Shown in pieces: positions 1 through 43,131 of a DNA stretch of 43,131 nucleotides (its first letter is position 1; each line of letters begins with the position of its first letter). This DNA comes from an uncultured delta proteobacterium (GTDB taxonomy: Bacteria > Desulfobacterota > Desulfovibrionia > Desulfovibrionales > Desulfovibrionaceae): positions 1 through 43,131 of the forward strand of contig CAILNX010000049.1 of assembly GCA_903835685.1 (NCBI GenBank), written 5' to 3'. The translations under genes and the position numbers were made by a program. The notes under the pieces are model-generated. The model made no database searches. It worked only from the letters and a program-made list of their open reading frames with translations, and was not told the DNA's origin.

Positions 1-1
1 G

Positions 2-1161
2 GTATTTAGCTGGGCATACTATGTGATACAGCAAGACAGAAACATTATGCCGTTTGTGGATATATTGGCTCATGGCACCTTGGCTAGCACACGAAGACTA
101 AACGAAGCAAGCTTCGAGGAATTGACCCGCAGTGATTAAAACCACACTTTGAAATAAATTTTAAAGTGTTAAAAGCGGGAATTTCTCCCGAAGCTGTTCC
201 CGTCAAGGAATTACCGACGATAGTTCAGGAGGTTAATGCTGCATTTTTAAAGGCGATTCTAAATTGTTTGAATCCAGAACACGAGTATTTCATTGCTTTT
301 GATCAGCTTGACATTGGATTTGATATAAGTTCGCAAGAGTACACAAACAGACTTATTGGGTTACTACTGGCCAGCAGGGATATCAACTTGGCTGCAAAGA
401 ATGCGGGGATTAGGCTTTTTGTTGTTATATTCCTGCGTGATGATATATATGAATGTCTCCATTTTGAAGATAAAAATAAAATGACAGAAAATTATGTTTC
501 ATTTATTGAGTGGGACACACAGAAAACTACTAAAACACTTAAATCATTGATGGAACGACGTTTTAATATTGTTCTTGGTGATGAAGTCGAAGGGGTGGGT
601 TGGGATGATGTCTTTAATGAAGAACGACAAATGCCCGGCAGACAATCAAAATATAATCATATGAAAGATCGAACTTATGTCCGTCCAAGAGATATGATCA
701 AGTTTGTAAATTGTGCGCTAGCAAAGTTTAAAGAGAGAATTGCTACATCCCCAGGAAAAGACCATCTTTCGAAGATCGATAATATTGATATTCTAAATGC
801 ACGTGTTGAATATAGCGGATACTTCTTGCGCGAGATAGATGATGAAGTGCATAAGCATCTTCCAGCTTATCAACAACTGCTTGACGTGCTGCGTTCCCTT
901 GGGAAATGGCAATTTGACAACGATGAATTCGAAAAATTTTATTCTAAATTTTCCCCATCGGCTGTAATTCCATACACGGACGCACTTGAAAGTCTTTTTG
1001 ATTACTCATTCATAGGCTTTTACCGAGCAGGTGGGCGCGGTTTTGGTGGGTCTGAATACGCTTTTAAATATTTGGAACCCCGAACAAGGTTTGACCATAC
1101 TGCAACTAGGTTTAGAATTCACCCTGGCCTCATTGAAGAGTTAGATTTAAAACGTACTTGA
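2..1161 (+). pseudogene. Frameshifted Sll1717-type P-loop ATPase, 5' end outside window
   Basis: Two consecutive plus-strand reading frames look like one gene. The first is open from base 2 to a TAA at 137-139 and ends in EELTRSD. The second is open from just after a TGA at 133-135 to 1161 and continues with LKPHFEINFKVLKAGIS. Joining them needs one extra T near 136. The second part has the DQLDIGFD, FLRDDIYE and QMPGRQSKYNH blocks I associate with the Sll1717 family of P-loop ATPases found in defence-rich regions; the Walker A region would lie upstream of the window. Base composition is markedly AT-rich compared with the chromosome on the right, so this is foreign DNA too. The GTG at 166 lacks a ribosome binding site and falls inside the family's conserved part, so a separate 331-residue protein is less likely. 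Family assignment is moderately sure; the frameshift could be a sequencing error. Confidence 0.55.
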
Positions 1162-1171
1162 TAAATCTTTT

Positions 1172-1263
1172 ACAAACGAAAAGGGGTGAGGACTTTCATC
1201 CTCACCCCTTGATCTTGCTGGCGGAGCCGACGAGACTTGAACTCGCGCCCTCCGACGTGACAG
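1172..1263 (-). repeat. attL: duplicated 3' part of tRNA-Asp plus terminator
   Basis: This segment repeats 28929-29021 almost perfectly. Bases 1211-1263 are identical to 28969-29021 and cover the tRNA-Asp 3' half from the anticodon loop to the CCA end. The rest is the tRNA terminator hairpin with two substitutions and one single-base indel. After 1263 the sequence departs from any tRNA, so this is a displaced fragment and not a gene. It marks the left end of an element integrated at tRNA-Asp. Confidence 0.9.
1181..1210 (-). terminator. Displaced tRNA-Asp terminator hairpin
   Basis: A perfect 12-bp stem (AAGGGGTGAGGA pairing with TCCTCACCCCTT) with a 6-base loop. Read on the minus strand it is followed by TTTTCGTTT, as in an intrinsic terminator. 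It is the original downstream terminator of the tRNA operon, separated from it by the island. Confidence 0.75.
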
Positions 1264-1442
1264 AACCCGGTTGGCAAGCTTCAACACCGATATTATTGAG
1301 TGTTTTTTGAGTGTCGGAACGGCTTGGGGAGGCCTGGGGAGGGGGAAGGGCCTACCAGGGGGCCTACCATTCTCGCTCTTTTCCGGAAGGTATCTGCCAT
1401 TCTCACCTTGACTTTAAATCAAATTTGATATATCTATTTCGC
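1264..1442. other. Left island end, non-coding, with arm-type repeats
   Basis: No gene is seen here. The stretch begins where the tRNA homology stops and ends at the hicA remnant. It holds two direct copies of GGGCCTACCA (1348-1357 and 1360-1369), also found as a pair at the integrase end, and an AT-rich patch at 1410-1440 that may carry the hicAB promoter. Confidence 0.6.
1348..1369. repeat. Paired GGGCCTACCA direct repeats (putative integrase arm site)
   Basis: GGGCCTACCA occurs at 1348-1357 and 1360-1369 in the same orientation, start to start 12 bp. The same pair, 13 bp apart, is at 28907-28916 and 28920-28929 beside attR. Being present only at the two ends of the element, they fit arm-type binding sites of a tyrosine recombinase. 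That role is inferred. Confidence 0.55.
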
Positions 1443-1634
1443 ATGAAAGGCCGGGAAGTCATTGACAGGCTCAAAGCCGAAGGATGAACGCTTCGGCGCA
1501 TCGCCGGGAGCCATCACATTCTGGAGAAGGACGGGAAGAAAGTCCCGGTCCCGGTGCATGGCTCCCGCGACCTGACGCCCGGAACCCTGGCCGCGATTCA
1601 GCGCCAGACCGGCGTGAATCTGAAAGGGATCTGA
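1443..1634 (+). pseudogene. hicA: hicA toxin gene with premature stop at codon 15
   Basis: The frame from ATG 1443 reads MKGREVIDRLKAEG, then TGA at 1485-1487, then TLRRIAGSHHILEKDGKK and on to GTLAAIQRQTGVNLKGI with a stop at 1632-1634. Without the TGA this is a 63-residue HicA-type mRNA interferase: the HicA pattern is a lysine/valine-rich first helix ending in GW, then a GSHH motif carrying the catalytic His, then a GTL..I helix. The TGA sits where the family has Trp, so a single TGG to TGA change inactivates the toxin. No good internal start follows it. The antitoxin gene hicB begins 17 bp downstream and is intact. Family membership is quite sure from the motif order; loss of function is inferred. 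Confidence 0.75.
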
Positions 1635-1650
1635 AAGGGAAGGTGTAGGT

Positions 1651-2067
1651 ATGGACATTCGCTATCCGGTCCTCTTGGAAGGCCAGAAAGAGGGCGGCTT
1701 CTTTGTCCGGTTCCTGGACTTCGAGGATGTTTTCACCGAGGGAGAAACCGAGGAAGAGGCGTTGTTCAACGCCATTGAAGTGCTGTCGGCCATGCTGGCC
1801 GCCAAGATCGAGGACGGGGACGCGATTCCCGTTCCTTCCAAGAACATCCCAGGGGCCATGCTGGTTTCACCGGACGCCAAGACCCAGGCCGCCCTTCTGG
1901 TCCGTTTCGCCAGAGGGAAACAAAGCATGGCCGAACTCGCCCGCGCCTTGCAGACCTCCTGGCCCTCGGCCAAGCGCCTTGAAGACCCCACCCATTGGCC
2001 GACCCTGAAGGGCCTGGAACGGGCCGCCTCGGTTCTGGGAAAGCGTTTGATTATTCATTTCGAATGA
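1651..2067 (+). CDS. hicB: HicB-type antitoxin
   Basis: A 138-residue protein. Residues 1-60 form the HicB partial RNase H-like fold (YPVLLEGQKEGGFFVRFLDF, then TEGETEEEALFNAIEVL), which in the family binds and blocks HicA. The C-terminal part (about 85-138, SMAELARALQTSWPSAKRL) looks like an XRE-type helix-turn-helix that would let it repress its own operon. The start is the ATG after a purine-rich GAAGGTGTAGG. It lies directly downstream of the broken hicA. An antitoxin kept without an active toxin may persist as a repressor or as protection against other HicA toxins; that is inference. Confidence 0.85.
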   Translation: MDIRYPVLLEGQKEGGFFVRFLDFEDVFTEGETEEEALFNAIEVLSAMLAAKIEDGDAIPVPSKNIPGAMLVSPDAKTQAALLVRFARGKQSMAELARALQTSWPSAKRLEDPTHWPTLKGLERAASVLGKRLIIHFE

Positions 2068-2127
2068 CCCAAAAAGGGAGGCCCCAGCCAGGCTCCCTTC
2101 CGTCGAGACCCGGGGAAAATCGGAGGC

Positions 2128-4572
2128 TCAAGGCGTATTTTCTTTAATCGAGTACCCGATCCCGTAATACCCAGCCTCCCGTTTCCGCCACATCCTCTGG
2201 AGCATGGGTACGGCAGCATCCACATAGTCATAGACCCGGGCCTCCCGCTTAGCATGGTGGAGCCGGTGGAGTCGCCCGGAGTATTGGGCCAAAGTTCCCC
2301 GCCAAGCGATGGGCATGGCCAGAAACAGGGTGTCCAGCCGGGCATCATCGAACCCTTCCCCAAGGTAGCGCCCGGTGGCGACCAACACCCGCTCCTCGGT
2401 GTCAGGGATTGACGCCAGTTGTTCCAAAATCTCCATGCGCTTGCGGGCATGCATACCGCCTTGGAGAACGATCACATTCCGGGCGAATCTGGATATCATC
2501 TCTGCCAGTGAGGCCACATGCTCCTTGCGTTCAGAGAGCACCACGGGTGAGCGGCCTTCCTCCAGATTTTTCAAGACATCGGCAAGAATCAGTTCGTTTC
2601 GCCCTTGGTCCTTGGCCACGGCCGCATAGATTTCTTGGATGGGTGGCCGGGCGTCACCATCAACTCCTGGCATGCTGAAGCCGGTTTCCCGCCGCACAAC
2701 CCAATGCTCAAATGGCCGGGCTTGAGCGCGTTTTCTCGGGTTGTCCTTGAATCGCACCGGCCCGCATTGCATGAAGATGATCGGGTGGTGTCCGTCTTTC
2801 CGCGCAGATGTGGCGGTCAACCCCAGAACATATTTCGCCTTGCATCTTCGCGCCACGGCCTCGAAGCTGATCGCCGAAAGATGATGGCACTCATCGACAA
2901 TGAGGTGGCCATAACCGGCGACTACATCATCGACCTCCCGCTTGCGGATCAAACTTTGGATCAAGGCGATGTCCACGATTCCTGATGGCTTCTTCTTGCC
3001 CCCCACGATCTGTCCAATCTGCTTGGGCTCCAGTCCAAGAAACGTCTTGAGCCTTGCCACCCATTGATCGAGCAACTGCCGCCGGTGAACCAGGACGAGC
3101 GTATTCGTCTTCCTCTCGGCAATCAACCTGGCCGCCAGCACGGTCTTGCCGAATGCCGTGGAGGCGACAAGTACTCCTGTCTCATGTCCGGCCAAGGCGG
3201 CAAAGGCCATCTCTTGATCCTGAGTCAGTTGGCCCAGGAACTCGACGTCCAGCGGGATGCCCGGATTCCTTTGCTCATCAATGACGGGTTTGATTCCAAG
3301 GCACCCCAGAAGGGAAAGGAGGTCGTCCAGGCATCCTCTCGGCAGCCCGATGTGCTTGGGGTAGTGCTCGGCACAGGCTACGATTCTTGGCTTTCCAAAG
3401 GTCGAAAAGCGCATGGCCTGAGCCTGGTAAAACTCTGGGTTCTGGAATGCCGCCAACCGGATAATTTTGTTCACGAGTTGGGGCGGTACCCCATCCTTGT
3501 CAACATAGAGTTGGTCAGCAAGGGTGATGGCGATGGTCTTGGGCAAGGTCCCTTCAATGACGCCGATGCGCTTCTTGCGGGAGGGAGGCGCTGCCCAGGG
3601 TTGGATTTCATCCTCATCCAGCGGGAGCCGGACTCCGAGAATTTTCCCGGCTTGGGCCGCTTCCTCGACCAGGACATCCACTTGGGCAGGTGTCATTTTG
3701 CCGATGGAGCCCAGGAAGGACCATTGATCGGGGTACGGGGTGAAAGAGTCATCCACGAATACGCTGTTCGCTTTCTGCCTGGCCCTGCCCTGCAAAGGGA
3801 GGGCGATGAGGTTCCCGAACCCACCGGCAGGCATGGTATCCTGGTTGGGAAAAAATCGGTCATAGGATTCAAAGCCAATCTCGGGCTGGCAATCCATGGT
3901 GGCGGTCAAAAGCAGTGAGCCCAATCTCCGGGCTTGAGAGGCGGGGACAGGCGACTTGAAGAAAATCCAGATATGGCAACCATTCCCGGAACGAGATCGC
4001 TCCATGGTGGCTGGAACTCCCTTGGCACGGCAAGTTTCCAGGAAGGCCATGGCATCGCGCTGCCAGGATTCTTTGTCGAAATCTGCGGCCAGAAACCAGC
4101 AAGACTCGTCCGGAAGGAGGGGGTAGACGCCGACGGTATAATCCCGGCCCTTCTCCTTTGGGGATGGAGACACCCCAGTGAGATGCGCCTTGATGACCGC
4201 ATCCGTGACCGGGAGGTATGACCGTTTCTCGCACTTCCCGCATTTGACCCGGGGCTTGGCGCAGACGCCGTAGACCCATTCGTTGGCACAGACCGGAGAG
4301 TAGCCCGACTTGCCAGTCTTGAGGCTCTCCCACCGTTTCGGGAACACATCCTCCCGTCCACGGAACAAGCTGCGAAAAAGAGCGATCTTCTCTTCTGGGG
4401 CAAGGACTCGTCGGGAAGAAGGCAGGACCTTGGGGGCGACAGAAGGTGCGGGTTTGCGTGCCTGAAGCTCATTCAGTCTGGAAACCAGGACGTCCCGTTC
4501 CGCATCCAAGACCCTCAGCCGATCCTGGATGGATTTGATTTCCTGGGCGGTGTGATTGGGTTTATCGACCAC
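2128..4572 (-). CDS. TOTE-type archaeo-eukaryotic primase / SF2 helicase fusion
   Basis: An 814-residue protein taken from the GTG at 4572, which follows AAAAGGGAAAC and lies 32 bp after the upstream gene; longer starts run into that gene in another frame. Order: a short coiled coil (about 10-40); a zinc-knuckle-like cluster (C95, C104, C111, C114); an archaeo-eukaryotic primase block with the acidic DFD pair (164-166) and SGNGCHIWIFF (195-205); then a superfamily 2 helicase with Walker A ASTAFGKT (470-477), DECHH (560-564) and a GLTAT motif. This architecture matches proteins annotated as TOTE conflict system primases, thought to copy or unwind nucleic acid in response to invaders. It is the last gene of the hsd operon. 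The primase and helicase calls are firm; the biological role is inferred from family and context. Confidence 0.8.
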   Translation of the reverse strand: MVDKPNHTAQEIKSIQDRLRVLDAERDVLVSRLNELQARKPAPSVAPKVLPSSRRVLAPEEKIALFRSLFRGREDVFPKRWESLKTGKSGYSPVCANEWVYGVCAKPRVKCGKCEKRSYLPVTDAVIKAHLTGVSPSPKEKGRDYTVGVYPLLPDESCWFLAADFDKESWQRDAMAFLETCRAKGVPATMERSRSGNGCHIWIFFKSPVPASQARRLGSLLLTATMDCQPEIGFESYDRFFPNQDTMPAGGFGNLIALPLQGRARQKANSVFVDDSFTPYPDQWSFLGSIGKMTPAQVDVLVEEAAQAGKILGVRLPLDEDEIQPWAAPPSRKKRIGVIEGTLPKTIAITLADQLYVDKDGVPPQLVNKIIRLAAFQNPEFYQAQAMRFSTFGKPRIVACAEHYPKHIGLPRGCLDDLLSLLGCLGIKPVIDEQRNPGIPLDVEFLGQLTQDQEMAFAALAGHETGVLVASTAFGKTVLAARLIAERKTNTLVLVHRRQLLDQWVARLKTFLGLEPKQIGQIVGGKKKPSGIVDIALIQSLIRKREVDDVVAGYGHLIVDECHHLSAISFEAVARRCKAKYVLGLTATSARKDGHHPIIFMQCGPVRFKDNPRKRAQARPFEHWVVRRETGFSMPGVDGDARPPIQEIYAAVAKDQGRNELILADVLKNLEEGRSPVVLSERKEHVASLAEMISRFARNVIVLQGGMHARKRMEILEQLASIPDTEERVLVATGRYLGEGFDDARLDTLFLAMPIAWRGTLAQYSGRLHRLHHAKREARVYDYVDAAVPMLQRMWRKREAGYYGIGYSIKENTP

Positions 4573-4604
4573 GCCGTTTCCCTTTTCAAAAGCCGCAGTG
4601 GCCG

Positions 4605-5333
4605 TCAGTAGTCCCAGTTGTCGAAAGACAGCGGGGAGGCGTTCAACTTCTGTCGATGGAGCCGCCAATTGGGCAGGTGATGGTCCATCAGCGCGAGGAA
4701 TTGGTCGTTGTGGTGCCGCTCGATGAAATGCATGAGTTCGTGGACGATCAGGTATTCGAGGCACTGGACCGGCTTCTTGGCCAGTTCCAGGTTCAGCCAG
4801 ATGCGGCGGGCTCCTTCGTTGCAGCTCCCCCACTTGGTCTTCATCTTCTTGATACCCCAGGTGGCGGCCTGGACGGCCAGGATGTCCTCCCACTTGGCCA
4901 GCAGTGGCGGGATGAGTTCTCGGAGGTGATCACGATACCACTGGGACAGGACCCGCTCCCTCTCCCCCGTGCCGGAGCCAGGGCGCACCTGGAGTTCAAT
5001 GGTCGTGTTGTTGAGCAGGATCACCCGCCCGGTCCCGGGGCGTTCCACGACGCGCATCCGATAGCGCCTGCCGAGAAAGTAGTGGCTCTCGCCGCTGACC
5101 ATCTCCCGCTCGGACTGCCGAGGTTGGGCCTTAAATCGCGCCTGCTGGCGTTTGATCCAGCCGAGCTTCTCGACCACGGCCAGCCGCACGGCCTCGTCGC
5201 TGACGGCCAGAGGAGCGGCCACACGCACCCGACCTTTCGGAGGGTAGACGCCGAGGTGGAGGTTCTTGATGGCCTTGCGCACGACCTCAATGGGCAGGCC
5301 GCTCACCGTGATGTGGTGGGAATCAGTACTCAT
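4605..5333 (-). CDS. YgjP-like zinc metallopeptidase
   Basis: A 242-residue member of the YgjP/WLM (DUF45) metallopeptidase group. The C-terminal half holds the KWGSC motif (167-171) and the zinc-binding HELMH (H198, E199, H202) followed by HH (207-208), typical of this fold. No signal peptide or membrane segment is seen, so it is likely cytoplasmic. Its ATG overlaps the 3' end of hsdR by 11 bp, so it is translationally coupled to the restriction subunit. Genes of this family often accompany type I restriction loci; why is not known to me. A protease that removes HsdR or trims an operon partner is conceivable but unsupported here. Confidence 0.85.
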   Translation of the reverse strand: MSTDSHHITVSGLPIEVVRKAIKNLHLGVYPPKGRVRVAAPLAVSDEAVRLAVVEKLGWIKRQQARFKAQPRQSEREMVSGESHYFLGRRYRMRVVERPGTGRVILLNNTTIELQVRPGSGTGERERVLSQWYRDHLRELIPPLLAKWEDILAVQAATWGIKKMKTKWGSCNEGARRIWLNLELAKKPVQCLEYLIVHELMHFIERHHNDQFLALMDHHLPNWRLHRQKLNASPLSFDNWDY

Positions 5334-8300
5334 TCTGGTTCTTCACCAATTCCAGGACGGCATCCAGGTCGACTGTCTGTAATCCGTGCACATCCAAGAC
5401 GGCTTTGATGGCCAGCCGGACTTTCTTGATCTTGAATGGGTTACTTCGGAAGTCATCTTGCCTGGAGGTCTTGACCGCCGTATCGACAGCCAAGGCGAGT
5501 TCTTCATTCCGGTCCAGGTTATCGAACAAAGCGCGTTGGGCCTGGGATTTAATCCTCGGGGGATAGACACCACCGGTTCCAGGATTCTTCGCCTTCCTGG
5601 TCAAGTCCACGATCTGTTTGAGGTACTCCTCATATTCCAGGGCTTCCTGCCGTCGTTGCACGATCAGAGCGTCCAGCAACTCCGACATCTTCTCGTAATA
5701 TTTCGGGTTGATGGGTTTCTCGTCGATGATGAGCTTGCGGACGTTGTTCTCAATGGTCTCGGCGGCGGCCTCCTGGTTCTTGCGGATGCCTTCGGGGAGG
5801 GCCTCCAGCACTTCCGGCCCGCGCTCCACGATGAGTTGGATGAGCGACAGGTCGTCGAAGGCCGATATCTTCTCGCTCTCCTCCGCCCGGATGTAGGTGT
5901 CGATCAGGTGCCGCATGGCCGGTTCGTACTGTTTCAGGTCGATGGCGTCGCCGCTGTGCAACTTCACCTCGCTCCGAAGGTTCTCGTAGAACGCCACCTC
6001 GGCCTTGATGGCCTCTGCCTCGGCCGGAGTGAAGCCTGCCTCGGGCATCTCGTTGGCCAGGTTGGCGTAGGCCCGAACCAGGGCGGCGGTCAGCTTGTAC
6101 AGCGAAAGTCTCTTCGCCTCGTTGGCCTTGAGTTCCTCGAAATTGCCGGGCTCCTTGGATGAGAAGAAGCGGAAATAGGCCGTCTGGTCCTTGGGCATTT
6201 CGACCGGCTCGCACAGGGCGCGGATGGCCTCAAACGCTTCCTCCAGGTGCTCACGCGCCTTGCCCAGACGGTTTTGCAGCAGTCCGGCCACGTCTTCCTT
6301 GTCGTACCCGTCCAGGGCCTCCGAGGTGTAGTCCTTGACCGCTCCCTCCAGGCTCCTGAAGAGGTCCTTGTAGTCGAAGATGTACCCGTACTCCTTGTCC
6401 TCGCCGTCCAACCGGTTCACCCGGCAGATGGCCTGGAAAAGGCCGTGGTCGCGCATCTGCTTGTCTATGTAGAGGTAGGTGGCCGGAGGGGCGTCAAATC
6501 CCGTCAGGAGCTTGTCCACGACGATCAGGAGCTTCATCTGCCCAGGCTCCGCGACGAACTTTTCCTTGACCGCCAGTTCAAATTCGTCGGCCCGGTTCAC
6601 CGCCATTTCGGGTGGGGCGTTGAACCAGTCGGCCAGCATCTTTTTGTAGATGTTGTACTTGCGCAGTTTCTCGGTCAGGCCCTCCCCAGTTTCCTCCCCC
6701 TTGATGTCAGCATGGGACGGCCGGTAGGAGGTGATGATGGCGCATTTTCCTGCCAGGTCAGTCTTGTCGAACAACTCGTATAACTTGCATGCCTGATAGA
6801 TACTCCCTGAGACGAGCATGGCGTTGCCCCGGCCGCTTTTCAGCCGGTCACGGGTCGCCATGTCCATCAGGATGTCGGACACGATCCGTTCCAGCCGGTC
6901 CTGGCAACTCATCACGCTCTGCATGGTACCCCAGCGGATTTTGAGCTGGGCCTTGGCGATGTCGGTCAACCCCTTGGTATTGGCCTCGAACCACTGGTCG
7001 ATCTTTGTCTGTGAGGTGAGGCTCTGGTCGATGTCCCGGGCCTCGTACCTCAGGTCCAGGATCACCCCATCCTTGACCGCCTCGTTGAATTTGTAGGTGT
7101 GGATGTAGCCGCCGAAAATTTCGATGCTCCGCTGCTTGTCCGCCTTGAGAAGTGGGGTGCCGGTGAAGCCGATGAACACTGCTCTCGGCAGGATGGCCTT
7201 CATGGCCTTGTGCAACTCGCCGGACTGGGTCCGGTGGCACTCATCCACGAAGACAAACAGATTCCCCTTGGCGACAAACCCGGGCGGCAGGATGCGCTTG
7301 AGTTCTTCGATGTAGCCGGGGATGTCTCCGACATCCTCCCCGTTGTCCCTGTTCCCGAACTTGTGGATCAATGAGCACAGGAGCCAGGGGATGGTGGCGT
7401 TGAGCTTGGCGATCAAGTCCGCGCAACTGGTGGTGCGACAGATGTTCTCGTTGATGCCCTTGAACACCTTCTCGATCTGCTCGTCGAGTTCCGTGCGGTC
7501 GGTAACGATCAGGACCCGGGCGTCAGCGACGTGCTCCCGAATCCACTTGGCCAGCCAGACCATGGTCAGGCTCTTCCCCGACCCCTGGGTGTGCCAGATG
7601 ATGCCGCCCTCGCGGCGGTTCACATGGTCCTGGGCGGCCTTCACGCCGAAGTACTGGTTGTGGCGGCAGAGCTTCTTGATCCCGGCGTCGAAGACGATGA
7701 AGTCGTGGATGAGTTCCAGGAATCGGACCTTGCCGCAGAGCTGGGTCAGGGCGCGGTCAAGGAGGTTCTCGGCCGGGCCGTCCTCCTTCCAGGTCAGGTA
7801 GTACTTCTCCGGGGTCTGGATGGACCCGTAGCGCAGGCCCTCGGCGTCGCTGCCCGCCATGATGAACTGCATGGTGGAGAAGAACGGCTCGATGAACAGC
7901 TTCTTCTGGTTGTCCAGGTTCTGGCGGATGCCCTCGGCCACGGATACGGTGGAGCGTTTGAGTTCCAGCACCCCCAGGGCGATGCCGTTCACGTAGAGCA
8001 CCACGTCCGGGCGTTTGGGGTGGGAGTTGGAGTCAGCAGCCGGGACGGTCACTTCCTCGGCCAGGGCGAAATGGTTCTTCTCGGGGTGCGCCCAGTCGAT
8101 GAGCCAGACCGTCTGGGTGTTCTCCCCGACTCCGGGCTTCACCGGCACGCCGTATCGGAGCAGGTCGTAGACGGCCCGGTTGCGGTGGTAGAGGCTTTTG
8201 CTGGTATCCCCGGCGGCCTTGTCCAGGAGGAACACGGCACGGGTGACGATGTCCGGGTCCTGTTCCCGTTGCTCAAGGAACCGTATCAACAACTCCGGCT

Positions 8301-8421
8301 CGATATTTCGGTTGTCTTCACGGTCGGTCCAGTCATCCAGGTAGTCGTAGCCCAGAGTCTCCTGGAAGAGCTTCACCACGCGCCGCTGGGTTTTCCTCTC
8401 GATCTGGCCGATGGTGCTCAT
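5323..8421 (-). CDS. hsdR: Type I restriction endonuclease subunit R
   Basis: A 1032-residue translocase/nuclease subunit of a type I restriction-modification complex, cytoplasmic, acting with HsdM and HsdS. The N-terminal PD-(D/E)xK nuclease shows D139 and E153-L-K155 (RPDVVLY then VLELKRS). The motor follows with Walker A HTQGSGKS (277-284), DECHR (393-397) and GFTGTPL. The C-terminal third is helical, as expected for the HsdM contact region. Length is normal for the family and all key residues are present, so it should be active. Its start overlaps the stop of the ATPase gene by 4 bp. Confidence 0.95.
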   Translation of the reverse strand: MSTIGQIERKTQRRVVKLFQETLGYDYLDDWTDREDNRNIEPELLIRFLEQREQDPDIVTRAVFLLDKAAGDTSKSLYHRNRAVYDLLRYGVPVKPGVGENTQTVWLIDWAHPEKNHFALAEEVTVPAADSNSHPKRPDVVLYVNGIALGVLELKRSTVSVAEGIRQNLDNQKKLFIEPFFSTMQFIMAGSDAEGLRYGSIQTPEKYYLTWKEDGPAENLLDRALTQLCGKVRFLELIHDFIVFDAGIKKLCRHNQYFGVKAAQDHVNRREGGIIWHTQGSGKSLTMVWLAKWIREHVADARVLIVTDRTELDEQIEKVFKGINENICRTTSCADLIAKLNATIPWLLCSLIHKFGNRDNGEDVGDIPGYIEELKRILPPGFVAKGNLFVFVDECHRTQSGELHKAMKAILPRAVFIGFTGTPLLKADKQRSIEIFGGYIHTYKFNEAVKDGVILDLRYEARDIDQSLTSQTKIDQWFEANTKGLTDIAKAQLKIRWGTMQSVMSCQDRLERIVSDILMDMATRDRLKSGRGNAMLVSGSIYQACKLYELFDKTDLAGKCAIITSYRPSHADIKGEETGEGLTEKLRKYNIYKKMLADWFNAPPEMAVNRADEFELAVKEKFVAEPGQMKLLIVVDKLLTGFDAPPATYLYIDKQMRDHGLFQAICRVNRLDGEDKEYGYIFDYKDLFRSLEGAVKDYTSEALDGYDKEDVAGLLQNRLGKAREHLEEAFEAIRALCEPVEMPKDQTAYFRFFSSKEPGNFEELKANEAKRLSLYKLTAALVRAYANLANEMPEAGFTPAEAEAIKAEVAFYENLRSEVKLHSGDAIDLKQYEPAMRHLIDTYIRAEESEKISAFDDLSLIQLIVERGPEVLEALPEGIRKNQEAAAETIENNVRKLIIDEKPINPKYYEKMSELLDALIVQRRQEALEYEEYLKQIVDLTRKAKNPGTGGVYPPRIKSQAQRALFDNLDRNEELALAVDTAVKTSRQDDFRSNPFKIKKVRLAIKAVLDVHGLQTVDLDAVLELVKNQNEY

Positions 8422-9968
8422 CTGCTTTGCCCCTCTTTGCGGAATGCCTCCAGAAATACGAGCCCTTTGGCGGTCAGCCGGTATTGCTGCAAGCGGCTCG
8501 TCGGCTTGGCCGGGATGGTGAACTCGATGGCCCCATCCGCGTGAAGGCGCTGGATCACCTTGTTCAACTGCCCGGAGACGCTTTTCTGGCCCAGGGATTT
8601 GGAGAGCGACGCCTTGTTCAGCGGTGCGGCTTCCAGTGCTCGAAGCACGCGCATCTCCAACGACTCTGGCTGCGACTCTGGCTGCGACTCTGGCTGTGAC
8701 TCTGGCTGTGACTCTGGCTGCGGCCCGACTTCCCTCGCGACATCCCCAGTCCCCGAGGCCACCTTGCGCCTGATGGTGGTCACGAACCCGTCCGTGAGCG
8801 CGAACTCCGGCTCCGGCAGGCCGGACTCCCGACAGCGCCGGATCATGTCCCCGGTGCCGGTCCCCATGCGCTCAATGTACTTGGCGAGGTACAGAGGTTC
8901 GGCCAGCAGGGGGTTGCCCGGGACCGAACCATGGGGCTGGCGGAGTTTCTCCAGGGTCAGGGGCGGGGGAAGCGTCCCCGGGTTCCAGACCTCCAGCCGG
9001 TCAGCGAACAGCATGACCTGGACGCTGCCAGCGCTGGTGTAGTCGCGGTGAGCCACGGCGTTCACGATGGCCTCGGTCACGACCTCCTGGGGTATCTCAT
9101 ACTCCACCGGGGCCTGGGGACCGTCCTTGCGGGTGCCGACCCACAGGTTGATCTTGGACAGCACGAAGTCCACGGCCTGGTCCACCAGGTCGAAGACCGC
9201 ACCCTTGTACACCTGGTAGGAGGGGATGGGCTTGGCCACCTCGGTTCCGTGGAAGTGGGCGCACTTCACCTCGGAGGAGATCAGGAATCGCTGGGGCTGT
9301 CGGGCGAAGAGCAGCACGGCCGCATTGGTCGGCCGGTCCTCGTCCAGCAGATTGAGGTGGGTCAGGAGTTCCCGGGATGTGGCCTCTTCCGGCAACGGAA
9401 AGCCCCTGGCCCGCCGGGCGCGGTGGAGGAAGCGGGCCATCCCTTCCTCGTCCAGGTCCGCCAGAGTGGCCTTGGGACAGGCGGTGGCGTCGAAGGGGAC
9501 GCCCCGGATCAGCTCCCGGGAAACCAGGTATTGCACCAGGGCGGCATAGAGCCCGGCGACCAGTTCGGAGGCCGAGGCGAACCGGCGGCGCACCAGTTCC
9601 CCACCGGCCCGCTGGATGAGCGCCCGCATCTTGGGATGACGGTTCGCGTCGTCCGTGCCCTTCACGAAGATCAGCCGGTGCTTGTTCAGCCGGGTGGCTG
9701 CGTTGAACTCGTGCTCGGTGGGGGACAGGCCTTTTGCGTCTTCAAAGCCGTAGTCGGAGCCGAACAGGCCCACGTAGAGGTCGCAGGCCCCGACCTCGTC
9801 CAGGTACACCTCATCGGCCCGGCGGTCGGCGGCGGGCACGTCCTCGAACAGGAAGGGCTCGAAGAACCGCCGCATCAGGGGATCGCCCCGGAGGTAGTCC
9901 CGCAGGGCCGCCCGCTCCTGGGCGAATTCTTTCTGGACGCTGCTGATGAAGAGCCGCAAGGGTGTCAT
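8418..9968 (-). CDS. DUF4062 / GHKL-type ATP-binding protein in the hsd operon
   Basis: A 516-residue cytoplasmic protein. Residues 1-150 match DUF4062 (LRLFISSVQKEFAQER, then YVGLFGSDYG), an N-terminal domain seen in several conflict-linked proteins. The centre matches the COG2865-type predicted regulators with a GHKL-like ATP site (EAIVNAVAHRDY, LEVWNPG, GTGTGDMI). A linker of five PESQ repeats, coded by a 12-bp tandem repeat, joins it to a C-terminal winged helix (about 440-516). It sits between hsdS and hsdR with 4-bp overlaps on both sides, so it is made with the complex. It may sense nucleotide and regulate, or add an effector step. The domains are well supported; the function is not known. 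Confidence 0.8.
   Translation of the reverse strand: MTPLRLFISSVQKEFAQERAALRDYLRGDPLMRRFFEPFLFEDVPAADRRADEVYLDEVGACDLYVGLFGSDYGFEDAKGLSPTEHEFNAATRLNKHRLIFVKGTDDANRHPKMRALIQRAGGELVRRRFASASELVAGLYAALVQYLVSRELIRGVPFDATACPKATLADLDEEGMARFLHRARRARGFPLPEEATSRELLTHLNLLDEDRPTNAAVLLFARQPQRFLISSEVKCAHFHGTEVAKPIPSYQVYKGAVFDLVDQAVDFVLSKINLWVGTRKDGPQAPVEYEIPQEVVTEAIVNAVAHRDYTSAGSVQVMLFADRLEVWNPGTLPPPLTLEKLRQPHGSVPGNPLLAEPLYLAKYIERMGTGTGDMIRRCRESGLPEPEFALTDGFVTTIRRKVASGTGDVAREVGPQPESQPESQPESQPESQPESLEMRVLRALEAAPLNKASLSKSLGQKSVSGQLNKVIQRLHADGAIEFTIPAKPTSRLQQYRLTAKGLVFLEAFRKEGQSR
8662..8721 (-). repeat. Five 12-bp tandem repeats coding (PESQ)n linker
   Basis: GACTCTGGCTGC/T occurs five times back to back (8662, 8674, 8686, 8698, 8710). 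The period is a multiple of three, so gain or loss of units changes the linker length without breaking the frame. Confidence 0.9.
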
Positions 9969-11107
9969 ACCAGCCGGGTCCTTCCGGTCAGGAGTTCCTG
10001 CATCATACCCTGTTTAAGGTCGCGAGTTTTGTCGCGACGGGCTTCAAGGGCGGCGAGTTCGGTATCCATGTCGGAGAGGATGGCGGCGATGGCGGTTTGT
10101 TCGTCAACAGTGGTAGGAAAGATCAGTTTGAAAGCGAGAATCGCTGTCTTTTGAACGTTTGGTAGGCCTGATCCTACGCGTAGTGCCATGATTGATGTCT
10201 GTTGGGCTTTGAGTGCGTGGTACAGAAAATCGTTCGCGATTCCACGCGGAATGATAGCGTAGCAATGTCCACCGCACCAAAATGCTTCAGCCATGAACTG
10301 AACATAGCCGCATGAGTTTCCTCCCTCGCTGATTGCAATCGTCCCCCCCGGCGTATTAGCTCTATCGGTGTATCCTGAAGGCGAAACACCTCCATTCAAG
10401 TGGGCAAATCGGCCGTTTTCACTCGTTTTGGAAATTTGTAACTGAATTCCTTTGGTTGCAGAAGCTATTTCCCCAAGTGGTCTCTCTTCCCACTCCCCCT
10501 CAAACCCCGGCAACCGCGTCTTCCCGGTCAGCAACTGCTGCATCGCGGCCTGCTTGATGTCGCGTTTCTTGGCGATGAGCTTGTCCAGCGAGGCGATAAG
10601 GGCGTCCACGTCGGAGAGGGCGGTGGCGATGGCGCGTTGCTCTGATGGGGATGGCAACGCACACGGTATCTGCCGCAAAGCGGCTTTGGTTAACTTATAG
10701 CGACCCGCCCCTTGACGGGTAAGATAGGGTGTGATGTCGCGGTTCGAAAAAATCCAGTAAAACCACTCCGTGAGGTTACTGGTTCCCTTCACTAACTGGG
10801 CGTGGTTATTGACATTAAACTTCCCTCGCACCAGCAAAGTCATTGATTGGGTCTGCCACTTGAGGAAATGATCACCGTCTTCACCAATCAAGGCGTACTC
10901 ACCTTCGACGCGATATTCATTTATCCAGCCCTGCACACCTGTTGGCCCGTAGTAGGGATAAGGACCAACCATGCGTTCGCGGACTGCCTGGCTAATCGGC
11001 AAACGAAGTTGATTGCATATGAGGAAGGCATCGCCAACGCAGTCAACACGCCAACTACTCGGGATCACTCCCACCTCAGTCCTTTTGTACCCCGGCTTCA
11101 GTTCCAT
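9965..11107 (-). CDS. hsdS: Type I restriction specificity subunit S
   Basis: A 380-residue DNA recognition subunit. It has two target-recognition domains (about 15-155 and 210-350), each followed by a helical conserved region (SEQRAIATALSDVDALIASL near 158-177 and DEQTAIAAILSDMDTELAAL near 338-357) ending in LLTGKTRL and LLTGRTRL. The near-duplication of these two ends is the usual HsdS pseudo-symmetry. The recognition domains are lower in GC than the rest of the operon, which fits exchange of specificity by recombination. It overlaps hsdM by 10 bp and the next gene by 4 bp. The recognition sequence cannot be predicted here. Confidence 0.95.
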   Translation of the reverse strand: MELKPGYKRTEVGVIPSSWRVDCVGDAFLICNQLRLPISQAVRERMVGPYPYYGPTGVQGWINEYRVEGEYALIGEDGDHFLKWQTQSMTLLVRGKFNVNNHAQLVKGTSNLTEWFYWIFSNRDITPYLTRQGAGRYKLTKAALRQIPCALPSPSEQRAIATALSDVDALIASLDKLIAKKRDIKQAAMQQLLTGKTRLPGFEGEWEERPLGEIASATKGIQLQISKTSENGRFAHLNGGVSPSGYTDRANTPGGTIAISEGGNSCGYVQFMAEAFWCGGHCYAIIPRGIANDFLYHALKAQQTSIMALRVGSGLPNVQKTAILAFKLIFPTTVDEQTAIAAILSDMDTELAALEARRDKTRDLKQGMMQELLTGRTRLV

Positions 11108-13488
11108 ACCGCCCCCATCTTCTTGAGATGCTCCTCTACTCGGGAGGTCAGAATCTCCACCTCCGTGACCAGTTGCGGCAGCGGGGCGGTGTAGCGGTCA
11201 GCCAGTTGGCGAATCCTGCCGGTGAGAGCCTGGGACACGCGGTCCAGTTCGCTCTGAACATCAGCCGCCAGTCGGGCCAGCCACTTGTCCTCTACCACCA
11301 GGGTTTTGATCTCGTCCTCGAAGAGTTTCGGGTACTTCGCGGCCACCAGAGCTTCCAGGGTCTTCTGGCCCTCCTTCACCTTCTTGCCAGCCACCGACTC
11401 CTTCTCGATCAGGTCCAGCATGGCCTTGAGCACCTTCCGCTCTTCCACGGCATCAGGGTCGGTCTTGATGTCCTTGAGGCGGTCCTTCACGCTCTTGGCG
11501 GTGATCCTGCCCTTGTCGGTGCGGGCATCGACCAGCAGGCTTTCCTCTCCGCTGTGCTCTTCCTCCAACTCCTCGATCTCCCGGCCGATGGCATCCCTTG
11601 CAGCCTCAAGCTTTTCCACTGCCTCCAGTTCCTTGGCGAAATACCGGCTGACGATGAGCGACGTGGGGATGAGATCGGTGTTGGGCTTGCCCTCCAGAAC
11701 GGCCTTCCAGCCCTCCTGGACCAGCAGATAGACATCGTCCTGCATGGTGGCGTCCCAGGAGTCCATGAGATGCTGGTACACGTCGTAGCGGTCGATGAGC
11801 CGGGCGTCGGCAAAGGCGGCGAGCAGGTCCTCGGACAGGGTGTCGATGAACTTCTTGGGGTGGTCGCCCGGGGCCAGGCCTTTCAGCTTCGAGAGATTGG
11901 CCGCCTTCCACCTCCCGAACAACGCCGTGACCGACTCGTTGAATGTGGTGAACTCGGCATGACCGAAGATGGCCGCCTTGATCTCGGCCGAGGCCACCTG
12001 CAACCGGCTGTAGCCAGGCCGGTCAGCCGGGGCGAAGAGCAGACCCCGCACACCTGGGAACACCTGCCAGTAGCGGTCCAGGGCGTCGATGTCCCGGTTC
12101 GGGATGCCCCCGCGCAGGTGGGCGTCGATGTCCTGGATGTCCTCGGACTCGGTGCTGTCGATGTAGCGCGGCAGGTTCAGGTTGAAGTCGTTCCCCTCGA
12201 TCTCGGCCAGGGGGACCAGACGGGCGAAACGCGGCACTTCGAGTTGGCGGGTGAAGGTGTCCACGATGCGGTGGATGTCCTGGGCGCGGAGCCGGTTCTT
12301 GTTCCCGTCCTTGATGAACCCCTTGGAGGCGTCCACCATGAAGACGCCCTTCCGGGCCACGGCGTTGGTCTTGTCCAGCACGATGATGCAGGCTGGGATG
12401 CCGGTGCCGTAGAAGAGGTTGGCGGGCAGCCCGATGATCCCCTTGATGTATCCGCGCCGGACGATCTCCCGGCGGATGACCGCTTCGGCCCCACCCCGGA
12501 ACAGGACCCCGTGGGGCAGAATGATCGCGCCCGTGCCCGTACTCTTGAGACTGGTCAGGATGTGTAGGAGGAAGGCGTAATCCCCGTTCTTGGCGGGTGG
12601 CAGGCCAAACTTGAACCGGCCGAACTCGTCATGGGCAGGGTTGAATCCATTGCTCCAGGCCTTGTTGGAGAAGGGCGGATTGGCCACCACGAAGTCGAAG
12701 GTCTTGAGGCCTCCCTCCGGCCCTTTGAAGTGCGGGCTGGAGAGGGTGTTGTCCTTCCAGATTTCCGCCGTGGTGTTGTCGTGCAGGATCATGTTCATGC
12801 GGGCCAAGGCGGACGTGGCGTTGTCCATCTCCTGGCCGTAGAGGGCCAAGTCGAAGCCGGTGCGGTTTTTGGCCTCGTCGTGGGCTTTCAGCAGCAGGGA
12901 GCCGGAGCCGCAAGTGGGGTCGTAGATGCTCTGGTCGGAGTTCTTGGCTTCTCCCACGCCAAGGACCTGGGCCATGATCCGGGATACCTCGGCCGGGGTG
13001 TAGAACTGGCCCTTGCTCTTCCCCGACTCCGTGGCGAAGTGGCGCATCAGGTATTCGTAGGCGTCGCCCAGCAGGTCATCGCCACCGGCCCGGTTGCTCC
13101 GGAAGTCCAGGGAGGGGTTGTCGAAGAGGGACACCAGGTTGGAGAGGCGGTCCACCATCTCCTTGCCTTTCCCCAGCTTGTCGGCGTCGTTGAAGTCAGC
13201 GACATCGATCACGCCCTTGAGGTCGTTGGCCTCGGCCAGTTTGGCGATGATCTTGTTGATGCGGTCGCCGATCTCCTTGTCCCCCTTGGCGGCCACCATG
13301 TCCGCGAAGCCGCCGCCGGACGGGACCTCGATCATGGCCTCCTTCTGCCCGGCGTACTTGTCGGAGACGTATTTGACGAACAAAAGGACCAGCACGTAGT
13401 CCTTGTACTGGGAGGCATCCATCCCGCCCCGGAGTTCGTCGCAGCTTTTCCAAAGGGTGCTGTAGAGTTCTGATTTCTTGATGGGCAT
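11098..13488 (-). CDS. hsdM: Type I DNA methyltransferase subunit M, with long C-terminal extension
   Basis: A 796-residue N6-adenine methyltransferase subunit, taken from the ATG giving MPIKKSELYS; the frame is open 50 codons further, but that part is not HsdM-like. The helical N-terminal domain (LWKSCDELRGGMD) is followed by SAM motif I DPTCGSGS (190-197) and catalytic NPPF (270-273). HsdM is usually about 500 residues. Here roughly 300 extra residues follow the catalytic domain, helical and charged, as in the larger HsdM subgroup. First gene of the operon; no strong ribosome binding site is visible. Confidence 0.93.
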   Translation of the reverse strand: MPIKKSELYSTLWKSCDELRGGMDASQYKDYVLVLLFVKYVSDKYAGQKEAMIEVPSGGGFADMVAAKGDKEIGDRINKIIAKLAEANDLKGVIDVADFNDADKLGKGKEMVDRLSNLVSLFDNPSLDFRSNRAGGDDLLGDAYEYLMRHFATESGKSKGQFYTPAEVSRIMAQVLGVGEAKNSDQSIYDPTCGSGSLLLKAHDEAKNRTGFDLALYGQEMDNATSALARMNMILHDNTTAEIWKDNTLSSPHFKGPEGGLKTFDFVVANPPFSNKAWSNGFNPAHDEFGRFKFGLPPAKNGDYAFLLHILTSLKSTGTGAIILPHGVLFRGGAEAVIRREIVRRGYIKGIIGLPANLFYGTGIPACIIVLDKTNAVARKGVFMVDASKGFIKDGNKNRLRAQDIHRIVDTFTRQLEVPRFARLVPLAEIEGNDFNLNLPRYIDSTESEDIQDIDAHLRGGIPNRDIDALDRYWQVFPGVRGLLFAPADRPGYSRLQVASAEIKAAIFGHAEFTTFNESVTALFGRWKAANLSKLKGLAPGDHPKKFIDTLSEDLLAAFADARLIDRYDVYQHLMDSWDATMQDDVYLLVQEGWKAVLEGKPNTDLIPTSLIVSRYFAKELEAVEKLEAARDAIGREIEELEEEHSGEESLLVDARTDKGRITAKSVKDRLKDIKTDPDAVEERKVLKAMLDLIEKESVAGKKVKEGQKTLEALVAAKYPKLFEDEIKTLVVEDKWLARLAADVQSELDRVSQALTGRIRQLADRYTAPLPQLVTEVEILTSRVEEHLKKMGAVWN

Positions 13489-13753
13489 GTGGGTGAGTAT
13501 CCTGATGGGGCGCTCGGTCGCGTGTTTCTGTTCGGGCTGATGTAAATCCCTCGGGGAGACGTGACAGCCGGTCGGTTCTGCTGGCCGGTTAGTCTTGCCT
13601 TCCATAACGGACTGGCTTGGTCGGCACAAGGTCCTCAACTTCAGTTGTGAGGGTCACGATAGCCCAACTCGGCGGGTTTAGTCAGCCTGGAGGTGCTCAG
13701 GGGGTGGAGCTAGAGCTCTTCGCATGAACGTCGCTTACGGCAGTATCAGATAG
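13489..13753. other. Intergenic region before hsdM
   Basis: No gene is seen in these 265 bases. They separate the end of the STAND gene from hsdM, both on the minus strand. Short inverted repeats are present (for example CCTCAACT...GTTGTGAGG near 13630-13650), but none has a clear T-tract, so I cannot say whether the two operons are separately terminated. An hsdM promoter would be expected here; I see no good box pair. Confidence 0.4.
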
Positions 13754-16700
13754 TCATGGGGCCGCCCGCTTTGTTCGGGCCTTCCGTTTAGCCGGTGCAG
13801 GAGTTGTTGTTGTCTCGGCAGGGAATTTCCCATTATTCTGCCAAACAGCGGAACGCTTGTGGATATGCTTGTAATTGACATAGAGGTCATGCAAATCCTC
13901 GTCTCCACTGGAGTGACCTCGATAGTGCTGACCACGCTCTCCCCACATGAGCCACACCAGCGCTTGGCCCGTCTTGTCCAGGTAGCGCTGCAGGAGGTCC
14001 GCCCGCAGGTAGAGCAATTGTCCATTAAATGAGATGTCCCCTGTGCCGAGCTTTCGATAGAGCGAGGCGACGCCGATGCCGTCATGGAGGTCCCACTGTC
14101 CGGGGCGGTAGCCTAGACCCAGATACTGACAAAGCTTGAGTGACGGGAAGAGGACGCCGCTAACGGCGTTAAGTTCACTATGATGGCTTTCCCAGCCGTA
14201 CACCTGTACGGGAATTTCGACCGGAACGCCTCCTCCTGTGTGTTGGCATACGGACACCTCGCATGGCATTTCGTCTGATCTCTCTTCATCCTTTGACTTT
14301 GCCAGGAGACCTGGCGGCACTGCAAACAGCATCTCGCCTGCATACGTGTAGCAGTGCTCGGGCTCCTCGGGGATGGCGGAGTTGCCCTGGTATCGCATCG
14401 CGCCGAAGGTCTTCTCCAGACGCTTGATATTCTCCTTGTTGACAAAGACACCGCGCAAGAAGGTAAAGACGTTGCGATAGTCTGCCGTGGCCGTTTCCTC
14501 TACATATCCATTGATTAGCACCCAGTTGCCTTCCACATTGTCAACTTCCGATGGCTCAAGCAAACTGCTATAATTGGGCGTAGGTCCGTCGAGGATCCAA
14601 TCGGCAACCTTGTTTGGAGAGTCTGTGAACAGATCGGGCAGCGCGGGAATCCACGATTTAGCCTTGCCCGGAAAGGCTGGGTCGATGTCAGCGTCAGAGG
14701 CTCGACGTTCGTTGCGCCAGTCGGGCAGGAGATTGTTGTCGGCACGCCAGCCCCACATCTCAAAGAAGGCAATCCAGCCGTACTTTTTCCCGTATCTGTC
14801 AACTTTCTTTTTTTCGTTGCCCAGACGGGAATACGAGGTCATATTCTGGTCGAAGGGCTGAAATCGATCCGGATCGTAGCCTAGATCGATCATCCGCGCC
14901 ACGATCGCCTTGCGCGCGGCAACATAATCCGGGTTATTATAGTCATAGTTGGAGCGATGTGGGATGAGTCTGCCGAAGGTATAGTTGCCGAAGTCCATTG
15001 TGATTGCTGCGCCATCAGCCTTCTTGATCTGCTCCTCCGTTGCATTTGGAGGGTCAAAGAAGGGGGACGGCAGATGCGAAAACGGGGGAACGAGGTATTT
15101 GGCCTCTTCAGACGACACGCAAGACGGATCTAACCGCCGGGCGAGATCGATGATACCCAAACAGTACTGTCTCATTAACGCATGCCGCGTCGGCGTCTGT
15201 GCGGAAGGCACGAATGATGTGCGCAAGAGTTCTGCTGCCACCACCGGTAGCGCCACGCGCATCTTCTGATCACTTTTATCGGACCAGGTCGAGAGGGCCG
15301 CACCATATGCGGCAGCGAGGGCCCGTTCTGGAACGTATGGGTCGGAGACTGTGAGCGATTCAACTGCGAGTTGGAAGTACTCCCCAGGCGAGCGTAGCGC
15401 CAGCGTATACAACGCTTTTGTCGAGACATCACGAAGGTATCGGGAATTGGTCGTCAACGTCCACATCACCCATCGGGCACGGTCCACCTCCCGCCGGTCT
15501 AATGTACCAGACTCCCATCGCAACTCCAGCGCTTTGATGTCCTTGATTACTTCTTCCTCATTCTTCCGCAGCCACTCCGACCACGATAGATCGCGCTCCG
15601 CGTTGGGCATCGCGCGGAGCACCCGGTCCAGGAAGTTCACGTCGAAAGGATGCGCCTGTGCAGCGCGCGTAACCCGAAGCAGCGGGTAAGCCGCTTGAGC
15701 GAATTTGACAGACTGAAGCATCTCTTTCTCGAACCGCTCAACTGTCTCCCGGCTGATGTGAGCCGGGTCCGCCTTGACGGTTAGCAAGAGGGCATACAGG
15801 CGGAGCTTTCCAGACACGGCTTGCCACAGCTGGCGTCGCTGGTTCGTGTGGGTTGGAAAGAGCCCAACGAGCGCATGGAAGATGTCATAGGCAAACGTGT
15901 GAGCCCCGGGCTCGCGGAACGTCAACTTGGCAATGTTCGATGGGACCTTGAGCCACTGTTCAATGTCGTATTTGTAGAGCAGATGCTTGGCGATCATGTG
16001 CCCTGCCATAAGGTCGTAAGCGAACGCATCTCCAAACTGCCCTTTACCGTATGAGGTGCGCACAAGAATGCCTTCAGACTCTAAGCTCTTCAGGCGACTT
16101 GAACTCCATTCCGTCACGTCCTTTATACGAGTCCGGACTTTGTTAACCTCAGCACTCCGCGCATTTTTTTGCCACAGGAACTCAGCGATTCTGAGAAGCG
16201 CTGTCTGAACCTCATCCTGGTAGATCCGGTGCGACAACGGCGAGAGTTCGGCGACCCGTTCAGTAACTCTCTTGAAATGCTCCTCGAACAGCTCAGTGAG
16301 GGAGCGCGGGAGTTTCTCCACCCCAACTGTGTGCTGTCTCCCGGGGTTTGCAACCTCGCAGTAGAGCCTAAGTGTAAGTGGATGCTGCAAAAGCTCAATA
16401 GGGAGGTCCGCGTCGGGCGCTGAGATCTTGTAGTGCTCGAAGTACCTGTCAATAGCCGCCTGGGGATCGTCCCTGAACCCGTCCATCTCAATGTTCGCGA
16501 TATCATCAGGAAGACAATCGCCAGCAAACTCAGTGCGCAGCGTGACGACAAGCATGACGTAAGGGGAATTGCCGAGGAGTATCTTTGCGCGACACAAGAC
16601 GTCTTTCCAATTTCTGGGGTCTTCGGCCTCGTTGAGGCCGTCGATGATGACAGGCAGTCGTCTCCCTACCCGTTGTCCGGCCGCATCCAACGCTTCCACG

Positions 16701-17860
16701 AGTCGTTCGAAAGTCTGAACTGGCTTGCCTGCGATCTTGAAGCTGCTCACCAAATGGTCGAGGTTCTGGCCTGCATGCAGGTCCTTTCCGAGCAGCAGGA
16801 CACCTCCTGGAAAGTCGCCTGCCGGACGAGTCATCTGCACGGCAAGTTCTGACTTGCCATTGCCTGCCGGAGCCAGGACCGCAACCACTCGCATAAGAGC
16901 CGATTGGCGAAGCTCACCCAGCATCGACAAGGCAGCGTGGATGTCAGCAACCAGGTTCGTGCCGATGAGCGCGACTTCAGTACGAGCAGCCCGGAGTTTC
17001 GCAAGCAGCCTTCGGTATTGGCGCGGATCCCCAACGTCGGTCGGCAAAAGCTGCTTTATGGCGTCCAAGTCGCCTACACCCAGGGCGATGTAGAGTTCTT
17101 CGAGCAACGTCGCTACCTTCCGCCCATGCTCCGTGAGAGCACCCACTTCGGCATGAAGATGCGTCGGGACACTTGCGACGGATTCCACGATGTCATCCGC
17201 TCCGGCGTTCAAGGCACTGGCCCGTCGGGACAGAATATCCCACGCTGCTTGACCACCTAGGCACCTGTGTAGGGTTTCCTCCGTCGGCACCACATGGTGC
17301 ACCTCCGGCTGGTATTGATGGTGGAAGGGAGCAGCGGCGAGTCCATGCTGTTCTGCGAGAACCTGCGGGGTGACGACGAGTTCACCGAAGTAGGTTTCCC
17401 GTAAAAGGGAGGCCGGGCCGACCAGTATATCCTCAATGTCAGCCGTCGTCTTCAAGGTGAGGTTGAATTCCGGGTACTTGGACTTCAGTCCGTAGAACCA
17501 GTCCTGGTCCCCTTTTGGGAGGACGTATCGGGTCCACAACACCCAGTCGGTCAGGCCAGGAAGATATTTGCGCGTTTTCTGCAGCCCGTCGACAATCTTG
17601 GTGCGTCTCGTAGACCCTAGCTTCTGGCCGTTCGTGGACTGGTACCACTTGCACTGCCACCCATACCAACGCGGCGGTTCACCTAGCTCGCACGGTTTCA
17701 GCAGCTTCAGGTGGAACTCGACACCGGCTTGGTTGGCCAGTTCCTTGAACTCACCGAACTGACCGTAATGGCGACGAATAAGTGCGCGGCAGAGCTTCTC
17801 GAAATTGCTTTCGGGAGCACCGGGTAGTTGTGTGAATGCGTCCCAATTTGCGGCTGGCAT
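13754..17860 (-). CDS. Nuclease-STAND NTPase, candidate defence effector
   Basis: A 1368-residue cytoplasmic protein. Near the N-terminus GVEF (E48) and WYGWQCKWY (Q69, K71) fit the core of a PD-(D/E)xK nuclease of the Mrr/DUF4297 style. A P-loop NTPase follows, with Walker A APAGNGKS (about 330-337) and Walker B VIIDGLNE (404-411), typical of STAND/NACHT proteins. The remaining 850 residues are largely helical and would be the sensor, ending in a Lys/Arg-rich tail (KRKARTKRAAP). This resembles Avs-type antiphage sensors in layout, but the C-terminal part is not one I recognise. It is third in an operon after a radical SAM gene and a small protein, 21 bp after the latter. NTPase call is strong, nuclease call moderate, defence role inferred. 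Confidence 0.72.
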   Translation of the reverse strand: MPAANWDAFTQLPGAPESNFEKLCRALIRRHYGQFGEFKELANQAGVEFHLKLLKPCELGEPPRWYGWQCKWYQSTNGQKLGSTRRTKIVDGLQKTRKYLPGLTDWVLWTRYVLPKGDQDWFYGLKSKYPEFNLTLKTTADIEDILVGPASLLRETYFGELVVTPQVLAEQHGLAAAPFHHQYQPEVHHVVPTEETLHRCLGGQAAWDILSRRASALNAGADDIVESVASVPTHLHAEVGALTEHGRKVATLLEELYIALGVGDLDAIKQLLPTDVGDPRQYRRLLAKLRAARTEVALIGTNLVADIHAALSMLGELRQSALMRVVAVLAPAGNGKSELAVQMTRPAGDFPGGVLLLGKDLHAGQNLDHLVSSFKIAGKPVQTFERLVEALDAAGQRVGRRLPVIIDGLNEAEDPRNWKDVLCRAKILLGNSPYVMLVVTLRTEFAGDCLPDDIANIEMDGFRDDPQAAIDRYFEHYKISAPDADLPIELLQHPLTLRLYCEVANPGRQHTVGVEKLPRSLTELFEEHFKRVTERVAELSPLSHRIYQDEVQTALLRIAEFLWQKNARSAEVNKVRTRIKDVTEWSSSRLKSLESEGILVRTSYGKGQFGDAFAYDLMAGHMIAKHLLYKYDIEQWLKVPSNIAKLTFREPGAHTFAYDIFHALVGLFPTHTNQRRQLWQAVSGKLRLYALLLTVKADPAHISRETVERFEKEMLQSVKFAQAAYPLLRVTRAAQAHPFDVNFLDRVLRAMPNAERDLSWSEWLRKNEEEVIKDIKALELRWESGTLDRREVDRARWVMWTLTTNSRYLRDVSTKALYTLALRSPGEYFQLAVESLTVSDPYVPERALAAAYGAALSTWSDKSDQKMRVALPVVAAELLRTSFVPSAQTPTRHALMRQYCLGIIDLARRLDPSCVSSEEAKYLVPPFSHLPSPFFDPPNATEEQIKKADGAAITMDFGNYTFGRLIPHRSNYDYNNPDYVAARKAIVARMIDLGYDPDRFQPFDQNMTSYSRLGNEKKKVDRYGKKYGWIAFFEMWGWRADNNLLPDWRNERRASDADIDPAFPGKAKSWIPALPDLFTDSPNKVADWILDGPTPNYSSLLEPSEVDNVEGNWVLINGYVEETATADYRNVFTFLRGVFVNKENIKRLEKTFGAMRYQGNSAIPEEPEHCYTYAGEMLFAVPPGLLAKSKDEERSDEMPCEVSVCQHTGGGVPVEIPVQVYGWESHHSELNAVSGVLFPSLKLCQYLGLGYRPGQWDLHDGIGVASLYRKLGTGDISFNGQLLYLRADLLQRYLDKTGQALVWLMWGERGQHYRGHSSGDEDLHDLYVNYKHIHKRSAVWQNNGKFPAETTTTPAPAKRKARTKRAAP

Positions 17861-17881
17861 TCTTGTCCTTGTGCCTCAGCG

Positions 17882-18283
17882 CTAGTCAGCTTGCTCTTCT
17901 GGATAATCGTGCGCGGAATACACTTCCACGCGAGCACCCTCTTCCACAAAGACCTTGATAAAGGCCGACACGTCGGCCTCATCGGTCTTGATGGTGATGC
18001 GTTCGCCCTCGCGATCGAGGTTGTGATCGAAAGCGAATTGCTCCAGGTCAGCAGGGCTAAGCGTGTTCAGCTCGTTAGCACGAAGCAGTGACATCATCGC
18101 ATCGGAGAATCGCTGGTCCGCCGGAGGCAAATGAGAGCTTGTATAGGTATAGTCCTCGACGGCCTGGTCCCTGAGTTTCAGCAGGAGGCTCTCTACGTTT
18201 TCAGCATCCCGAGCCTGCTTGAACTTGCCGATCAGCACCAAGTTCATCGAGTGCTCGGAACCATACCCGGTCCAAATCTTCAC
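17882..18283 (-). CDS. DUF6375-like small protein, operon partner of radical SAM enzyme
   Basis: A 133-residue soluble acidic protein starting at a GTG that overlaps the radical SAM stop as GTGA, so the two are translationally coupled. The N-terminus MKIWTGYGSEHSMNLVLIG matches what I remember of the DUF6375 family, whose function is unknown to me. The rest has helices and a C-terminal strand-rich end (ITIKTDEADVSAFIKVFVEE). There is no leader-core layout or Cys/Ser-rich tail as in typical peptide precursors, so it is more likely a partner or modified protein than a precursor peptide. Family name is from memory and moderately sure. Confidence 0.6.
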   Translation of the reverse strand: MKIWTGYGSEHSMNLVLIGKFKQARDAENVESLLLKLRDQAVEDYTYTSSHLPPADQRFSDAMMSLLRANELNTLSPADLEQFAFDHNLDREGERITIKTDEADVSAFIKVFVEEGARVEVYSAHDYPEEQAD

Positions 18284-19185
18284 GCTTCACTCCCAATTGT
18301 TGACTTTAGTCGATTTAATGCAGCCAGGACGCCGTCAGCACCGATACGGACCCCCGGCCCTTCATATGAACTTGCCCTGATGACGCCTGACGTGTCGATA
18401 TGCGCATATGCTCGCAGTCCCTTTTCCTGTGGCAAAGGGTCACAGGTCGGAAGGCCTTCCGATCCTGCTTCGCTGACTGCAAGTCGTACTTTGCCTGCGT
18501 AGCTGCAAGCCCACTGTTCAAGTTCATGACGTACAGCGCTGCTCGCAGCACCTACCTCGCCAGCGGCTAGCTGGGGTAGCAATAAAAGCTCAGACGCACC
18601 GACATCGTACGCCACTTTCACAAGTGCGTCGAGTTCGTGGACCGTGCTCTCATTCACCACCACGTTGATGCCCAAGGGAGCCAGTTTGCGGGCGTCCTTC
18701 AGGCGCTCCAGCAAGGCCGAGAACCGCCTGCCTCGCTGAGCCTCATAAGTCGCCTTGACTCCATCCACGCTAACCCGGATGAAATGGACGTTGCCTGCGA
18801 TGCGCTCAAGCAGCGGGGGAACAAGCCGGTGGCCATGGGTCGTGAATGTCACGGCCAGCCGAGTTTCCTCAGCCGCATGCTGGCAGATCTCCGCAAATTG
18901 CGGATGCAGCGTCGGCTCTCCCCCCCCAAACCCGACCGCCATACATCCAGTTTGGTCCAGTTCTTTCAGCCAGGCGGCCACAGATTCCGCACTTAGCATC
19001 GCCGGATGTTTTGGGGCGAAGCAAAATGAGCAATGCAGGTCGCAGAGATTAGTAAGGGCAATAGACACCTGACGAGGCGTGGATGACCATGCAGATGGGT
19101 CGGCACGTACTTCATCGAGCAGGATGTTCAGACCAGTGTGGCGGTTAAAGAGATGTAACCCGTCTTGGCCAATTCTTGTCTTCAT
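18280..19185 (-). CDS. Radical SAM enzyme, SPASM-like C-terminus without Cys
   Basis: A 301-residue enzyme from the ATG at 19185; a TTG six bases upstream is a weaker start. C48-x3-C52-x2-C55 (TNLCDLHCSFC) binds the 4Fe-4S cluster and GGGEP (87-91) binds the SAM amine, as in MoaA/PqqE-type enzymes. After the partial TIM barrel, YAHIDTSGVIRASSYEG has the shape of a SPASM/twitch strand (hIdpdGxVxxC), but the usual Cys is replaced and no Cys-rich cluster follows, so an auxiliary cluster is unlikely. It differs from viperins in its surroundings and GGGEP motif. First gene of the three-gene operon. Substrate unknown; the coupled small protein or a nucleotide are candidates. Confidence 0.85.
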   Translation of the reverse strand: MKTRIGQDGLHLFNRHTGLNILLDEVRADPSAWSSTPRQVSIALTNLCDLHCSFCFAPKHPAMLSAESVAAWLKELDQTGCMAVGFGGGEPTLHPQFAEICQHAAEETRLAVTFTTHGHRLVPPLLERIAGNVHFIRVSVDGVKATYEAQRGRRFSALLERLKDARKLAPLGINVVVNESTVHELDALVKVAYDVGASELLLLPQLAAGEVGAASSAVRHELEQWACSYAGKVRLAVSEAGSEGLPTCDPLPQEKGLRAYAHIDTSGVIRASSYEGPGVRIGADGVLAALNRLKSTIGSEA

Positions 19186-19386
19186 AATCAATGGTTTTAT
19201 TATTGTTATATGGTCTTTTGCTGTGGTCGCAGTACGAGATTAAAATTTTTATAGAAATTATATCGTGAACACTCCTCTCTCACCGCGAGCTGCCCGCATC
19301 AACATATCCCTTGCCAAGCGTGGCTTATTTTCAATTCGGGCTCCAAGGCATCAGCCGTATATGATGGAGCTCCATCCTCCTAATAC
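19186..19386. promoter_or_regulatory. AT-rich leader upstream of the radical SAM operon
   Basis: The first 75 bases upstream of the operon are strongly AT-rich. On the minus strand a TATAAT lies at about 19259-19264 (within GATATAATTTC) with only a poor -35 match. A promoter here is likely from position and composition, but the boxes are not secure. No gene is seen up to 19386. Confidence 0.35.
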
Positions 19387-19611
19387 TCAATTTTGTTTTA
19401 GAGGTCCGTCGGTAGTATTTGCATGGTCCTTTGTATTTTGTTTGTTGGTATATGAGAAAGCAGTCGAAATCAAGAGCGCAGTAACAGCAGGCTTGTCGAA
19501 GATGTAGCCCCGTTCTACCAGGACCTTCAGACCCGGGCGCAATTCGGCCATGGTCTGATACCGGCCCCGCAGGACGTTGAAGCAATCCCTTTCCGAGAAG
19601 GATGCCGCGCC
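19387..19611 (-). pseudogene. Possible remnant of a phage or plasmid gene
   Basis: The minus-strand frame from 19611 reads SFSERDCFNVLRGR, then TMAELRPGLKVLVERGYI, which looks like the winged-helix C-terminus of replication or primase-type proteins of mobile elements. It then continues for about 37 residues of unlike, lower-GC sequence, as if joined to unrelated DNA. It directly abuts the dinD fragment in opposite orientation, so this is probably a recombination junction. Low confidence; it may be noise. Confidence 0.25.
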
Positions 19612-19629
19612 CATCCGACTAATCCAAGC

Positions 19630-19959
19630 CAGAACCAGGAATGGGCCGGGGTCAGTGTGAAATCGCACAAGGGGCTGAAGGGCTTAAGTACCCAGAATCT
19701 CCGCGACCACATGACCGAGGCGAAATTGATTTTCACGGCCCTGGCCGAGTTTTCCACTCGGCAGATCGCCGAGAGCGACGTGGCGACAGGCATGGGGGAG
19801 AACAAGAAGGCGGCCAAGACCGGCGGGGCCATTGCTCGCAGGGCAAGACAGGAGTTGGAGGGCAGGACGGGAACCAAGGTCGTGACAGGGGAGAATATGT
19901 TGCCCCCTGGCAAAAGCGCCAGGAAGTCTCTCACCAACAAAAAAAATGAACGAAGCTGA
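19630..19959 (+). pseudogene. dinD: dinD fragment (C-terminal third only)
   Basis: The plus frame from about 19630 reads NQEWAGVSVKSHKGLKGL, then STQNLRDHMTEAKLIFTALA, then GENKKAAKTGGAIARRARQELE and RTGTKVVTGENMLP. This is the conserved C-terminal part of DNA-damage-inducible protein D. Full DinD is about 280 residues; here only about 110 remain. Upstream of NQEWAG the frame stays open briefly but no longer resembles DinD, so the N-terminal BRO-like domain is lost. A GTG at 19657 could start a 100-residue product but has no ribosome binding site. Homology call is good; function presumably lost. Confidence 0.7.
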
Positions 19960-20507
19960 AAGACGTGCATTTCAAAAAAGATTGAGCGCGCCTCAAATCC
20001 GGGAAAGTTGGAGCAGGAAGGAGCGGGTTTGCAGGTCCCTTTGGTCAGGTGGCAAACGCTCGGTGTGGGTCCAAAATGCACGAAATGGTCGATGTGGAGT
20101 CGCTATTTGCAGTGGTTTTGACTGGCGAAGTATTGGGAATAGCGATTGGTTTGAAATAAATTTTGTTTGGCTGTCTTTTCCAGATCAGACGGGGACGAAT
20201 AGGCTAAAAATTGGAGATGAATATTATTCTTTCAATCACTGCGGGTTGATTCCTCGAAGCTCGCTTCGTTTACTCTTGGTTTGAGGAGTCTGTTCTGGGC
20301 CTTATGCCTTTGATGCTCCGCAGCTTGCTGCGGGGTAGTTCACCCGATATTTCTAATATTTTTTGTTGTGCCTGCAATTAGAGGAGATGGTTAGATTATA
20401 TTTTAATTTTACTCCACAATTTATAGGGTAGTATGACGCAAGCGGCCTGATTATTGAGGCTGTACAATATTATTGTATGGTGTGTTCTCCGCGAATGGGA
20501 ATTATTA

Positions 20508-20532
20508 AGCCTGGAGTATGGATTTCCAGGCT
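20508..20532. repeat. Perfect 8-bp inverted repeat
   Basis: AGCCTGGA (20508-20515) and TCCAGGCT (20525-20532) are separated by 9 bases in AT-rich non-coding DNA. The plus-strand continuation (GAATCTAAAGGATTTTTATTC) has a T5 run about 12 bases later, so a weak terminator is possible. Confidence 0.4.
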
Positions 20533-20879
20533 GAATCTAAAGGATTTTTATTCATGCTGATATTTAAGTACTTTTCCGTATTATGTCTTCTGATTTCAAC
20601 CCGTACTCAGTTTAATAAAAATTAAATGGGTTGATTTTGGTTCTATTTTGTATGTCTACATTTTGTAGCGTTTTCAAATTTTTGATATTTTCAACTATGT
20701 TCCATTTTTGAGGCTTATATGCGATTTATGCACTGAAAAATGAAGAGAAATGACCATCGTGTAGTGGCTATCGGGGGGTGGTGAAAAGTGGAGCATTCGC
20801 TCAGAAACCCTAGCGGATGTAGCGTAAAGGCATAAGACGTGGGCTCGTCGTCCCTGCGTCCTCGTCGCCGTCAAGACCG

Positions 20880-20907
20880 TGCACAACATTGAGCCCGATG
20901 TTGTGCA
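20880..20907. repeat. Perfect 10-bp inverted repeat
   Basis: TGCACAACAT (20880-20889) and ATGTTGTGCA (20898-20907) flank an 8-base loop. No T-tract follows on either strand, which argues against an intrinsic terminator; a regulator site or structured RNA is possible. Confidence 0.5.
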
Positions 20908-20923
20908 TCAAGAGAAAATAAGA

Positions 20924-20988
20924 GTACAGTGTACAATATAAAAATAAAAAGAAGATAAAAAGCATACCTTGCTGAAGGGTACAGTGTA
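20924..20988. promoter_or_regulatory. Two GTACAGTGTA operator-like copies
   Basis: GTACAGTGTA is found at 20924-20933 and 20979-20988, 55 bp apart in the same orientation, in a very A-rich stretch. The inner TACA-G-TGTA is a short palindrome, as in dimeric repressor sites. No gene with a clear start lies next to it, so the target is unknown. Confidence 0.35.
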
Positions 20989-21109
20989 AGAGTAAGAATA
21001 TCATACGTGGTCAGAATCGGAGCTGAGTTCCGCTCAAGCCCGCTGATCTTGCCGGGGGGGGCTGTGGCCGAACTGGAAACGACGCTGTCCGGTCATCCCC
21101 CAGGAGTTG

Positions 21110-21310
21110 CTAGGCGGGTGCTGTGTTCACCCGCCCATCCGTTGGCAGGAATGCCTCCAAAACGCTCCAGGATGGCTCCAGGGCGATTTTCGGGGCCTGG
21201 GGCCGCCGTAATCGGGGCGTGGAATTGTCGGAGGCCTGCGGGCCGTCCCCCAGACCCCCGGACTTACCTGCGCAACCAGGTGTGACGGCGAGCAAGGTGG
21301 CCAGGATCAT
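21110..21310 (-). CDS. Small Pro-rich putative lipoprotein
   Basis: A 66-residue product from the ATG at 21310, preceded by a GGGGGGGAGCGAGAAA ribosome binding site. A short hydrophobic start (MILATLLAVTPGC) ends in a possible lipobox Cys and is followed by a Pro/Arg-rich tail. The leader lacks the usual positive residues, which weakens the export call. It lies 19 bp after the two-TM gene in the same direction, so it is probably the third gene of that operon. A spanin-like lysis lipoprotein was considered but no matching inner-membrane spanin is present. Unknown function. Confidence 0.4.
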   Translation of the reverse strand: MILATLLAVTPGCAGKSGGLGDGPQASDNSTPRLRRPQAPKIALEPSWSVLEAFLPTDGRVNTAPA

Positions 21311-21329
21311 TTTCTCGCTCCCCCCCCTG

Positions 21330-21677
21330 TCAATCCTGAATTTTAGCCTCGACCTCGGTCTGTACGGTCTCCAGCATATCCACCAGGGTTGCGCTGGCCA
21401 GTTCCAGCCGCTTCCCACACCACCAACTCATCCAGCCCATGCAGCCCATTCCAAACCCTGCCAGCAGGCGCGAGGGAGTCGAATCCAGCCCCTCAAGCAT
21501 GGGCGGAAGGCGCACCGCGAGGTCTTCGGGGACCAAGAGGCAAAAGAGGAAGAAACTCCCAGCCAGGAGAATCAGCAGATTGAAGCCCCGGAGTATGAAC
21601 CGCAGTTTGCGAAAATATTGAATGTCAGCCGCCCTCTCAAAGGCGTGCATGTCGAAATCAGAAAGTGCGTTCCCCAT
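21330..21677 (-). CDS. Two-TM membrane protein, unknown
   Basis: A 115-residue protein starting one base after the stop of the upstream gene, so coupled to it. A charged N-terminus (about 1-30) is followed by two hydrophobic segments (about 31-50, GFNLLILLAGSFFLFCLLV, and about 70-86, LLAGFGMGCMGWMSWW), then a short amphipathic acidic helix. I do not recognise the family. With its neighbours it forms a small membrane operon of likely phage or mobile-element origin. Confidence 0.6.
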   Translation of the reverse strand: MGNALSDFDMHAFERAADIQYFRKLRFILRGFNLLILLAGSFFLFCLLVPEDLAVRLPPMLEGLDSTPSRLLAGFGMGCMGWMSWWCGKRLELASATLVDMLETVQTEVEAKIQD

Positions 21678-21678
21678 C

Positions 21679-22089
21679 TTAAAAGCCTCTTATTCCTGTT
21701 CCAATCGAAGAAAAACCAGAACCACTCGACCCAAAAGTGTGGCCTCCAGTATCAATCCCGCCCATACCGCCGATCATTTCTAAGCCTGTGGCTGGGTTGA
21801 GACAGGAGTTCGAACAGATAGAATTTGAAAACGGGTCTGAAAACGGATCCGAATGTTCACTGTCGATTGAAGAAGAAAACAAAGCACTGGTTGAGCTGGA
21901 CCAATCATCTGAATCCGAGAGCCCAAACACGGCGCCCGAACCCAAGCTTGAATTGAAGGAGGTGGGAAAATGCGAAAAATTGGCTCCCTGCCCGCTTGCC
22001 ATTCCATTCCCCGCGCTCGTCGTCCGGCCCAACCAGGCGATAAATCCGAACCACGCTGTACAAAGCAGAATTGCGATGATTTGGTCCAT
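21679..22089 (-). CDS. Membrane-anchored Ser/Gly-rich protein, unknown
   Basis: A 136-residue protein from the ATG at 22089, chosen because GGGAGGGGAG precedes it closely; the frame stays open to 22158, but that stretch carries the operator repeats. One N-terminal membrane helix (about 4-20, IIAILLCTAWFGFIAWLG) is followed by a low-complexity Ser/Gly/Asp-rich region with FSDPFS-type repeats and a Gly-rich end. No known domain is recognised. First gene of a three-gene operon reading toward 21110. Confidence 0.6.
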   Translation of the reverse strand: MDQIIAILLCTAWFGFIAWLGRTTSAGNGMASGQGANFSHFPTSFNSSLGSGAVFGLSDSDDWSSSTSALFSSSIDSEHSDPFSDPFSNSICSNSCLNPATGLEMIGGMGGIDTGGHTFGSSGSGFSSIGTGIRGF

Positions 22090-22101
22090 ACTCCCCTCCC
22101 T

Positions 22102-22158
22102 TTGTCCGTTTTGGACAACCAGGCCGACCCCGGCCTTCATCTTGTCCGTTTCCGACAT
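22102..22158. promoter_or_regulatory. Operator pair TTGTCCGTTT, phage-repressor-like
   Basis: TTGTCC-GTTTT-GGACAA at 22102-22118 is a perfect 6-5-6 palindrome. A second, weaker copy TTGTCCGTTTCCGACAT lies at 22142-22158, exactly 40 bp away, about four helix turns. Both lie between the promoter at 22194-22221 and the gene start at 22089. They look like dimeric repressor sites; the nearby HTH protein (22476-22769) is a candidate binder. Confidence 0.55.
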
Positions 22159-22193
22159 CTTGACGTGTTTAACTGGCCGTCACTCTTAACTTT

Positions 22194-22221
22194 ATTATAC
22201 ACTGGACCACAAAAAAAGCAA
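22194..22221 (-). promoter_or_regulatory. Sigma70-like promoter of the membrane operon
   Basis: On the minus strand TTGCTT (22221-22216) and a perfect TATAAT (22199-22194) are 16 bp apart. Transcription would start near 22187 and read through the two operator copies into the Ser/Gly-rich membrane gene. Confidence 0.55.
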
Positions 22222-22475
22222 GCTCTGGCCAGCCCGCAGGCTAGCTAGGGGAGGCAAAAACCGAGGTTCAAATTTCGATTTCGCGGCGGCTTCTGGGTCG
22301 GGGCAGACCATGCAGGGGCCAGCCAGAAAAAGGGCCGGAAAAGGCTCCTGGTGAGCGCGGGAGAGGGACAGGTAGAGGCGGGTTGGACTCTAAAAAGCGG
22401 AGGTCCCGAAAATCGTGGTCGTGAGGATCTCGGCCTGGGCCTCATCCTTGAGTATCCTGAACTGCAAGAGATAAC
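22222..22475. other. Intergenic region, nothing clear
   Basis: These 254 bases between the HTH gene and the membrane operon promoter hold no convincing gene. Composition is mixed and GC-richer than its surroundings. A terminator for the HTH gene would be expected here, but no stem with a T-tract is evident. Confidence 0.35.
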
Positions 22476-22769
22476 CTAACATTTTGACCCATCTTGTTCG
22501 AATTGGGCAATCCGAGCGAGTAGATCCTTCAGTGCGAGATTTTCCCCGAAAATTTCCGGCAACAGTTCGGCCTTGGGGATACCTGTGAGGTATTCGATCT
22601 TGCAGGCCAAGTCGGGCGAGGCCCTACGTTTGCCGGTAAGCACCTCGTTGAAATATCGCCAGTGCACATCACAGAGAGCAGCGTATTTTTTGACCGCCTC
22701 AATCGTGACCGGCTTTGTGGCCATATTTTTGAACTTGCTGCGGTAGTTTTTCCAAGGGCCTGAACTCAT
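22476..22769 (-). CDS. YdaS/Cro-like HTH regulator
   Basis: A 97-residue DNA-binding protein with an excellent GGAGGTAAGAC ribosome binding site before its ATG. Residues about 22-75 (IEAVKKYAALCDVHWRYFNE, then LTGKRRASPDLACKIEYLTG and PKAELLPEIF) have the pattern of YdaS-type or Cro-type helix-turn-helix proteins, in which a GKRR.SP..A..IE..TG segment follows the recognition helix. It is divergent from the giant HTH protein at 23092 and upstream of the membrane operon, so it may control either. The HTH call is good; which operator it binds is not known. Confidence 0.7.
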   Translation of the reverse strand: MSSGPWKNYRSKFKNMATKPVTIEAVKKYAALCDVHWRYFNEVLTGKRRASPDLACKIEYLTGIPKAELLPEIFGENLALKDLLARIAQFEQDGSKC

Positions 22770-23011
22770 GTCTTACCTCCAAGAGCAAAGTGCAAATTTA
22801 TGAAGCATTTTGCAAGTATTTTGTCAGGCTGTTTTGCCCTCGCCGGGCACTCCCTACCCATCTCCCCTGGAGAGTGCGCACGGGGCGCGACAAGGAGGTG
22901 TCTGGGCATGCGAAACGGCGTGCGTATGGGTGGGTGGCCCTGTGTTTGTGTCTCGGAGACTGGCACGGGTTGTTCATGCTAATATGCTGTAAATATTTAA
23001 ATAGAAAAATA
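22770..23011. other. Divergent intergenic region
   Basis: No gene is seen. The region separates the divergent HTH genes, with AT-rich flanks near both starts and a GC-rich centre. A short repeat of TTTTGC/TTTTG near 22807-22833 lies where a promoter of the 22476-22769 gene would be. Confidence 0.4.
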
Positions 23012-23040
23012 TTGCACTGTGTAGCGCAACACGCTACACA
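23012..23040 (+). promoter_or_regulatory. Promoter with embedded palindromic operator
   Basis: TTGCAC (23012-23017) and TACACA (23035-23040) are 17 bp apart. A perfect 9-bp inverted repeat, TGTGTAGCG (23018-23026) and CGCTACACA (23032-23040), fills the spacer and the -10 box. A protein bound there would exclude RNA polymerase. The downstream gene starts with a HigA-like HTH, so autoregulation is the natural reading. Confidence 0.65.
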
Positions 23041-23091
23041 TATTTTGCCTTGCGGTACGCCATGCCACCCAGGGCTGATTAGGGAGTGCCT

Positions 23092-26000
23092 ATGAAAGAA
23101 CCCGTCAGTGTCCCGCATCCCGGAATACGTGTTAAGGCCGAGGTCATCCCAAAGGGGATGCCCGTCACCAAAGCCGCTGAGTTGCTGGGCGTAGGACGCC
23201 CTGCCTTGTCGAACTTTTTGAACGGCAACGCGGCTCTGTCGGCTGACATGGCCACTCGCCTAGCGAAGGCGTTCAACTACCCACGCAAAGACTTGCTGGA
23301 GATGCAGGCAAGGTACGACGCTGCGCAGGCGAATACAAAGAGCGCACCTGCCGGTATCAAGGCATATGTTCCACCGTTTCTCGGCATCAAGTCCAACCAG
23401 ATCGAGCAGTGGGCCACCAATAACATAGCTGCACGCACACGGCTCTCAGTCTTCTTGCGTACTCTGGTTCATTCAACGAACCAGTGCCTGAGCAAAGTGG
23501 ACTTCCCGGGCAACGATGAGGCCGAGCGTCCTGGCTGGGACGGCTTTGTCGAAGCGACTGAAGGAACGCCTTGGGTCCCAGTCGGACGCTCTGGATGGGA
23601 ATTTGGTACCAACGAGAACATCAATAAAAAAGCCAAAGATGACTTTAATAAGAACGTAAAGGCACTCGCACAGAATGAACGGGCGGAGATTACATTCGTT
23701 TTCGTCTCTCCGCGCCGGTGGTCTAGAAAGGCTGCATGGGTTGAGGAGGCGATGGCGAAAGGGCATTGGAAGAGCGTTCGCGCTTACGACGCAAGCGACC
23801 TTGAGCAGTGGCTTGAGCAGTCACTTCCAGCGCAGGCGTGGTTTGCCAGCGAAACAAATATTCCAGCACAGGATGTACGCTCGCTCGATACGTGCTGGAT
23901 TGATTGGGCCAATGTTTCGGACCCGCCACTGACGGGCGCGTTGTTCGTCTCGGCAATTGAGGCGTTTCAGCGCAAGATGCTTTCGTACCTGTCTAAGCCG
24001 TCGGATGGACCAATCGTGATCGCAGCCGACTCGACAGAAGAGGCGCTCGCTTTTCTCGCCCAATTGCTTGGACAACGCGGTGGCGAAGATCTGGCCGCCT
24101 ACCGCGACCGTGTGCTGGTGTTCGACAAGCCCGGTGTCCTTTCGCGTTTGGCGCAGTGCGCACAGACATTCATTCCGGTAGCGTTCACCCGTGAGGTCGA
24201 ACGGGAGCTTGGACCCTATGCGAAATCGATGCACTCGATTGTCGTGTATCCCCGCAACGCCGTGAACACGGAACCCCATATTGTTCTCGAACCGGTCAAC
24301 TACGAGACGTTCAACAAGGCGCTGGAGGAGATGGGCAAGGACCGCGATGAGATTCGACGACTTACGAATGAATCAGGTCGATCATTGACCGTTCTGCGCA
24401 GGCGCGTTGCGACGGTCCCAGCCGTGCAGACGCCTGAATGGGCGGCAGACCATAAGATAGCGGTCAACCTTGTCCCCTTTCTTTTTGTGGGCGCTTGGAA
24501 CAGCGGGAATGATGCCGACAAGTCTGGGCTTGAGTCATTAGCCGGAAGGCGGCCGTATGTTGATCTTGAAAGGGACTTTCAAAACGTTCTCCAGTTGAAC
24601 GATGCGCCGGTTTGGTCGATTGATGCTCATCGCGGCATTATATCAAAAATTGACCTATTATATGCCATTGCAGGACTTGTTACGGGTAATGACTTGAAGC
24701 AATATTACTCGATAGCACGCAAAGTGCTTGGTGAAGACGATCCATCACTGGACCTCGAACCAGATCAGCGCTGGGCGGCATTAATTTACGGTAAGAAAAG
24801 AGAGTACTCAAGCGTCTTCCGCAAGGGAATTTCTGAAACACTTGTTTTGCTTGCTGTCCACGGCAACAAGCTATTTAAGAATCGACTTGGCATAGATACA
24901 GAAGAAGAGGCTCGACGTATCGTGCATGACTTGCTGCCGACACCGCTGACGACGCGCATCTTGGAAGCGAATGATTCCGACTTGCCAACTTACGCGGAAG
25001 CTGCTCCTGATGAGTTCCTGACGATCCTCGAACAAGACTTGAAGGCCGATGCTCCAGCGGCTCGCGGTCTACTGAAGCCGATGGAATCGGGCGTATTCAG
25101 TCATCCGAGTCGCACCGGCCTGTTGTGGGCATTGGAGGGCCTCTCATGGAATCCTGAAACATTGCCCCGCGCTGCTTTCATTCTGGCTCGACTGGCCCAA
25201 GTCGAGATCAACGACAACTGGGGCAACAAGCCCGTAAGCTCCTTGGGAGCAATCTTCAGATCAAGGATGCCGCAGACAGCGGCGAGTTATGAAGAGCGCG
25301 TGGACCTGATGAGGAAACTGGCCAAGCATTTTCCCAATATCGCATGGAAAATTTGTGTCGAACAGTTCAGTGCTTTTAGGGGGTTCGGTCACTACTCCCA
25401 CAAGCCTCGTTGGCGGTCGGATGGCTTCGGATTCGGCGAGCCGCTTCGGGATGGGAAGCTGATTCACGACTTCCAACGTGAAATGGTCGAAATGGCCCTG
25501 AGTTGGAAAGAGTACACGCTCGACACACTCACCGATCTCGTCGAGCGCCTTTCTGCCCTTGATGACAGCTACCAAGCTCGCGTTTGGACGCTGATCGAGA
25601 TGTGGGCTCGGGACAAGGCCAGCGATGCCGATAAATCGGCGTTGCGCGAAAAAATTCGAGTATCGACTCTTTCGCGGCGTACGGCTTTACGCTCCAAAGC
25701 AAACACAAGGTGGCCAGTCCGGGCCAGCAAAGCAAGGGCGGTTTACGCGGCGCTTGAACCAAGCGATCTCTTGAATAGGCACGCATGGCTATTCCGAGAT
25801 AATTGGGTTGATGAGTCCGCCGATGAAATCGAAGAAATTGAGACAAGCGACTTCGAAAAGCGTGCTGAGCGCATCCAAAAGATGCGTGTCGATGCTATGC
25901 GCGAAATCCTTGATCAGCGCGGGTTCGCCGGACTCCTAGAGATGGCGGAACGAGGAGGGGCGTCATGGCAGATCGGGGCGCTGGCGGCCAATGATCTACT

Positions 26001-27219
26001 CTCAGAGAAGGAGCTTAACGAGTTCGTGAGCTTGGCATTTCAGTCGGTGCTAGCAGATAAGAACGGGGTGTGTCCGCTCAAGAGTCTCATTTCCGGCGCG
26101 TTACGCACTATCTCTGACGGTGACAAACGCGAACGGGCTCTGAAAGCGATTGCCTCTGGCTTGTCCGAAGAGGACATGGCGCGTCTCCTGTTGCATGCAC
26201 CATTCGACAAGAGCACTTGGAGCCTAGTCGATGCGCTCGACGAAACGGCCCAGGGGAAATACTGGATCGAAGTTGCGCCCGACTGGTTTTATCACACCGA
26301 TGAGGAAAACAACGAGGGTATCGCGCGTCTTCTTAAAGCTGGGCGGCCTTTCGCCGCATTTTCGTTCTTTCGTCACCATTCGAAAAAGATGGATACTCTC
26401 ATCCTATTCCGTCTGCTCTCAGAGATGGCAAAGGGTGGCAATGATCGGCCAGGCGAGTATTTGCCCGAACACTACCACATTGAGAAGGCATTTAAACAGT
26501 TAAATGATAGTCCCGAACTAACGCTCGATCAGAAAGCCAGTCTGGAGTTCGAGTTCAACGATGTTTTAGTCGGACCAGGGGGGAATTTTGGATCTGGATA
26601 CGGCATCCCGAACTTAGAGCGTTACTTCGAAATCCACCCCGAATTGTTCGTTAGGATCGTCGCGTGGGCCTACAAGCGTGATGATAACGGTGAAGACCCG
26701 GCAGAATTACAAATCCCATTAGATCAGGTTCAAATGGTGTCCGAAAGAAGCTCCAATATTTTGGAAGCATTTAAGCGCATTCCTGGCCACAATGACCTCG
26801 GAGAGTTAACCTCTGACCATCTTTCAGAATGGATAGAGGCAGTTCGCCGTTCCTGCGCTGGATTGAGCCGCACCAACATAGCAGACTACTGCCTCGGAAA
26901 GTTGCTTGGGCACGCACCAGTAGGCAGCGATGGAGTGTGGCCGTGTGAGCCGGTGCGGCAAGTGATGGAGGATATCCAATCAGTGCCCATGGTGGAGGGC
27001 GCGTATACCAGCGTCTTGAATTCTCTTGGCGTTATCATGCGTGGCGAAGGTGGTGGGCTGGAGCGTGGATTGGCAGACAAATATCGCAAATGGGGCCAAG
27101 CCCTCCAGTTCTCGCATCCGTTTGTTTCTTCAAAGCTCCTCATGAAGTTGGCGAAGACGTATGAGTACGAAGCGGGCCGCGAAGACTCGCAGGCGATGAT
27201 TCGTCGCCGTTTGGGTTGA
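23092..27219 (+). CDS. Giant HigA-like HTH / nuclease-like protein, candidate defence gene
   Basis: A 1375-residue protein. The ATG at 23092 is preferred to the GTG at 23086 because AGGGAG lies 5 bases before it. Residues about 20-65 (PVTKAAELLGVGRPALSNFL, then NGNAALSADMATRLAKAFN) form a HigA/XRE helix-turn-helix. Around 145-205 comes GWDG (D150), then GRSGWEFGT (E170), KKAKDD and EITFVFVSPRRW, then DASDLEQWLE. I read this as a restriction-endonuclease-like block seen in large conflict proteins. Near 320 PIVIAADSTEEALAFLA looks like an NTPase P-loop position without GKT. The remaining 1000 residues are helical, HEAT-like, unrecognised. A palindrome sits in its promoter. Single-gene defence system is a plausible inference; no function is proven. 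Confidence 0.6.
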   Translation: MKEPVSVPHPGIRVKAEVIPKGMPVTKAAELLGVGRPALSNFLNGNAALSADMATRLAKAFNYPRKDLLEMQARYDAAQANTKSAPAGIKAYVPPFLGIKSNQIEQWATNNIAARTRLSVFLRTLVHSTNQCLSKVDFPGNDEAERPGWDGFVEATEGTPWVPVGRSGWEFGTNENINKKAKDDFNKNVKALAQNERAEITFVFVSPRRWSRKAAWVEEAMAKGHWKSVRAYDASDLEQWLEQSLPAQAWFASETNIPAQDVRSLDTCWIDWANVSDPPLTGALFVSAIEAFQRKMLSYLSKPSDGPIVIAADSTEEALAFLAQLLGQRGGEDLAAYRDRVLVFDKPGVLSRLAQCAQTFIPVAFTREVERELGPYAKSMHSIVVYPRNAVNTEPHIVLEPVNYETFNKALEEMGKDRDEIRRLTNESGRSLTVLRRRVATVPAVQTPEWAADHKIAVNLVPFLFVGAWNSGNDADKSGLESLAGRRPYVDLERDFQNVLQLNDAPVWSIDAHRGIISKIDLLYAIAGLVTGNDLKQYYSIARKVLGEDDPSLDLEPDQRWAALIYGKKREYSSVFRKGISETLVLLAVHGNKLFKNRLGIDTEEEARRIVHDLLPTPLTTRILEANDSDLPTYAEAAPDEFLTILEQDLKADAPAARGLLKPMESGVFSHPSRTGLLWALEGLSWNPETLPRAAFILARLAQVEINDNWGNKPVSSLGAIFRSRMPQTAASYEERVDLMRKLAKHFPNIAWKICVEQFSAFRGFGHYSHKPRWRSDGFGFGEPLRDGKLIHDFQREMVEMALSWKEYTLDTLTDLVERLSALDDSYQARVWTLIEMWARDKASDADKSALREKIRVSTLSRRTALRSKANTRWPVRASKARAVYAALEPSDLLNRHAWLFRDNWVDESADEIEEIETSDFEKRAERIQKMRVDAMREILDQRGFAGLLEMAERGGASWQIGALAANDLLSEKELNEFVSLAFQSVLADKNGVCPLKSLISGALRTISDGDKRERALKAIASGLSEEDMARLLLHAPFDKSTWSLVDALDETAQGKYWIEVAPDWFYHTDEENNEGIARLLKAGRPFAAFSFFRHHSKKMDTLILFRLLSEMAKGGNDRPGEYLPEHYHIEKAFKQLNDSPELTLDQKASLEFEFNDVLVGPGGNFGSGYGIPNLERYFEIHPELFVRIVAWAYKRDDNGEDPAELQIPLDQVQMVSERSSNILEAFKRIPGHNDLGELTSDHLSEWIEAVRRSCAGLSRTNIADYCLGKLLGHAPVGSDGVWPCEPVRQVMEDIQSVPMVEGAYTSVLNSLGVIMRGEGGGLERGLADKYRKWGQALQFSHPFVSSKLLMKLAKTYEYEAGREDSQAMIRRRLG

Positions 27220-27700
27220 GGCCACCTCGTCTTTGCCATGGAGGATGGTCTGGTCCCGCCGGTCAGGATGGTGTCTGGCACCATCATCTCCATTCTGCCT
27301 GGGGCCTTCGAAAAGTGCAGGGCGGCATCTCTGACTCCTAGCGAGCCGAGTTTCCCAAAAAGAGACCCCAGACGCGTCCACCGTATTTCGTTGCCATCTG
27401 GCTTAAATTGCAGGCAATTTTTATTGCATTCAAATTGCATCTTTATGTTGCCTTATGCTCTCGGCACAGGTATAAGAAGTTCAAGACAACCAAGTGAAAT
27501 TGTTTATATAATTGACTGGAAAATTGACTGAAGAATTGAGTGAAATAATTGACTACAAATTTGGCTGGAAAAGTCTTGAAGATTGACTGCCAGAAACATC
27601 ATGTGGGCAACGCAACAGAATATTATATTGGATGTATATTTGTCCCTCGTTTAGGGCTTTGTGGATGTGCCGGGCACTCCAATAACCAAGCGGAAAAGAT
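27220..27700. other. Non-coding region with repeats before the integration module
   Basis: No convincing gene lies in these 481 bases. They hold a hairpin GATGGTG-TCTGG-CACCATC (27267-27285) without a T-tract, a perfect palindrome AAATTGC-AG-GCAATTT (27405-27420) with a further AAATTGCA at 27432, and a cluster of ATTGACTG repeats (27511-27589). The position upstream of the excisionase-like and integrase genes suggests regulatory or recombination sites. Confidence 0.5.
27511..27589. repeat. ATTGACTG repeat cluster, about 12-bp phased
   Basis: ATTGACTG or a one-base variant begins at 27511, 27523, 27535 (ATTGAGTG), 27548 (ATTGACTA) and 27582. The first four are 12, 12 and 13 bp apart in the same orientation, like iterons or cooperatively bound excisionase sites. 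They lie about 110-190 bp before the excisionase-like gene. Confidence 0.6.
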
Positions 27701-28060
27701 ATGGAAACAGGATTGTCCTCCCTTGGAAAGAAGGTCCCGGCATCCACCGTGGCCGAGCTTTTTGAAGTTGCGGAATCCACGGTTTTGCATCAACCTGGGC
27801 TCTTCGGTGGTTTGAAGCTTTGCCGCCGGGTTCTGTTCTTTGAAAAACTCATAGAGCAAGCAATCTGGAGGCAGTATGCCTTACAAGTTGACCCGGAGAG
27901 GGAACACGGTCTGGCGTGCCCAAGTGAAGGTGAACGGGATCAAGGTCACGGAGCAGTTCCACACGAAGGCGGAAGCCCTGGCCTGGGAGGTCGATCAAAG
28001 AAGGCAGGAAAACGCGCCCGCTACGCAGAACCAGCCGACCCCCACGGTCTCCTTGATTGA
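27701..28060 (+). CDS. Excisionase-like HTH protein, reading into the integrase gene
   Basis: The frame gives 119 residues. Residues 1-60 (KKVPASTVAELFEVAESTV, then GGLKLCRRVLFFEKLIEQAI) have the winged-HTH pattern of small excisionase or MerR-like DNA-binding proteins that precede integrases. From residue 59 on (after YALQ) the frame overlaps the integrase gene by 185 bp and is Gly/Arg/Pro-rich, unlike a natural protein tail. The likely original stop near the integrase start has been lost, or the protein really carries this tail. A GGAAAAG lies before the ATG. The DNA-binding part is moderately sure; direction of recombination control is inferred. Confidence 0.55.
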   Translation: METGLSSLGKKVPASTVAELFEVAESTVLHQPGLFGGLKLCRRVLFFEKLIEQAIWRQYALQVDPEREHGLACPSEGERDQGHGAVPHEGGSPGLGGRSKKAGKRARYAEPADPHGLLD

Positions 28061-28961
28061 ATGGGCAACCCTGTACTTGGACTATTCGCTCAAGTACCGG
28101 CCGAAAACCTATTCCGAGAAAAAGACGGCATTCAAGAGGCTCTTCAAGCACATCCCGCCCAAGACCCTGGTTTCGGACCTGAAAAAGGGGGAAGTGCTCA
28201 AGTTCCTACAAGCGCAGTTTCATACCCGTTCCGGGCACATGGCCAACAAGGACCGGAAGAACTTAAGCGCGGCCTGGAACGACGCCATGCGCTTCTTCGA
28301 CGACTTCCCCGCCCTGCAAAATCCCTTTCAGGCTGTCCCGCCTTTCCCGGCTGACTGCGGATCGCACTACGTGCCGCCCGAGGCCGATTTCTGGAAGGTC
28401 GTGGACGTGTCCCGGGGACAGGATTGGGTGATGCTGTTCACCTTCCTGCACACGGCAGCCAGGCGCAACGAGGTCTATCGTCTGAAATGGGGTGATATCG
28501 ACTTCGGGGGCCAACGCACCCGCCTTGGAACCAGAAAGGCCGGTGGCGGCTCCCTGGTCCATGAGTGGATACCCATGACCGGCGAGTTGTTCACCATCCT
28601 GCTGGAACACCGGCAACGGGCAGTCAACGAATGGGTCTTCACCCAATCCGTGGGCCGCCACAAAGGGAAGCCCTACACGGAAAACCGGGGATTCCCCCAA
28701 GGCCTGTGCCAGCTCGCGGAAGTGAAGTCCTTCGGCTGCCACGGCATCCGGGGGCTCACGGCCTCGATCCTGGCTAAGAGCAACGTGCCCATGAAGGCGA
28801 TTCAGGAGATTCTACGGCACAAGCGGCTGACGACAACGGAACGCTACGTCCGGGGAATGGAGCCGGTTCGGCCTTACCTTCAAGTGCTCGAAGGAGGGTT
28901 GAAGCGGGGCCTACCACCCGGGCCTACCACAAACGAAAAGGGGTTAGGACTTTCATCCTAA
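27876..28961 (+). CDS. int: Tyrosine integrase of the tRNA-Asp island
   Basis: A 361-residue phage-type tyrosine recombinase starting at an ATG with GGAGG 5 bases before it. Order: N-terminal arm-binding domain (about 1-55), core-binding helices (about 58-150), catalytic domain with R196 (HTAARRNEV), H289-x-x-R292 (HGIRG), H315 (LRHKR) and the nucleophile Y324 (ERYVRG). All catalytic residues are present, so it should be active. The gene ends inside the att repeat: its last residues and TAA stop lie in the duplicated tRNA terminator. It would catalyse integration at and excision from tRNA-Asp. Confidence 0.93.
   Translation: MPYKLTRRGNTVWRAQVKVNGIKVTEQFHTKAEALAWEVDQRRQENAPATQNQPTPTVSLIEWATLYLDYSLKYRPKTYSEKKTAFKRLFKHIPPKTLVSDLKKGEVLKFLQAQFHTRSGHMANKDRKNLSAAWNDAMRFFDDFPALQNPFQAVPPFPADCGSHYVPPEADFWKVVDVSRGQDWVMLFTFLHTAARRNEVYRLKWGDIDFGGQRTRLGTRKAGGGSLVHEWIPMTGELFTILLEHRQRAVNEWVFTQSVGRHKGKPYTENRGFPQGLCQLAEVKSFGCHGIRGLTASILAKSNVPMKAIQEILRHKRLTTTERYVRGMEPVRPYLQVLEGGLKRGLPPGPTTNEKGLGLSS
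28907..28929. repeat. Paired GGGCCTACCA repeats at the integrase end
   Basis: GGGCCTACCA lies at 28907-28916 and 28920-28929, inside the 3' end of the integrase gene and touching attR. It mirrors the pair at 1348-1369 at the other island end. Confidence 0.6.
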
Positions 28962-29021
28962 CCCCTTAGATCTTGCTGGCGGAGCCGACGAGACTTGAAC
29001 TCGCGCCCTCCGACGTGACAG
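28929..29021 (-). repeat. attR: island-borne copy of the tRNA-Asp 3' half and terminator
   Basis: Partner of 1172-1263. The identical core 28969-29021 restores tRNA-Asp from the anticodon loop to CCA, so the tRNA stays whole after integration. The outer 40 bases are a terminator copy that has diverged slightly. Confidence 0.9.
28938..28967 (-). terminator. Terminator of the tRNA-Val/tRNA-Asp operon
   Basis: A perfect 12-bp stem AAGGGGTTAGGA with TCCTAACCCCTT and a 6-base loop; on the minus strand it is followed by TTTTCGTTT. It lies just downstream of tRNA-Asp and overlaps the 3' end of the integrase gene on the other strand. Confidence 0.8.
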
Positions 29022-29053
29022 GCCGGCGTTATAACCAGCTTAACTACGGCTCC
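28977..29053 (-). tRNA. tRNA-Asp (anticodon GUC)
   Basis: On the minus strand 77 bases fold as a cloverleaf: acceptor GGAGCCG pairing with CGGCTCC, anticodon loop CTGTCAC with anticodon GTC, T-arm GCGAGTTCAAGTCTCGT, and an encoded CCA end. The 5' half is chromosomal and the 3' half, from the anticodon loop on, is supplied by the integrated island. Confidence 0.95.
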
Positions 29054-29060
29054 GCAAGAT

Positions 29061-29136
29061 TGGTGGGCGGAACAGGGATCGAACCTGCGACCCTCGGCTT
29101 GTAAGGCCGACGCTCTCCCAGCTGAGCTATCCGCCC
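29061..29136 (-). tRNA. tRNA-Val (anticodon UAC)
   Basis: On the minus strand 76 bases: acceptor GGGCGGA with TCCGCCC, anticodon loop CTTACAA with anticodon TAC, T-loop GGTTCGATCC, and an encoded CCA. It is 7 bp upstream of tRNA-Asp and shares its promoter. Confidence 0.95.
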
Positions 29137-29149
29137 ACGGAAGAACGCC

Positions 29150-29178
29150 CCTTAAGGCCTTTGTCCAGGCAGTGTCAA
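29150..29178 (-). promoter_or_regulatory. Promoter of the tRNA operon
   Basis: On the minus strand a perfect -35 TTGACA (29178-29173) is 17 bp from a weak -10 TTAAGG (29155-29150), followed by a GC-rich discriminator (GGCG) typical of stringently controlled stable-RNA promoters. Transcription would start a few bases before tRNA-Val. Confidence 0.7.
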
Positions 29179-29379
29179 CCCTGCGACACCCGCGCCTTGG
29201 CCCCGGTTGCCCGGTGCGTTCGGCGAAGCGACTCTTTGCCTTTTTTGGAGACTGCTGTCAACGGATTTTTTGCGTCTCTACGCGCTTCTGCCCCGGGCCA
29301 GGGCCTTCTCCCGCCTTTCCAGGGCCTTGCGCCGGGCCTGCGAATGTGGGAGAGGGAGGCATTCAACAAGGAGCCTCCC

Positions 29380-30875
29380 GTGGCCTGGAAAAGCAGGGTC
29401 TTCCGGCTCGGACTGCCGAGTCTGCGCACCCGCATCCTCTTCATCCTGGCCGCCCTGGTGCTGACCAATGCGGCCGGAGCCCTGTCCACCCTGTGGTACG
29501 TGCATCGCACCGAGGGCCTGGCCTCGTCCCTGGCCGAGGGCGAGGACTGGGCCGCGGCCCGCACGGCCCACGGTCTGCGCCAGGCCCTGGCCCGCCAGTC
29601 CGGCCTGGTCGATTCCGGGTTCCGCCCCGGGGACAAGGCCTGGGCCGCCATGCTCGACGACCTGGACCACGACGTGACCCGCCGCCAGGAAATGGCCCAC
29701 AGCCGGTTGAGCGTGGAGGAGGGCCGGGTCATCCTCAACCAGACCGAGAACGAGCAGGTGCGCTTCTCCACCCTGAAGGGCCAGGCCCTGCGCGCGGCGT
29801 CTCTGGGCCGACTGGACGAGGCCTCCCTCATCTTTGCCGAGGCCGCCCAGCACGCCGGGCAGGCCCGGGCCCTGCTCGAACAGTACGTGGCCCTGTACGA
29901 CCGGGTCCTGGCCGCCAAGGGCCAGGAGTTCCATCAGCGCTCCCGGGTGGTGGCGGTCCTGGCCTGGACGGCCGTGTTGCTGACCGTGGGCATGGGCCTG
30001 GTGCTCGGGTTCATCCTGGTGCGCCAGGTGCTCGGCCCCATCCGCGCCCTGGCCCTGGGGCCCGAGGCCACGGACGGCCTGCGCGAGGTGGGCGACGAGG
30101 TCCAGGCCTTAAGCCACCGGGTGCAGCATCTGCTCACCGACGTGGACCGGGCCAAGAGCAAGCTGGCCGTGAGCCAGGAGCACCTGGTGGCCTCGGAAAA
30201 GCTGGCCCTGACCGGCAAGCTGGCCGCGGGCGTGGCCCACAGCATCAGAAACCCCTTGACCTCGGTGAAGATGCGCCTCTTCTCCCTGGAGCGGGCCTTG
30301 ACCCTGGACCCGGTGCAGCACGAGGACTTCACGGTCATTTCCGAGGAGATCCGGCATATCGACGCCATTGTGCGCAACTTCCTGGAATTCTCCCGGCCGC
30401 CCAAGCTCAAGCTGCTCACGGCCAGCCCCTCGGACGTGACCGACCAGACCTTGCAGCTCCTGCGCCACCGCCTGGAGTCCTACGGCATGGAGGTGGAGCT
30501 TCTCCGCGAGGCCCGGCTGCCTGACTGCCAGCTCGACCCGGACCAGATCAAGGAGGTCCTGGCCAACATCATCTTGAACGCCTGCGAGGCCAAGGTGGAG
30601 AAGGGCCACATCAGCATCGAGGAAAAGGCCGGGGTCATCGAACCCCATGGGCACGTGGCCCTCATCATCATCTCGGACAACGGCCCGGGCGTGTCCAAGG
30701 CCAATCTGGAGAAGATCTTCCAGCCCTTTTTCACCACCAAGGGCGAGGGCACGGGCCTGGGCCTGCCCATTGCCAAGCGCATCATGGAGGAGCACGGGGG
30801 CTGGATTCACTGCCGCTCGGAAGAGGGCAAGGGCGCGACCTTCGTGCTCGGCCTGCCGTGCAAGGAGAAAACCGC

Positions 30876-30894
<19 letters not shown>
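29380..30894 (+). CDS. Membrane sensor histidine kinase (partner of NtrC-type regulator)
   Basis: A 504-residue inner-membrane kinase. The GTG at 29380 is chosen because AAGGAG lies 6 bases before it; the frame is open to 29161. Two membrane helices (about 17-41 and 189-214) bracket a helical periplasmic domain. A HAMP-like linker and coiled coil lead to the phospho-accepting H287 (AAGVAHSIRNPLTS), an N-box (NIILNACEA), DNGPGV and GEGTGLGLPIAK. This order is that of NtrB-like kinases. It overlaps the regulator gene by 19 bp, so the two form one system. The signal is not predictable. First chromosomal protein gene right of the tRNAs. Confidence 0.92.
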
Positions 30895-32324
<1,430 letters not shown>

Positions 32325-32376
32325 GAGGGGACGCTGAACCCGGGCCAAAGCCCCAGCTCTGTTGCGGGCGAACGGG

Positions 32377-34842
32377 TCAGACCTGTGACGGCAGGCGCAG
32401 GCAGAGCACGGTCTGGTTCTCCGTATCCGAGGTGCGCATGGTCAGGCGGCCGCCCTGGGTTTCGGCCATGAGCCGGGCCGCGTAGGTTCCCAGGCCGGTG
32501 CCCTTTTTCTTGCCCCAGGTCACGTGCTTCTGGAAGAACCGGTTCCTGATCTGTTCGGGCACGGTCCCCTGGTTGCGGATTTCGATTGCACATTCCCCAT
32601 TGCACATGACCTCCACGGTCACATGGTCCTCGGCCCGGGAGGCCTCCAGGGCGTTTTGCAGGAGGTTTTGCAGGGTCATGCGCAGGAGGAAGGGGTCGCC
32701 AGTGACCAGGATTTGGGCGGGGCCGATCTCCGCGCCAGTCCCATCGCCAGTCCCGTCGCCAATCCCATCGCCAGTCCCGGAATCCACCGGGAGAAGCTCG
32801 ATCCTCTTCCCGGCATGTTCGGGCAGGACCAGGAGGGCCTTGGCCACTTCCGCAAGCAGGGCGCGGGGGGCGATGGCCTGGGGGTGGTAGCGGTAGGTCC
32901 CGGATTCGATCTTGTACAGCTCCAGGGACAGGTTCAGGGTGTCCAGCATCCGCTGGCCCACGCTCTCCAGATGCAGGACCAGGTCCCGGTCCTGGGGGCT
33001 CAAGGTCGGGCTTAAGGACAGAACCCGGGCCAGGCTCACCGCGCTTCCGGCCGGGGAGCGCAGGTCGTGGTGGATGATCTTCTCGATCTCGTCGCGCAAT
33101 TCCTCGGCCCGTTTGCGGTCGGTGATGTCCTGGAAGGACCACACCCGGCCCACCACGGCCTGGCCGATTCTCTGGGGCCGGGAATAGCGCTCGATGGTGC
33201 GGCCGTCCGTGAGGGGGATCAGGTCATCGCCTGATTCCTCCGCCCGCGCATACAGCTCCCTGATCCTGGCCAGGAAGGCCCCGGGCTGGGCCACCAGCCC
33301 CAGGACATGGTCGAGCAGGGGGCCGTCGTCTCCGCTGGCCAGGAGTCCCTCCGGAATCCGCCACAGGTTGGCGAATTTTTGGTTCCACAGGGTGATGCGC
33401 CCGTTCAGGTTCACGACCAAAATTCCGTTGGCCGTGGATTCCAGGGTGGAGTTGAGCAGGGACAGGGAGGAGGAGAGGGCCGTCTCGGCCCGCTTGCGCT
33501 CGGTGATGTCCTGGATGATGACGTGCAGGACCATGCGGCCGGTGAACTGGATGGGGCTCACGGACAGCTCCACGTCGCGCCGGTCGCCGCTGGCCAGGCG
33601 GTGCCGGGTTTGAAGCGCCCTGCACTGGGCCTGGTCGGCGGCCGTGGGCCAGGCCAGGGTCGGGGCCGAGAGGTCCAGGTCGGCCATGCGCAGGTCCAGC
33701 AGCCGCTCCCGGGCATGGCCGTAATAGCCGACGGCCGCGTCGTTGGCGTCCAGGATCGCGCCGTTGTAGGGGTCCACAAGGAGCATGGGCAGGGAGTTGC
33801 AGGCGAACTGGTTGCGGTAGGACTCTTCGCTTTCCCGCAAGTCCTCCTGCTGGCGGCGGACCATCTCCAGGCTGGCGGCCAGCTTGGCGGCCAGACGGCG
33901 GTGGTTGATGGAAGCCGCGCCGAGCAGGGCCAAGAGGACCAGGGCGGCCCCGATGCCGATCTTCAGGAACTTTTTTTCCTGCTCCTGCTCGATGTAGCGT
34001 TGGACCAGCTCGTCCTCGCCCCGCTCGTACCGGGCCACCAGCCGGGTCAGGTCCAGCCCGGCCAGGCAGCGGTCCATGAGCGCGGCCAGCCGCTGGTTGG
34101 ATTCGGTCCTGGTCAGGTAGTAGGAGTACCTGCGCGGGGACTCCACAATGGCGTGGAGCATGGCCAGGTCGAAATACTCCAGGTTGAAGCGGTCTTCGAG
34201 AAAGACGTGCTGGTTCTGCAGGGCCAGGTCGATGACCCCGCTGCGCACGGCCTGGTACAGGGCGATCTGGTCGTCGAACAGGACCGTGCGCTCGGCCGGG
34301 ACCAGGGACTGGACGTAGGGCACGATGGCCGTGTCCTTGACCAGGCCCACCCGAAAGAAGGCCAGGTCCTTGGTGTCCTTGATCCGGATGCCCCGGGATT
34401 TCTTCCCGATGGCCCCGTAATAGGTCTCGTAATAGCTGGCGGTGAACAGGCCCCCTTGCTCCCGCTCCGGGGTGATGCTCACGGGCAGGAGCAGGTCGAT
34501 CTTTTGGGCCTTGAACAGGCCGACCTTGTCCGACCAGGACAGGGCCGGGTCGTGGATCAGTCGGTACTTCAGGCCCAACTGGTCGGCCACGAAGCGGAAC
34601 AGATCGACGCTGATGCCCTCGTAGGCGCTTTTGGCCGCGTCGTAGCGGGACAGGGGGACGAAATTGTCGTCCACCATGACCCGAAGCTCGGGGAGGGAAG
34701 CCAGGAACCGGCGGTCATCCTCGCTGAAGACCGCCTCGGCCCGCTGCTGGATCAGGGCGTCGGCGCCGTGGGCCGGGCCGGACCAGGGCAGGAGCAGGGC
34801 GGCCAGGACCGCCAGGAGCAGGGGTACGGTGAGTTTGACCAT
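32377..34842 (-). CDS. Sensor kinase with periplasmic solute-binding domain and PAS domains
   Basis: An 821-residue hybrid sensor. The start is the ATG giving MVKLTVPLLLAVLAALLLPW, a signal/anchor sequence. Residues about 45-275 form a SBP_bac_3-type amino-acid-binding domain in the periplasm (LPELRVMVDDNFVPLSRYD). A membrane helix (about 291-310) leads to a coiled coil, two PAS domains (each ending in IIQDITERKRAE or SFQDITDRKRAE), HisKA with HHDLRSP and a HATPase ending in GKKKGTGLGTYAARLM. A Gly/Asp/Thr-rich linker, coded by 12-bp repeats, lies between the last two. No receiver or regulator gene is adjacent, so its partner is elsewhere. It is convergent with the NtrC gene. Confidence 0.9.
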   Translation of the reverse strand: MVKLTVPLLLAVLAALLLPWSGPAHGADALIQQRAEAVFSEDDRRFLASLPELRVMVDDNFVPLSRYDAAKSAYEGISVDLFRFVADQLGLKYRLIHDPALSWSDKVGLFKAQKIDLLLPVSITPEREQGGLFTASYYETYYGAIGKKSRGIRIKDTKDLAFFRVGLVKDTAIVPYVQSLVPAERTVLFDDQIALYQAVRSGVIDLALQNQHVFLEDRFNLEYFDLAMLHAIVESPRRYSYYLTRTESNQRLAALMDRCLAGLDLTRLVARYERGEDELVQRYIEQEQEKKFLKIGIGAALVLLALLGAASINHRRLAAKLAASLEMVRRQQEDLRESEESYRNQFACNSLPMLLVDPYNGAILDANDAAVGYYGHARERLLDLRMADLDLSAPTLAWPTAADQAQCRALQTRHRLASGDRRDVELSVSPIQFTGRMVLHVIIQDITERKRAETALSSSLSLLNSTLESTANGILVVNLNGRITLWNQKFANLWRIPEGLLASGDDGPLLDHVLGLVAQPGAFLARIRELYARAEESGDDLIPLTDGRTIERYSRPQRIGQAVVGRVWSFQDITDRKRAEELRDEIEKIIHHDLRSPAGSAVSLARVLSLSPTLSPQDRDLVLHLESVGQRMLDTLNLSLELYKIESGTYRYHPQAIAPRALLAEVAKALLVLPEHAGKRIELLPVDSGTGDGIGDGTGDGTGAEIGPAQILVTGDPFLLRMTLQNLLQNALEASRAEDHVTVEVMCNGECAIEIRNQGTVPEQIRNRFFQKHVTWGKKKGTGLGTYAARLMAETQGGRLTMRTSDTENQTVLCLRLPSQV
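32734..32781 (-). repeat. Four 12-bp tandem repeats in the sensor kinase linker
   Basis: GCCAGTCCCATC and close variants occur four times in tandem and code a GDGTGDGIGDGTGDG-like linker between HisKA and HATPase. In-frame copy change would alter linker length only. Confidence 0.85.
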
Positions 34843-34930
34843 CCGCCCGCATGATAAACCGCGCGGAAAGAAAAACGCAAGGAATTCATGGGGGGCCACC
34901 GAGGGCCCGGCCGCCCCCCGGACCCGGCCT

Positions 34931-36952
34931 TTAGGCCACGGCCGGGGTCGGGCAGGTGTTGTCCACCTGGATGGGCATGATCACAAAGGGCACGCCCAGG
35001 CGGTAGAGTTGGCGCTGCACGGCAAAGACCACGTGGTTGTGCAGGATGCGGGTGAAGAAGGTCTCGGTGGGGAAGACCAACTGTCCGCCGAAGAACACGG
35101 CCCGGGGAAAGCGCTTGAGGATGTCCGGGGCCAGGCCCATGACCTCGTGCACCACGTCCGTGCCGATGGCCGAGACCCCCTCGGCGTGGTAGCCCTGCTG
35201 GTTCATGAACCACAGGTAATGGGAGAGCTGGTCGTCGATGCTCTTCTTCAGGTTCTCCACCTCGGCCGCGCCCTTGAACACCCCTGCGTCCACCATGCCC
35301 ACCTGCACGAACACGAAGCTCTTGAACTCGCCCGGGAAGAGGCGGTGGATATTGAACAGGGTGTGCAGGCCCAGGCCGTTGAACCCGTTGACCAGGAGCA
35401 CCGCGGTCTTGGCCGTGGGGTCGTGCTCGGGGCCGGACTCCGGCCCGGACGGGTTGGCCGGCATGGAGGTCTGCACGTTGGTGGCGGCCACCAGGCAGTC
35501 CAGGCGCTGGATGAGCTTGTGGGTGTCCTCGTAGTGCCTGCGGATGTGCAGGGCCAGGGCCACCAGGGCTCCGGTGACCAGAAGCGTGGCCCAGCCGCCC
35601 TCGAAGAACTTGAGGCAGGTCACGGTGATGAGGATGAACCCGGTGAGGATCAGCCCCACGCCGTTGATGATCAGCCCCTTGCGCCAGTGCAGGGCCGTGG
35701 CCCGGTCCTGCCACCAGTGCTTGACCATGCCCATCTGGGACAGGACAAAGGTGATGAACACGTTGATGCTGTAGAGCACGATGAGCAGGTTTACGGACCC
35801 GTTCGACAGGACCATGAGCAGGAGCCCGGCCCCGCCCATGAGCAGGACCCCGTTCTGGGACACGAAGCGGTCCGAGAGCATGGCGAACTTGGTGGGGAAC
35901 CAGCGGTCCATGGCCATGTTGGCCAGAACCCGGGGGCCGTCCAGGAATCCGGCCTGGGCGGCCACGAACAGGATGGCCGCCTCGGACACCAGGGTCACCC
36001 AGACAAAGGCCGGGCCGAACGAGCCCCAGTCCTTGGTCACGGCCTCGAACAGCACGGCGTTCAAGGTCTTGCCCGGGACCTCGGACACGTGGAAGAAGAT
36101 GTAGTTGAGCATGAGCCCGACCACGGTCACGGCCAGGGACACGGCCATGTACACCATGGTCCGGCGGCCGGTCTTCACCCGGGGTTCGCGCAGGATGGGC
36201 AGGCCGTTGCTCACGGCCTCGATGCCGGTGTAGGTTCCCGCGCCCATGCTGTAGGCCCGCAGCAGCAGGAAGATCATGCCCACGGACCCCAACTCGCTGT
36301 GCGCGGTCTGCACGTCCCGGGTGGTGTTCACGACCAGCTCCCCGAAATTGCTCAGGTGCATGCCCAGGCCGTAGACGATGACCAGGGCGTGGGTGAGCAC
36401 GAAGACCATGAAGATGGGCACCAGCACGGTCACGGATTCCTTGACCCCGCGGATGTTCAGCACGGTCAGGATGACCACCCCGATTACGGCCACGCTGAGC
36501 TTGGCCGTAATCCACTCGGGCGGCATGAAGCTGAACAGGGCGTCCGCCCCGCTGGCCACGGACAGGGTGATGGTCAGGGCGTAGTCGATGAGCAGGGCGC
36601 AGCCTGAGACCATGCCGGTCTTGGGGGACAAAAGCTTGCTGGCCACCACGTATCCGCCGCCGCCCGTCGGGAAGGCCTGGATGATCTGGGAATAGCTGGT
36701 GGAGATGATGAAAATGGTGAAGGCCGTGCCCATGGCCACGAAAATGGCCAGGGTGGGATGCTCACCCAGGGCGATGAAGGCCTCGGAAGGACCGTAACAG
36801 GACGAGGACAGCCCGTCCGCGCCCAGGCCCACCCAGGCGAAAAAGGCCACCAGGGAGAGCTTGTGGAAGATGGAATGGTCATGGGGGCTCAAGGATTTGC
36901 CCAGGACCAGGTCCTTGAGGCGGTGGGAAAACGGGGCTTTCGTCGGTTCCAT
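34931..36952 (-). CDS. APC-family permease with C-terminal cytoplasmic domain
   Basis: A 673-residue inner-membrane transporter of the amino acid-polyamine-organocation superfamily. The ATG at 36952 is used; a GTG six codons earlier is possible. About twelve hydrophobic helices fill residues 30-470, with the APC signature GLGADGLSSSCYGPSEAF and the unwound GGGGY of helix 3. A 170-residue soluble domain follows (NGFNGLGLHTLFNIHR, HEVMGLAPDILKRFPRAVFF), of the kind added to some APC permeases for regulation. Substrate unknown. A Fur-box-like site lies 70-90 bp upstream, so iron control is possible but not shown. Confidence 0.85.
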   Translation of the reverse strand: MEPTKAPFSHRLKDLVLGKSLSPHDHSIFHKLSLVAFFAWVGLGADGLSSSCYGPSEAFIALGEHPTLAIFVAMGTAFTIFIISTSYSQIIQAFPTGGGGYVVASKLLSPKTGMVSGCALLIDYALTITLSVASGADALFSFMPPEWITAKLSVAVIGVVILTVLNIRGVKESVTVLVPIFMVFVLTHALVIVYGLGMHLSNFGELVVNTTRDVQTAHSELGSVGMIFLLLRAYSMGAGTYTGIEAVSNGLPILREPRVKTGRRTMVYMAVSLAVTVVGLMLNYIFFHVSEVPGKTLNAVLFEAVTKDWGSFGPAFVWVTLVSEAAILFVAAQAGFLDGPRVLANMAMDRWFPTKFAMLSDRFVSQNGVLLMGGAGLLLMVLSNGSVNLLIVLYSINVFITFVLSQMGMVKHWWQDRATALHWRKGLIINGVGLILTGFILITVTCLKFFEGGWATLLVTGALVALALHIRRHYEDTHKLIQRLDCLVAATNVQTSMPANPSGPESGPEHDPTAKTAVLLVNGFNGLGLHTLFNIHRLFPGEFKSFVFVQVGMVDAGVFKGAAEVENLKKSIDDQLSHYLWFMNQQGYHAEGVSAIGTDVVHEVMGLAPDILKRFPRAVFFGGQLVFPTETFFTRILHNHVVFAVQRQLYRLGVPFVIMPIQVDNTCPTPAVA

Positions 36953-37024
36953 TCTCTGCTCATCCTTCACAATGGGCTCGTGTTGCGTCCGGCAAGTGGC
37001 AGTGTCTTTTGCTGATCCGCTAAC

Positions 37025-37042
37025 GATAATAAATGATTATTC
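37025..37042. promoter_or_regulatory. Fur-box-like site upstream of the APC permease
   Basis: GATAAT-AAATG-ATTATTC resembles the Fur consensus built from GATAAT hexamers, with one mismatch in the second half. It sits in an AT-rich patch about 75 bp before the permease start. Tentative. Confidence 0.35.
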
Positions 37043-37380
37043 TTATTCTTTAAAAAAGAGGGGGGTACGGAGTTCGGGGGGCTGAAAGGCGGAAAAACGC
37101 GACACAAAACAGCCGAAACGGCCGGGCGGGAACAGGCATGTCGAACCTCCACGGTTATGGCGGGGTGCGCCCCCACCGACGGAGGTTCCCCTTCGAAGCC
37201 TACGGGGTTAGCTGACGGGCTCGGGCCGAAGAGTGCCCTACGCCAAATGGCGATACGCCCCAAAAGTGGGTCCCCCGTTCCTGGTGTCCAGGATTCGGCA
37301 TGGGCAGGCATTTAATCCCGCCCGCCCTGACTGTCAAGTGGACCTCTGGGCCGTGGCTCGCGGCCCGGGACGCAGGAGCC

Positions 37381-37518
37381 CCTCCGGCGGCCAAAGGGCT
37401 TTCGCCCTCTGGACACCCGTATATGGGGAGGTTCTGCCGGATGTCGCGCACGACACCCGGCAGAACCTCCCCAATAAAAGGGGTTCCAAGGGGGCCGCGC
37501 CCCCTTGGCCGCCGGAGG
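37381..37518. repeat. Nested inverted-repeat element, Desulfovibrio-type
   Basis: Outer arms CCTCCGGCGGCCAA (37381-37394) and TTGGCCGCCGGAGG (37505-37518) match over 14 bp. Inside, GGGGAGGTTCTGCCGG (37425-37440) pairs perfectly with 37457-37472, and CCAAGGGGGC (37486-37495) pairs with 37499-37508. Similar CCTCCGGCGGCC elements are, as I remember, scattered between genes in Desulfovibrio genomes. It may act as a bidirectional terminator or be a small non-autonomous repeat. Confidence 0.7.
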
Positions 37519-37569
37519 CACACGACGCCCCGGGCCATGAAACGGCCCCGAAGGTGCGGCTGGTCTGGA

Positions 37570-37818
37570 TCAGGCCTTGAGCGGCTCGGCCAGGAGCATG
37601 GCCAGGTCGAGGAATTCCTCGGGCTCGTCGATTTGGCGCTTGGCTTTGCGCAGGCGGCGGCAGTCCTCGGGGCTGTAGTGGGCGCAGGTGAACAGCTCGC
37701 CGCTCAGGCGGCGGTAGTGGTAGAGACAGACCAGGTCCTCGGACAGTTTGCTGGGAAATTCCGCGAATTCCTCGCACCCGGGGAGCAGACTTTGCGGATC
37801 GAGACGGGTTTGAGCCAT
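37570..37818 (-). CDS. Small Cys-containing protein, unknown
   Basis: An 82-residue soluble protein from the ATG at 37818, with AGGAAGGAAT before it. It holds four Cys (PGCEEF, DLVCLYHYRR, FTCAHY, EDCRRL), not spaced as a known zinc motif, and a Lys/Arg-rich helix before an acidic, Leu-rich end (LDLAMLLAEPLKA). I recognise no family. Transcribed alone; the nested repeat downstream may terminate it. Confidence 0.6.
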   Translation of the reverse strand: MAQTRLDPQSLLPGCEEFAEFPSKLSEDLVCLYHYRRLSGELFTCAHYSPEDCRRLRKAKRQIDEPEEFLDLAMLLAEPLKA

Positions 37819-38088
37819 GGATTCCTTCCTCGCGCCGTGCCCTGGGCAGGATAAACCCCAGGGCAATTTCAACTCTGGCTCCTTTTACCCGACAGCAGGA
37901 CCCTTGGCTACAAGATAAAGTGAGTATTCGCCCTGTAATTGTGCCTGAGACATCCCGCAGGCCTTTCCAGGTGAAAAGCCGGAGGATGTCCGGGGCAAAG
38001 CGTGTAGGGTAACGGTAGAGTTTCCTGGTGATTACCCGGTAGAAAAATAGGTATGAATGTGCGGGAAGGAGCCGGGATCACTCCGTGT
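37819..38088. other. Intergenic region, nothing clear
   Basis: These 270 bases hold no gene. Short inverted repeats (GGGTAA...TTACCC near 38007-38037) are visible but not diagnostic. Confidence 0.4.
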
Positions 38089-39084
38089 TCAGTCTGCCGG
38101 AAACAGGGCGGGTTTTGGCCCGGTCAGCAGGAAGGTCAACTCGTGCTTGTTGTGAAAGAGGTGGACCAGGCGCGCGCCAGGGATGGCCGCAAAGGCCTGG
38201 GCCGCCTCGTGGTCCGTGGCGGCCTGGAATTTGAGCGTGACCACGAAATTGGCGCAGGCTTTCGCGTCCAGATAGGCGCGCACCAGGGTGAGCAGTCGGG
38301 CCGGGTAGCAGATCACGTCCGAGAAGAACCAGTCCACCGGGCCGGTCCAGGCCGGTTCCAGACTGAAGGCGCTGCCCCGGCAGTACTCCACGTTCGGCAG
38401 CGCGGCCACGGCCGCATCCAGGGGGGCCTTGTCCACGCAGAACACCCGGCTGCCCAGCCCGGCCAGGACATAGGCCCAGCCCCCCGGGCTGCCGCCCAGG
38501 TCCAGGCACAGGTCCCCGGGGCCAGGTCCGTGCCCGAGCCCATGCCCGAGCAGGGTCAGGGCCTCCCAGATCTTCAGATAGGCCCGGTTGGGCGGCCCGG
38601 TCCTGTCCTCCTCGAAGCGCGCCTCGCCCCGGGCAAAGGGGCTGGTCGCCGCCGCCGAGGCCAGGATGGTATCCTCCTCCCACAGGGTCCAGGCCCCCAG
38701 GGGCGCGCCGGGCTTGGGCTGGCCAAAGGACAGGGGCCGGGCCGAGACCTTGGGCAGCTTTTCCTGGATCAGGGCCGTGCGCCGGAAATGGTCCAGGGGC
38801 AGGGCCGCCCAGTTGCGGCCCAGGGCCTTCAAGGCCTTGGCCGCCTGGCCGATGGAGGGCGCGGGCAGGAACACCGCCCGGGGCCAGACGTTCTGGACCC
38901 AGGCCAGGGGCAGGGGCGGCCCGTCCACCAACACCAGGGGCTCGCGCACGGCCCGGGGCGTGATCCCGGCCAGGGCCAGTTCGGCCAGGAGATCGTTCAG
39001 GAACCCGGCCGGGGCCTGGTAGACGGTCATTTCCGTCGGGGTTTCCAGCGACGAGGCAGGGGACGTATCCAGCGGCGTTTGCAT
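38089..39084 (-). CDS. RlmM-like 2'-O-ribose rRNA methyltransferase (FtsJ fold)
   Basis: A 331-residue SAM-dependent methyltransferase. The N-terminal half resembles the THUMP-like domain of RlmM; the C-terminal half is an FtsJ/RrmJ Rossmann fold with SAM motif DLCLDLGGSPGGW. The catalytic K-D-K-E set is visible as LKIWEAL, FFSDVICY, VVTLKFQ and KHELTFLL. RlmM methylates C2498 of 23S rRNA in E. coli; the same target is likely but not proven here. The start is the ATG giving MQTPLDTSP; homology proper begins near residue 19. Confidence 0.8.
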   Translation of the reverse strand: MQTPLDTSPASSLETPTEMTVYQAPAGFLNDLLAELALAGITPRAVREPLVLVDGPPLPLAWVQNVWPRAVFLPAPSIGQAAKALKALGRNWAALPLDHFRRTALIQEKLPKVSARPLSFGQPKPGAPLGAWTLWEEDTILASAAATSPFARGEARFEEDRTGPPNRAYLKIWEALTLLGHGLGHGPGPGDLCLDLGGSPGGWAYVLAGLGSRVFCVDKAPLDAAVAALPNVEYCRGSAFSLEPAWTGPVDWFFSDVICYPARLLTLVRAYLDAKACANFVVTLKFQAATDHEAAQAFAAIPGARLVHLFHNKHELTFLLTGPKPALFPAD

Positions 39085-39396
39085 GGGCCGGGCTTACCCC
39101 GGCCGGACCCGGGGCGCAAGGGCCGCTGCTCCCCGGCGTGGGCGTCACGGATTCAACATGAAATGAATATTTTTCGTGCCAAGGCGACAAATATGTATTA
39201 TATAGAAGTATGAAATGGCTCCGGGCTCCTTTTCCGCTCCAGACCTTTATGTCCCCGGAGTCCCCGGCCTGGTTGTGGAACCGGGCGTAACCCTGGCAGA
39301 GGCCCTGTCCTTTCGGCATTGTCTTGGAAAACATGGTTGTTCGCTGATCCGTGTCTGAACCGGACGGGCAACCGGCCAACTGCAAGGAGGCGCGCA
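39085..39396 (+). promoter_or_regulatory. Divergent intergenic region with candidate promoter
   Basis: No gene is seen. An AT-rich patch at 39150-39215 contains TATTAT (39196-39201), 17 bp after a poor -35 (TTCGTG, 39173-39178), which would drive the two membrane genes with a leader of about 190 bases. The boxes are tentative. Confidence 0.35.
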
Positions 39397-39852
39397 ATGA
39401 CGCTGGCCGTTTTGATGCTTCACGCCCTGCTGGGGATGTTCTTCATCCTGGCCGCAGGGTTCGTGTTTGTGGACACGATCAACGCCCGGGAAGAGAACCT
39501 GGCCAGGATCCGGCTTTTCAGCAAGGCCGTGGCCGCTCTCATGTGGGTGACCTACCTGGTGGGCGGATACTGGTACGTGGTCCACTACGCCCCGGAAAAG
39601 GGCTACATCCTCAAGGGTCCCTGGCCCTTTGCCCATGACTTCTTCATGGAGACCAAGGAGCACGTGCTCATGGGCCTGCTGCTCCTGGCCACGTTCCTGC
39701 CCATAGCCGCCGGAAACGACCTGCTGGGCTCCAAGCCCGCGCGGAGGCTGGTGCAGTGGGTCACGGCCCTTCTGGTCATCACCGGCGTGGGAGTGGAAGG
39801 GGCCGGAGCCATCATCAGCATGGGGGCCAAGGTCGCCATGCTTCCCAAGTAA
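39397..39852 (+). CDS. Four-TM membrane protein, unknown
   Basis: A 151-residue inner-membrane protein with a strong AAGGAGG before its ATG. Four hydrophobic helices are visible (about 2-25, 44-62, 87-106 and 120-145). Between helices 2 and 3 lies a conserved-looking HYAPEKGYILKGPWPFAHDF loop with His residues that could bind metal or haem; this is speculation. It precedes a second membrane gene by 12 bp, sharing an operon and a terminator. Family not recognised. Confidence 0.7.
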   Translation: MTLAVLMLHALLGMFFILAAGFVFVDTINAREENLARIRLFSKAVAALMWVTYLVGGYWYVVHYAPEKGYILKGPWPFAHDFFMETKEHVLMGLLLLATFLPIAAGNDLLGSKPARRLVQWVTALLVITGVGVEGAGAIISMGAKVAMLPK

Positions 39853-39864
39853 GGAGGGTTGTCC

Positions 39865-40194
39865 ATGAGCGATTCGACTTTCAACAGTTCCACCCGGGCC
39901 TACGGCCTGTCCCTGGCCGTGACCTCTGTGGTGAGTGGTCTTTTGGTTGTTTTGAAGGAATTGAACGAGGGGGTGCTCACGTTCATGAAGGCCATCACGG
40001 TCCACCACTGGGTGACCCACGGTCTTTTTGACGTGGCCATTTTCCTGATCATCGGCGCGGTGCTGTCCAAGTCCAACCAGGGGCAGGGCGTGAAGATCGA
40101 CGACGAGTGCCTGATCAAGGCCGTGACCGTGGGCTTCCTGCTCGGTTGCGGCATCGTGGCCGCGTTCTACCTCTACGATACCTTAAAGGGCTGA
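39865..40194 (+). CDS. Small three-TM membrane protein, unknown
   Basis: A 109-residue membrane protein from the ATG at 39865, with AAGGAGGGTTGTCC before it. Hydrophobic segments lie at about 12-30, 52-66 and 85-105, and a HHWVTHGLFD motif sits before the second. It belongs with the gene upstream; the two may form one complex. Family not recognised. Confidence 0.7.
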   Translation: MSDSTFNSSTRAYGLSLAVTSVVSGLLVVLKELNEGVLTFMKAITVHHWVTHGLFDVAIFLIIGAVLSKSNQGQGVKIDDECLIKAVTVGFLLGCGIVAAFYLYDTLKG

Positions 40195-40215
40195 TCCGAT
40201 CCGCAAAGGACGTGA

Positions 40216-40248
40216 AAAAGGCCGGGGGCTTCGCGCTCCCGGCCTTTT
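40216..40248 (+). terminator. Strong intrinsic terminator
   Basis: AAAAGGCCGGG and CCCGGCCTTTT form an 11-bp stem with a GC-rich core, flanked by A and T runs on both sides, so it can act in both directions. It ends the membrane operon from the left and the Cys-rich gene from the right. Confidence 0.85.
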
Positions 40249-40268
40249 ATGGTTTGTTCGATCCGTGG

Positions 40269-40652
40269 TCAGGACTTGGCCGGAACCAGATCCTTGCCGC
40301 AGGAGCACTTGCCGGGCTTCTGGCTCACGGTGTTGCAGGGGCAGGCCTCTCCGCAGCCGCACACGAACTTGCCCTTCAAGGGGAACTCCTCATCCTTGCC
40401 GTTCACGGTGATCACGGCCTTGCCGTCCTTCACGCTGACCACCTTGGACTTGGCCATGTCCACGCCGCAGGAGCACTTGCCCGCGTTCATGGACAGGGTC
40501 TTGCACGGGCAGGCCGCCCCGCAGGCGCAAGCGTAAACCTCGTCCCCGGCCTTCAAACCGATGGTCGGCTTCTCCGGGCTGACGGCCAGGGCCATGGCCG
40601 CCCAGGTCAGGGCCAGCAGAACCGCAAACACCAAAAGCGCTGATTTTCGCAT
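40269..40652 (-). CDS. Exported protein with duplicated Cys-rich motif
   Basis: A 127-residue protein. The ATG at 40652 is preferred to one two codons earlier because GGAGG then lies 8 bases away. A signal peptide (MRKSALLVFAVLLALTWAAM, cleavage after ALA) is followed by two copies of a motif: CACGAACPCKT...GKCSCG and CGCGEACPCNT...GKCSCG, each with six Cys. The pattern suggests metal binding or a redox role in the periplasm. A strand-rich part (VVSVKDGKAVITVNGKDEEF) separates the copies. I do not know the family function. Confidence 0.75.
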   Translation of the reverse strand: MRKSALLVFAVLLALTWAAMALAVSPEKPTIGLKAGDEVYACACGAACPCKTLSMNAGKCSCGVDMAKSKVVSVKDGKAVITVNGKDEEFPLKGKFVCGCGEACPCNTVSQKPGKCSCGKDLVPAKS

Positions 40653-40775
40653 GGGCATTTCCTCCGGTTGAAGGGTGGGGGAGGCAGGCGGGCGACTGCC
40701 CGCACTCTCACATCTACCACGGCCAAGGGAGTTGTCAAGACGCGGCCCGGCTGTTCGAGGGTCCGGCCGGCCCGT

Positions 40776-42644
40776 CTATTCGTAGGACAGGTCGTCGCCG
40801 ATGAGGCAGGGGCCGTCCACGAAATGGCTGCCCCCGGCCAGGCAGGCGCATTCGGCGAACACCCGCTGGGTGCAACGGCGGCAGCGGGTCGGGTCCAGGC
40901 GGGTGACGATCTTGCGGATGGCCTCGGCCTTGTTGGGGAAGATGTTGTTTCGTCCGGCCTGGCCGCAGGGTCCCCGGGACATGGTCGCGGCCACCTCGGG
41001 CTTGAGTGAGCAGAGGTACAGGTCCCGGCCCGAGAGCAGCAGGCTGTGCCGCTCGTGAAAGAGCATCTCGCAGCCCGAGAGGTCCATGAAATTGACCCCG
41101 CTGCCCACGATGAGGAGGTGGCACTGCTCCGGGAAGGACTCCGTGAACTTGTGCAGCTCGTCGGTGATGTGGTTCACGGCCCCGAAGAAGATGGACCCGT
41201 CCAGGCGCAGGATCTTCATCTGGGGGCATTCCGGGGTCATGCCGTCCGTGACCTCGATCAGGGTGCGCTTGTCGCTGGCCGCCTCGTTGGCCACCGGGGC
41301 CGGGGCCAGGACCACGAAATGGGGGTGGGAGGTGCGCCGCAGATAGAGCAGGAGCGAGAGCATGACCCCGCCGAAAATGGCGAACTCCAGGTTGGTCAAA
41401 AGCGTGGCCAGGAAGGTGGCTGAAAAGACCGCCATCTCGCTGGCCCCGGCCCGCCAGATGTGGCGGATGCTGGTGAAGTCGATCAGGTTCCAGGCCACCA
41501 GCAGGATGGCCCCGGCCATGGCCGGGATGGGCAGAAAGGCCGTGAGCGGGGCCACCAGGGCCAGGATGCCGATGAGGAACAGGGCTGCGGCCACGGCCGC
41601 CAGCGGGGTCCTGGCCCCGGATTCGTAGTTCAGGCCGCTGCGGGTGAACGAGCCCGAGGAGGCGAAGGAGGAGAAGAAGCTGCCCACCAGGTTGGACAGG
41701 CCCTGGCCGATGAACTCCTGGTTGCTGTCGATGCGCTGTTCGCTCCGGGTGGCGATGGACCGGGAGATGGAGGCCGCCTCGGCCAGGCCGAGCATGGCCA
41801 CGGCCACGGCGCTGGGCGTGAGCAGGCGGATGTCCCCGAAGTCCAGGGTGGGCAGGGTAAAAGGCGGAAACCCACCGGGCAGGGAGCCCACCAGGGCGAT
41901 GCCGTGCTCGTTCGCCCCGATAAAGGCGGCCGCGAAACTCCCGGCCACCATGGCCAGGAGCAGGGCGGGCCAGCGGTGGTCGATCTTGCGGATGGTCAGG
42001 GCCACCAGGAAGGTGGCCCCGGCCACGGCCGCCACATGCAGGTTGGTCCGGGGCAGGCGATGGAGAATCCCGCCCCAGGCGGCCACGAAGGACCCGGCCC
42101 CGGGTTCGTGCACGCCCAGGAAATGTCCGGCCTGGGAGGTGGCGATGAGCAGGGCCGCGCCCGTGGTGAACCCGCTCATGACCGAGTGGGACACGAAATT
42201 GAGCATGCCCCCCAGCTTGGCCAGGCCCATGGAGAACTGCATGACCCCGACCAGGAAGGTCAGGTTCAGGGCCATCTGCACGTAGGGTTCGCTAAAGGGC
42301 GGGGCCTGGGCGCTTAAGTTCGCGTAGATGACGATGGCGATGGCCGTGGTCGGGCCGGAGACCAGGTGCAGGGAGGAGCCCCACAGGGCGGCCACGATGG
42401 CCGGGATCATGGCCGAATACAGACCGTATTCCGGGGGCAGTCCGGCGATGGTGGCAAAGGCCACGCCCTGGGGCAGGACCATGACCGCGCCGGTGAGCCC
42501 GGCCAGCAGGTCGCCCTTCATGGTCCGGCGGTTGACCAGGGGCAGCCAGGCCAGGAAGGGGAAGATCCGCACGCCCAGGGCGCTGGTCTTCACCTCGCCG
42601 CTCTCCCGGTACAGCCCGCTTGAAATCCGCTCCCACCAGCCCAT
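40776..42644 (-). CDS. SulP-family anion transporter with STAS domain
   Basis: A 622-residue inner-membrane transporter. The ATG gives MGWWERISSG and is at the expected place. Ten or more hydrophobic helices cover residues 45-445, with the SulP pattern DLLAGLTGAVMVLPQGVAFATIAGLPPEYGL (split here: it begins near residue 45) and SGPTTAIAI. A cytoplasmic STAS domain follows (about 455-570; ILRLDGSIFFGAV, VNFMDLSGCEML). A Cys-rich tail (TRCRRCTQRVFAECACL) is unusual and might bind metal. Likely imports sulfate or bicarbonate; substrate not resolved. Important for a sulfate reducer if the lineage is right. Confidence 0.93.
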   Translation of the reverse strand: MGWWERISSGLYRESGEVKTSALGVRIFPFLAWLPLVNRRTMKGDLLAGLTGAVMVLPQGVAFATIAGLPPEYGLYSAMIPAIVAALWGSSLHLVSGPTTAIAIVIYANLSAQAPPFSEPYVQMALNLTFLVGVMQFSMGLAKLGGMLNFVSHSVMSGFTTGAALLIATSQAGHFLGVHEPGAGSFVAAWGGILHRLPRTNLHVAAVAGATFLVALTIRKIDHRWPALLLAMVAGSFAAAFIGANEHGIALVGSLPGGFPPFTLPTLDFGDIRLLTPSAVAVAMLGLAEAASISRSIATRSEQRIDSNQEFIGQGLSNLVGSFFSSFASSGSFTRSGLNYESGARTPLAAVAAALFLIGILALVAPLTAFLPIPAMAGAILLVAWNLIDFTSIRHIWRAGASEMAVFSATFLATLLTNLEFAIFGGVMLSLLLYLRRTSHPHFVVLAPAPVANEAASDKRTLIEVTDGMTPECPQMKILRLDGSIFFGAVNHITDELHKFTESFPEQCHLLIVGSGVNFMDLSGCEMLFHERHSLLLSGRDLYLCSLKPEVAATMSRGPCGQAGRNNIFPNKAEAIRKIVTRLDPTRCRRCTQRVFAECACLAGGSHFVDGPCLIGDDLSYE

Positions 42645-42846
42645 GCCCCCCCCTTTTCCGGCAGCCTGCCAAAGGAATAGGGGGATGGGGCGGGGAAGTC
42701 AATGATGGGGACGGGAGGGGGGCGTCCAGAGCTTCGGGCGCGAGGCAGGGCGCAAGCTCCTTGTCCCTGGAGAACCCCGGCCGGGCCGAACGCCCGCCCG
42801 CCCGGCCGGGGTGTTTCAATCTTCGCTTCGTTTCAGGTTCAGATGG
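42645..42846. other. Intergenic region with GC-rich hairpin
   Basis: No gene is seen. CCCCGGCCGGGC (42775-42786) and GCCCGGCCGGGG (42800-42811) form a perfect 12-bp stem, a possible terminator of the minus-strand gene at the right edge, though no T-run follows on that strand. Confidence 0.45.
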
Positions 42847-43131
42847 CTAGAACCACCACTCGTCCCAAGCCTTGATGCGAGGCGTACAGCCCGCGTTGGT
42901 CCCGTTCGCGGCCTGCCATTCCCGCCACTGGCGGATGATGTCCTCCTGGGCGTCCACAGGTGCGATGTAGTCGATGGCCCAGGCCATCCTGGTGTGGAAG
43001 AACAGGACCTCCACCTGATCGCCGGGTTTTTTATTCCTGAGTGCACCCCCCGCAAGGTGACTCCAATAGTCCTCGGGGTCCCTGGCCTTGTCCGGCCTGT
43101 ACTGGGTGAAAGAGGAGAAATCCTGGCCGCA
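42847..43131 (-). CDS. 3' end of an unknown gene, cut by the window edge
   Basis: The minus frame is open from the window edge to a TAG at 42847-42849 and codes 94 residues, among them VEVLFFHTRMAWAIDYIAP, then DIIRQWREWQAANGT and IKAWDEWWF. Trp-rich and protein-like, GC-rich like the chromosome. The start lies outside, so the family cannot be named. Confidence 0.6.
   Translation of the reverse strand, partial: CGQDFSSFTQYRPDKARDPEDYWSHLAGGALRNKKPGDQVEVLFFHTRMAWAIDYIAPVDAQEDIIRQWREWQAANGTNAGCTPRIKAWDEWWF

Follow-up and report, generated by a model that had tools for sequence, protein, structure and literature searches.

A HigA-headed nuclease-like and STAND-like solenoid protein predicted to repress its own gene

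The protein P0001, encoded in a 43,131-nt stretch of DNA from an uncultured delta proteobacterium (the window), is best read as a self-repressed nuclease effector of inactive-STAND-like type, in which a HigA-family helix-turn-helix (HTH) head is followed on one chain by a predicted PD-(D/E)XK nuclease-like domain, an AAA+/STAND-like domain and a long helical solenoid (Table 1). We consider it rather probable that P0001 works as an NLR-like immune effector on a single chain and also represses the gene that encodes it; its role is probably anti-phage. DNA binding, repression, cleavage, sensing, triggering and protection by P0001 are functions that we infer from its sequence and modelled structure.

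Table 1. Features of the P0001 locus in window coordinates
Feature	Position	Strand	Basis
Putative promoter TTGCAC-17-TACACA, overlapped by operator candidate	23012..23040	+	hexamer positions kept in several relatives
Operator candidate (palindrome)	23018..23040	.	sequence; single occurrence in own genome at ≤3 mismatches; kept upstream of relatives
19-bp core of operator candidate, TGTAGCG-N5-CGCTACA	23020-23038		
Gene for 1375-aa protein (P0001)	23092..27219	+	relatives begin at same place
HigA-family HTH, residues 7-82	23110..23337	+	TIGR02607 above cut-off; PF01381; GraA/HigA Z 13.1
PD-(D/E)XK nuclease-like domain, residues 97-246, with D150, E170, K180, D184	23380..23829	+	predicted fold, invariant residues
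AAA+/STAND-like domain without Walker A, residues 259-446	23866..24429	+	predicted fold; motif absence
Helical solenoid, residues about 450-1375	24439..27216	+	common to relatives with another N-terminus
Tyrosine integrase of island	27876..28961	+	PF00589; adjoins tRNA-Asp, tRNA-Val
tRNA-Asp	28977-29053		
tRNA-Val	29061-29136		

The HTH scores 51.3 bits against TIGR02607, the HigA antitoxin domain (curated cut-off 47.7), over residues 7–82, and the best structural match of its predicted structure is HigA/GraA (Z 13.1), bearing out the HigA-like N-terminus of the original prediction. The likely start is the ATG at 23092, the GTG at 23086 being the start in the ORF list. The gene start is separated by 51 bp from the end of a perfect palindrome, TGTGTAGCG-CAACA-CGCTACACA (23018–23040), which exactly covers the spacer and second hexamer of a promoter-like arrangement of TTGCAC (23012–23017), 17 bp and TACACA (23035–23040), precisely as had been described. 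As a promoter this arrangement is less secure, since its hexamers are poor for sigma-70 and a sigma-70 scan of 22400–23120 returned no promoter-like site (0.7 expected by chance), but the hexamer positions are kept as TTGTAT, TTGTAC or TTGCAC followed by TACANN in the window and in five relatives (L033, L037, L039, L083 and L041, the last being Shewanella baltica WP_012197948.1), with variant hexamers in L032, L040, L059 and L082.

Within its own 3.94-Mb genome the palindrome occurs once, even when up to 3 mismatches are allowed, and although its bare symmetry is only moderately unusual (among 150 control stretches from the window, one scores as high), the conservation of its sequence is far beyond chance. 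The core TGTAGCG-N5-CGCTACA, with at most 2 mismatches, lies upstream of 9 of 18 HigA-type loci and in none of 1194 control windows, whereas all five HigA-type loci with a variant (SRP) recognition helix carry TGTAAYG-N5-CRTTACA instead, a correspondence between helix and operator that amounts to one or two changes on the family tree. The expectation that homologues would be preceded by the palindrome thus holds in one of two versions for 14 of 18 loci, two more having a half-site only, and fails at L036 and L043, where neither version nor a half-site could be recognised. Outside the site, conservation in HigA-type loci drops to background, and operator-like sites are kept before relatives from other phyla. 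In 6 of the 9 records searched the exact 19-mer is found directly at the gene; in one genome (G303) the sole exact 19-mer is located elsewhere. Bare symmetry, a weak test for an operator, came to 9 or fewer of 150 controls in half of the 18 HigA-type loci (not in L033, L036, L039, L042, L043, L059, L066, L068 or L082) and to 8 or fewer of 150 in 3 of 10 XRE-type loci (L045, L046 and L072); no such case was found among 10 HTH-less loci or 7 with other N-termini (lowest 13 and 15 of 150). We regard the palindrome as a strong operator candidate, and the HigA-family HTH, the conserved site that differs together with the recognition helix and the uniqueness of that site in the genome make self-repression through the N-terminal HTH, on its own predicted operator, well supported by computation.

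Downstream of the HTH, the block containing the GWDG, WEFGT and K motifs is predicted to adopt a PD-(D/E)XK fold most similar to that of FokI-type nucleases, the predicted model matching N.BspD6I (Z 9.1, 142 aligned residues, rmsd 4.0) and FokI (Z 8.4) at middling Z scores. D150, E170, K180 and D184, all found at the numbers originally given, are invariant in an alignment of 24 divergent relatives and again in all 13 members of a second set (5 of them absent from the first), including relatives that lack the HTH. FokI-type enzymes have a lysine two residues after the acidic position occupied here by E170. In all 24 relatives this residue is glycine, and K180 lies 10 residues after E170. Pfam gave no family for this part beyond one chance match in 1 of 24 relatives, and PDB sequence profiles returned only ribosomal protein noise. 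The predicted fold and invariant residues nevertheless support an effector domain on the same chain as the repressor HTH, as had been proposed, although its putative active site would depart from the FokI pattern in the placement of the lysine.

The STAND-like part resembles CED-4 (Z 8.9) and Clp (Z about 8.4) in its predicted fold, again at middling Z scores, and contains no GK[ST] Walker A motif in any of 24 relatives. Both this and the nuclease assignment rest on predicted folds, sequence families having given no support. Among profile matches of the STAND-like part, dephospho-CoA kinase and a P-loop protein of artificial design came up together with designed TIM barrels, and these were set aside. 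For the remaining ~920 residues (about 450–1375) an almost wholly helical structure is predicted, in agreement with the roughly 1000 helical residues noted originally, and this part matches only generic HEAT proteins in structure (Z under 9). A viral fold library gave chiefly HTH and AAA+ matches. P0001 belongs to the family phrog_18693 (E 1.7e-131 over residues 101–1371), which carries no function and whose match excludes the HTH. The family attaches three kinds of HTH (HigA, XRE and MerR/excisionase-like), which occupy separate parts of its tree, and also has HTH-less branches; the expected HTH is present in HigA-type loci but is not a property of all homologues. Another N-terminus, of the L086 type, resembles DUF4297/Cap4 nucleases by eye, a likeness that Pfam, PADLOC and PDB searches did not support. 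A1 and the tree exclude fragments (L006, L038, L058, L076–L079 and L081), L044 (two CDS), L069 and L080 (genome place identical to L040) and L087, L088 and L094 (near copies of L086); for two genes with interrupted frames (L037, L040) and one cut by the contig end (L083) only upstream DNA and HTH were used, except that the N-terminal part of L083 is in A2.

In order of parts, nuclease-like, AAA+/STAND-like and then long helical repeats, P0001 is similar to Avs proteins and other bacterial NLRs such as Avs4, but Walker A is absent from all 24 relatives and P0001 bears an N-terminal HTH. Foldseek lists Avs4 (8dgf) with a probability of 0.82 over 366 columns but a TMq of only 0.19, and no PADLOC Avs model matched P0001 at E 0.1. 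According to three reports (PMC7159879, PMC8195603, PMC12839542), the MoxR-vWA and BREX systems contain inactive STAND (iSTAND) sensors that have an eroded NTP-binding motif and are joined to effectors, as may hold for the predicted STAND-like domain of P0001, although P0001 would combine effector, iSTAND-like part, solenoid and HTH on one chain; no MoxR-vWA partner was found among its scanned neighbours. PD-lambda-2, as outlined in PMC9519451, likewise fuses a HigA-like HTH to another domain within a phage-defence system, but there the HTH is joined to a peptidase and a toxin resembling HigB accompanies it. PD-Lambda-4 protein A (PADLOC PDLC03991), from a system listed among P-loop NTPases in PMC10952713, matches weakly and only within the solenoid (residues 595–745, E 6.8e-05), as it does in 15 of 24 relatives at E ≤0.01 (best 1.7e-05). 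A literature search that extended to few subscription papers and not to bioRxiv found no published description of an HTH–nuclease–inactive-STAND–solenoid chain.

A general problem is how bacteria silence costly, self-harming immune proteins while holding them in readiness, and the solutions known to us rely on a separate regulator gene. Here regulator, sensor-like body and nuclease would be one chain with a defined, conserved candidate operator, so that a single protein and a single 23-bp site would suffice to test whether activation is coupled to expression, offering a testable mechanism for phrog_18693, now labelled 'unknown function'. In the mechanism we propose, the HigA-type HTH would bind the 19-bp operator overlapping the promoter and keep the protein scarce; the solenoid and P-loop-less STAND-like domain would detect a component of the invader and set the PD-(D/E)XK nuclease to work; and once the protein is lost or engaged elsewhere, the promoter would be freed and the protein's own level would rise. 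More tentatively, we speculate that the whole family might be a one-protein immune switch, in which sensor-effectors, each its own repressor, are inactive and self-limiting while parked on the operator; on sensing an invader, these molecules would leave the operator for the attack, and the freed promoter would yield a burst of effector. On this view one nuclease/inactive-STAND/solenoid scaffold would have acquired HigA, XRE and MerR/excisionase-like HTHs independently, and self-repression would have been selected repeatedly because a dangerous NLR-like protein is costly to carry.

The genomic context is mobile and often defence-rich, although several relatives have no annotated defence neighbour. 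The window copy lies inside an integrase–tRNA island, for which no direct repeat of at least 16 bp marks a left end within 15000–29060, and Avs2 and type I R-M genes are its neighbours in the window; relatives occur in viral contigs or prophage-like carriers and on plasmids, 17 plasmid records covering at least 80% of the query. Such carriers would suit a device that stabilises a plasmid or island or acts against plasmids, a repressed nuclease protecting its own mobile element rather than acting against phage. We think this unlikely, as several copies do adjoin defence genes, and defence genes too are usually carried on mobile elements. Still less likely is a transcription regulator acting mainly on other genes, comparable to HTH-bearing STAND regulators, for which the nuclease fold would be a dead scaffold: the HTH, the STAND-like part and the absent FokI-position lysine fit such a role, but the D/E/K/D residues are invariant even where the HTH is missing, and the uniqueness of the operator candidate in its genome leaves no regulon via this motif.

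The resemblance to HigA antitoxins of higBA modules, which have a palindromic operator in their promoter according to PMC11980606, extends to the HTH family and the palindromic candidate operator, but P0001 has no upstream HigB and is fused to about 1290 further residues. An HMM built from four HigBs gave no upstream HigB hit for any of the 18 fused genes, scanned over at most 1.5 kb (151 bases for L041 and about 1.1–1.2 kb for L082, L066, L067 and L068), but found HigB in 13 of 20 stand-alone HigA loci, scanned as whole loci; a tblastn search with a single HigB lacked sensitivity, recovering 4 of 10 control loci. Because no HigB was found upstream within that range, and because the rest of the chain exists without an HTH or with other HTHs, the suggestion that P0001 is a fused toxin–antitoxin pair is not supported. 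That the HTH might still be the antitoxin for a HigB made elsewhere, inactivated on infection by a large accessory body, seems very improbable on the same HigB counts, and the separate higBA in this genome, which might have supplied such a toxin, has its own HigA. Finally, a scan classes the palindrome among terminator-like hairpins (9 pairs, then TATTTTGCCT), but we reject an intrinsic terminator as scarcely credible, as relatives keep the sequence and not the T-run, often not even the full symmetry, and the upstream ORF of annotated size (22476–22769) points the other way.

P0001, the 1375-aa window protein, begins with a HigA-like HTH as the original prediction had proposed, with residues 7–82 matching TIGR02607 (51.3 bits, cut-off 47.7). 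In AlphaFold models built from the window and locus sequences (residues 1–460, 13 sequences, mean pLDDT 84.7; residues 440–1375, 17 sequences, mean pLDDT 85.8), residues 3–84 resemble GraA/HigA (Z 13.1, 82 aligned, rmsd 1.5), where this and the following Z-scores come from re-comparison of the model with Foldseek's PDB matches. Residues 97–246 of the predicted model match FokI-type nucleases (N.BspD6I, Z 9.1 over 142 aligned residues at rmsd 4.0; FokI, Z 8.4 over 135 aligned residues, also at rmsd 4.0), and residues 259 to ~446 match CED-4 (Z 8.9 over 166 aligned residues at rmsd 3.5, range 123–446) and also Clp AAA+ modules (Z ~8.4). The nuclease and STAND-like scores are middling, and sequence-family searches gave no support for the nuclease part. 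Avs4 with bound phage trigger (8dgf) appeared in the Foldseek list (probability 0.82, E 0.0027, 366 columns) but with a TM-score of just 0.19. Beyond the STAND-like part, the long helical remainder read from the sequence is modeled as an all-helical solenoid.

Residues in the nuclease-like part were compared in two alignments: A1, with 24 full-length relatives (23–65% identity to P0001; the named ones belong to Thermodesulfobacteriota, Pseudomonadota, Bacteroidota and Actinomycetota), and A2, with 13 sequences, 5 of them absent from A1. G148, D150, G151, E170, G172, K180, A181 and D184 are invariant across A1, and G172 and A181 have one exception each in A2; among the residues singled out beforehand (D150, E170 and K180–184), D150, E170, K180 and D184 are invariant in both. 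In the AlphaFold model, D150 directly precedes strand 151–155, E170 lies within strand 165–171 and K180 and D184 fall in the next helix. FokI-type enzymes carry a lysine two residues after the acidic position equivalent to E170; this residue is not lysine in A1, and we infer that K180 may be a migrated active-site lysine. None of the A1 relatives has a GK[ST] Walker A motif in the STAND-like part.

The gene is preceded by the perfect palindrome TGTGTAGCG-CAACA-CGCTACACA, which, as first described, spans exactly the 17-bp spacer plus the TACACA hexamer of TTGCAC-17-TACACA and, even when up to 3 mismatches are permitted, occurs once in its own 3.94-Mb genome. The ORF listing starts the gene at GTG 23086, and the starts of relatives align with ATG 23092. 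By sigma-70 consensus the promoter is poor (scan: 0 sites vs 0.7 expected by chance), and the same sigma-70/terminator scan classed the palindrome as terminator-like.

The expectation that the palindrome would precede homologues held in part. TGTAGCG-N5-CGCTACA, with at most 2 mismatches, lies upstream of 9/18 HigA-type loci (the window, L033, L037, L039, L040, L041, L066, L082 and L083) and in 0/1194 same-locus control windows, a count that covers this version only. Five loci (L034, L035, L042, L067 and L068) have SRP for GRP in the recognition helix, and all have TGTAAYG-N5-CRTTACA with 0–2 mismatches. The half-site TGTGTAGCG is kept in L032 and L059, which differ from either version at 3 positions, and L036 and L043 have no close operator upstream (5 mismatches to both). 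Four of the five SRP rows form a single clade in the solenoid tree with L034 on a separate branch, so the helix/operator correspondence represents one or two changes, not five. The upstream match beats every control window of its own locus in 12 of 16 loci, failing in L034, L036, L042 and L043. Column conservation across 11 loci anchored on the left half-site is 1.26 bits over −12 to +22 vs 0.25 in the flanks; it is built in at the nine anchor columns, and −6 to −1 and +9 to +20, outside the anchor, are conserved as well. Exact matches to TGTAGCG-N5-CGMTACA, a pattern written once sites had been seen, occur in 7 of 9 genome records, and in 6 of these the match lies at the gene itself; G303 has its match elsewhere, the gene's own site having 1 mismatch, and G297 and G304 have none genome-wide. 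L083 carries two operator copies upstream of 4230, whose outer halves together make up a longer inverted repeat, and L034 also has a double site. In L037 and L040 (Bradyrhizobium; best segment 72% and 71%) the reading frames are interrupted and the upstream site is still kept.

The suggestion that the gene resembles a fused toxin-antitoxin pair was rejected, as a HigB HMM detected the toxin at 13/20 stand-alone HigA loci vs upstream of 0/18 HTH-fused genes. Ordinary higBA is present elsewhere in the window's genome, and no operator of this kind was found in its 3-kb stretch (best, 5 mismatches).

In the most likely reading, the HTH would keep P0001 on its own promoter and the protein would stay rare; the solenoid and STAND-like part would detect an invader, the nuclease would then act, and protein leaving the operator would boost expression. 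The computed results are the identity of the HTH, the conservation of the operator, the nuclease-type fold together with its invariant residues, the lost Walker A and the swapped domains; we infer that P0001 could bind DNA, repress, cleave, sense and protect. Avs immune proteins, built as nuclease-STAND-repeat chains, are a known kind, as are sensors with an inactive STAND; iSTAND modules have been described as probably sensing invaders (PMC7159879, PMC8195603, PMC12839542), higBA as autoregulated via palindromes (PMC11980606) and PD-lambda-2 as a HigA-peptidase fusion (PMC9519451). Because Avs, iSTAND and higBA autoregulation are known and our literature search found no account of an HTH-nuclease-inactive-STAND-solenoid chain with its own operator, we regard P0001 as a variant on a known kind; its family is phrog_18693, function listed as unknown.

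Features of the window around the P0001 gene
Feature	Position	Strand	Evidence or remark
PrimPol-model match, 921-aa protein, also helicase models	2128-4893	-	PDLC01465, 316 bits; adjoins type I R-M genes
Type I R-M genes	within 5323-13638		left part of window
516-aa protein: DUF4062, RecG-like HATPase_c_4, Fic-like C-terminal domains	8418-9968	-	between HsdS and HsdR genes
Avs2-type gene	13754-17860	-	PDLC02164, 347 bits; same island as P-loop-less P0001
DUF6375 gene overlapping end to start with radical SAM gene	17882-19191	-	beside Avs2
97-aa ORF	22476-22769	-	divergent from P0001 gene; HTH-like by eye; no Pfam match
Perfect palindrome	23018-23040		sequence; 51 bases upstream of ATG
P0001 gene, 1375 aa	23092-27219	+	sequence

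Downstream of the P0001 gene, a tyrosine integrase adjoins tRNA-Asp/Val, where G+C rises from ~0.50–0.60 to ~0.66. Plasmids carry relatives (17 plasmid records cover at least 80% of the query), as do viral contigs, L059 lying beside genes resembling terminase by eye. Annotated neighbours include AbiE, Shedu/SLATT, R-M, SIR2, Abi and RES genes, and L047, L051, L055 and L056 have no defence neighbour in their annotation; unannotated loci have nSTAND, Schlafen-AlbA, PIN and Mrr domains nearby, with two PDC candidates among 10 proteins.

In the solenoid tree (43 rows), a branch with SH-aLRT 100 has all 15 HigA-type rows on the same side, next to two HTH-less rows; the nine XRE-type rows lie in another part with L054 (scored 'none', its N-terminus being XRE-like by eye but without a Pfam match), and the MerR/excisionase-like L055 stands apart; HTH families were assigned by Pfam for P0001, L046, L055, L032, L045 and L043 and by eye for the remaining rows. 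Losses could explain part of this distribution. A different palindrome, GTCATAT-N5-ATATGAC, spans the start codon in L045, L046 and L072 and is partly present or missing in other XRE rows; L045 and L046 each lie in divergent orientation to an AbiE toxin-antitoxin pair. In L005 and in L086–L091 and L094, the E. coli prophage-type relatives, the solenoid is retained behind another N-terminal domain of ~270 aa, in which a D...QVK pattern is visible by eye; it takes the place of HTH, nuclease and STAND-like part, and these forms come from viral contigs and E. coli. The form seen in E. coli is found in 8/5426 genomes and, in the one genome inspected, sits at a tRNA-Thr gene among remnants of elements. 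L057 and L093 have the solenoid alone after a short Ser/Asn/Gly-rich N-terminus, L057 being preceded by a 106-aa gene.
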